37,908 bases of DNA from an uncultured Candidatus Thioglobus sp. (GTDB taxonomy: Bacteria > Pseudomonadota > Gammaproteobacteria > PS1 > Pseudothioglobaceae). The position numbers and the translations under genes are program-made. Below are positions 1 to 37,908 of this stretch, piece by piece. The notes beneath the pieces were generated by a model, which made no database searches, had not been told where the DNA came from, and saw nothing but the letters and a program-made list of their open reading frames with translations. Every line of letters begins with the position of its first letter. The first letter of the stretch is position 1. The DNA is taken from NCBI GenBank assembly GCA_905612405.1, contig CAJQRX010000048.1, positions 1-37,908 of the forward strand, written 5' to 3'.

Positions 1-393
1 CATAACTTAATTCGCACTAATAATATCTATGTGGGTTCCATCATTATCACAGTCTGTACCATTCTAATTCCTGTAATTTCAAGCCTTAGCTTTATCCCAA
101 ATCTTGCTGCTTTAGTATTAGTAACATCGACTATTCTTTTATTTGGAGTTGGAGCAGGAATGATGATTGTTCCGCTTAATGCATTGATGCAAGCGAACTC
201 ACCTGAAGATGGACTTGGGAGTATGTTAGCTGGTAAAAACTGGCTTCAAAATATCGCTATGATTACCCTTTTGATTTTTACAATGATCCTTGCAAATCTA
301 AATTTTGGAAGTGAGTTTATACTTTACTTTAATGCATTTATTGCAGTAGCAGGCTTCAGTATCGTTCTTAAAAAACTTAAAACTATTCTTTAG
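1..393 (+). CDS. LplT-like major facilitator transporter, C-terminal part
   Basis: The frame is open from base 1, so the gene begins upstream of the window; the GTG at 31 is internal. About 130 residues remain. They contain three or four hydrophobic stretches and a segment reading IVPLNALMQ followed by a polar loop, which resembles the late helices of the lysophospholipid transporter LplT. The stop is two bases before an acyltransferase ATG. The pairing of LplT-like transporter with acyltransferase (lplT-aas in Escherichia coli) supports a role in moving lysophospholipids across the inner membrane for re-acylation. The MFS assignment is fairly safe; the LplT substrate is inferred from this short tail and the neighbour. 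Confidence 0.65.
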   Translation, partial: HNLIRTNNIYVGSIIITVCTILIPVISSLSFIPNLAALVLVTSTILLFGVGAGMMIVPLNALMQANSPEDGLGSMLAGKNWLQNIAMITLLIFTMILANLNFGSEFILYFNAFIAVAGFSIVLKKLKTIL

Positions 394-395
394 TC

Positions 396-977
396 ATGCG
401 GCAAATTGTAGGCCTTTTATTGTTTGGGTGGCGATATCGATTAAAGGTAACTGGTTTAGATAATTTACCTGTAAACGGACCTGTTTTACTTTTAGGTAAT
501 CACATTAGCTGGATAGATTTTGCCTTAATTCAATGGGCAACTCCAAGGACTATTCGGTTTGTTGTCCATGATGACTACTATCGTATGCCAATACTGAATT
601 GGATACTAAAAGGAGTTGGTGCTGTATCAATAAGGCCTGAAAATAGTCGCAATGCAATGCAAAATATAATCAACTTGCTAAATGAAGATTGCGTTGTTGT
701 AATATTTCCTGAAGGCCATATCTCTACTTCAGGTGAACTAAGCGACTTGAAAAGGGGCTTTGAAAAAATATTAGTTGAGTGCCAAGACAATGTAGCTGTT
801 GTTCCTTTCGCAATCAATGATATGTGGGGTAGTTTCTTTTCAAAAGCTCCAAGATTAGTTAAAAAGAAATTTTTTTTTAGCCTTCGAAGGAGTGTTAATG
901 TCAATATTGGTGAGGCTCTTACTTCTGAAACAAACAGAAGCGAAGTAAAGGCAGCTATTGGCAAGTTGCTTTATTAA
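396..977 (+). CDS. PlsC-type lysophospholipid acyltransferase
   Basis: This 193-residue protein carries the HX4D acyltransferase signature (NHISWID near residue 35) and the FPEGHIST block near residue 104, both hallmarks of the PlsC/LPLAT family that moves an acyl chain onto lysophosphatidic acid or another lysophospholipid. It is somewhat short for the family (usually 200-260 residues) and lacks an obvious N-terminal membrane anchor, so it is probably a peripheral inner-membrane enzyme. It starts two bases after the LplT-like gene, so the two are co-transcribed. This suggests lysophospholipid recycling rather than the housekeeping de novo step; that choice is inference. Confidence 0.8.
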   Translation: MRQIVGLLLFGWRYRLKVTGLDNLPVNGPVLLLGNHISWIDFALIQWATPRTIRFVVHDDYYRMPILNWILKGVGAVSIRPENSRNAMQNIINLLNEDCVVVIFPEGHISTSGELSDLKRGFEKILVECQDNVAVVPFAINDMWGSFFSKAPRLVKKKFFFSLRRSVNVNIGEALTSETNRSEVKAAIGKLLY

Positions 978-1024
978 TGATAAGATTCTATTTATTATTT
1001 AAATTAAATATTAAAAGGTTTTAA

Positions 1025-1636
1025 ATGAAAAAAATTATAGTAATTGGCGCAACTGGAAAACTTGGTAAAGTAGTTGTCGAAGGTTTACAGAAAGACTATG
1101 AAGTTATAAGAGCTAGCAGATCTGGGCCAGATTTAAAGATTGACGCTTTTGATTTTGAAAGCATTAGTGATGTTTTAGCTTCTATTGGTTCATTTGACGC
1201 ATTGGTATCTTGTATTGGAGGTACTCCTTTCAAGATTTTTGATGAGCTGACAATGGAGGATTTTGCAGCTGGCCTTTCTACTAAATGTTTTAGTCAATTA
1301 AATTTAGCAAAAGCAGCTATACCTTTCCTCCGCGAAAATGGATCAATTACCCTGACTAGTGGGATAATTGGTGATGAGCCGATTATTGCTGGCTCATGTG
1401 CCGCTGCCGCTAATGGTGCTCTTAATATGTGCGTTTCAACATTGGCTGCTGAGTATGCTGGAAAATTAAGAATCAATGTGGTCTCGCCATCTATTATTGA
1501 AAACTCAGTTGATCACTATGGAATGCTTTTTGATGGCTTTGAGCCAACATCTAACCAGAGTATCATTCATGCATATCGTAGAACTATTTCAGCGCCAATT
1601 ACTGGCCAAGTATTGAGTTTAACTAGATCGCTTTAA
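1025..1636 (+). CDS. Short SDR-like Rossmann protein lacking the catalytic Tyr
   Basis: A 203-residue Rossmann protein opens with IGATGKLG, the dinucleotide-binding glycine motif of short-chain dehydrogenases. It matches the small (about 200 residue) SDR group in which the usual YxxxK becomes YxxxN followed by GAL. Here the segment reads SCAAAANGAL, so the Tyr position is Ala and no active-site Tyr-Lys pair is visible. It may bind NAD(P) without classic SDR catalysis, or use other residues. An AAAAGG ribosome site precedes the ATG. It lies 47 bases after the acyltransferase and runs toward the carnitine dehydrogenase gene, with 20 bases between their ends. Substrate unknown. Confidence 0.7.
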   Translation: MKKIIVIGATGKLGKVVVEGLQKDYEVIRASRSGPDLKIDAFDFESISDVLASIGSFDALVSCIGGTPFKIFDELTMEDFAAGLSTKCFSQLNLAKAAIPFLRENGSITLTSGIIGDEPIIAGSCAAAANGALNMCVSTLAAEYAGKLRINVVSPSIIENSVDHYGMLFDGFEPTSNQSIIHAYRRTISAPITGQVLSLTRSL

Positions 1637-1656
1637 GTCCTATCTGAAAAACAGTA

Positions 1657-3135
1657 TTAAAATTTATCTCCAACTGCTCGGCTTAAGCCTTCTGGTTTAG
1701 GTAGTTTCTGATGAGCTTCATAAACTAACCCCATCTGATTCATGACCAAATCATTTGGCATGCTTGCGCCCCGTGTTTTGAGATCCACATGAATTAACAT
1801 ATGCTCAGCAGTAGCTAACAGCCTGCCATCCTCATGATTAAGCCAGTGGAACAGGTGCAGTTTTTTATTTTCGCCATAGATAACTTGGGTTTTAGCTTTT
1901 ATACTCTCTCCAATTTGAACCTCATCTAAGTGGCGAATATGAGTTTCAACCGTAAAGTAAGATCCTATGTTTAATATGTATTCTTCGTCTACGCCGATAA
2001 TAGACATCATCTCTGTAGTTGCTTCTGAAAAGCATTCAAGATAACGTGCTTCTGTCATATGCCCATTATAATCAGCCCACTCTTTTGGTACTTTAGTGAT
2101 ATAGGTGAGTATGGAGCTTGATAAATCTAGCTCTGAAAACTTTGGTTTTTTAATTGACTCTGACAAACTTTTATCAAATTCTTTGAGAGAATTTCCAGCG
2201 CCCCACTGATTTTCTTTTAAAACTTTTAAAAAATCAACCAAGTTATCATCACGCTTTTCCATTAGCTCGTCAATACTAAATTTTCCAGACTGTTGGTCAG
2301 ATTGACTAGATACCTTTTCTATTAATTCATCTGTAAATTCAGGAACATCCATAAGATGTGTCCAAGGCCACTCTAAACAAGGACCAAACTGCGATATGAA
2401 ATGACGCATACCTGCTTCACCACCAGCCAGCCTGTAAGTTTCAAAAAGTCCCATTTGTGCCCATCGAAGACCAAAGCCATAACGAATTGCATCATCAATT
2501 TCTTCAGTTGTTGCTATGTCATCATTTACTAACCAAAGGGCTTCACGCCAAACCGATTCAAGAAGTCTGTCAGCAATAAAAGCAGGAATTTCTTTTTTAA
2601 TATGCAGTGGAAACATGCCAATATTGTTAAAAATGTTACTTGTTTCCTGGATTGTAGCTTTGGATGTTTTAGCGCCACCAACAATTTCAACTAGCGGCAA
2701 AAGGTAGACTGGGTTAAATGGATGGGCAACCAGAAGCCTTTCAGGGTGTTTCATTTCTGCTTGTAAGTCTGAAGGTAGAATGCCAGAAGTTGATGATGCT
2801 ATGACTAGGTCTTTGTCTGCGCTCGACTCGATTTCCTCATATGCTGATTGTTTGATTGAAAGCCTTTCTGGAACAGCTTCAATAATTAACTCACTAGATT
2901 TTGCAACCTCTGCAATTGAGTTAGAAAATAAGAGCTTGCCCCTTTTAGGTAGATTAGAGGTGAGCAACTTTTTATATGCTCTCTCAGCATTATCAATAAC
3001 TTTATTGACATATTTTGGCGCATCTTTGGAGGGGTCATAGACAAAAACATCAATACCATTTAGTAATAATCTAGCTATCCACCCACTTCCAATAACACCT
3101 GCACCAATAACACCTGCCACCTTGATACTTTTCAT
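1657..3135 (-). CDS. L-carnitine dehydrogenase / betainyl-CoA thioesterase fusion
   Basis: A 492-residue two-domain protein. Residues 1 to about 320 form a 3-hydroxyacyl-CoA-dehydrogenase-type enzyme: NAD-binding GAGVIG at 11-16 and the active-site block HPFNPVYLLPLVE with His138 and Glu150. A hot-dog thioesterase follows from about residue 345 (DYNGHM motif). This architecture is known for L-carnitine dehydrogenase fused to betainyl-CoA thioesterase. The first domain oxidises L-carnitine to 3-dehydrocarnitine; the second hydrolyses betainyl-CoA to glycine betaine. The gene starts two bases after the BKACE stop, so the fusion brackets the intermediate cleavage step. Glycine betaine would feed the methyltransferase and dehydrogenase near 22400-26400. 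The carnitine assignment rests on family and neighbour, not on an assay. Confidence 0.85.
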   Translation of the reverse strand: MKSIKVAGVIGAGVIGSGWIARLLLNGIDVFVYDPSKDAPKYVNKVIDNAERAYKKLLTSNLPKRGKLLFSNSIAEVAKSSELIIEAVPERLSIKQSAYEEIESSADKDLVIASSTSGILPSDLQAEMKHPERLLVAHPFNPVYLLPLVEIVGGAKTSKATIQETSNIFNNIGMFPLHIKKEIPAFIADRLLESVWREALWLVNDDIATTEEIDDAIRYGFGLRWAQMGLFETYRLAGGEAGMRHFISQFGPCLEWPWTHLMDVPEFTDELIEKVSSQSDQQSGKFSIDELMEKRDDNLVDFLKVLKENQWGAGNSLKEFDKSLSESIKKPKFSELDLSSSILTYITKVPKEWADYNGHMTEARYLECFSEATTEMMSIIGVDEEYILNIGSYFTVETHIRHLDEVQIGESIKAKTQVIYGENKKLHLFHWLNHEDGRLLATAEHMLIHVDLKTRGASMPNDLVMNQMGLVYEAHQKLPKPEGLSRAVGDKF

Positions 3136-3137
3136 AT

Positions 3138-4049
3138 CTAGCCCCAGCGTTTTACAAGTTTCATATTATCTCGAACTTGATCTGGCCCTATGATGGCGCA
3201 GCCCATGCCCTCTGCTGTCTGCACAGCTTTTTTAACAAGGTCTGCATTGGTAGCAAAAACGCCCCGTTTTAGGTATATATTATCTTCAAGTCCGACACGA
3301 ATATTGCCACCCGCTAAGATAGCCATGGCAACATAAGGCAGCTGATTTCTACCGATTGAGAAGGCAGAAAATGTCCAATCTTTTGGAACGTTTGATGTCA
3401 TTGCAAGGAAGGTGTTTAAGTCATCAGGCGCCCCCCATGGAATGCCCATACATAACTGAATCATAACAGGATCATCAATTAAACCCTGATTCTTGAGCCA
3501 TATGGCAAGTTGTAAATGACCAGTATCAAAGACTTCTATTTCAGGCCTAACCCCAAGCTCTTGAACTTGTTTTGCCATCTCCTTAAGCACTGCTGGAGTA
3601 TTGGTCATGACATAACCACCTTCGCCAAAATTCATTGTTCCGCAATCAATAGTGCAGATCTCAGGAAGTATTTGTCTAACATGGTCAAGTCTCTCAGTTG
3701 CGCCTACCATATCAGTACCTTCATTATTTAATGGCAAAGGTTTTTCAGCAGAGCCAAATACTAAATCTCCACCCATTCCTGCTGTTAGATTGAGCACCAT
3801 ATCAACCTTCGATTCACGAATAATGCTTACAACTTTAGCATAGAGTTTAGGATCGCGCGCGGGAACCCCTGTTTCGGGGTTGCGAACGTGAATATGAACA
3901 ATGGCTGCACCAGCTTGGGCTGCCTCGATACATGAATCAGCTATTTGTTGGGGCGTAATAGGAACTTTATGAGATTTTCCAGTAGTATCGCCTGACCCCG
4001 TAACAGCGCAAGTAATAAAAACTTCTCGGGATGGTTGAAGGTTAGTCAT
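3138..4049 (-). CDS. BKACE-family 3-dehydrocarnitine cleavage enzyme
   Basis: A 303-residue protein of the beta-keto acid cleavage enzyme family (formerly DUF849). It carries the zinc-binding HIH at residues 52-54 (VHIHVRN) and a late GLEDN segment holding the third ligand Glu. BKACE enzymes condense a beta-keto acid with acetyl-CoA to give acetoacetate plus a new acyl-CoA. Beside a carnitine dehydrogenase/thioesterase fusion the expected substrate is 3-dehydrocarnitine and the product betainyl-CoA. It is the first gene of a two-gene minus-strand operon. The ATG is preceded by GGAGAAAT on the coding strand. The divergent region to the right holds the LacI-type operator. Confidence 0.88.
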   Translation of the reverse strand: MTNLQPSREVFITCAVTGSGDTTGKSHKVPITPQQIADSCIEAAQAGAAIVHIHVRNPETGVPARDPKLYAKVVSIIRESKVDMVLNLTAGMGGDLVFGSAEKPLPLNNEGTDMVGATERLDHVRQILPEICTIDCGTMNFGEGGYVMTNTPAVLKEMAKQVQELGVRPEIEVFDTGHLQLAIWLKNQGLIDDPVMIQLCMGIPWGAPDDLNTFLAMTSNVPKDWTFSAFSIGRNQLPYVAMAILAGGNIRVGLEDNIYLKRGVFATNADLVKKAVQTAEGMGCAIIGPDQVRDNMKLVKRWG

Positions 4050-4108
4050 ATGATTTCTCCGAATTTATGTTTGTTATTTTAAGTTGTATATTACTGAAAA
4101 TGATTTTT

Positions 4109-4136
4109 AAAGTAGAAATTTTGGATATGATGTCAA
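4109..4136 (-). promoter_or_regulatory. Possible promoter of the carnitine operon
   Basis: On the minus strand a perfect -35 hexamer TTGACA lies at 4136-4131. Sixteen bases downstream a weak -10 candidate (TACTTT, 4114-4109) precedes the BKACE start by about 60 bases. The -35 is convincing; the -10 matches only half the consensus, so the exact promoter is uncertain. The LacI-type operator at 4175-4190 lies about 40 bases upstream of this -35 and could also affect it. Confidence 0.35.
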
Positions 4137-4160
4137 CATCGCTATCAAAAAAAAATAGCG

Positions 4161-4190
4161 TGTGATATAATATTTTGCAATCGTATGCAT
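4161..4190 (+). promoter_or_regulatory. Extended -10 promoter with LacI-type operator, upstream of the ABC ATPase
   Basis: TGTGATATAAT (4161-4171) supplies an extended -10 (TG, one base, TATAAT). Three bases later comes TTGCAATCGTATGCAT (4175-4190), an imperfect palindrome with half-sites TTGCA and TGCA and a central CG, as in operators of LacI/PurR-type repressors. The operator covers the expected +1, so binding would block initiation. The same 30-base arrangement is found at 16329-16358. No good -35 is visible. A short inverted repeat (CGCTAT 4140-4145, ATAGCG 4155-4160) sits where a -35 would be and may be a second protein site. The likely regulator is the LacI-family gene at 8939. Confidence 0.75.
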
Positions 4191-4236
4191 TACGACTATT
4201 TATGCACTTTTCTCAAAACAGTATACATAAAAAAAT

Positions 4237-5289
4237 ATGGCTAAAATTGAACTAAAAAATATTACAAAGAAATGGGGTGATTTTGTTGGTGTAGATAACT
4301 TTAACCTTACTATTCCTGATGAAGAGTTTTTGGTATTACTTGGGCCATCAGGCTGTGGAAAAACGACCACAATGCGAATGATTGCTGGACTTGAAACTGT
4401 TACTAGTGGAGAGGTGTTGATTAATGGAGAGGTTGTAAACAATCTAGAGCCAAAGGACCGAGACGTTGCAATGGTCTTTCAGTCATATGCACTCTATCCA
4501 AATATGACAGTTTATGAAAATATTCGTTTCCCATTAAAAGTAAGAAATATTGATAAAGAGCTCCATAAAGAAAAAGTTATGAGAGCCTCTGCAATGGTTG
4601 AGCTTGATGATTTCTTACACCGTAAACCATCAGAACTTTCTGGGGGTCAAAGACAAAGAGTAGCTTTGGCAAGAGCAATTGTTAGAGAGCCGACAGTATT
4701 TTTAATGGATGAACCACTTTCAAACCTTGATGCTAAATTACGCGTCTCTACCCGAGCGCAAATTAAAAACCTCCAGCACAAGCTCAGCGTAACAACAATC
4801 TATGTAACTCATGATCAGGTTGAGGCAATGACGCTTGCAGATCGTGTTGTTGTTATGAATAATGGGCTCGTCCAACAGGTTGGAACGCCTCAAGAAATAT
4901 ACAATACGCCTGCTAACAGTTTTGTTGCAAGTTTTATTGGCTCCCCTGCTATGAACCTAATGAAAGGTGTAATAAAAGATGGAGTCTTCTCTGGAGACAA
5001 CGTAAAAATTCAAGGCTTAAATAAAAAACATTCAGGTGATATAACTCTAGGATTTAGGGCGGAAGATGCATCCATTGTTAAAAGTAAGGGGGCGATTAAA
5101 GCAGCAGCATTTTCAATGGAGTTATTGGGAGATATGACAATGGTTTCAGTTAAGGCTGGTGGTGACTTAATTTCCATAAAGTCTGATAAAAATTATTATG
5201 CCAAGATTGGTTCAACAATTATGGCAAATGTGCCAGCAAATTTATGTCTACTTTTCAGTTCTAAAACTGGAAAACTGCTTAAAAATTAA
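4237..5289 (+). CDS. CUT1-type ABC transporter ATPase (MalK/UgpC-like)
   Basis: A 350-residue ATPase with Walker A GPSGCGKTT, Q-loop FQSYALYPNM, signature LSGGQRQRVALARA, Walker B FLMDEP, and H-loop VTHDQVEAMTLADR. A C-terminal region of about 110 residues is typical of the MalK/UgpC (MOI/TOBE) group. It energises import of a sugar- or polyol-like solute. Its presumed binding protein and permeases are 12 kb away (16425-19663), behind the same promoter-operator module. It is the first gene of the long operon to 15132. The ATG at 4237 fits the family N-terminus, but no strong ribosome site is visible. Confidence 0.92.
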   Translation: MAKIELKNITKKWGDFVGVDNFNLTIPDEEFLVLLGPSGCGKTTTMRMIAGLETVTSGEVLINGEVVNNLEPKDRDVAMVFQSYALYPNMTVYENIRFPLKVRNIDKELHKEKVMRASAMVELDDFLHRKPSELSGGQRQRVALARAIVREPTVFLMDEPLSNLDAKLRVSTRAQIKNLQHKLSVTTIYVTHDQVEAMTLADRVVVMNNGLVQQVGTPQEIYNTPANSFVASFIGSPAMNLMKGVIKDGVFSGDNVKIQGLNKKHSGDITLGFRAEDASIVKSKGAIKAAAFSMELLGDMTMVSVKAGGDLISIKSDKNYYAKIGSTIMANVPANLCLLFSSKTGKLLKN

Positions 5290-5309
5290 AAAATTGGAGA
5301 TTTAAAAAA

Positions 5310-5795
5310 ATGAGCTATAACGAGCAATCTACAAAAACACTTGCTGTTGTAAAGGCTATGGAAGATGCCTTAGCTGCTAACTCTAATAATATGGAAAAGC
5401 ATTTTCATAAAGATTTTCGTTGGATGGGCAATCAGGGTTGTGGTACCAAGAAAAGTTTAGAAGAGTTTCGTAATAATTGGCAGCTACCTCTTAGGGCTGC
5501 TTTCTCAGATCGAATTTATAATACCGACAAGTTTTTAGTAGATGGTGAGTGGGCATCTTGCTTTGGTCATATTGATGCAGTTCATAGTGGAGAATTCATG
5601 GGCATTGAGCCTACTAATAAGCGCGTAAAAATTCACTACACAGATTTTTGGGAAGTTAAGGATGGACTCATAATAGACAACTGGGTAACTGTTGACTTTC
5701 CAAGTATTCTTTCGCAACTTGGCGTTGATGTTTTTAATGGTCTAGGCTGGGAGGCTTATGATCGAGGTGTGATGGCTCCCGCAAAGCCAAATTAA
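5310..5795 (+). CDS. Single-domain SnoaL/NTF2-like protein
   Basis: This 161-residue protein has the SnoaL (polyketide-cyclase-like, NTF2 fold) pattern. Its C-terminal half, FMGIEPTNK through DFW to NWVTVDF and LGVDVF, matches the C-terminal domains of the longer paralogues at 7117, 15155 and 21274. The family includes aldol cyclases, isomerases and epoxide hydrolases, so the name does not fix the reaction. It is cytoplasmic, with no signal peptide. A clear GGAG ribosome site precedes the ATG. The gene sits between the transporter ATPase and the HisD-like dehydrogenase in one operon, so it probably acts on an intermediate of the imported compound. Confidence 0.8.
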
Positions 5796-5806
5796 TTGGA
5801 GATATT

Positions 5807-7117
5807 ATGTCGATAACATATTTAAAAAAAGGTAAGACAGATGCTGCTAAGGCCATCGATGATGCTGAGGTTAGTGAGATTGTAAAAAATACTTTAAAGT
5901 CCATAGAGGATAGAGGAGATGCGGCAGTTAGAGAGTTTGCAGAAAAGTTTGATAATTACACTCCAAAATCTTTCAAATTAAGTCAGTCTGAGATTGATAG
6001 TTTAATTCAACAAGTATCACCTCAAGACCTTGAGGATATTAAGTTTGCTCAAGAGCAGGTTCGAAACTTTGCACAAGCGCAGAGAGATTCTATGAAGGAT
6101 ATAGAGGTTGAAACTATGCCTGGCGTTATCTTAGGACATAAAAATATTCCTGTTCAATCAGTTGGATGTTATATCCCAGCGGGAAAGTTCCCAATGGTTG
6201 CTTCAGCGCATATGTCAGTTGTAACTGCTAGTGTTGCAAAGGTTCCAAGAATTATTGCTTGCACGCCTCCATATAAGGGCACTCCAAATCCTGCAGTTAT
6301 TGCAGCAATGCATTTTGGTGGTGCTCATGAAATATATGTCATAGGAGGCATTCAGGCTGTTGGAGCCATGGCTCTTGGTACTGAAACAATTGACCCAGTT
6401 GATATGCTTGTTGGTCCTGGAAACGCATTTGTTGCTGAAGCTAAAAGGCAATTATTTGGTAAGGTTGGAATTGATTTATTTGCCGGTCCAACGGAGACTA
6501 TGGTGATAGCAGATGATACGGTTGATGCTGAATTGTGTGCAACAGATTTGTTAGGCCAGGCTGAGCATGGATATAACTCGCCAGCTGTTTTGGTAACTAA
6601 TAATAAAAATCTAGCAGAAGAAACAATCTCTGAGATAGCTAGAATTTTAACCATTCTTCCAACAGCAGAAACTGCCTCAGTTAGCTGGGAAGAGTATGGT
6701 GAAATAATTCTTTGTGATAGCTATGATGAGATGTTAGATGTTGCTAATGAAATTGCATCTGAACATGTCCAGGTTATGACTGATCGTGATGATTGGTTTT
6801 TAGAAAATATGCATTCTTATGGGGCTCTTTTTTTAGGGCCAAGAACAAACGTTTCTAATGGTGATAAAGTCATTGGAACCAACCATACTTTACCAACAAA
6901 AAAAGCAGGTCGTTATACGGGTGGTCTTTGGGTTGGTAAGTATCTTAAAACTCATAGTTATCAAAAAATTACAACTGATGAAGCAGCTGTAAAGATTGGT
7001 AGATACTGTTCTCGACTATGTATGCTTGAGTCGTTTGTTGGCCATGCAGAGCAAGCCAACATGAGAGTTAGGCGATATGGTGGAGAGGATGTACCTTATG
7101 GGAAGGCAGCGCAGTAG
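5807..7117 (+). CDS. HisD-family dehydrogenase, catabolic (sulfopropanediol dehydrogenase-like) branch
   Basis: A 436-residue member of the histidinol dehydrogenase family, with [20 protein letters not shown], the metal-site QAEH, the catalytic ASEHVQV (Glu-His) and GTNHTLPT. The stretch reads GLWVGKYLK where true HisD has an Asp zinc ligand before the aromatic residue. This pattern is typical of HisD paralogues such as sulfopropanediol 3-dehydrogenase (HpsN). Such enzymes oxidise a primary alcohol through an aldehyde to a carboxylate with two NAD. No other histidine gene is nearby and the operon is transport-linked, so a catabolic role is preferred. The substrate is unknown. The stop overlaps the next GTG start by one base. 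Confidence 0.82.
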
Positions 7118-8172
7118 TGCATAGAATTAATTATCTTAAGGAGCTAATAAAACCTCTAAGATTAAGTATGTACAGTTTCACTGAAGATGAGGTTCGAAGA
7201 AACCTTGACTCTTTATTTCATGAAGAAGCTACTATTCATCTTTCCCATCCTTTTGGAGATATATCAGGCCCAACTAATTTTTATAGCCAGGCGCTTAAGC
7301 CCCTTTTTGAATCAATGCCAGATCTAGAAAGGCGGGATTATATTGTTATCGCTGGAAAAACAGAAAAGGATTTAGAGTGGGTAGGATGTGCTGGATTTTA
7401 TAATGGTACATTCTTGAAGCCTTTTTTAGATATACCGCCAACAGGCCATATAGCGCACATGCGATTTCATGAGTTTTATTGCTTTCAGGGTGACAAGATA
7501 ATAGAAGTTCAGGCTTTATGGGATATTCCAGAACTAATGATGCAATCAGACTCTTGGCCAATGGCGCCATCACTTGGAAGAGAGTGGTGTGTTCCAGGTC
7601 CAGCAACGATGGATGGGATTTCAGATAAGCCTTATGATCCAGAAAAAAGTAACTCTTCAATGGAGCATGTTCTAGGAATGGCTGATGCTATGAAAAAGCA
7701 CCCATCCCAGGGTGATCCTGAGATTATGAAAATGGATTACTATTGGCATCCAAAAATGAATTGGTATGGACCATCTTCTATAGGAAGTGGAAGAGGGATT
7801 GAAGGTTTTAGAAACTGGCATCAAATTCCATTTTTGAATGCTATGCCAGATAGGGGAAAGGATACAACCTATAGTAAGAGAGATGGATGGGGAGACAAAG
7901 TAGGTTACCATTTTTTTGGAGATGGAGATTATGTAGCCGTAACTGGCTGGCCTAATATGAAACAAACTCTTACCCATGATGGTTGGATGGGCATGGCCCC
8001 AACGAACAAAGAAGTTTTTCTTCGCTCTCTTGATTTCTGGAGGATGGAAGAAGGAAAAATAAGAGAGAACTGGGTCATGCTTGATATCCTTGATATTTAT
8101 GATCAAATGGGTATCGATGTACTTGGTAGATTAAGAGAATTTAACAAAGCAAGAAATATGAAAGGATATTGA
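7117..8172 (+). CDS. Double-domain SnoaL-like protein
   Basis: A 351-residue protein built of two SnoaL/NTF2-like halves (about 1-150 and 190-350). The first contains the recurring block IPPTGHIAHMRFHEF; the second ends with WMGMAPTNK, a DFWR segment, ENWVMLD and QMGIDVLGR. These blocks recur in the proteins at 15155 and 21274. The start is a GTG that overlaps the HisD-like stop by one base, with an AAGG site upstream; an ATG at 7168 is the alternative. Double SnoaL proteins have few characterised members. Isomerase, hydratase or cyclase chemistry on a pathway intermediate is only inference. Confidence 0.78.
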   Translation: MHRINYLKELIKPLRLSMYSFTEDEVRRNLDSLFHEEATIHLSHPFGDISGPTNFYSQALKPLFESMPDLERRDYIVIAGKTEKDLEWVGCAGFYNGTFLKPFLDIPPTGHIAHMRFHEFYCFQGDKIIEVQALWDIPELMMQSDSWPMAPSLGREWCVPGPATMDGISDKPYDPEKSNSSMEHVLGMADAMKKHPSQGDPEIMKMDYYWHPKMNWYGPSSIGSGRGIEGFRNWHQIPFLNAMPDRGKDTTYSKRDGWGDKVGYHFFGDGDYVAVTGWPNMKQTLTHDGWMGMAPTNKEVFLRSLDFWRMEEGKIRENWVMLDILDIYDQMGIDVLGRLREFNKARNMKGY

Positions 8173-8174
8173 GT

Positions 8175-8939
8175 GTGAAACTTCCAACTACACCATCGTT
8201 TAGACTAGATAACAAAACTGCTTTAATTACAGGAGCTTCATCTGGTATTGGTCTAGGTTGTGCAGTAGCCTTAGCTGAAGCAGGTGCGCATGTAGTTGTT
8301 TCAGCTCGAAGTAGTGATAAACTTAATTCAGTTGTTGATACAATTAAAGCTAAAGGATTAAGCGCTGAAGCAATGGTGATGGATGTTGCTGATACAAATT
8401 TAGTTCAAGAAATTATTGATAGTAAAGGCCCATTTGACATTTTAGTTAATAGTGCTGGTTTGGGAAGGCACTCACCCTCTAAAGATACTTCAATAGAAGA
8501 TTTTGATGCGGTAATGAATGTTAATCTTCGTGGTGCTTACTTTGTTACTCAAGCAGTGGCAAATGGATTAATAAATGCAAAAAAAACTGGCTCATTAATC
8601 AATATTTCTTCTCAGATGGGACATGTCGGTGGAATTGATAGAGCAGTTTATTCAGCATCAAAGCATGCAGTTGAAGGATTTACAAAGGCTATGGCCATTG
8701 AGTGGGGTCCTCATCAAATTAGGGTTAATACAATCTGTCCAACATTTATAAGAACTCCTCTTACGCAATCTACTTTTGATAATCCTGATCGCAAAGAGTG
8801 GATTGAAAGCAAAATAAAAATTGGCCGAATTGGGGAAGTGGAAGATATTATGGGTGCGGTTGTATTTTTGGCCTCTGATGCTTCATCAATGGTTACTGGA
8901 TCTGCCCTTATGGTTGATGGAGGCTGGACTGCTGACTAA
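8175..8939 (+). CDS. Short-chain dehydrogenase/reductase
   Basis: A classical SDR of 255 residues with TGASSGIG cofactor motif, NSAGLG, active-site Ser in INISSQMG, and the catalytic YSASK. The C-terminal MVDGGWTAD is typical of FabG-like and polyol or sugar-alcohol dehydrogenases. It would oxidise or reduce a secondary alcohol or ketone with NAD(P). A TTG start at 8169 would overlap the preceding stop, but GTG at 8175 is placed about eight bases after AAGGA and is preferred. The stop forms TAATG with the next gene. The exact substrate in this operon is unknown. Confidence 0.88.
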   Translation: MKLPTTPSFRLDNKTALITGASSGIGLGCAVALAEAGAHVVVSARSSDKLNSVVDTIKAKGLSAEAMVMDVADTNLVQEIIDSKGPFDILVNSAGLGRHSPSKDTSIEDFDAVMNVNLRGAYFVTQAVANGLINAKKTGSLINISSQMGHVGGIDRAVYSASKHAVEGFTKAMAIEWGPHQIRVNTICPTFIRTPLTQSTFDNPDRKEWIESKIKIGRIGEVEDIMGAVVFLASDASSMVTGSALMVDGGWTAD

Positions 8940-9961
8940 TGTTAAATAAAAAAGTCACGTCATTAGAAGTAGCAAAATTAGCTGGCGTTAGTCAGTCTGC
9001 AGTATCTCGCGTATTTACACCTGGTGCCTCAGCCTCTAAAAAGACTAATGAGTTAGTTCGAAAAGCTGCTTTGGATCTTGGTTATAGACCTAATGTATTA
9101 GCTCGATCACTAATTACTGGAAAGACAAAAATTATAGGTCTTGTTGTTGCCTACTTAGACAATTACTTTTATCCTGAGGCATTAGAACTTTTATCGGGGG
9201 CGCTTCAAAAAAATGGTTATCACGTATTGATCTTTATGGCGACTAACACCTCAGGAAATATTGACAACGTAGTGGAAGAAATTCTTGACTATCAGGTCGA
9301 TGGAATAATTGCAGCATCTGTTGGTATGTCTACCAATCTAGCATCAAGATGTTCTGATGCCGGTGTTCCTGTTGTTTTATTTAATCGTACTCAAGATGAT
9401 AAAAGGCTCTCAGCAGTTACCTCTGATAATGAACTTGGGGGGCAAAAGATTGCTCAATTTCTTTGTGCCAACGGCCATAAACGCATCGGCTATATAGCTG
9501 GATGGGAAGGCGCCTCTACTCAAAGGGATAGAGAAAAAGGTTTTACTGATGAGCTTAAAAAAAATGGACAAAATATTTTTGCTCGAGAAGTTGGTAACTT
9601 TAACCTAGATGAAGCTCGTCAAGCTGCGCGAAAAATGTTTACAGCAAAAGAAATACCCGATGCAGTTTTTGTTGTTAATGACCACATGGCATTTGCAGTA
9701 ATGGACGTTATGCGTTATGAGCTAGGATTAAAGATACCCGAAGACGTCTCAGTTGTTGGTTATGATGATGTCCCAGTTGCTAAATGGCTGGCTTACAATC
9801 TAACAACTGTCAGGCAACGCGCAAATCGTATGGTGGACGAAACAGTTTCGATATTAATTGACTCTATTAAGAAAAACTCAACTAAGGCGAAACGTGTAAA
9901 AATTGATGGCCCTCTTATAATAAGGGGTTCAGCAAAAATTTTAAATAATTATGGAGTTTAA
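8939..9961 (+). CDS. LacI-family transcriptional regulator
   Basis: A 340-residue regulator. Its N-terminal helix-turn-helix reads SLEVAKLAGVSQSAVSRVF, with a hinge-helix region around NVLARSLITGKT, followed by a periplasmic-binding-protein-like effector domain (IIGLVVAYLDNYFY to VVGYDDVPVAKW). Members normally bind a sugar-like effector and repress by sitting on a palindrome with a central CG. Two such palindromes, with matching promoters, lie upstream of the ATPase (4175) and the binding protein (16343), so this gene very probably controls both arms of the locus, including itself. It starts inside the TAATG junction with the SDR. Confidence 0.93.
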   Translation: MLNKKVTSLEVAKLAGVSQSAVSRVFTPGASASKKTNELVRKAALDLGYRPNVLARSLITGKTKIIGLVVAYLDNYFYPEALELLSGALQKNGYHVLIFMATNTSGNIDNVVEEILDYQVDGIIAASVGMSTNLASRCSDAGVPVVLFNRTQDDKRLSAVTSDNELGGQKIAQFLCANGHKRIGYIAGWEGASTQRDREKGFTDELKKNGQNIFAREVGNFNLDEARQAARKMFTAKEIPDAVFVVNDHMAFAVMDVMRYELGLKIPEDVSVVGYDDVPVAKWLAYNLTTVRQRANRMVDETVSILIDSIKKNSTKAKRVKIDGPLIIRGSAKILNNYGV

Positions 9962-9964
9962 TTT

Positions 9965-10933
9965 ATGAAAGGTTTTGATTCAAACTATGCTAATTTTCCA
10001 GATTGGATAAATGGCATTACTCATGAAATTTGGGAGGATCGAGGAATTGATAAGCTTCTCTATCTTTATTCGGATGATATTATATTAAGAGCACCCTACT
10101 CCCTGATAATTGGTAATAAGCCAGTTATAGAAGCCACCAAAGCAACTTTGTCTGAATTCCCAGACCGTCAACTCTTAGGTGAGGATGTAATCTGGTCTGG
10201 TACTCCTGAAACAGGAATGTTGTCATCCCATAGAATTATATCTACGGCATCACATATGGGAGATGGACAGTTTGGTAAAGCAACAGGTACAAAAATTGTC
10301 TTTAGAACAATAGCGGATTGCCATGCTATTAATAATCAAGTTAATGATGAGTGGTTAATCCGTGATGTAGGAGCTATGGCTAGACAGCTTGGTATACATC
10401 CAAAAGACTTTGCTAGAAAACAGATAGAGTCAGAGGGTGGTATGGATAAATGTCAGCACCCTTTCACAGATTCTGTGGACCTTCCAGGACCATATATAGG
10501 AAAGGGCAACACTAACGAGTGGGGCGAAAAGTATGTTGATATTTTAAATCGCATTATGAACTCTGATCAATCTGTTATTAACTCCGAGTATGATCGTGGT
10601 TGTGATCTGGAGTATCCTGGAGGCGTATCAGGCCACTCTTACTCGGATGCAGATGATTTTTGGATGGGACTTCGCTCCTCAATGCCAAGTGCAACATTTA
10701 CTATTGAGCATCAAATTGGAAGAGAAGATCAATATATGTCTCCTCGCGCAGCTGTTCGATGGTCTCTAAAAGGTAAGCACGATGGTTGGGGAGTTTTTGG
10801 TGAGCCTACAGGCGCAGATTTATATGTGATGGGTGTCTCTCATGCTGAATTTGGCCCATGGGGCTTAAGAAGAGAATACACATTGTTTGATGAGACTTCG
10901 ATGTGGAAGCAAATAATTCTTAAGACTGGTTAA
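9965..10933 (+). CDS. Divergent double-domain SnoaL/NTF2-like protein
   Basis: A 322-residue protein with two NTF2-like halves (about 15-145 and 180-320). Both halves carry the pattern of a long helix, a strand with acidic and aromatic residues, and a late SHRII or RAAVRW strand. It lacks the MGIxPTNK and ENW signature of the other four, so it is the most distant member of the set. A GGAG ribosome site lies eight bases before the ATG. It sits between the regulator and the bicupin gene. It may act on a different intermediate, or be a steroid-isomerase-like or structural partner; nothing in the sequence decides this. Confidence 0.65.
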   Translation: MKGFDSNYANFPDWINGITHEIWEDRGIDKLLYLYSDDIILRAPYSLIIGNKPVIEATKATLSEFPDRQLLGEDVIWSGTPETGMLSSHRIISTASHMGDGQFGKATGTKIVFRTIADCHAINNQVNDEWLIRDVGAMARQLGIHPKDFARKQIESEGGMDKCQHPFTDSVDLPGPYIGKGNTNEWGEKYVDILNRIMNSDQSVINSEYDRGCDLEYPGGVSGHSYSDADDFWMGLRSSMPSATFTIEHQIGREDQYMSPRAAVRWSLKGKHDGWGVFGEPTGADLYVMGVSHAEFGPWGLRREYTLFDETSMWKQIILKTG

Positions 10934-10935
10934 TA

Positions 10936-11901
10936 ATGACTCTAGAAGAAATGGAAAAGTGTATTGTTCGATATGCTGATTTAAAGCCTTGTAAAACTGC
11001 CTTTATTGATGCTCATACGCCTGGATCAAACCAGAAAGATAACTTTACAATTATTGGCTCTGGGGTATCAGAGAGCCCTGATCAACATGTTCATATCAAT
11101 CAATCACCAGGCTTTAATATTGGCGCTGCTGGGCAGCCTCCAGGCTGCATAAATTCATTACACTCGCACACAACTGCTGAAGTATTTTATGTATTCAAGG
11201 GTCGATGGCGTTTTTTCTGGGGACGCTACGGTGATTCTGGAGAGATAGTAGCAGAAGAAGGTGATATGGTTAATATTCCTACAGGCATGTTTCGCGCATT
11301 TGAAAATATTGGGAACGATTATGGAATGTTGATGGCAATACTTGGAGGTGATGATGCAGGTGGAGGCGTTACATGGGCTCCTGAGGTTATTAATGATGCC
11401 AAAGATTACGGCCTTATTTTGGGCGATAATGGATTACTATACGACACTAAAAAAGGGGAGATTCTGCCAAAAAATATTAACCCGATGCCCTTATTGACTG
11501 AAACTAATCTTATGAGTTTTTCTGAAATTACAACTGAAGATTTTAATAATAATTTTTTTGTCAGCGCATCAGAGTTAAATCAAAAATCACAGAATTTACC
11601 GTTAAAGGTTATTGGGGTAGATGGGATTTTAAAGGATCGGCCTGGTTTTGAAATTGACTATATTACAGCTGACACTTTTGTTGGTGAGCAATACTCTTCT
11701 GGTCGACATGAGGTTAATATGATAATGAGCGGTGAATGGTCTCTAGAGTGGGATGAAAATGTTACAACTCTTTCTCCTGGAGACACATGTTTGATAAGCC
11801 CTGACATGCTGCACAAAATTGTTCCTAAAGATTTGGCAAGTGCAAGTCTTTTCAGGGTTACAAAGACTGATGATCAAGCTGGTCCAACATGGAAAAGGTA
11901 G
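10936..11901 (+). CDS. Bicupin protein
   Basis: A 321-residue protein with two cupin barrels. The first (about 70-145) has the metal-binding pattern HSHTTAEVFYVFKG followed by GDMVNIPTGMFRAFEN. The second (about 240-310) has HEVNMIMSGEWSLEW and PGDTCLISPDMLHKI, with fewer of the canonical His ligands. Bicupins include dioxygenases (gentisate, homogentisate type), isomerases and decarboxylases. The first barrel probably binds a metal and does the chemistry. In this operon it could open a ring or isomerise a keto sugar, but I cannot choose. It starts two bases after the preceding stop. Confidence 0.82.
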   Translation: MTLEEMEKCIVRYADLKPCKTAFIDAHTPGSNQKDNFTIIGSGVSESPDQHVHINQSPGFNIGAAGQPPGCINSLHSHTTAEVFYVFKGRWRFFWGRYGDSGEIVAEEGDMVNIPTGMFRAFENIGNDYGMLMAILGGDDAGGGVTWAPEVINDAKDYGLILGDNGLLYDTKKGEILPKNINPMPLLTETNLMSFSEITTEDFNNNFFVSASELNQKSQNLPLKVIGVDGILKDRPGFEIDYITADTFVGEQYSSGRHEVNMIMSGEWSLEWDENVTTLSPGDTCLISPDMLHKIVPKDLASASLFRVTKTDDQAGPTWKR

Positions 11902-11918
11902 TTTTTAAGGATATGATA

Positions 11919-12581
11919 ATGAATCACAAAGCAATTCTTTTTGGATCAATTGGTACGCTTGTTGAAACTTCTGAACTTCAACGACGCTCATTCAATCAAG
12001 CATTTGCTGAGGCTGGACTTGATTGGAATTGGAATTCTGAAGAGTACCAGCAGTTACTTGCAAAATCTGGTGGCTGTGATAGGATCGAAAACTATGCGAT
12101 TCAACGCGGTGTTGATGTTGATGTGAAGGAGCTTCATAGGCATAAAACTAAAATCTTTGATACTTTAATGGACAAAGAAACTATCTTACTTCGCCCTGGC
12201 GTAGATAGCTTGATAAGTTATGCACTGGATAAAAGTTTACTGCTAGCATTCGTAACAAATACATCAAAGGTAAATATTGATGCCGTCTTTTTTGCATTAG
12301 GGGATCAGATAAGGAGGGATGATTTCAGTTTCATTGGAAACGATACGATAGTCTCCAATCCGAAGCCAAGTCCAGATATATACCTAAAGGCCCTATCTGA
12401 GATGCATCTAGATGCACAAGATTGTATTGCCATAGAGGATACAGAAATCAGCATGCAGTCTGCTTTAGCAGCATCAATTCGGTGTATTGGTTTCCCAGGG
12501 GCGAATTCACAAGATAATGATTTTAGTGGTGCTGTTCTTTTAACGAATCATTTGTCTGTTGATGACTTAGTAGGCCTATAG
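11919..12581 (+). CDS. HAD-superfamily protein lacking the catalytic aspartates
   Basis: A HAD-like fold of 220 residues resembling beta-phosphoglucomutase/CbbY-type phosphatases. Motif II (VTNTSK), motif III (NPKPSPDIY) and motif IV (AIEDTEIS) are present. Motif I, normally DxDGT, reads FGSIGTL: the nucleophile Asp at residue 9 is Gly and the acid/base Asp at residue 11 is Ile. Classical phosphohydrolase or phosphomutase catalysis is therefore unlikely. I have the impression that a group of marine HAD-like proteins shares FGSIGTL, which would make this a conserved variant rather than decay; that is from memory. ATG 11919 is chosen because AAGG lies eight bases upstream; ATGs at 11889 and 11913 are less well placed. 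Confidence 0.82.
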   Translation: MNHKAILFGSIGTLVETSELQRRSFNQAFAEAGLDWNWNSEEYQQLLAKSGGCDRIENYAIQRGVDVDVKELHRHKTKIFDTLMDKETILLRPGVDSLISYALDKSLLLAFVTNTSKVNIDAVFFALGDQIRRDDFSFIGNDTIVSNPKPSPDIYLKALSEMHLDAQDCIAIEDTEISMQSALAASIRCIGFPGANSQDNDFSGAVLLTNHLSVDDLVGL

Positions 12582-12617
12582 ATAGTGCCCTTTTAAGATA
12601 TTATTTAGGAGTAAAAA

Positions 12618-13751
12618 ATGAGTAGAATATTAACTAGCCACGTAGGTTCTCTTCCAAGAATGCAAGAAGTTGTAGACTATATTTTTGCCCGAGAAAATAA
12701 TCAGAAATATAATGAGAAGAGTTTTGATGAGTGCATGGAAGAGAATGTTTTAAAGACTGTTGAGAGGCAAAAAAGTGCTGGTATAGATATTGTTAGTGAT
12801 GGAGAAACATCAAAAATATCATACGCAACTTATGTGAAAGATAGATACACAGGTTTTTCAGGTGACAGTGCTCGAAATGCGCCAGAAGACCTAAAGATGT
12901 TTCCAGGTTTTCTTAAAAGACTCTCTGATGATGGTGGAACCCCCCAATACTCAAGACCAATGTGTACAAGTGAAGTTAAGTCAAAAGGCCAAGGAGAGCT
13001 TCAAAAGGATATATCTAATTTGAAATCTGCAATGGCTAAAAATGGTGTTGAACGAGGCTTTATGAATGCAGCATCTCCTGGTGTTATTTCACTATTTTTA
13101 CAAAATGACTTCTACCCTACTAGGGATGCTTACCTAGCTGCTTTGGCGGATGCTATGAGAGATGAATATGAAACTATTGTGGAATCAGGTTTAGACTTGC
13201 AGTTAGATTGTCCTGATCTAGCACTTTCTAGGCATATGTTATTTAGTGACTTGTCTGATTCAGAGTTTATAAAGATTATTGAGTCACATGTGGAAGCACT
13301 AAATCATGCGCTTAAGAATGTCCCAGAAGAGAAGGTCAGAATTCATATCTGTTGGGGAAATTATGAGGGTCCTCACTGTTGTGATATAGATATGAATAAA
13401 GTTTTTGGAACTCTCATGAAGGCAAAAGCTCGATATACTCTATTTGAAACTTCAAACCCACGCCATGCTCATGAATGGACAGTTTTTAGAGATCGTAAAA
13501 GCGAAATACCAGATACGAAAATTCTTGTACCAGGAGTTGTAGATACAACCACTAACTTCATTGAGCATCCTCAGCTAGTTGCAGAGCGTATCGAAAAATT
13601 TGTTAATATAGTAGGGAGTGAAAGAGTAATTGCAGGATCAGACTGTGGCTTTGGAACGTTCGCAGGATTTGGAGCGGTCGATCCAGAAATTGCTTTTGCT
13701 AAATTAAAATCTTTATCTGAGGGCGCTATGCTTGCTAGTAATAGACTATGA
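12618..13751 (+). CDS. MetE/epoxyalkane:CoM transferase-like zinc protein
   Basis: A 377-residue protein related to the C-terminal half of cobalamin-independent methionine synthase and to the similarly sized epoxyalkane:coenzyme M transferase. Candidate zinc ligands are His243 and Cys245 (HICWGN), Glu277 (LFETSN) and Cys343 (GSDCGFG), the order seen in MetE. Such proteins activate a thiol on zinc for attack on a methyl or alkyl donor. Only the catalytic half is present and the neighbours are catabolic, so methionine synthesis is unlikely. It may demethylate or de-alkylate the substrate or conjugate a thiol. AGGAG precedes the ATG. The stop overlaps the next start as ATGA. Confidence 0.75.
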   Translation: MSRILTSHVGSLPRMQEVVDYIFARENNQKYNEKSFDECMEENVLKTVERQKSAGIDIVSDGETSKISYATYVKDRYTGFSGDSARNAPEDLKMFPGFLKRLSDDGGTPQYSRPMCTSEVKSKGQGELQKDISNLKSAMAKNGVERGFMNAASPGVISLFLQNDFYPTRDAYLAALADAMRDEYETIVESGLDLQLDCPDLALSRHMLFSDLSDSEFIKIIESHVEALNHALKNVPEEKVRIHICWGNYEGPHCCDIDMNKVFGTLMKAKARYTLFETSNPRHAHEWTVFRDRKSEIPDTKILVPGVVDTTTNFIEHPQLVAERIEKFVNIVGSERVIAGSDCGFGTFAGFGAVDPEIAFAKLKSLSEGAMLASNRL

Positions 13752-14440
13752 CACCCCTTGTAATGATTCCTGGAATGATGTGTGATGAGCGCATTTTTGC
13801 GCCACAAATAGAGGGGCTTCTCTCTGAGGTGTCAGTCCATATCGCAGATATTTCTAAACATGACAATATTAGTGACTTGGCGGCTGATGTTTTAAGTCAT
13901 GCGCCACCAAAATTCTGCCTTGCTGGTCATTCAATGGGCGGAATTGTTGCTATGGAAATTTGTTCACAGGCGCCAGAAAGAGTTGAAAAATTGATATTAA
14001 TTGATACCAATCCTAAATCTGAATTAGAGGAAGTGAAAGCCAAGCGTGAGCCTCAAATTAGTGATGCTTTATCAGGAAAATTAATAAATGTAATTCGTGA
14101 TGAGATGAAACCTAAATATTTAGCGGATAGTGATAATCCAGATATTATTTTAAATATCTGCATGCAGATGGCTCTTTCTTTAGGCCCTAAAGTTTTTGTT
14201 AGCCAATCAAGAGCCCTCCAAGGAAGAATTGATCAAGAGAAAACACTTAATTCACTTGATATACCAGTGTTAATAATGTGTGGCCTGGAAGATAAATTAT
14301 GCCCTCTAGAGAAGCATGAAATGATGCATAATATAATTAGCAATTCAACTTTAGAGGTAATTGAAAATGCCGGTCATTTGCCAACATTAGAACAACCAGA
14401 AAAAACTACGGAGATATTAAAAACATGGCTTATGAACTAG
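13748..14440 (+). CDS. Alpha/beta hydrolase
   Basis: A 230-residue alpha/beta-hydrolase fold. It has the oxyanion region MIPGMMCDERI, nucleophile elbow GHSMGG (Ser about residue 64), an acid in the GLEDKLCP segment and catalytic His in NAGHLPTLEQP. The full Ser-Asp-His triad is present, so it should be an active esterase, lactonase or carbon-carbon hydrolase in the cytoplasm. Its start overlaps the MetE-like stop (ATGA) and its end overlaps the RraA-like start by 16 bases. That tight coupling argues for consecutive steps in one pathway. The natural substrate cannot be read from the sequence. Confidence 0.87.
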   Translation: MTPLVMIPGMMCDERIFAPQIEGLLSEVSVHIADISKHDNISDLAADVLSHAPPKFCLAGHSMGGIVAMEICSQAPERVEKLILIDTNPKSELEEVKAKREPQISDALSGKLINVIRDEMKPKYLADSDNPDIILNICMQMALSLGPKVFVSQSRALQGRIDQEKTLNSLDIPVLIMCGLEDKLCPLEKHEMMHNIISNSTLEVIENAGHLPTLEQPEKTTEILKTWLMN

Positions 14441-15132
14441 ATCAAGAACTACTTGCCCTTCTCCAATCAGTAGACACTCCTACTGTATGTAACGCAATTG
14501 AAGTAGCACAAGGCAAGCGAGGCTTTTCAGAATTTACTCGTGGAACGATGATTTGCTCAGCACCAAAGGGTGGAGCAATGGTTGGTTTTGCTAAAACTGC
14601 AAAGATTGCTGCACTGAGCCCGCCAAAAGAAGATCAAGAGGTAATTAAAGAGCGGAGGATGAATTATTACCAATATATGTCAGAAGTTACTGGCCCTAGT
14701 GTTGCAGTCATAGAGGATGTTGATTATCCAAATTGTATTGGAGCTTATTGGGGCGAAGTCAATACGAAGGTCCACAAAGGGTTTGGCCTTTCTGGGGCGC
14801 TGACTAACGGAGTTATGAGAGATCTTGGTGATCTTGCGGAGGATTTTCCAGTCGTTGCAGGCTCTATCGGTCCAAGTCATGGGTTTGTTCATGTACGAGA
14901 AATTGATACAAAAATTAGTGTTCTTGGTATGAGTGTTTCGCCAAATGATTTAATTCATGCCGACCTTCATGGCGCAGTTGTAATCCCTAAAGAGGTTATT
15001 AACGGTTTAAAGGACGCTATCCATAAGTTATTTGCTTCAGAGCAGTTGATACTTGGCCCTGCTGAAAAGAAAGGTTTCAATTTTGACAGCTTTAAAAGTG
15101 CATGGGAAGATTTTGAAAAATCAAGAACATAA
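14425..15132 (+). CDS. RraA-like aldolase/decarboxylase-family protein
   Basis: A 235-residue protein of the RraA/HMG-aldolase fold. It shows GALTNGVMRD, the substrate/metal-binding block with Arg-Asp, and the C-terminal DLIHADLHGAVVIP typical of the family. Family members include 4-hydroxy-4-methyl-2-oxoglutarate aldolase, oxaloacetate decarboxylase and uncharacterised catabolic lyases. The conserved Arg-Asp pair is intact, so a lyase or decarboxylase acting on a keto acid late in the pathway is reasonable, with pyruvate or a similar product. It is the last gene of the operon that begins at 4237. Its end faces the minus-strand gene at 15155, with 22 bases between and no clear terminator hairpin. 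Confidence 0.82.
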   Translation: MAYELDQELLALLQSVDTPTVCNAIEVAQGKRGFSEFTRGTMICSAPKGGAMVGFAKTAKIAALSPPKEDQEVIKERRMNYYQYMSEVTGPSVAVIEDVDYPNCIGAYWGEVNTKVHKGFGLSGALTNGVMRDLGDLAEDFPVVAGSIGPSHGFVHVREIDTKISVLGMSVSPNDLIHADLHGAVVIPKEVINGLKDAIHKLFASEQLILGPAEKKGFNFDSFKSAWEDFEKSRT

Positions 15133-15154
15133 ATTTTTTGAGTTTTTAGTAAGG

Positions 15155-16183
15155 TTATTGAGAAATTTCAGATAGTATGTCTCGACCTAACTGATGCACT
15201 AAGTGAAGTGTATCGACCATACACCAATTTTCAATAATCTTTCCATCTTTGCACCTCCACCAGTCACAATCTCTCATATAAATACGTTTATTTGTGGGCT
15301 CAATGCCCATAAAGGTCTTGACATGAACGCCTGTTACTTGTGGCCAACCACTCAGAAACGCATAGTCGCCATCGCCTGCTTTGCACTGAGAGCCAACCCC
15401 TAAAATTCCTTGAGGAACTCCGTCACCCCAGCCTTCAAATGTATTCTCAAATGGTACTTGGAACGCTGCAAAGGCTTCAGTCGTTACATATGAGCCAAAA
15501 CCACCGGGCCCATACCATATCATTCGCTCATCCCAGTAAGGAATCCAAGCTGCATCTGGCGAGGTGAGCTCCATCAGCATACCTTCAACTAAATCAGCTG
15601 TAGCTCTAGAATTGACTGGTTCATTTTTAGTAATACTAATACCGTCTTGTGTTGATGGGCCAGGAGTAACTCCTTCATATCCCCCCATGAGTTCAAGCGG
15701 CCAGATACCAAGGTCAATCAATAGCTCTGCAACACCTAAAAAGATTTGTGATTCAACAATCTCCCCATCAATCATTCTATGAAACTCACCAAAGCGAATA
15801 TGTTCAAGTTTACCGCTTGGCGGAATACCAAGCCATGTGTGTTCAAAATGACCCAAAAAATAGCCTGTAGTAGCAACCCATTCGCCGCCTAGATATTCTC
15901 CCCCAATAATAATGTTATCACGTCTTTGAAAGCCTCTAAACGATTGTAGGATTGGGCTAATAATGTCCCTAAAATAACCAATTGCACCCTTTGTTTCATT
16001 AACAGGATGGAAGGCATCAATTTTTGCATCAGCACTAAAAATTGATTTTATTGCCTGTTCAATATCGCCATTTTCAGATGAATTAAATGACTGAGCATAC
16101 GAAGCAAAAATGCATTTATTTGTATGGGATATTTTTGTAGCAATCCCCATTGCAGGTCTGGGTCCTCTGGCAGGCATCTTCAT
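15155..16183 (-). CDS. Double-domain SnoaL-like protein, minus strand
   Basis: A 342-residue protein with two SnoaL-like domains (about 20-160 and 195-342). It shares with the 7117 protein an internal IPPSGKLEHIRFGEF block and the C-terminal [19 protein letters not shown] and LGRDILSE series. It is the only gene of the locus on the minus strand. It reads away from the binding-protein gene and toward the RraA-like gene. Its upstream region is shared with the promoter-operator module at 16329-16358, so the same regulator could control it. The N-terminus begins with a basic MKMPARGPRPAMG stretch that is not a signal peptide. Reaction unknown. Confidence 0.78.
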   Translation of the reverse strand: MKMPARGPRPAMGIATKISHTNKCIFASYAQSFNSSENGDIEQAIKSIFSADAKIDAFHPVNETKGAIGYFRDIISPILQSFRGFQRRDNIIIGGEYLGGEWVATTGYFLGHFEHTWLGIPPSGKLEHIRFGEFHRMIDGEIVESQIFLGVAELLIDLGIWPLELMGGYEGVTPGPSTQDGISITKNEPVNSRATADLVEGMLMELTSPDAAWIPYWDERMIWYGPGGFGSYVTTEAFAAFQVPFENTFEGWGDGVPQGILGVGSQCKAGDGDYAFLSGWPQVTGVHVKTFMGIEPTNKRIYMRDCDWWRCKDGKIIENWCMVDTLHLVHQLGRDILSEISQ

Positions 16184-16328
16184 AATCCTATTTAGTATTG
16201 CGATTGAAAAATAAATATTTACTTTTGCTGACTAAAAATGCTAGATTTTAGCTAAGGATAATATACTTTGTAAATTTTATTTAAGAATAGAATATGCTGT
16301 ATAAAAAGTTATATAGAGATTAAGACTC

Positions 16329-16358
16329 TGTGATATAATCGTTTGCAATCGTATGCAA
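16329..16358 (+). promoter_or_regulatory. Extended -10 promoter with LacI-type operator, upstream of the solute-binding protein
   Basis: TGTGATATAAT at 16329-16339, a three-base spacer, then TTGCAATCGTATGCAA at 16343-16358. The 16-base palindrome matches its own reverse complement at 12 of 16 positions and has a central CG. The module differs from the one at 4161-4190 only in the spacer and the last operator base. Spacing is identical, so the operator overlaps the likely transcription start. No recognisable -35 is present, which fits an extended -10 promoter. The rest of the 241-base gap before the ATG at 16425 shows only AT-rich sequence. Confidence 0.78.
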
Positions 16359-16424
16359 TATTTTTATTAATGTTTACTACGATGTATTATTAATTTGTAT
16401 TTAATTGAAAAAAGGAGTGTTATT

Positions 16425-17654
16425 ATGTTTTTAAGAAAAATCGCTACAGTTGTAGCGCTTACTACTCTAGCTTCAAGTGCATGGGCGGGTTGCGGCATCT
16501 CGGAAGGAAGAGTTAGTATTGTAGGTAATGAGTTTCCAGCGATCCAAACGATTGGTGCAGGCGCAATGGAATGTGCAGGCGGCGGTGTTACAGTTGAAAC
16601 AAACCTAACTGCTGATCATCAAAAAATTAATCTTCCAGGTATGACTGGTAACCCAGCTGAATTTACATCAGCTATTGTTGCTAACTCATCAATTGTTGCA
16701 CTTATGAACAATGATGTGATTAGACCTTTGAATGATTTAGTTGCTAAGCATGGACAAGGTCTTCAGAAAAGCCAGTTAGTTACAATTGATGGAAATATTA
16801 TGGGTATTGCCTTTATGGCGAACGCTCAACATCTAACTTATAGATCAGATGTTTTGGACCAGTTAGGAATTGCGGTGCCAACTACTTATGAAGAAATGTT
16901 AGAGGCTGCTGGAAGAATTCGTTCTAGCGGTTTGATGAAGAACCCTGTTGGTGGTGCTTATGCTTCAGGCTGGAACTTAGCTGAGGAATTTGTTAATATG
17001 TATATTGGCCATGGCGGCGAGTTCTTTGAGCCTGGTACAGCTAAGATTGCTGTTAACAATCAGCATGGTTACGATACACTAAGCATGATGAAACAGTTAT
17101 CTCACTTTATGAATCCTGACTACCTAACTCATGATTCAAACGCAACAAGTGCCGAATGGAAAGCAGGTAATGTTGCTCTTATGAATATGTGGGGATCACG
17201 TATCGGAGCCCTTAGAGGCGATGAGGTAGATGCAGCTGTAGTAGCTGCTACAGCTACTGCTGGTCCTATGACAGTTGGTGGTGGTACAACTGCAGCTTCA
17301 ACCCTATGGTGGGATGGATTTACTGTAGCTAAGAATATTTCAGATGCAGATGCAGAGGCTACTTTTATGGCTTTGATGCATGCAATTCGTCCAGATATGT
17401 TGAACGAAACGACTGCGCCACAAGCTGTTTGGTTAATTGATGGTTATGAGCCTACTCCAGCTGCTGCAGGTGTATTTGCTGCTGCTGCGATGGGAACTAA
17501 GCCGTATCCAATGTTGCCATATGCTGGTTTAATGCATTCAGCTGCAGGTGCTGAATTAGTAGACTTCATGCAAGGAAAAGAGACTGCTGAGGAAGCTTTA
17601 GCAGGTTTAGAAGCGGCATACACAACTGCTGCGACAGAAAAAGGCTATTTATAA
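16425..17654 (+). CDS. ABC transporter periplasmic solute-binding protein (CUT1 type)
   Basis: A 409-residue extracellular solute-binding protein. The N-terminus MFLRKIATVVALTTLASSAWA is a signal peptide with likely cleavage after AWA; a Cys two residues later is not in a good lipobox because Trp is at -3. The body (KINLPGMTG, a STLWWDGF aromatic pocket, LEAAY near the end) resembles family 1 sugar- and polyol-binding proteins. The ATG at 16425, seven bases after GGAG, is chosen over an upstream TTG at 16395, which has no ribosome site and would bury the signal peptide. A strong hairpin after the stop may keep its expression above that of the permeases. Confidence 0.9.
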   Translation: MFLRKIATVVALTTLASSAWAGCGISEGRVSIVGNEFPAIQTIGAGAMECAGGGVTVETNLTADHQKINLPGMTGNPAEFTSAIVANSSIVALMNNDVIRPLNDLVAKHGQGLQKSQLVTIDGNIMGIAFMANAQHLTYRSDVLDQLGIAVPTTYEEMLEAAGRIRSSGLMKNPVGGAYASGWNLAEEFVNMYIGHGGEFFEPGTAKIAVNNQHGYDTLSMMKQLSHFMNPDYLTHDSNATSAEWKAGNVALMNMWGSRIGALRGDEVDAAVVAATATAGPMTVGGGTTAASTLWWDGFTVAKNISDADAEATFMALMHAIRPDMLNETTAPQAVWLIDGYEPTPAAAGVFAAAAMGTKPYPMLPYAGLMHSAAGAELVDFMQGKETAEEALAGLEAAYTTAATEKGYL

Positions 17655-17684
17655 GCTTTTGTAAGTTGTTTGTCTCCTAAGATT

Positions 17685-17719
17685 AGGGCGTGTGTTACAC
17701 ATGCCCTTTTCTTTTTTTT
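17685..17719 (+). terminator. Intrinsic terminator or attenuator after the binding-protein gene
   Basis: GGGCGTGTG (17686-17694), loop TTA, CACATGCCC (17698-17706): a nine-pair stem with one G-U pair, followed by TTTTC and a run of eight T. It lies between the binding-protein gene and the first permease gene, both on the plus strand. Partial read-through would explain a high ratio of binding protein to permease. A TATAAT directly after it (17720-17725) could also start an independent transcript. Confidence 0.82.
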
Positions 17720-17754
17720 GTATAATTGAGTTTCTTTAATCTTATTATTTCCAT

Positions 17755-18780
17755 ATGAAGCATAAGACTTTTTTTTGGTTTTTTTTACCGACAGCTCTAG
17801 CAATGTTTTTGTTCATTGCTTTGCCCTTAACTTCGATTGTAAGTCAGTCACTTCATACGCCTCATGACCAGGTCTTGATTGTTGTTGAATCATGTGATCC
17901 GTTTGGTTGTAAATCTGAAACAACTATTGATCATCTGGCAAGTAAGAAAATCAATGAAGAGAAGCCACAAGGTAAGTGGGTCGGATTTCAAATCTATACT
18001 GACAGAAACCACCTAGCCTTTAAAGAGGTTGGTGAGTTGTGGGAGAATAAGACAAACTTTATTGATTTTGTTTCTAGTCTAAGGGATCTTCCGTTTTATC
18101 GAGCAATGGGTTTTACTTTGACTTATACCTTTGTGGTAACCCCACTGGTTATATTATTTGGATTTATAATTGCACTAGCAGTAAATTCACTGCATCGTCA
18201 CTTGAAAGGATTTATGGTGTTCTTTTCATTGCTGCCAATGATTGTAACTCCTTTAGTTGGTTCGTTGATTCTGTTTTGGATGATAGATGCACGAGGTATT
18301 CTTGGTTCAGGTCTCCAAGAATTATTTGCAGATCCTACGTTGTCACTAAAGGCATCAACTGGCCTTACATGGATAACACTTATTGTATACGGTGTTTGGC
18401 ACTCTGCCCCTTTTGCCTTCATTGTGTTTTACGCTGGACTTCAGACTGTTCCAAAAGAAACTATAGAAGCAGCAATGATTGATGGGGCCACACGTTTTCA
18501 GCAAACTATGCATGTTGTTGTCCCTCATTTATCTCCACTAGTAGCATTTGTGGCTTTAATTCAGCTGATGGATAATTTCCGAGTATTTGAGCCAATAGTT
18601 GGCTTTAGTGCTTCGGCACATGCGACCTCTCTTTCATGGATTATATGGAATGATATTGGCCAAGAGATAAGACTTCTTTCTTCGGCGGCAACGACATCAG
18701 TGTTGACAATAATTGGCGTCATCATACTTCTTATGCCAGTTTTGATTAGAACATGGCGTGAATTTAATCCTGAGAAATAA
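17755..18780 (+). CDS. ABC transporter permease, MalF/UgpA-type
   Basis: A 341-residue inner-membrane permease. It has an N-terminal membrane segment, a polar region of about 80 residues (about 35-110) and then five hydrophobic segments. The EAA loop EAAMIDGATRFQQTMHVVVPHL, which docks the ATPase, is near residue 240. The insertion between the first two membrane segments is larger than in short CUT1 permeases and resembles MalF, though shorter. It pairs with the next gene and with the binding protein at 16425. The partner ATPase is the gene at 4237. The ATG has no strong ribosome site. Confidence 0.9.
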   Translation: MKHKTFFWFFLPTALAMFLFIALPLTSIVSQSLHTPHDQVLIVVESCDPFGCKSETTIDHLASKKINEEKPQGKWVGFQIYTDRNHLAFKEVGELWENKTNFIDFVSSLRDLPFYRAMGFTLTYTFVVTPLVILFGFIIALAVNSLHRHLKGFMVFFSLLPMIVTPLVGSLILFWMIDARGILGSGLQELFADPTLSLKASTGLTWITLIVYGVWHSAPFAFIVFYAGLQTVPKETIEAAMIDGATRFQQTMHVVVPHLSPLVAFVALIQLMDNFRVFEPIVGFSASAHATSLSWIIWNDIGQEIRLLSSAATTSVLTIIGVIILLMPVLIRTWREFNPEK

Positions 18781-18781
18781 T

Positions 18782-19663
18782 ATGACTTCAAATCAAATAA
18801 AAAAACCATTAGGACTTCAGATATTAATATATGGCTTTGTATTATTCTGGTTAATTTTGGCAGCCTTTCCATTTTTATGGACTATGTGGGGTTCATTCAA
18901 AGTAGAGCTGGATTTTTTCTCAAAAGGAGACTGGACTAATGTATTTTCTGGGGTAAGAACACAAGTAGTATATGGAGAGTCTTTTACAGGCGCAGGTTAT
19001 GAAGGCGCATGGATCCAAGAAGAGTTTTGGCGCGCTTTTCTAAATACAGCGATAGTTTGTGTTTCTACAGTAGTCATATCATTAACACTTGCAACTCTAG
19101 GTGGTTATGCGCTTTCAAGGTCTGGGTTCCGTTATTCATTTTGGCTGCTAATAATTGCACTTGTTTTTCGTGCGCTGCCTCCAATCACTCTTGTTTCTGG
19201 CTATTTACAACCCTTCTATGATTGGAATGTTTGGGGAACATTGCCGACTACTATTATTGTTTTAGTGGCAATTAACCAGCCATTTACATTGTGGATGCTG
19301 CACTCATTTTTTCAAACAATTCCAAAAGAGCTTGATGAGAGTGCAAAGGTTGATGGCTGTACTCAGTTCCAAGCATTTCGACATGTAATTATTCCAGTGA
19401 TGTGGCCGGGAGTTATTACTGCTGGACTCTTCTCATTTCTTTTGGCATATAATGATTTTGCTGTTACAGCGATACTGCTATCTCAGGAAAATCAAACTAT
19501 GGTCCCTAAAATTGCCAGCTTTATGGGCACTACTCAAACAGAAGGTAATATTATGTTTGCAGTAGCAGCAGTTGTATCCGCAATAATTCCATTGTTCATT
19601 CTGGTTATGTTTTTTCAAAGGCAGCTTGTTAGTGGATTAACAGCTGGCGCAGTCAAGGGTTAA
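18782..19663 (+). CDS. ABC transporter permease, MalG/UgpE-type
   Basis: A permease of 293 residues with six predicted membrane segments. Its EAA loop reads ELDESAKVDGCTQFQAFRHVIIPVMWPG. Between the first two segments there is a periplasmic stretch of about 55 residues. The start is the ATG at 18782, one base after the stop of the preceding permease; a GTG at 18758 would extend it back into that gene and is not needed. Together with the 17755 permease it forms the channel of the CUT1-type importer. Confidence 0.9.
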   Translation: MTSNQIKKPLGLQILIYGFVLFWLILAAFPFLWTMWGSFKVELDFFSKGDWTNVFSGVRTQVVYGESFTGAGYEGAWIQEEFWRAFLNTAIVCVSTVVISLTLATLGGYALSRSGFRYSFWLLIIALVFRALPPITLVSGYLQPFYDWNVWGTLPTTIIVLVAINQPFTLWMLHSFFQTIPKELDESAKVDGCTQFQAFRHVIIPVMWPGVITAGLFSFLLAYNDFAVTAILLSQENQTMVPKIASFMGTTQTEGNIMFAVAAVVSAIIPLFILVMFFQRQLVSGLTAGAVKG

Positions 19664-19666
19664 TCA

Positions 19667-21271
19667 TTGTCCTCCTTTGATTATATTATCATTGGTGCAG
19701 GTTCTGCTGGGTGCGTTTTAGCGAACCGACTGAGCGCAAATCCCAAAACCACTGTCTGCTTGATTGAGGGAGGTGGAAGTGATAAGAGTCCATGGGTTCA
19801 AATTCCTGCTGGCCTTTCAGTTGCTATGGGACATAAGAAACTTGACTATTCCTACAAGGGAGCACCACAAAAAAAATTAAACAACCGTGTAATTACGGTT
19901 AACCGTGGCAGGTGTCTTGGTGGATCAAGTTCAATCAATGGAATGATTTATATTCGTGGAAATAAAAAAGATTATGATAATTGGAAGGCTCTCGGTTGTA
20001 ATGGTTGGTCCTATAATGATGTATTGCCGATATTTAAAAAACTTGAGAAAGATCAAACAGGTGCAGATCCTAAATATCATTCAACGGCTGGTGAGTGGCC
20101 AGTTGTCATGCCACAAGAAGTCAATAAGACGGCTATGCGCTTTATTAAGGCTGGCTCCCATATAGGGCTTCCAAAGAATCCTGACTTTAATGATGAGTCT
20201 CAACTGGGTTTGGGAATTTACAAGGTTAATCAAGATAAAGGTACTCGAGTAAACTCCTATAAAGCTTTTATTGCTCCAATTTCTTCAAGAGCAAACCTTA
20301 CAATAATGACAAATTCCAGAGTTCATTCAATTGAGATTGAAGGCGATAGTGCCCAATCAATTAAGCTACAAGTCAATGGCATAGATAAGCAATTGCTTTG
20401 TAATAAAGAGGTTGTTTTATGTGCTGGGGCAATTGAATCACCAAGAATACTTTTATCATCTGGAGTTGGGGATAGAGAAGAGCTTAAAAAAGTAGGCGTA
20501 ACTTGTCAACATAATGTTCCAGGGGTTGGTGAAAATCTCCAAGACCATTTAGACACAATGGTCACTGTTCGTTCAAAAAAATCAGAATCAATTGGAGTTT
20601 CTTGGGGGTCTTTATTGCCAAAAGTCTTGACATCTCCTTTTAACTACTTATTTAGGAGAATGGGCTGGTGGACCAGTAATTTTGTTGAAGCAGGAGGTTT
20701 TGCAGATACAAAACTTGGAAGCCCTGAATATCCTGATGTTCAGTTTCACTTTACACCTGTTTACCGAAGTCATCGTGGAAGAAGGTTTGAGTTTGGGCAT
20801 GGGTATTCTCTATTTACATGTCTATTGCGACCCCATAGTAAAGGGTCAGTTAAAATTAAGAATAATGGTGACAAGCATAAGGTTATCGTTGACCATAATT
20901 TCTTAGCTGATTCTAGGGATGAAAAAAGCATTGTCGAGGCAATTAAAAAAGCTAGAGAGGTCCTATTATCTAATGAGTTTGACGAGGTTCGCGGCGAAGA
21001 AGTTGCACCTGGAAAATCTATCCAATCAGATAAGGAGCTATTAGACTACATTCGTAAAACAGCAGTAACTGTATATCATCCTGTAGGAACTTGTAAAATG
21101 GGGGTCGATGATTTAGCGGTTGTCTCTCCGAGTGACCTAAAGGTAAAAGGAATGAATAACTTAAGAGTGATTGACGCTTCGATTATGCCAAATATAGTCA
21201 GTGGTAATACCTCAGCAGCAACAATGATGATTGCAGAAATGGGCGCAACAATGATATTAAACAAGGAATAA
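19667..21271 (+). CDS. GMC-family FAD oxidoreductase (choline dehydrogenase-like)
   Basis: A 534-residue glucose-methanol-choline oxidoreductase. FAD-binding GAGSAG is at the N-terminus, then GMC signature 1 (RGRCLGGSSSINGMIYIRG), signature 2 (GAIESPRILLSSGVG), the catalytic His in YHPVGTCKMG and the late Asn in SGNTSAAT. It oxidises an alcohol, passing electrons from FAD to a membrane or soluble acceptor. Overall form resembles BetA, but position in the ABC/SnoaL operon suggests it acts on the imported compound instead; choline cannot be excluded because betaine genes follow. The start is TTG with AAGGG seven bases upstream; no ATG is available nearby. Confidence 0.88.
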   Translation: MSSFDYIIIGAGSAGCVLANRLSANPKTTVCLIEGGGSDKSPWVQIPAGLSVAMGHKKLDYSYKGAPQKKLNNRVITVNRGRCLGGSSSINGMIYIRGNKKDYDNWKALGCNGWSYNDVLPIFKKLEKDQTGADPKYHSTAGEWPVVMPQEVNKTAMRFIKAGSHIGLPKNPDFNDESQLGLGIYKVNQDKGTRVNSYKAFIAPISSRANLTIMTNSRVHSIEIEGDSAQSIKLQVNGIDKQLLCNKEVVLCAGAIESPRILLSSGVGDREELKKVGVTCQHNVPGVGENLQDHLDTMVTVRSKKSESIGVSWGSLLPKVLTSPFNYLFRRMGWWTSNFVEAGGFADTKLGSPEYPDVQFHFTPVYRSHRGRRFEFGHGYSLFTCLLRPHSKGSVKIKNNGDKHKVIVDHNFLADSRDEKSIVEAIKKAREVLLSNEFDEVRGEEVAPGKSIQSDKELLDYIRKTAVTVYHPVGTCKMGVDDLAVVSPSDLKVKGMNNLRVIDASIMPNIVSGNTSAATMMIAEMGATMILNKE

Positions 21272-21273
21272 AT

Positions 21274-22287
21274 ATGACTCAAAACTTTCAAAAAGAAAAA
21301 AACTTAATTCGTGACTATTACAAATCATTAGACTCCGCACAGGGCAATGATATTACAAAAGTTTTAAAAAATTATATTAGTGAAGATTATATTTGGAGAG
21401 GCTTCCATCCTTTTAACGAGATTTCAGATGCTAAAGAAGTTTCAGAAATTTTCTGGCAGCCATTTCGTCATGCTTTTAAAAATATTCAAAGACGTATGGA
21501 TATTTTTATTGCAGGAAAAAATCAAATTGATGGATTTGAATCTGTCTGGGTAGTTTCTATGGGCCACCTTATGGGCCTATTTGATAATGAATGGCTTGGA
21601 ATTGCTCCATCAAGAAAGATGGCTTTATTACGTTACTGCGAATTTAATAAGGTTGAAAATGGAAAGATAACTGAAACTGCAATGTTTTTTGATATTCCCC
21701 ATGTCATGCTCCAGGTTGGGTTAAACCCTTTTCCACCTCAAACAGGTGCCCATCTTGTTCAGCCAGGACCAATGACTCACGAGGGCTTGTTGTTTGAAGA
21801 GCAAAACATTGAAGAAGGTGAAAAGACACTTGCTTCAATAAACTTCATGATTGAAGATATTAAGGGTTGGAAGCACTCGGGAAAAATATCACTAGTTGAG
21901 GAACTTAGAGCTAGCTGGAATGAAGATATGATTTGGTGGGGCCCTGCTGGTATTGGCTCAAGTTATACAATTGAAAGGTATGCTGAGCAGCACTCTGGAC
22001 CATTTAGGGCTGGTTTTAAAGATCGTATCTCTAATGGCCATCTTTGTAAACTTGCAGAAGGTAATTTTGGCGGTTTTTTTGGATGGCCTAACCTTACTCT
22101 TACTCCTACAGGTGGTTTTATGGGAATGCCTGCATCGGAAAAACCAGGAGATATGAGGGTTATAGATATGTATCGCCGCGAAGGTGATAAACTCTCAGAA
22201 AACTGGATTTTCATTGATCTTTTGCATTTTTGGAATCAGCAAGGCGTTGATATTTTAGATCGAATCAAAAAAACTCCAAGAACTTAA
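21274..22287 (+). CDS. Double-domain SnoaL-like protein
   Basis: A 337-residue protein with two SnoaL-like halves (about 10-155 and 190-337). It shows IAPSRKMALLRYCEF in the first half and FMGMPASEK, ENWIFID and QQGVDILDR at the end, the same series as the 7117 and 15155 proteins. PTNK has become PASEK, so it is slightly diverged. It starts two bases after the GMC oxidoreductase stop and is the last gene before a strong terminator. Being the immediate partner of the oxidoreductase, it may process the oxidised product; this is inference from position. Confidence 0.78.
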   Translation: MTQNFQKEKNLIRDYYKSLDSAQGNDITKVLKNYISEDYIWRGFHPFNEISDAKEVSEIFWQPFRHAFKNIQRRMDIFIAGKNQIDGFESVWVVSMGHLMGLFDNEWLGIAPSRKMALLRYCEFNKVENGKITETAMFFDIPHVMLQVGLNPFPPQTGAHLVQPGPMTHEGLLFEEQNIEEGEKTLASINFMIEDIKGWKHSGKISLVEELRASWNEDMIWWGPAGIGSSYTIERYAEQHSGPFRAGFKDRISNGHLCKLAEGNFGGFFGWPNLTLTPTGGFMGMPASEKPGDMRVIDMYRREGDKLSENWIFIDLLHFWNQQGVDILDRIKKTPRT

Positions 22288-22299
22288 AAAAAACTTCTT

Positions 22300-22327
22300 A
22301 GTGAGCTGAACACAGCTCACTATTTTT
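22300..22327 (+). terminator. Intrinsic terminator ending the transporter/GMC operon
   Basis: AGTGAGCTG (22300-22308), loop AACA, CAGCTCACT (22313-22321): a perfect nine-pair stem followed by ATTTTT. An A run just before the stem (22285-22293) would give some activity in the other direction too. It separates the SnoaL/ABC locus from the methyltransferase gene. Confidence 0.88.
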
Positions 22328-22349
22328 ACTAAATATTTTTAACTTGAGT

Positions 22350-22402
22350 TCAATTCATTTTTGAATTAACATCAATTCTATAACGATTTAAATAGAATTG
22401 AT
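22350..22402 (+). promoter_or_regulatory. Inverted-repeat array upstream of the MttB-like gene
   Basis: Four related half-sites: TCAATTC at 22350-22356, GAATTAA at 22363-22369, TCAATTC at 22372-22378 and GAATTGA at 22395-22401. The last two lie inside a perfect 11-base inverted repeat (ATCAATTCTAT 22371-22381, ATAGAATTGAT 22392-22402, ten-base loop). The two TCAATTC copies are 22 bases apart, about two helical turns. TATAAC at 22379 is a possible -10. The repeat ends two bases before the ATG, so it could be an operator array or a leader hairpin blocking translation. The gcvT upstream region has the same half-sites. Confidence 0.5.
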
Positions 22403-22404
22403 TA

Positions 22405-23925
22405 ATGAGACGTGGAAGAGCTAAGGTTACTAGAGAAGTTACAAACTTTACACAGGCTCCTTATAGACAAAAAAAGAATCCTTTTCAGCCAATGAATATT
22501 TTTTCAGAGGATGAGATTGAGTCAATCCATGAGGCCTCTTTAAAAGTTTTATGTGATACAGGTATAGAAATTCAATCTCCTAGAGCTGTAGAGGTTTTAA
22601 AACGGGGTGGAGCCAGCGTTGATTCTGATGGAAAGCGCGTTAGATTTGAGCCTGGTTTTATAATGGAAAAAATAGCAAGCACTCCTAGTGAATTTACTCT
22701 TCATGGAAGAAATAAAGAAAGGCACGTTCATGTGGGAGGTCAGTCAATTATTAATACAATGGTTTCCAGTGCACCCAATGTTTCTGATTTAGAAAGAGGT
22801 AGAATTCTAGGCAACTTTGAAGACTATACAAACTTAATCAAGCTGGGCGAAATGTTAAATACTGTCCATGCTTTTGGCGGCTACCCCGTCGAGCCTTGCG
22901 ATGTAGATGTAAGTGTGCGTCATTTACAGGCTGTCTCTGCAGCGGTCCGTCTTTCAACTAAACCTCTATTTGGATACGCGATTGGCAGTGAAAGAATGCT
23001 TGATGCCATTGAAATTATTCGAATTGGTAGGGGCATAAATGAAGATACCCTTCTAAAGGAGCCTTCAATTACTACAGTGGTCAATGCTAACTCGCCACTA
23101 GTTTATGACAAAGCGCTTTTAGAGGGCGCCATTGAAATGGCAGAGCATAATCAGCCTGTTATTTATACACCATTTACTTTGGCTGGGGCAATGGCGCCAA
23201 TAACAGTTGCGGGCGCTCTTGTTCAGCAAAATGCTGAAGCTCTAGCAGGACTTGCTTTTCATCAGTGTGTTAAGCCAGGTGCTCCAGCAATGTATGGCAG
23301 CTTTACTTCAAATGTTGACATGAAATCAGGCTCTCCAGCTTTTGGTACTCCAGAATATACTCAAGCTACAATTGCAAGTGGACAGCTGGCCAGAAAATAT
23401 AAAATTCCTCTTAGAGCATCTAATGCTAATGCCTCTAATGCACCGGACGAGCAATCAGTATATGAGTCACAAATGTCTCTATGGGCTTGCCTTTTGGGCC
23501 AAGTAAATTTTATTCTACATGGTCATGGCTGGATTGAAGGCGGGCTTTGTGCGTCATATGAGAAAGTCATTTTAGACGCTGAGATGAATCAAATGATGGA
23601 GGCTTTTCTTCAGCCTGCAATTGTAAATAAAGATACCTTAGGGGTAGAAGCGATAGCAGAGGTTGGTCCGGCAAATCATTTTTTTGCAGCTCAGCAAACT
23701 TTGGAGCGATATGAAACTGAGCATTACAACCCAATGCTTTCAGACTGGAGAAATTTTGAATCATGGAGAGATGCAGGCTCAGAAACTGCAACTCAACGTG
23801 CAAATAAAATATGGAAGCAGCTACTAGAAGAGTATGAAGAGCCAAAGTTAAAACCAGAAGTTGAAGAAGAGCTTTCAGCTTTTGTTGACAATAGGGTTTC
23901 AGAGGGTGGAGCCGCTCCTTTATAA
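22405..23925 (+). CDS. MttB-superfamily methyltransferase without pyrrolysine (glycine betaine methyltransferase-like)
   Basis: A 506-residue protein of the trimethylamine methyltransferase (MttB) superfamily. The basic MRRGRAK start and the FSEDEIESIHEASLKVLCDTGIEI block are typical. There is no in-frame amber codon, so it belongs to the non-pyrrolysine group, in which MtgB demethylates glycine betaine to dimethylglycine using a corrinoid cofactor. Next to a dimethylglycine/sarcosine dehydrogenase-type gene and downstream of a carnitine-to-betaine pair, glycine betaine is the natural guess. No corrinoid protein or reactivase gene lies in the window, so the methyl acceptor is open. The ATG is two bases after the inverted repeat and has no clear ribosome site. 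Confidence 0.82.
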   Translation: MRRGRAKVTREVTNFTQAPYRQKKNPFQPMNIFSEDEIESIHEASLKVLCDTGIEIQSPRAVEVLKRGGASVDSDGKRVRFEPGFIMEKIASTPSEFTLHGRNKERHVHVGGQSIINTMVSSAPNVSDLERGRILGNFEDYTNLIKLGEMLNTVHAFGGYPVEPCDVDVSVRHLQAVSAAVRLSTKPLFGYAIGSERMLDAIEIIRIGRGINEDTLLKEPSITTVVNANSPLVYDKALLEGAIEMAEHNQPVIYTPFTLAGAMAPITVAGALVQQNAEALAGLAFHQCVKPGAPAMYGSFTSNVDMKSGSPAFGTPEYTQATIASGQLARKYKIPLRASNANASNAPDEQSVYESQMSLWACLLGQVNFILHGHGWIEGGLCASYEKVILDAEMNQMMEAFLQPAIVNKDTLGVEAIAEVGPANHFFAAQQTLERYETEHYNPMLSDWRNFESWRDAGSETATQRANKIWKQLLEEYEEPKLKPEVEEELSAFVDNRVSEGGAAPL

Positions 23926-23953
23926 GGGCTCATTTTTTATTAAGGGATTCGTT

Positions 23954-26371
23954 ATGAAAGATTCTGCAAGAGTTGTCGTTATTGGGGGCGGTGTAGTTGG
24001 CTGCTCGATTCTTTTTCACCTTGCAAAGATGGGGTGGAAAGATGTTGTTCTTCTTGAAAGAGATGAATTAACTTCTGGCTCAAGTTGGCATGCTGCGGGC
24101 TCATTTCATACAGTTAGTTCTGATCCGAATGTTTCCAAGTTACAGGACTATACAATTAATTTATACAAAGAAATTGAGGAGACTTCGGGTCATTCAATTA
24201 GTCTTCACAAAACAGGAGGCTTCTACTTAGCTTCAAATCAAAGCTGGTATGACTACCTTAAAAGAGAGCGCTCTAAGGCTAGAACACTCGGTTTAGATCA
24301 AGAATTTGTATCGTTAGATGAGGTGGTAGCTAAGCATCCATTAATTGATCCTAAACATTATGTTGCTGCACTTTGGGATCCTACTGAGGGAGATGTTGAC
24401 CCTTCTGGAGTTGTCTATGCTTATGCAAAATCAGCGCGCGTTCATGGCGCTGAATTTTATACTCATACACCAGTTATTGAGACCAACCAAAGAACAGATG
24501 GATCTTGGGACGTGGTGACCGAAAAAGGTAATATCCATGCAGAGCATATTGTTAATGCTGGTGGACTTTGGGCGCGTGAACTTGGGCGTATGTCTGGAGT
24601 ACATTTGCCTGTTGTTCCAATGGAGCATCACTATTTAATTACTGAAGAGATTGAGCAGATTGCTGGCTTAGCTAGTGGCCAACGCCTACCTAGTTTTATT
24701 GATTTTGAAGCAAATATATATACGCGCCAAGAAAATACCGGTATGTTGCTAGGGACTTATGAACCTCGATCTACTCCTTGGTCTCTTGACGGAACACCAC
24801 AGACCTTTGGCCATGATTTATTGGAACCAAAGCTAGATAATATAGCAGATCGATTGGAGCTAGCATATGAGCGTATTCCTGCGCTAGCAACTGCTGGCAT
24901 TAAAAACATTATTAATGGGCCATTTGTATTTTCCCCAGATGGTAATCCTATGATTGGACCTGTTCCAGGTATGAAAAATTATTGGACAGCTGTAGGCGTT
25001 ATGGCTGGTTTTTGTCAAGCAGGTGGAGTTGGAAAAACTCTTGCTGAATGGATGATTGAAGGGGAGCCATCGATCGATGTTTGGGCAATGGATATTGCAC
25101 GCTTTGGAAGCTTTGCGACACCTCAATGGGGCGTTACTAAATCCTCTGAAAACTATGAAAGACGATTTGTAATGACATTTCCAAACGAAACATTACCTAA
25201 AGGAAGGCGTCAGAAAACCACATCTATTTATGATCGTTTAACTAAAAAAGGCGCAGTCTGGCAAGACACCTTTGGACTAGAAAATGTTTTATGGTTTGCA
25301 AACTCGCCAGAGGATGCTTATGAGGAACCTACATTTCATCGCTCACGATCTCATGACTATGTTGCGAAAGAGGTCAAAGCGGTTCGTGAAAATGTAGGCG
25401 CAATTGAAGTTGCTAATTTTGCTAACCATAAGTTTAGTGGGAGCGGTGCTCGAGATTTTTTAGATTCAATTCTTGCTGGCCACATACCTGAGAAAGGTAG
25501 AGTAAACCTATCACCAGTACTTCTTGAGAGTGGTAAATTAAATGGAGATTTAACCATTGCTTGTATTGATGATGAAACTTATTACTTATTTGGATCCAGC
25601 GTTGCTCAAAATATGCATCTTCGTTGGTTTGAAAAACATCTTGAGGGAGTTAAAGATGTTGTCTATCAAAATATGACAGACGACTTTCATGGTATTGCTA
25701 TTTCGGGGCCTAATTCTAGAGAATTATTATCAAAACTTACGCGAGAAGACGTTAGCTCTGATGCTTTTAAGTTTCGCGATATTCGGAATACATTTATAGG
25801 TAGCGTTCCTGCTCTATGCGTAAGGATATCTTTTACAGGAGAGCTTGGGTATGAAATATATGTGGCCCCTCAATACCAATTAAAGCTCTTTGAAGAGATA
25901 GAAGAGGCTGGTAAATCTCTTGATCTAGAGTGGTTTGGTGGAAGGGCTTTAATGTCAATGAGGCTAGAGAAGAGTTGGGGTGCGTGGACAATGGATTTTC
26001 GTCCTGACTTTACATTGATGGAATCTGGTCTTGATCTTTTTGTAAATTGGGATAAGGAATTTATTGGAAAAGAGGCTGCGCTCCAATCTAAAAAGATTGG
26101 GCCAAGTAAAAAACTTTCAATTATAGAAATTGATACTAATATTGATGTTACCGGCGATGAAGCTGTAATGCATAATGGCAAATGCGTCTCTTATATAACT
26201 TCAGGTGGCTATGGTCATTCGGTAGAAAAATCAATTGCAATGGCTTATCTTCCAGTTAAGCTTATTAACTCAAGTACCGTACTTGAAGTTGAAATACTTG
26301 GTGAATTTCATAATGCAACTATTGTTATGAAGCCACTTTATGATCCAAGTGGATCTAGAATGCGGCAATAA
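23954..26371 (+). CDS. Dimethylglycine/sarcosine dehydrogenase-like FAD-GcvT fusion
   Basis: An 805-residue fusion. The N-terminal FAD-dependent oxidase domain has VVVIGGGVVGCS and SSWHAAGSF with His46, the residue that carries covalent FAD in dimethylglycine and sarcosine dehydrogenases. A middle FAO-type domain follows, then a C-terminal GcvT-like tetrahydrofolate domain (about 440-805). Such enzymes remove an N-methyl group from dimethylglycine or sarcosine and hand formaldehyde to folate as methylene-THF. The ATG at 23954 after AAGGG is chosen; an in-frame ATG at 23861 lies inside the preceding gene and would add a meaningless N-terminus. It is 28 bases after the MttB-like gene and in one operon with it. 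Which of the two amines it prefers is not visible. Confidence 0.85.
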   Translation: MKDSARVVVIGGGVVGCSILFHLAKMGWKDVVLLERDELTSGSSWHAAGSFHTVSSDPNVSKLQDYTINLYKEIEETSGHSISLHKTGGFYLASNQSWYDYLKRERSKARTLGLDQEFVSLDEVVAKHPLIDPKHYVAALWDPTEGDVDPSGVVYAYAKSARVHGAEFYTHTPVIETNQRTDGSWDVVTEKGNIHAEHIVNAGGLWARELGRMSGVHLPVVPMEHHYLITEEIEQIAGLASGQRLPSFIDFEANIYTRQENTGMLLGTYEPRSTPWSLDGTPQTFGHDLLEPKLDNIADRLELAYERIPALATAGIKNIINGPFVFSPDGNPMIGPVPGMKNYWTAVGVMAGFCQAGGVGKTLAEWMIEGEPSIDVWAMDIARFGSFATPQWGVTKSSENYERRFVMTFPNETLPKGRRQKTTSIYDRLTKKGAVWQDTFGLENVLWFANSPEDAYEEPTFHRSRSHDYVAKEVKAVRENVGAIEVANFANHKFSGSGARDFLDSILAGHIPEKGRVNLSPVLLESGKLNGDLTIACIDDETYYLFGSSVAQNMHLRWFEKHLEGVKDVVYQNMTDDFHGIAISGPNSRELLSKLTREDVSSDAFKFRDIRNTFIGSVPALCVRISFTGELGYEIYVAPQYQLKLFEEIEEAGKSLDLEWFGGRALMSMRLEKSWGAWTMDFRPDFTLMESGLDLFVNWDKEFIGKEAALQSKKIGPSKKLSIIEIDTNIDVTGDEAVMHNGKCVSYITSGGYGHSVEKSIAMAYLPVKLINSSTVLEVEILGEFHNATIVMKPLYDPSGSRMRQ

Positions 26372-26385
26372 GAGGAAGAGATTTT

Positions 26386-27702
26386 ATGAGTTTCTCAATA
26401 TCCAAAAGACACCGCTCAAAGATTGGCTCCCACCTAGATGCTGTTGAGGATATTTATAGTCTTAACAAGCACACACTTGGCCCTGGAGACTTGGCAGAAA
26501 AAGAATGGCTTGACGCTGATTTAGCAGCTCCAAATATGACAAAGATTAGAGCATATCGCTTAAAACGAGTGCGCGAGAAACTTGTTGAATTTAACTGCGC
26601 TGGAATATTGCTTTATGACCCTGTTAACATTCGATACGCAACTGATAGCACCAATATGTCTTTATGGACCTCCCGGAATGCAGCTAGGTATTCATTAATA
26701 ATGACTGAAGGACCAGTTATTATTTTTGAGTTTGATGCTCACGAGTTTCTTTCAAACCATAATCCATTAATAACTGAAGTTAGACATGCGCTGACATACC
26801 TTTATTTTACTGCTGGTGGCAAAAGTAAAGAAAAAGCCAAAATTTGGGCTTCTGAAATTTTTGATATTGTGAGAGAGTATGGTTCAGATAATAGGCGTTT
26901 AGCTATAGATCATTGCGCTCCAGAAGGAATTCATGAACTTCAATCTTTGGGTTTAGAGATTACTAATGGTGAAGAGGTAATGGAGCTAGCAAGACTTATT
27001 AAGTCAGACGATGAGATTGATGCAATGAGGCGCTCTATTTTTGCTTGTGAGCGTTCTATTGAGTTGATGCGGAATTATTTTATACCTGGTATTTCAGAGC
27101 AAGAGCTTTGGAGTCGCTTTCAGATGGAGGCAGTAAACAGAGGGGCAGAGTGGATTGAAACAAGACTTCTTGCATCGGGTCCTAGGGCAAACCCATGGTA
27201 TCAAGAGTGCTCTTCGAGGCCAATCCAGTCTGGTGAGTTGATGGGTTTTGATACTGATTTGGTTGGCTCTTATGGATATTGTACTGATATGTCGAGAACC
27301 TGGCTTTGCGGAGATGAAAAACCGAGCATAGAGCAAAAAGATATTTATACAATGGCCTATGAACAAATACAGCTTAATATCAAGGCTTTAAAACCAGGAC
27401 TTACATTCCAAGAATTAACAAATAATGCTAAAGAATATTCAAGAAATGAGTTTCGGCACTACTCAGTCCTTTACCACGGTGTTGGACTTTGTGATGAATT
27501 TCCAGCAATATCCTTTTCATGGGAATTAAATGAAAACAGTTTTGATGGTATTTTAAAACCTGGAATGGTCCTGTGCGTTGAGAGTTATGTTGGTCGATAT
27601 AGTGGTGGTCCTGGGGTTAAACTTGAGGAGCAAGTTCTTATAACTAATAAAGGTTATGAGTTATTAACCAACTACCCTTTTGAGTCTGAACTAATACTTT
27701 AA
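26386..27702 (+). CDS. dddP: DddP-like M24-family protein, probable DMSP lyase
   Basis: A 438-residue M24 (creatinase/aminopeptidase P fold) protein. It contains RYATDSTNM, EWIETRLLASGPRANPW, FDTDLVGSYG and HGVGLCDE, which from memory closely match DddP, the DMSP lyase giving dimethylsulfide and acrylate. Expected metal ligands are Asp289, Asp291, Asp301, His364, Glu399 and Glu414; their spacing (2, 10, 63, 35, 15) is nearly that recalled for Ruegeria lacuscaerulensis DddP (2, 10, 64, 35, 15). The catalytic Asp (Asp370) and a Tyr five residues before the His are also present. Creatinase or ectoine hydrolase is the main alternative. An AGAGGAAG ribosome site precedes the ATG. Confidence 0.72.
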   Translation: MSFSISKRHRSKIGSHLDAVEDIYSLNKHTLGPGDLAEKEWLDADLAAPNMTKIRAYRLKRVREKLVEFNCAGILLYDPVNIRYATDSTNMSLWTSRNAARYSLIMTEGPVIIFEFDAHEFLSNHNPLITEVRHALTYLYFTAGGKSKEKAKIWASEIFDIVREYGSDNRRLAIDHCAPEGIHELQSLGLEITNGEEVMELARLIKSDDEIDAMRRSIFACERSIELMRNYFIPGISEQELWSRFQMEAVNRGAEWIETRLLASGPRANPWYQECSSRPIQSGELMGFDTDLVGSYGYCTDMSRTWLCGDEKPSIEQKDIYTMAYEQIQLNIKALKPGLTFQELTNNAKEYSRNEFRHYSVLYHGVGLCDEFPAISFSWELNENSFDGILKPGMVLCVESYVGRYSGGPGVKLEEQVLITNKGYELLTNYPFESELIL

Positions 27703-27707
27703 TTAAT

Positions 27708-28784
27708 ATGAGCACAATTCCAAATACAATGAATGCAGTTTTAACAAAGGGACATGGCGGGTTTGAAGTGCTTGAGTTTCGAGAGGATTTTAAAGTTCCT
27801 CTGCCTAAATCAGACCAAGTGCTGATAAAAGTTTTGGGCGCTGGAATTAATAATACAGATATAAATACCCGCACAGGTTGGTACTCAAAATCAGTTAGAG
27901 ATGAGACTAACTCTGAAGATTCTAGGGGGCTAGATGAAGATGGGAGCTGGTCAGGAGAGCCACTTAATTTTCCTATCATTCAAGGAGCTGATTGTTGTGG
28001 TGAAATTATTTCTGTAGGAAGTGAAGTTGATATAAGTCGTATTGGTGAGCGGGTTTTAGTTAGAACTATGCAGCAATACGCAGTTAATTATAGGCCTTAT
28101 GAGTTCTGGACTATGGGCTCAGAATGTGATGGTGCTTTTGCGCAATTTATGGTTGCTTTTAGTGACGAAAGTTATAAGGTTGAGAGTAACTGGAGTGACA
28201 TAGATTTAGCATCTATTCCTTGTGCATACTCAACTGCAGAAAACTTACTGGAACGTTCAAATGTTATTCAGAGTGAAGTTGTACTAATTACTGGAGCTTC
28301 TGGAGGAGTGGGCTCAGCTGCAATTCAGCTTGCTAAGAGACGTGGAGCAAAAGTTATTGCTATTGCAAGTTCCAAAAAAATAAATGATGTCAAAAAAATA
28401 GGCGCAGATATTGTTATTAAGCGAGGTGACAGTCTAAGTAAAGTCCTTGGGGTTGAGAGTGTTGATGTGGTGATTGATTTAGTAGCTGGAAGTCAATGGG
28501 GTGAGCTGCTTGAGGTACTTAAAAGAGGTGCTCGGTATGCAGCAGCAGGCGCTATTGCTGGGCCTATAGTTGAGCTTGATATTAGGACTCTATATTTAAA
28601 AGACTTGACATTAATAGGGTGTACTTTTCAGAACGCACAGGTCTTCAAAAATTTGATTGGCTATATTGAAAGAAATGAAATTAAACCTCTGGTTGCAAAA
28701 AGTTATCCACTTAAAGATATTATTAATGCTCAAAAAGACTTTTTATCCAAAAAATATACAGGCAAGCTAGTTCTTGTTCCATAG
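27708..28784 (+). CDS. MDR-family (zinc-type alcohol dehydrogenase-like) oxidoreductase
   Basis: A 358-residue medium-chain dehydrogenase/reductase. It has an N-terminal GroES-like domain (residues 1-150, with GADCCGEIISVG replacing the usual GHE zinc block) and the NAD(P)-binding ITGASGGVGSAAIQLAKRRGAKV. The catalytic zinc site looks incomplete, so it may belong to the quinone-oxidoreductase/enoyl-reductase side of the family. It starts five bases after the DddP-like stop. In DMSP pathways an MDR enzyme, AcuI, reduces acryloyl-CoA, so a role in acrylate disposal is attractive; the sequence is not obviously AcuI and that role is inference. It ends the operon before a hairpin at 28830. Confidence 0.85.
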   Translation: MSTIPNTMNAVLTKGHGGFEVLEFREDFKVPLPKSDQVLIKVLGAGINNTDINTRTGWYSKSVRDETNSEDSRGLDEDGSWSGEPLNFPIIQGADCCGEIISVGSEVDISRIGERVLVRTMQQYAVNYRPYEFWTMGSECDGAFAQFMVAFSDESYKVESNWSDIDLASIPCAYSTAENLLERSNVIQSEVVLITGASGGVGSAAIQLAKRRGAKVIAIASSKKINDVKKIGADIVIKRGDSLSKVLGVESVDVVIDLVAGSQWGELLEVLKRGARYAAAGAIAGPIVELDIRTLYLKDLTLIGCTFQNAQVFKNLIGYIERNEIKPLVAKSYPLKDIINAQKDFLSKKYTGKLVLVP

Positions 28785-28829
28785 TTAATAAAAGCTTCTG
28801 TATCTAGGTGATGCAAAAGTTCTTCATAC

Positions 28830-28859
28830 AGTATTTTTCATATAAACATGAAAAATACT
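28830..28859 (+). terminator. Perfect 12-base inverted repeat, possible terminator
   Basis: AGTATTTTTCAT (28830-28841), loop ATAAAC, ATGAAAAATACT (28848-28859): twelve perfect pairs, AT-rich, starting 45 bases after the MDR stop. No T run follows on either strand, so it is a weak intrinsic terminator by sequence. It could instead be an mRNA-stabilising stem or a protein site. It sits between the two transcription units. Confidence 0.5.
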
Positions 28860-28879
28860 ATATTTACTTAATTCCTTAT

Positions 28880-28934
28880 ATTGTTGATAAATCAATAATT
28901 AAGAGTAAAATTTATTATTTTGAAAATCAACAAT
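28880..28934 (+). promoter_or_regulatory. Promoter with overlapping operator-like repeats, upstream of the aldehyde dehydrogenase
   Basis: TTGATA (28884-28889) and TAAAAT (28906-28911) with a 16-base spacer form a reasonable sigma70-type promoter. The -35 lies within an inverted repeat, ATTGTTGAT (28880-28888) and ATCAATAAT (28891-28899), with one mismatch. A further ATCAACAAT, the exact reverse complement of the first arm, is at 28926-28934, just before the ATG. Three half-sites around a promoter suggest binding by a dimeric regulator, not identified here. Confidence 0.5.
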
Positions 28935-28938
28935 AATA

Positions 28939-30387
28939 ATGTCTAATCTTTCAAGTAATTTTATAGCTGGTGACTGGGTTAAAGGCTCTAGTTCAGTAAC
29001 TAATATCAACCCTTCTGATACTAATGATGTGATCGGTGAGTACGCTCAAGCAAATAATTCTCAGCTAGAAGATGCACTTAACTCTGCTCAAATTGCGCAA
29101 AAACAATGGGCTGCTACTGGTTTAGAGCAGCGTCAAGCTGTGTTGATGAAGATTGGTGAAGAGATGATGGCTCGAAGTGTTGAGTTAGGAGAGCTCCTTT
29201 CTCGTGAAGAAGGTAAGCCAGCAGCAGAAGGCAAAGGAGAAATTTATAGGGCAGGTCAATTTTTTACATATTATGCAGCAGAAGTACTTCGTCAAAGTGG
29301 AGATACAGCAGATTCAGTTAGGCCAAATATTGAAATTGATGTTCGTCGTGAAGCAATGGGAACAGTTGCAATTATTTCGCCGTGGAATTTCCCTACTGCG
29401 ACTGCAAGCTGGAAAATTGCTCCTGCATTAGCATTCGGTAATGCAGTTATTTGGAAGCCTGCTAATCTAACTCCAGCAAGTGCAGTAGCATTAACAGAAA
29501 TCATTGCAAAACAAGATATACCAAAAGGATTATTTAATTTAGTTATGGGATCTGGACCATCTATCGGTCAGGCTCTAGCTGAAAGCCCAAAAGTTCATGC
29601 TATTAGCTTTACTGGATCGTATGATGTTGGACTTCAAATAGCTAGCGCTGCGGCAAAAAACTTAACTAAATTCCAATTAGAATTAGGCTCTAAAAATCCA
29701 TTAGTTGTAATGGATGATGCAGATATTGATGTTGCAGTTGCAGCAGCGACTGGTGGTGCTTTTGGAAGTACGGGTCAAAAGTGTACTGCCTCATCAAGGT
29801 TAGTTGTTCATGCATCAATTCATGATGAGTTTGTTGATCGAATGAGTCAATCCACTTCAGCTCTTAAGGTTGGACATGCGCTACACGAAGGGACTCAAAT
29901 TGGTCCAGTAGCAAGTCAGCAGCAACTTGATTCAAATCTTAAATACATGTCTTTAGCTAAAGAAGAAGGCTGTGAAATAGTATGTGGCGGTGAAAAACTG
30001 GAGCTCGATAATCCTGGCTTTTATATGCAGCCTGCTTTATTAGTTGGCGGTAATAACGCTATGCGAGTGAACCGAGAAGAATTATTTGCACCTATGGCTT
30101 GCGTTATAAAGGTTGCGGATTATGACGAAGCTCTATCAGTTGCCAACGACACAGATTTTGGTCTTGTTTCAGGCATCATTACTCAGTCACTATCACGAGC
30201 AAGTCATTTTCGAAGAAACGCAGAGAGTGGTTGCGTGATGGTGAATTTGCCAACGGCTGGCACTGATTATCATGTCCCTTTTGGTGGTAGAAAAAACTCA
30301 AGTTTTGGTCCTAGAGAGCAAGGATCATATGCAAAAGAGCTATATACTCAAGTTAAAACTTCATATATTTCTAGCGGAAACCCATAA
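28939..30387 (+). CDS. NAD(P)-dependent aldehyde dehydrogenase
   Basis: A 482-residue aldehyde dehydrogenase with the N-terminal SPWNFP motif, glycine-rich SFTGS, the general base Glu in LELGSKNP and the nucleophile Cys in GQKCTAS. It oxidises an aldehyde to the acid. The sequence looks closer to the 2,5-dioxovalerate/alpha-ketoglutarate-semialdehyde group than to betaine aldehyde dehydrogenase, but both remain possible. It has its own promoter and overlaps the M19 gene by one base (TAATG). Candidate substrates include an aldehyde from the unassigned locus or a semialdehyde from acrylate or carnitine breakdown. No clear ribosome site is seen. Confidence 0.87.
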   Translation: MSNLSSNFIAGDWVKGSSSVTNINPSDTNDVIGEYAQANNSQLEDALNSAQIAQKQWAATGLEQRQAVLMKIGEEMMARSVELGELLSREEGKPAAEGKGEIYRAGQFFTYYAAEVLRQSGDTADSVRPNIEIDVRREAMGTVAIISPWNFPTATASWKIAPALAFGNAVIWKPANLTPASAVALTEIIAKQDIPKGLFNLVMGSGPSIGQALAESPKVHAISFTGSYDVGLQIASAAAKNLTKFQLELGSKNPLVVMDDADIDVAVAAATGGAFGSTGQKCTASSRLVVHASIHDEFVDRMSQSTSALKVGHALHEGTQIGPVASQQQLDSNLKYMSLAKEEGCEIVCGGEKLELDNPGFYMQPALLVGGNNAMRVNREELFAPMACVIKVADYDEALSVANDTDFGLVSGIITQSLSRASHFRRNAESGCVMVNLPTAGTDYHVPFGGRKNSSFGPREQGSYAKELYTQVKTSYISSGNP

Positions 30388-31373
30388 TGGCTCATCCATC
30401 ACTTTTTATTGACGCACTACAGTACAACAATTGGAGTGAAGAGGTCTTCAAACAAATTAATGATGGCGGTCTTAGTGCGGTCCACGTTACAATTTGTTAC
30501 CATGAAGACTTTAAGGAGATGGTGAAAAATGTTATTGATTGGAATCGCCGTTTTGAAAGTTTTTCAGATTTAATTTTTCATGGTAAGTCTGCAAGTGATG
30601 TTCTTAAAGCTCAAAATGAGGGACGAACTGCAATATTTTTTGGGTTTCAGAACTGTTCACCAATTGAAGATGATATTGGATTGGTTGAAATATGTCATCA
30701 ATTGGGCGTTAGATTTATGCAGCTCACATATAACAATCAGAGTTTATTGGGCACAGGTTGTTATGAAGAAAATGACCCAGGTATCACTCGAATGGGTAAG
30801 CAAGTAATTAAAGAAATGAATAGAGTTGGTTTAGTGGTTGATATGAGCCATTCTTCAGAGATTTCTACGCTTGAGGCGATTGAAATCTCAGAGCGGCCTA
30901 TTGCAATTACCCACGCTAATCCAACTTTTTGGCATCCTGCATTAAGAAATAAGTCTAATAAAGTTCTTAAGGCCTTAGGTGAAAGTCGCAGTATGCTTGG
31001 CTTTTCAATCTATGCGCACCATCTTAAAGATGGCACTAACTGTTCACTAGAAAGTTTCTGTAATATGGTTGCCGACACTGCCGAAATTATGGGTGTTCAT
31101 AATATTGGTATTGGAACTGATTTATGCCAAAATCAGCCTGATAGTGTCGTTGAATGGATGAGAAATGGAACCTGGACAAATGAGCGTGACTTTGGAGAGG
31201 GCTCTGCAAGTTTTGCAGGCTTCCCTGATCAGCCAAAGTGGTTTCGTGATAACCGTGATTTTTTAAATATTGCAACCGGCCTAAAAAGTGCTGGTTTTAA
31301 TAGTAATGATATAGATTCAATCATGGGTAAGAACTGGCTAAACTTTTTTGAAGCATCATTTGAGCCTTTATAA
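30387..31373 (+). CDS. M19 dipeptidase-like amidohydrolase lacking the N-terminal HxD
   Basis: A 328-residue protein of the renal dipeptidase (M19) fold. Later metal-site segments are visible: VDMSHSSE, ITHANP and IGIGTDL. The N-terminal HxD that binds the first metal in M19 enzymes is absent; the region reads FIDALQYNNW, so His is Leu and Asp is Tyr. The bridging Glu segment is also changed (FGFQNCS). A zinc dipeptidase mechanism is therefore doubtful. A subfamily with this IDxLQY start seems to recur in marine proteobacteria (from memory), so it may be a conserved variant with a single metal or another reaction. It is co-transcribed with the aldehyde dehydrogenase. Confidence 0.75.
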   Translation: MAHPSLFIDALQYNNWSEEVFKQINDGGLSAVHVTICYHEDFKEMVKNVIDWNRRFESFSDLIFHGKSASDVLKAQNEGRTAIFFGFQNCSPIEDDIGLVEICHQLGVRFMQLTYNNQSLLGTGCYEENDPGITRMGKQVIKEMNRVGLVVDMSHSSEISTLEAIEISERPIAITHANPTFWHPALRNKSNKVLKALGESRSMLGFSIYAHHLKDGTNCSLESFCNMVADTAEIMGVHNIGIGTDLCQNQPDSVVEWMRNGTWTNERDFGEGSASFAGFPDQPKWFRDNRDFLNIATGLKSAGFNSNDIDSIMGKNWLNFFEASFEPL

Positions 31374-31381
31374 TTGGAATT

Positions 31382-33124
31382 ATGACTACAGAAACTGCAA
31401 TTATTGATATTGAATCTGATTTTATGAGATCACCTGAAAAGGTTATGCGTCTTGAGAGAATGGGTTCTTCATTTCCGACTCGTTTAAGTTTTATGCGAAC
31501 GCTTATAAGGCGAATGGCTCGTGAGAATTGGAAATTTGAGAGAACTCGTCGAGAAGTTGATAAAGATGGTTATGGTTTAAGTATTTATGCTGTGACGACT
31601 CCACATAGGACATATTCATTGGTTGCCTTTACTCAAAAAATACCAGATGAAATGAGAACTGATAGAGTTATTGCAGAAGTATGGGATGCAACTTTTAATC
31701 TTTTTGACGGCGTGCCCACGCAAGAAGATATTGACTATTTAGCAAACAATACTCCCAAGCAGGAAGGGGGTCGATATAGACCAAGTGAACTTGCTTTAGC
31801 AAGAGCAAACAAAAGTTTAAGAGTATTTAAAAATGCAGTTGACTCTCTATCAAAAGGTCACCAACCAGATATCGATTTATTAACTTCTGTAGGTTATTTA
31901 ATGAGAACTTCTGCGGTTTATGGAAGTGGAAAGTTTGGCTGTGCCGATAGAGCTAAGATTGCTGATCGAGAGGAGTGTAAAGCGCCATTTCAAATGGAGT
32001 TGTTAACTGTTTATTTAATTCGCTGGTTTACGATTGATTCAGTTGAAGAGCTTGCAAAAGAAAGAGGCGGTAAAAAAGCAGTTAAACTTGATAAAACTAC
32101 ACGTCAATTTATTGGTGTGGGAAATGCAACAGGTTTGGGTATGGCTCCATTTTTACTCAAACACCCAGCATTAATTCATAATTGGGTTGTTGCAAAAGAG
32201 ACTGCATTGGCAAGAGTAAGATCAATTGAAACTCCAATTGAAGGCACTCTTAAAGTTTTTTTAAAGTCACTACTTCAGGTTAGCCAGCATGTTGATGAGT
32301 GGAATGTTGAGGATACTGTTCAGGCTGATAGAATCTCTTGCTTAACCGACGAAATACAAGCACTCAGGATTTGGTGTGAAGATGAGTTTAATATATCTAG
32401 ACCCTATCCTTGGAATGGAATTTATCAGTTTGTAGAGGATAATTTTTCATTAGAATGCCAAGAGATGGTCGTTTCTTTAATTATTGAGCCTCATGGTTCA
32501 TTAGTAGATGATCTTGCAGAGACAATGTCAACTAATTTGATTCCAACATTCAATGCTGATATGTCATTAGCCCAATTAAAAGAAGTTGTTGAGGATTCTT
32601 ATCAATGGGCTACTAGTATTGATTTTTCTTTAAAAGAATCACAGCACCATTTTTGGTACTATTCTGAAGATAAGCTGGAGCCTAGGTTTGGCTCTAAAGG
32701 AGTTGATGATGGTGTTGAGCAAGAGATGCCGCTTGCTATTGGTAGAGATGTAAGTCAGCTCAATAAAGTATTGTCATCCACTTCTAATGAAATTTCAATC
32801 AGTGAGTTTGTGATGATGTACCCAGAATTTAGACATATCATTCGTCGAATTCAAAATACTTTTGTAAGGCCTTATTCTGAAGTTCAGGATAATTTATTAA
32901 GTGAATCCATGAGGCCACTAGATTTATTACGTTTTAAGTTAGCCTTTTTCGGGGCTTCAAAGTTTGATCCAAAGTCCAACTTATGGACTCGGATATCAAT
33001 GTATCAAGGCGCTCCAATGCCTGATCAACTGTCAGAGCCAAACCATGATTGCTGGTCATTTCCAATTGCGGGAAGACCCCAGTCATTTCCGTGTATAAAT
33101 TGCACATGTCAGAAAGTTATTTAA
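31382..33124 (+). CDS. Uncharacterised 580-residue protein
   Basis: I do not recognise this family. The protein has 580 residues, is soluble (no signal peptide or membrane helices) and is rich in charged residues. The N-terminal 130 residues resemble an alpha/beta domain (SIYAVTTPHRTYSLVAF). A middle part contains VGYLMRTSAVYGSGKFGCADR and a GVGNATGLGMAPFLLKHP loop that could bind a nucleotide or phosphate. The C-terminus ends with a Cys-rich CINCTCQKVI. The stop overlaps the start of the DUF3726-like gene by 19 bases, so the two products are translationally coupled and may form a complex. Both follow the aldehyde dehydrogenase and M19 genes in one operon. Confidence 0.8.
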   Translation: MTTETAIIDIESDFMRSPEKVMRLERMGSSFPTRLSFMRTLIRRMARENWKFERTRREVDKDGYGLSIYAVTTPHRTYSLVAFTQKIPDEMRTDRVIAEVWDATFNLFDGVPTQEDIDYLANNTPKQEGGRYRPSELALARANKSLRVFKNAVDSLSKGHQPDIDLLTSVGYLMRTSAVYGSGKFGCADRAKIADREECKAPFQMELLTVYLIRWFTIDSVEELAKERGGKKAVKLDKTTRQFIGVGNATGLGMAPFLLKHPALIHNWVVAKETALARVRSIETPIEGTLKVFLKSLLQVSQHVDEWNVEDTVQADRISCLTDEIQALRIWCEDEFNISRPYPWNGIYQFVEDNFSLECQEMVVSLIIEPHGSLVDDLAETMSTNLIPTFNADMSLAQLKEVVEDSYQWATSIDFSLKESQHHFWYYSEDKLEPRFGSKGVDDGVEQEMPLAIGRDVSQLNKVLSSTSNEISISEFVMMYPEFRHIIRRIQNTFVRPYSEVQDNLLSESMRPLDLLRFKLAFFGASKFDPKSNLWTRISMYQGAPMPDQLSEPNHDCWSFPIAGRPQSFPCINCTCQKVI

Positions 33125-33837
33125 CAATTTCATTAAATGAAGTCCTTTTTTATTTCACTAGAGCAGCCTTTGGTGTAGACGCTCCTATTGGTCTTTCAGA
33201 AGACTTTGCAAGAGCCAATATGTGGATTTCAGAAAACGGTTTTGACCCTTCACTGTGTAGCTTAAAAGCGCTTGATAATCTAGATAGTCAAGCAAGTAGT
33301 TTATCGATTAAATTTGAAAAAACAAAAGCAGGGGGGCATTTATTTTGTCCAGAGGGAAAGCTCTTATCTTCTTTAGAGGCTTCTGCAAGCAGTGTTGATT
33401 GGGTTGAGATTAATAGCGGAGTAAGTGAATTAAAAATTAGTAATGTTGATTCTCCATTTTTAGTTATTTCTGCTCTTGGAGCTAATAAATGTAATGGGTT
33501 AAAAGTAGTTTGGACTGATCAAGAAAAAAATCAATTTCAAGTTAACTTAACTGATAGTGAAGAGTGGGAGGTTTTAAGCGCATCATCTAATCCTATAGAA
33601 TTAAGTAGCAACGCTGATGTGTTAATTTCACCTCTAAAAATGAGTGATAAATCCTATAAAGGTAAGAATATTAAAAAATTTAACTTAGCTGAAGAAAAAT
33701 TAAGAGTACTTCATAATGGCGTTAAAGTAGAGGAGAATTGGCAGGCAATTTATAGCTACTTTTCACGCTGCTTGGTTAAATCAAGTGCTGAGTCTAGAGC
33801 TTCAGGTGCAGGCGCAGGACTAGTTGATACAGACTAA
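33106..33837 (+). CDS. DUF3726-like protein of unknown function
   Basis: A 243-residue protein whose start, SLNEVLFYFTRAAFGVDAPIGLSEDFARA followed by MWISENG, fits the DUF3726 pattern as I recall it. No catalytic motif is recognisable; the centre is rich in Ser and Asn. The ATG at 33106 is preferred, overlapping the 580-residue gene by 19 bases; an in-frame ATG at 33049 would extend far into it. The stop is one base from the end of the serine dehydratase gene, which reads the opposite way, and no terminator lies between. Coupling to its upstream neighbour suggests a joint role. Confidence 0.7.
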   Translation: MSESYLTISLNEVLFYFTRAAFGVDAPIGLSEDFARANMWISENGFDPSLCSLKALDNLDSQASSLSIKFEKTKAGGHLFCPEGKLLSSLEASASSVDWVEINSGVSELKISNVDSPFLVISALGANKCNGLKVVWTDQEKNQFQVNLTDSEEWEVLSASSNPIELSSNADVLISPLKMSDKSYKGKNIKKFNLAEEKLRVLHNGVKVEENWQAIYSYFSRCLVKSSAESRASGAGAGLVDTD

Positions 33838-33838
33838 T

Positions 33839-35218
33839 TTAGCACTCAATAAAGCTTACAGCCAAACCTCCTAATGACGTCTCTTTATATTTTGTGGACA
33901 TATCAAGGCCAGTTCTTTTCATAGCGGCAATACACTGATCTAGAGAAATTAAATGTTCACCACTTTCCCTAAGCGAAAGTGAGCTGGCGGTATACGCCTT
34001 AACTGCGCCAAATCCATTTCTCTCAATACAAGGAACTTGAACAAGACCTTTGACTGGGTCGCAAGTCATCCCAATATGATGTTCTAGAGCCATTTCTGCA
34101 GCATTTTCAATTTGCGCTGTTGTACCGCCTCTAACAGTGCATAAAGCCGCAGCAGCCATTGAGGATGCTGAACCTACCTCCCCTTGACAGCCAACCTCAG
34201 CACCTGATATAGAGCTGTTATGCTTTATTAGTCCGCCGATTGCAGATGCTGTTAATAAGAATTGACGAACTTGTTCTTGAGTTGCCGACTTATGCTTATA
34301 AAAGTAGTAGAGAGTTGCTGGAACGACACCTGCTGCTCCATTAGTGGGAGCAGTAACAACCATATGGCCTGCAGCATTTTCTTCATTAACTGCCATGGCA
34401 TATGCACAAAGCCAGTCACTCGAATTCGTATTTTCTGGATCATTCTGGAGGCTTTCATGTAATTTTTTTGCGCGCCTCTTTGTATTTAAACCACCCGGCA
34501 ATATGCCATCAGTTGCTAGACCACTTTCAACACATGTTTTCATTGCCTCCCAGATAGTATCAAGTTCTTTATTCAGAATTTTTTCCGGAATATTTTCTAT
34601 TTCATTGGCAAGTTTCATTTCCCAAATAGTCTTACCATGCTTTTTAGACATTTCAAGCATCTGGTCTGAATTATCAAATGGGAACGGATAAGCCGAGCTA
34701 GATTCTGATGCAATCGGCGCTTCAATATTATCTATTTCTTCTAACGTGGATATAAAGCCTCCACCGATAGAGAAGTAAGTATGAGAAATTAATATTAAAT
34801 CAGAATTATCAAGTAGCTCAAAAATCATTCCATTAGGATTTTGCTTTAATGAGTTTCTGGTATCAAAAATGATATCGTCTTCTGAAAAGAATGCAACTTT
34901 TTGATTTTTATTGATATCTATACTTTTTGAGTTCCAAGTTCTCTCTATGACTTCATCCATATTCTCTTTAATGATGGTATTTGGAAGATATCCATTAAGT
35001 CCAAGAGTTACAGCTTTATCTGTTGCATGCCCTATTCCTGTATAAGCTAAAGAATTCTTTAGAGTACATCTAATATGATGTGTATCAACAGTAGGGTTTG
35101 AATCTAAAAAATTTCTGACATGCGTCATAAAATCATTGGCAGCAACCATTGGCCCCATGGTGTGCGAGCTTGAAGGCCCAACACCAACTTTAAATAAGTC
35201 TAGAACACTTATAAACAT
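33839..35218 (-). CDS. sdaA: L-serine ammonia-lyase (serine dehydratase)
   Basis: A 459-residue single-chain, iron-sulfur type L-serine dehydratase. The start MFISVLDLFKVGVGPSSSHTMGPM is diagnostic. Later blocks GCQGEVGSASSMAAAALC and MTCDPVKGLVQVPCIERN provide the Cys residues of the 4Fe-4S cluster. It converts L-serine to pyruvate and ammonia in the cytoplasm. Next to glycine cleavage genes and hydroxypyruvate reductase it is the exit from glycine and serine to central metabolism. It is divergent from the gene at 35387 across 168 bases containing a strong hairpin. Confidence 0.95.
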   Translation of the reverse strand: MFISVLDLFKVGVGPSSSHTMGPMVAANDFMTHVRNFLDSNPTVDTHHIRCTLKNSLAYTGIGHATDKAVTLGLNGYLPNTIIKENMDEVIERTWNSKSIDINKNQKVAFFSEDDIIFDTRNSLKQNPNGMIFELLDNSDLILISHTYFSIGGGFISTLEEIDNIEAPIASESSSAYPFPFDNSDQMLEMSKKHGKTIWEMKLANEIENIPEKILNKELDTIWEAMKTCVESGLATDGILPGGLNTKRRAKKLHESLQNDPENTNSSDWLCAYAMAVNEENAAGHMVVTAPTNGAAGVVPATLYYFYKHKSATQEQVRQFLLTASAIGGLIKHNSSISGAEVGCQGEVGSASSMAAAALCTVRGGTTAQIENAAEMALEHHIGMTCDPVKGLVQVPCIERNGFGAVKAYTASSLSLRESGEHLISLDQCIAAMKRTGLDMSTKYKETSLGGLAVSFIEC

Positions 35219-35272
35219 AATGAAATTAGATAGAAAACATTGTTATTATTCTACATTAGAATTTCAATTTCA

Positions 35273-35311
35273 CTAATAAAAAAATTCATTGTGCGGTGAA
35301 TTTCTTATTAG
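35273..35311. other. Long stem-loop between divergent serine dehydratase and hydroxyacid dehydrogenase genes
   Basis: A left arm of 16 bases (35273-35288, starting CTAATAA and ending AATTCA) pairs with a right arm of 15 (35297-35311, starting TGAATTT and ending TTATTAG), with one bulge and one mismatch and an eight-base loop, TTGTGCGG. It lies 55 bases before the minus-strand start and 75 before the plus-strand start. A terminator is not expected here. It may be a leader structure of the serine dehydratase mRNA or an operator shared by both genes. The rest of this 168-base gap is plain AT-rich sequence. Confidence 0.5.
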
Positions 35312-35386
35312 CTATTTTTAAGAGAATTACCTTAATAAGTAAATTAAAATACCAATATCAATTTGATAACAAGCGTGGGTTAAAGT

Positions 35387-36325
35387 ATGTCAATATTATT
35401 AGCTTCTACAGACTTCTGGGAGGATATGGAGGTTTGGTCAAATGGCCTTAAAAATGCTATGCCAGAAATGGATATAAAAGTTTATCCTGATGATGGAGAT
35501 GTTAACGAAGTTGAATTTGCTATTGTCTGGAAGCACCCTCGAGGTATATTAAAAAAATATCCAAATTTAAAAGCTATTTTATCTTTAGGGGCTGGAGTTG
35601 ATCATATTATTAGTGATCCTGACTTGCCAGAGGGGCTACCTATAATTCGCCTAGTTGACAAAAAATTAACTCATGAAATGTGTCTGCATTCATTGCACTG
35701 GGTTTTGCATTTCCACAGTGATCAATATCTTTATAGATCACAACAGCTTAAACGCCAGTGGATTCAGCAAAGCTCTATTCAGACAGAGGATCGAACAATT
35801 GGTATTATGGGCTTAGGTAATATTGGCAGTAGTATTGGCGAATTATTAGTTAATCAAGGTTTTAATGTAATTGGCTGGGGGGCTAATAAAAAATCTTCCA
35901 TTACAGGTATTCAATATTATTTTGGTCAGGAACAGCTTTCTGATTTTCTTAGCAATACAAATATTTTAATTAATGTTCTTCCTTTAACATCAAATACTGC
36001 CAACATCCTTACAAAAAATGAGCTCAGCCTTCTTCCAAAAGATTCCTTTATTATTAATATTGGTAGAGGTGGGATAATTGATGAGGATGATTTATTGGCT
36101 CTTCTTGATGAAGGGCATATTAAAGCAGTTGCTTTGGATGTATTTGCTCAAGAGCCATTGCCAGAAAATAATTCACTTTGGGAACATCCTTCAGTTTATA
36201 TAACGCCACACATTGCAGGTCAAAGTAATCCAAATTCAGCCGCACAAACTATTTCTGAAAACATCCATCTTATTCAAAAAGGAGAGTTGCCTTATCCTAT
36301 ATATAGCGCCTCTAATGGATATTAA
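35387..36325 (+). CDS. ghrA: Glyoxylate/hydroxypyruvate reductase A-like D-2-hydroxyacid dehydrogenase
   Basis: A 312-residue D-isomer 2-hydroxyacid dehydrogenase. It has the NAD-binding GLGNIGSSIGELL, the INIGRGGIIDEDDL segment with catalytic Arg, Glu in FAQEPLP and the His in TPHIAG. Length and start (MSILLASTDFW) fit the GhrA group, which reduces glyoxylate to glycolate and hydroxypyruvate to glycerate. Beside serine dehydratase and glycine cleavage genes this fits glyoxylate or hydroxypyruvate handling. An amino-acid-specific or other 2-keto acid role is possible. Ribosome site weak. Confidence 0.85.
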   Translation: MSILLASTDFWEDMEVWSNGLKNAMPEMDIKVYPDDGDVNEVEFAIVWKHPRGILKKYPNLKAILSLGAGVDHIISDPDLPEGLPIIRLVDKKLTHEMCLHSLHWVLHFHSDQYLYRSQQLKRQWIQQSSIQTEDRTIGIMGLGNIGSSIGELLVNQGFNVIGWGANKKSSITGIQYYFGQEQLSDFLSNTNILINVLPLTSNTANILTKNELSLLPKDSFIINIGRGGIIDEDDLLALLDEGHIKAVALDVFAQEPLPENNSLWEHPSVYITPHIAGQSNPNSAAQTISENIHLIQKGELPYPIYSASNGY

Positions 36326-36414
36326 CTCTGTTAATGAGCTTTGTAATTAATATAAGGAGGATTGAGTGATGTTTTAACTATTATGTTGATATTCATTTAA
36401 TTATCCTATTTATG

Positions 36415-36463
36415 TCAATTCAAGACGAATTGAATTCAACTAAATAAACTATTCTTATATAAT
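36415..36463 (+). promoter_or_regulatory. Inverted repeat and probable promoter of gcvT
   Basis: TCAATTC (36415-36421), five bases, GAATTGA (36427-36433): a perfect inverted repeat. A -10 TATAAT is at 36458-36463, with a weak -35 (TTCAAC, 36435-36440) 17 bases upstream. The repeat lies just upstream of the -35, where an activator would bind. The half-sites match those before the MttB-like gene. No glycine riboswitch signature is present in the 158-base gap before gcvT. Confidence 0.5.
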
Positions 36464-36483
36464 ATGGCTTTTTGAGACAAATT

Positions 36484-37611
36484 ATGATGTCTAAAGATCA
36501 GCAAATTAAAACCACTCCTTTGTATCAAATGCACTTAGATGCTGGAGCTAAAATGGTACCATTTGCTGGGTATGAAATGCCTGTAAGTTACCCTCTTGGG
36601 ATAAAAAAAGAACACAACCATACTCGCGAAAAAGCAGGACTTTTTGATGTCTCCCATATGGGCCAGATAAGGTTAGTTGGTATAAATGCAAAAAAAGCAC
36701 TTGAATCTTTAGTTCCAGTTGATATTATTGATTTACCTTTAATGAAATTGCGCTATGCTTTATTTACAAATAAATCTGGTGGTGTAATGGATGACTTGAT
36801 GGTTACAAACCTAGGTGATGAAGAACTATTTTTAGTTGTAAATGCTGGGTGTAAGAATGCTGATTTTGATCATTTGCAAAGTACTATTGGCGATGATTGT
36901 AAAATAGAGTTTCTTGAAGATGTCGCTTTATTAGCATTGCAAGGACCTTTAGCGCATAAAGTTTTATCTGAAATTGTGCCTTCTATTAGTGAAATGACTT
37001 TTATGACTGCTAAAAAAGTAGCAATAAATGGAGTTGATTGTTTGATAACAAGGTCTGGTTACACAGGAGAAGATGGTTTTGAAATTTCAATACCAGCTAA
37101 AGACTCTGAAGAATTAGCAAAGCTTTTACTTTCTAACAAAGAAGTGGAATGGGTTGGTTTAGGCGCAAGAGACTCTCTTCGCTTAGAGGCCGGATTATCT
37201 CTTTATGGACATGAGCTCGATACTAAGCATAGTCCTGTTGAGTCGTCATTGAGCTGGGCATTGTCTAAGATAAGGAGAGCTGGAGGAGAAAGAGAAGGCA
37301 ATTATTTAGGCTCTAAAACTATTATGAATCACCTTGATGAGGGGACTGAATCAAAGGTTGTTGGTTTGCAACCAGAAGGAAGAATGCCGGTTCGCGATGG
37401 AGCAGTCATTGAAGACGAGCTTGGTAACAAAGTAGGGATAGTAACGAGCGGCGGTTTTGGTCCTAGTATAAATAGACCAATTGCTATAGCAAGGTTACAA
37501 AAGAGTTTTATAGAAAAGAAAGCTAAGCTCTTTGCACTAGTAAGGGATAAAAAAATTGCAGTTGAGGTGGTAAGTCTGCCATTTGTTAAGCAGAACTATT
37601 ACAGAGGTTAA
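36484..37611 (+). CDS. gcvT: Glycine cleavage system T protein (aminomethyltransferase)
   Basis: A full-length T protein of 375 residues. Typical blocks are FAGYEMPVSYPLG, GLFDVSHMGQI, MDDLMVTNLGD (with the conserved Asp for folate chemistry), RSGYTGEDGFEI and LGARDSLRLEAGLSLYGHEL. It takes the aminomethyl group from lipoyl H protein and gives methylene-tetrahydrofolate and ammonia. ATG 36484 (or 36487) is preferred to the upstream TTG at 36472, which lies at the expected transcription start. gcvH follows after 21 bases, so a gcvTH operon continues beyond the window. It takes up glycine made by the methyltransferase and dehydrogenase route upstream. Confidence 0.96.
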   Translation: MMSKDQQIKTTPLYQMHLDAGAKMVPFAGYEMPVSYPLGIKKEHNHTREKAGLFDVSHMGQIRLVGINAKKALESLVPVDIIDLPLMKLRYALFTNKSGGVMDDLMVTNLGDEELFLVVNAGCKNADFDHLQSTIGDDCKIEFLEDVALLALQGPLAHKVLSEIVPSISEMTFMTAKKVAINGVDCLITRSGYTGEDGFEISIPAKDSEELAKLLLSNKEVEWVGLGARDSLRLEAGLSLYGHELDTKHSPVESSLSWALSKIRRAGGEREGNYLGSKTIMNHLDEGTESKVVGLQPEGRMPVRDGAVIEDELGNKVGIVTSGGFGPSINRPIAIARLQKSFIEKKAKLFALVRDKKIAVEVVSLPFVKQNYYRG

Positions 37612-37632
37612 ATATTATTATGAGGAGTAGTA

Positions 37633-37908
37633 ATGAGTATTAAATTTTCGGAAGATCATGAATGGATTCAATCACAAGGAGATGACTTAGTAGTTATTGG
37701 GATAACAGATTTTGCCCAAGAGCAATTAGGTGACTTAGTTTATGTTGAGCTGCCAGAAGTTGGAGATGAGTGTAGTCGAGGAGAAAATATTTCCGTAATT
37801 GAGTCAGTTAAAGCAGCTTCAGATTTAGTTGCACCAGTTTCAGGAACTATTATTGAGGTTAACAGTCGTTTAGAAAATGAACCAGAGCTTGTTACAGACG
37901 ATTCTATG
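37633..37908 (+). CDS. gcvH: Glycine cleavage system H protein, 3' truncated by window
   Basis: The ATG at 37633 follows a GAGGAG ribosome site; 92 codons are visible and the frame is still open at the window edge. The start MSIKFSEDHEWI and the segment VIESVKAASDLVAPVSG are diagnostic of H protein, with the lipoylated Lys in ESVKAAS. H protein shuttles the aminomethyl group between the P, T and L proteins. About 35 residues are missing, judging from the usual 125-130. Confidence 0.95.
   Translation, partial: MSIKFSEDHEWIQSQGDDLVVIGITDFAQEQLGDLVYVELPEVGDECSRGENISVIESVKAASDLVAPVSGTIIEVNSRLENEPELVTDDSM

Follow-up and report, generated by a model that had tools for sequence, protein, structure and literature searches.

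The window, by which we mean the whole stretch of 37,908 nucleotides analysed here, is one entire contig of a 1.09-Mb assembly (58 contigs, 67.8% complete). Its plus strand carries two blocks of genes, each preceded by a copy of the same promoter-operator module. The first block consists of twelve same-strand ORFs, which overlap or are separated by gaps of at most 36 nt and would be co-transcribed; the lacI gene that the earlier note had located at position 8939, inside the regulated operon, does lie within it. The second block encodes the membrane and binding components of an importer. The principal features are as follows.

4161–4171, plus strand: extended −10 element TGTGATATAAT, predicted promoter of the ATPase operon
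4176–4189, plus strand: main operator O1 of operon 1, TGCAATCGTATGCA (sequence match), overlapping the predicted +1
4237–15132, plus strand: predicted operon 1, encoding a UgpC-like ATPase, SnoaL, HisD-like dehydrogenase, SnoaL, SDR, LacI, SnoaL, cupin, HAD, MetE-like, alpha/beta hydrolase and RraA-like proteins
5807–7117, plus strand: HisD-like dehydrogenase of its own subfamily, with GKFPM replacing the GRYAH of DHPS-type dehydrogenases (alignment)
8939–9961, plus strand: lacI-type regulator gene, 340 aa, recognition helix SQSAVSRVF
16329–16339, plus strand: extended −10 element TGTGATATAAT (sequence match), predicted promoter of the binding-protein operon
16344–16357, plus strand: main operator O1 of operon 2, TGCAATCGTATGCA (sequence match)
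16425–22287, plus strand: predicted operon 2, encoding a solute-binding protein, two permeases, a GMC oxidoreductase and SnoaL (start codon ATG at 16425, the mechanical ORF beginning at 16395)
17685–17707, plus strand: GC-rich hairpin with T-run in the gap between the binding-protein and permease genes, possible partial terminator (consensus match)
22299–22322, plus strand: ten-pair hairpin with T-run beyond the last SnoaL gene, where operon 2 probably terminates

The region contains 15 terminator-like sites against a shuffle mean of 13.3, which is no excess; because such sites are no commoner than in shuffles, the call at 22299–22322 is to be read as a consensus match only. The hairpin at 17685–17707 might lower expression of the permeases relative to that of the binding protein.

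The first copy of the module, at 4161–4190, reads TGTGATATAAT-ATT-TTGCAATCGTATGCA-T (4161–4189 without the last base), and the second, at 16329–16358, reads TGTGATATAAT-CGT-TTGCAATCGTATGCA-A (16329–16357 without the last base), which is the common layout that the earlier note had described. Its 16-base palindrome needs correction: the operator proper is the 14-mer TGCAATCGTATGCA, of the form TGCA-NN-CG-NN-TGCA, an imperfect palindrome with a central CG in which five of the seven base pairs are symmetric, and the outer T...T at the first site is asymmetric. The spacer between TGTGATATAAT and TTGCAATCGTATGCA, said to differ, does so at two bases, but the third, a T, is common to both modules. 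The 26 letters that the copies have in common would be expected to recur by chance in the window with a frequency of about 1e-10, and only three exact 15-mers recur in it as direct repeats, two of them being parts of the module. When up to three mismatches were allowed, one extra match was found in the window, at 4477 within the ATPase gene (shuffles gave a mean of 1.7). The TG ahead of TATAAT makes the −10 box an extended one; the consensus scan listed no −35/−10 pair ending at either module −10 box. The operator centre should lie about 4 nt past the start predicted from the spacing, so that the proposed overlap of the operator with the predicted +1 holds on this reckoning.

In the 1.09-Mb assembly, TGCAATCGTATGCA occurs exactly twice, solely at the two module promoters. 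Two one-mismatch matches elsewhere in the genome were rejected as extra targets, one being in an ORF and the other in 23S rRNA. Orthologues of the LacI are encoded by 21 of the 29 genomes of the same genus, the window's own included, the others being 74–98% identical, and one further genome among the 83 of the family encodes a 37% identical homologue. Across these 83 genomes the exact 14-mer was found at 42 places in 24 genomes. All but one of these (41) belong to this locus, where the 14-mer precedes the ATPase gene or that of the binding protein, or follows the RraA gene at a contig end; the reversed operator pattern had no match in the 83 genomes. The lone off-locus match (in G080) lies inside an unrelated ORF and was discarded as a target. 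Among the LacI-positive genomes, G006 is without the exact 14-mer and has TGCAAGCGTATGCA at its ATPase promoter. In G020 and G022 (65% and 70% complete) the operator is present and LacI was not found; because both hold pieces of the same locus, LacI is probably just unassembled there. The loose pattern TGYNWWCGWWNRCA gave 176 forward matches in 29 genomes versus 145 for the control, and is therefore unfit for listing further targets.

We scored 30 loci, which yielded 40 promoters with an operator. The extended −10 element TRTG-N-TATA[AC]T stands 3–6 nt upstream of the operator in 39 of them, the two of the window included. The exception is the ATPase promoter of locus L162 (congener G011), where O1 is damaged and a second, upstream operator is intact; the upstream site alone was scored. 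Operators and pieces of the cluster also occur in a genome of another genus (G048), which was left out of the covariation analysis described below because its sole LacI hit is only 37% identical.

A scan of a genome collection returned 507 stretches encoding a LacI relative, of which the best 80 were kept; 66 of these come from other groups, mostly roseobacters but also SAR116, Planktomarina and Oceanospirillaceae. The LacI proteins of marine Alphaproteobacteria with the same operator are 64–70% identical to that of the window. An ATPase gene start with upstream sequence was present in 55 of the outside loci (L087, where the gene starts at the locus edge, was left out). The palindrome, whose presence beside LacI orthologues the earlier note had taken as the check on its regulon, was conserved in nearly all cases: to the 41 family-locus matches are added 52 of the 55 outside loci (from the best 80 of 507), with TGCANNCGNNTGCA no more than 400 nt before the ATPase gene. 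Four scrambled control patterns had three hits altogether in the 66 loci (1.27 Mb). The operator thus stands before the operon that holds the regulator and is conserved with the regulator in related genomes, as in a local LacI regulon. The three misses are L123, which has TGCACAGGTGTGCA, and L113 and L127, in which the binding-protein genes are divergent. The latter two, from Oceanospirillaceae, keep the regulator and the genes, with only degenerate ATACGTAT cores before the ATPase, and they show no copied operator. Among forty further alphaproteobacterial loci, L243 and L245 had no strict operator ahead of the ATPase.

The ATPase gene has the binding-protein gene behind it, on its own strand, in 51 of the 55 outside loci; the binding-protein gene is divergent in three and not in view in one. 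The full order, mapped in 24 of the 66, is mostly ATPase, binding protein, permeases, SnoaL, HisD-like, SnoaL, SDR, LacI, SnoaL, cupin and so on, with one operator region ahead of it all. Pseudothioglobus-type genomes have the cluster in two parts, with the genes for the binding protein and permeases behind a second promoter that has a module copy of its own. Read most simply, the operator was copied along when the cluster was split. Operators also accompany rearranged parts of the cluster elsewhere: the MetE-RraA pair of L119, detached and on the other strand, has an operator of its own at 18056, which is 56 nt upstream of the start of MetE; the first aligned lacI codon of L088 has an operator starting 91 nt upstream of it; and in L122 one stands ahead of the binding protein.

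In several genomes the transporter has been swapped for a more distant version and the operator kept. The binding protein and first permease are 31–44% identical to those of the window in L028, L042, L155, L156, L158 and L159 (second permease, 56–57%) and 52–59% identical in L037. Overall, the operator is retained where the binding protein is 31–52% and the permease 31–59% identical to the window's.

Many of these promoters have two operators at a fixed spacing. With a slightly relaxed pattern, two sites were found in 42 of the 55 outside loci, 54 bp apart in 23 and 55 bp apart in 19. In the window's genus and G048, 26 of the 40 promoters have an intact second operator, O2, which lies 54 bp upstream of O1 in 25 cases and 53 bp upstream in one. 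At the two promoters of the window this arrangement has decayed, with the following remnant at the first.

4122–4135, plus strand: decayed auxiliary operator O2, TGGATATGATGTCA, matching TGCATAGGATTGCA at 10 of its 14 letters and placed exactly 54 bp upstream of O1 (the motif matrix ranks it 57th among 37,895 positions in the window, about 0.0015 per position)

At the binding-protein promoter of the window, nothing recognisable was found 52–56 bp upstream of O1. The sequences indicate that the window clade has lost O2 by decay and kept O1 at both promoters. In this clade a minus-strand TTGACA or TTGAAA overlaps the O2 remnant; in the window it is TTGACA, at 4131–4136 in the direction of the BKACE gene described below, and the relatives have TTGAAA or TTGCAA at that place. 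In several alphaproteobacterial promoters the operator pair encloses, by eye, a TTGCC-type −35 element and a −10-like stretch, and the Pseudothioglobus-type promoters have the extended −10 element instead; the enclosure of the promoter by the pair is therefore kept despite the differing promoter type. In double operators of the GalR and LacI types, two operators likewise flank the promoter, and the classic loops are longer than about five helical turns. The spacing found here, about five helical turns, is shorter. Two operator-like sites in Sinorhizobium medicae (L131), at 5280 and 5302, are 22 bp apart, unlike the 54–55 bp pairs.

The regulator encoded at 8939–9961 has an N-terminal LacI HTH domain (Pfam PF00356, 40.5 bits, cut-off 27) and a periplasmic-binding-like effector domain (Peripla_BP_3, PF13377, 105.5 bits, cut-off 26.5), which places it in the LacI family. 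At 340 aa, it seems to be without the LacI-type tetramerisation tail. Its operator has the central CG and even palindrome typical of the family, and the ...VSR of the helix in the window and aligned orthologues puts Arg at AA-20 with G at NT-6. The sequence of the recognition helix, SQSAVSRVF, hardly varies, and some orthologues have SRSAVSRVF, with Arg in place of Gln19.

To evaluate this difference, we used 106 loci, namely the 66 outside loci (from the best 80 of 507) and 40 hand-chosen ones, the latter picked from matches in 166 of 390 sampled genomes of the order; 14 loci without an ATPase start or upstream DNA were dropped. The site TGCANN[CG]GNNTGCA was present in 63 of the 67 Gln loci and in all 25 Arg loci. 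Half-sites of the Gln loci (n = 214) were 141 TGCAT, 70 TGCAA and 3 TGCAC, and those of the Arg loci (n = 56) were 49 TGCAC, 7 TGCAA and no TGCAT. Among the LacI columns with more than two sequences, residue 19 ranked first for the operator class, agreeing with it in 87 of 88 loci; the exception, L104, combines a TGCAC half-site with Gln. This covariation of residue 19 with an operator base points to the LacI of the window as the protein that would bind the operator. Because a tree with residue 19 masked (58 rows, 21 with Arg) requires two separate Gln19Arg changes, forced by its starred branches, the covariation counts as two independent switches only, not 25.

On these grounds, we consider it very probable that both modules serve as promoters for a single local regulon of the LacI family, in which the LacI, acting on TGCAATCGTATGCA, blocks both operons until an effector appears. 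The regulon that the earlier note had predicted, from the ATPase to the RraA-like gene and from the binding protein to the last SnoaL gene, is supported by the conserved operator and by the residue-base covariation. When the effector is absent, a LacI dimer would sit on TGCAATCGTATGCA over the start site, just behind the extended −10 element, and would block transcription of both operons, its own gene included. Release of the LacI would come from the effector, which is probably either the compound taken up or a product formed early in its breakdown, and the ABC importer (the ATPase from operon 1, the binding protein and permeases from operon 2) and the catabolic enzymes would then be made together. 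In many relatives, a second operator 54–55 bp upstream forms a promoter-enclosing pair with the first, the second site having decayed in the window's clade.

The earlier note had also drawn two divergent minus-strand units into the regulon, and with them a link to carnitine breakdown.

1657–4049, minus strand: BKACE and 3HCDH-thioesterase genes, a pair of carnitine type judging by their domains, which probably does not belong to the regulon
15155–16183, minus strand: divergent SnoaL gene with its own promoter-like site at 16274–16245

The promoter-like site of the SnoaL gene is about 70 nt from the operator, and no overlap was seen. As to the BKACE pair, the operator region might silence both directions and so tie carnitine use to the LacI, an extension of the regulon that we judge unlikely. 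The distances would allow it: in the window no gene intervenes between the BKACE start and the operators, the O2 remnant being 72 nt away and O1 126 nt, and in L035 an intact O2 lies about 75–80 nt before the BKACE start. The distribution of the genes speaks against it. BKACE is present in 23 of the 29 congeners and in 11 of the 11 good-quality ones, among them G015 (99% complete) and G028 (94% complete), which keep the unit and in which this LacI was not found, and BKACE was not found within the flanks of the 24 mapped outside loci. Furthermore, eight congeners (G006, G009, G015, G017, G023, G028, G029 and G030) have an AraC/DJ-1-type regulator gene (Pfam), which adjoins BKACE in every one; in five LacI-positive congeners it lies between BKACE and the LacI operators (for instance, L045:2237–3208). 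The operator nearer to BKACE, O2, is the one that has decayed in the window clade, and the minus-strand TTGACA overlaps its remnant. The carnitine link is thus left unsupported. At E ≤ 1e-60, no close relative of the AraC/DJ-1 regulator turned up in the window's genome, nor in G007 or G008, each a single contig; its apparent absence from the window's genome leaves room for the LacI to have captured BKACE at a later stage.

That the LacI represses rather than activates is what we infer from the operator position alone. As an activator or dual regulator, it would recruit polymerase from the upstream O2 and modulate it from O1. The flanking of the promoter by paired sites at a fixed 54–55 bp spacing in 42 of the 55 outside loci would fit such a role, as would the Arg-type loci (L208–L236), 22 of 25 of which have a single operator, upstream of a −35-like stretch where inspected. 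We nevertheless regard such a role as unlikely, since O1 lies over the predicted start in Pseudothioglobus-type promoters, the usual place of a blocking repressor, and since the window clade lost O2 and kept O1 at both promoters. The Arg-type loci do mean that blocking at +1 cannot be general, and the mode of action may differ in them. A chance repeat, or a recombinational duplication of one promoter with no selection on the operator, would explain why both the −10 element and the operator are common to the two copies, but has next to no probability, because no longer exact repeat joins the copies, their spacer differs, and diverged congeners retain the identical 14-mer at both places, with a close form of it in other classes.

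With the two operons taken as one repressed regulon, the importer and the enzymes should serve one and the same compound. The HisD-like dehydrogenase has as its closest PDB match the DHPS 3-dehydrogenase HpsN (373 bits), with HisD entries of the PDB at 255 bits or less. HpsN is set apart by a GRYxH motif whose last residue, His126, binds the sulfonate (PMC11382572). Of 102 sequences with an identity of 60% or more, the window's among them, 101 have GKFPM at the aligned place and one has GKYPI, and DHPS was rejected as the default substrate, the window enzyme having Met in place of a His126-type residue. The identity of a biosynthetic HisD was likewise rejected: HpsN is the better PDB match, and in both G007 and G008 a different gene, 32% identical, is the HisD candidate (the incomplete assembly G000 yielded none). 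Weak similarity (E = 2e-7) links the binding protein to SmoF and to sugar-binding proteins. The cluster resembles the DHPS clusters with HpsN of marine bacteria (as outlined in PMC11382572 and PMC11131964) in combining a HisD-fold NAD dehydrogenase, an importer and regulator genes; unlike the HpsN of those clusters, the window enzyme has Met for the sulfonate-binding His126, and it is about 45% identical to an HpsN-like paralogue of its own genome (contig C8), which has GRYAH.

Local LacI-family regulons have been catalogued by Ravcheev et al. (2014; PMC4052901), and the present system shares with those outlined there an even palindrome with a central CG, a site close to the start codon, a regulator gene inside the controlled operon, predicted autoregulation, and an ABC importer with catabolic genes. 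It differs in the 54–55 bp between paired sites, compared with the intersite peaks of 13, 22 and 32 bp given there, and in a target pathway that is not a recognised sugar pathway. In the specificity code of Camas et al. (2010; PMC2978694), as set out in the main text, AA-15 and AA-16 correspond to NT-5 and NT-4, and AA-15 more weakly to NT-2. In agreement with it, the window LacI has Arg at AA-20 with G at NT-6, and AA-15 and AA-16 of the recognition helix carry the specificity. Unlike in that code, the change of AA-15 (Gln19) to Arg covaries here with NT-3, a term not found in the main text of that paper, and NT-5/NT-4 stays CA; the helix, AVSR, also falls outside its TVSR set.

We recognised no paper on this regulator, its operator or the SnoaL/HisD-like cluster in the literature searched, and an earlier RegPrecise prediction for a roseobacter orthologue is possible. 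The comparisons strongly support a predicted new local LacI regulon, which would belong to a well-known kind and shows a fairly clear switch of specificity in nature and an unusual operator pair, spaced 54–55 bp. A wider reading, the case for which we find evenly balanced, is that an undescribed regulator-operator system of Pseudothioglobus-type Gammaproteobacteria and many Rhodobacterales runs an undescribed catabolic pathway round a third subfamily of HisD-fold dehydrogenases; LacI dimers would bind the promoter-enclosing pair, and one residue (AA-15, Gln to Arg, reading NT-3) would have switched their DNA specificity twice, extending the published LacI code. The regulon sets the likely bounds of a single transcriptional programme in bacteria of the surface ocean for which genomes of uncultivated cells are the main source of knowledge. 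Ruegeria strains and other roseobacters have the same cassette with the operator, so the compound could be sought through what turns on the operator; the Gln and Arg lineages lend themselves directly to testing changes of DNA specificity in the LacI family.

A third operator-like site, TGCATACGAATGCA, occurs 3′ of the last SnoaL gene in two congeners, at L153:11200–11213 (G022) and L045:18211–18224 (G029). The gene that follows it encodes a B12-binding protein (Pfam) in G022 and, by eye, the same protein in G029.
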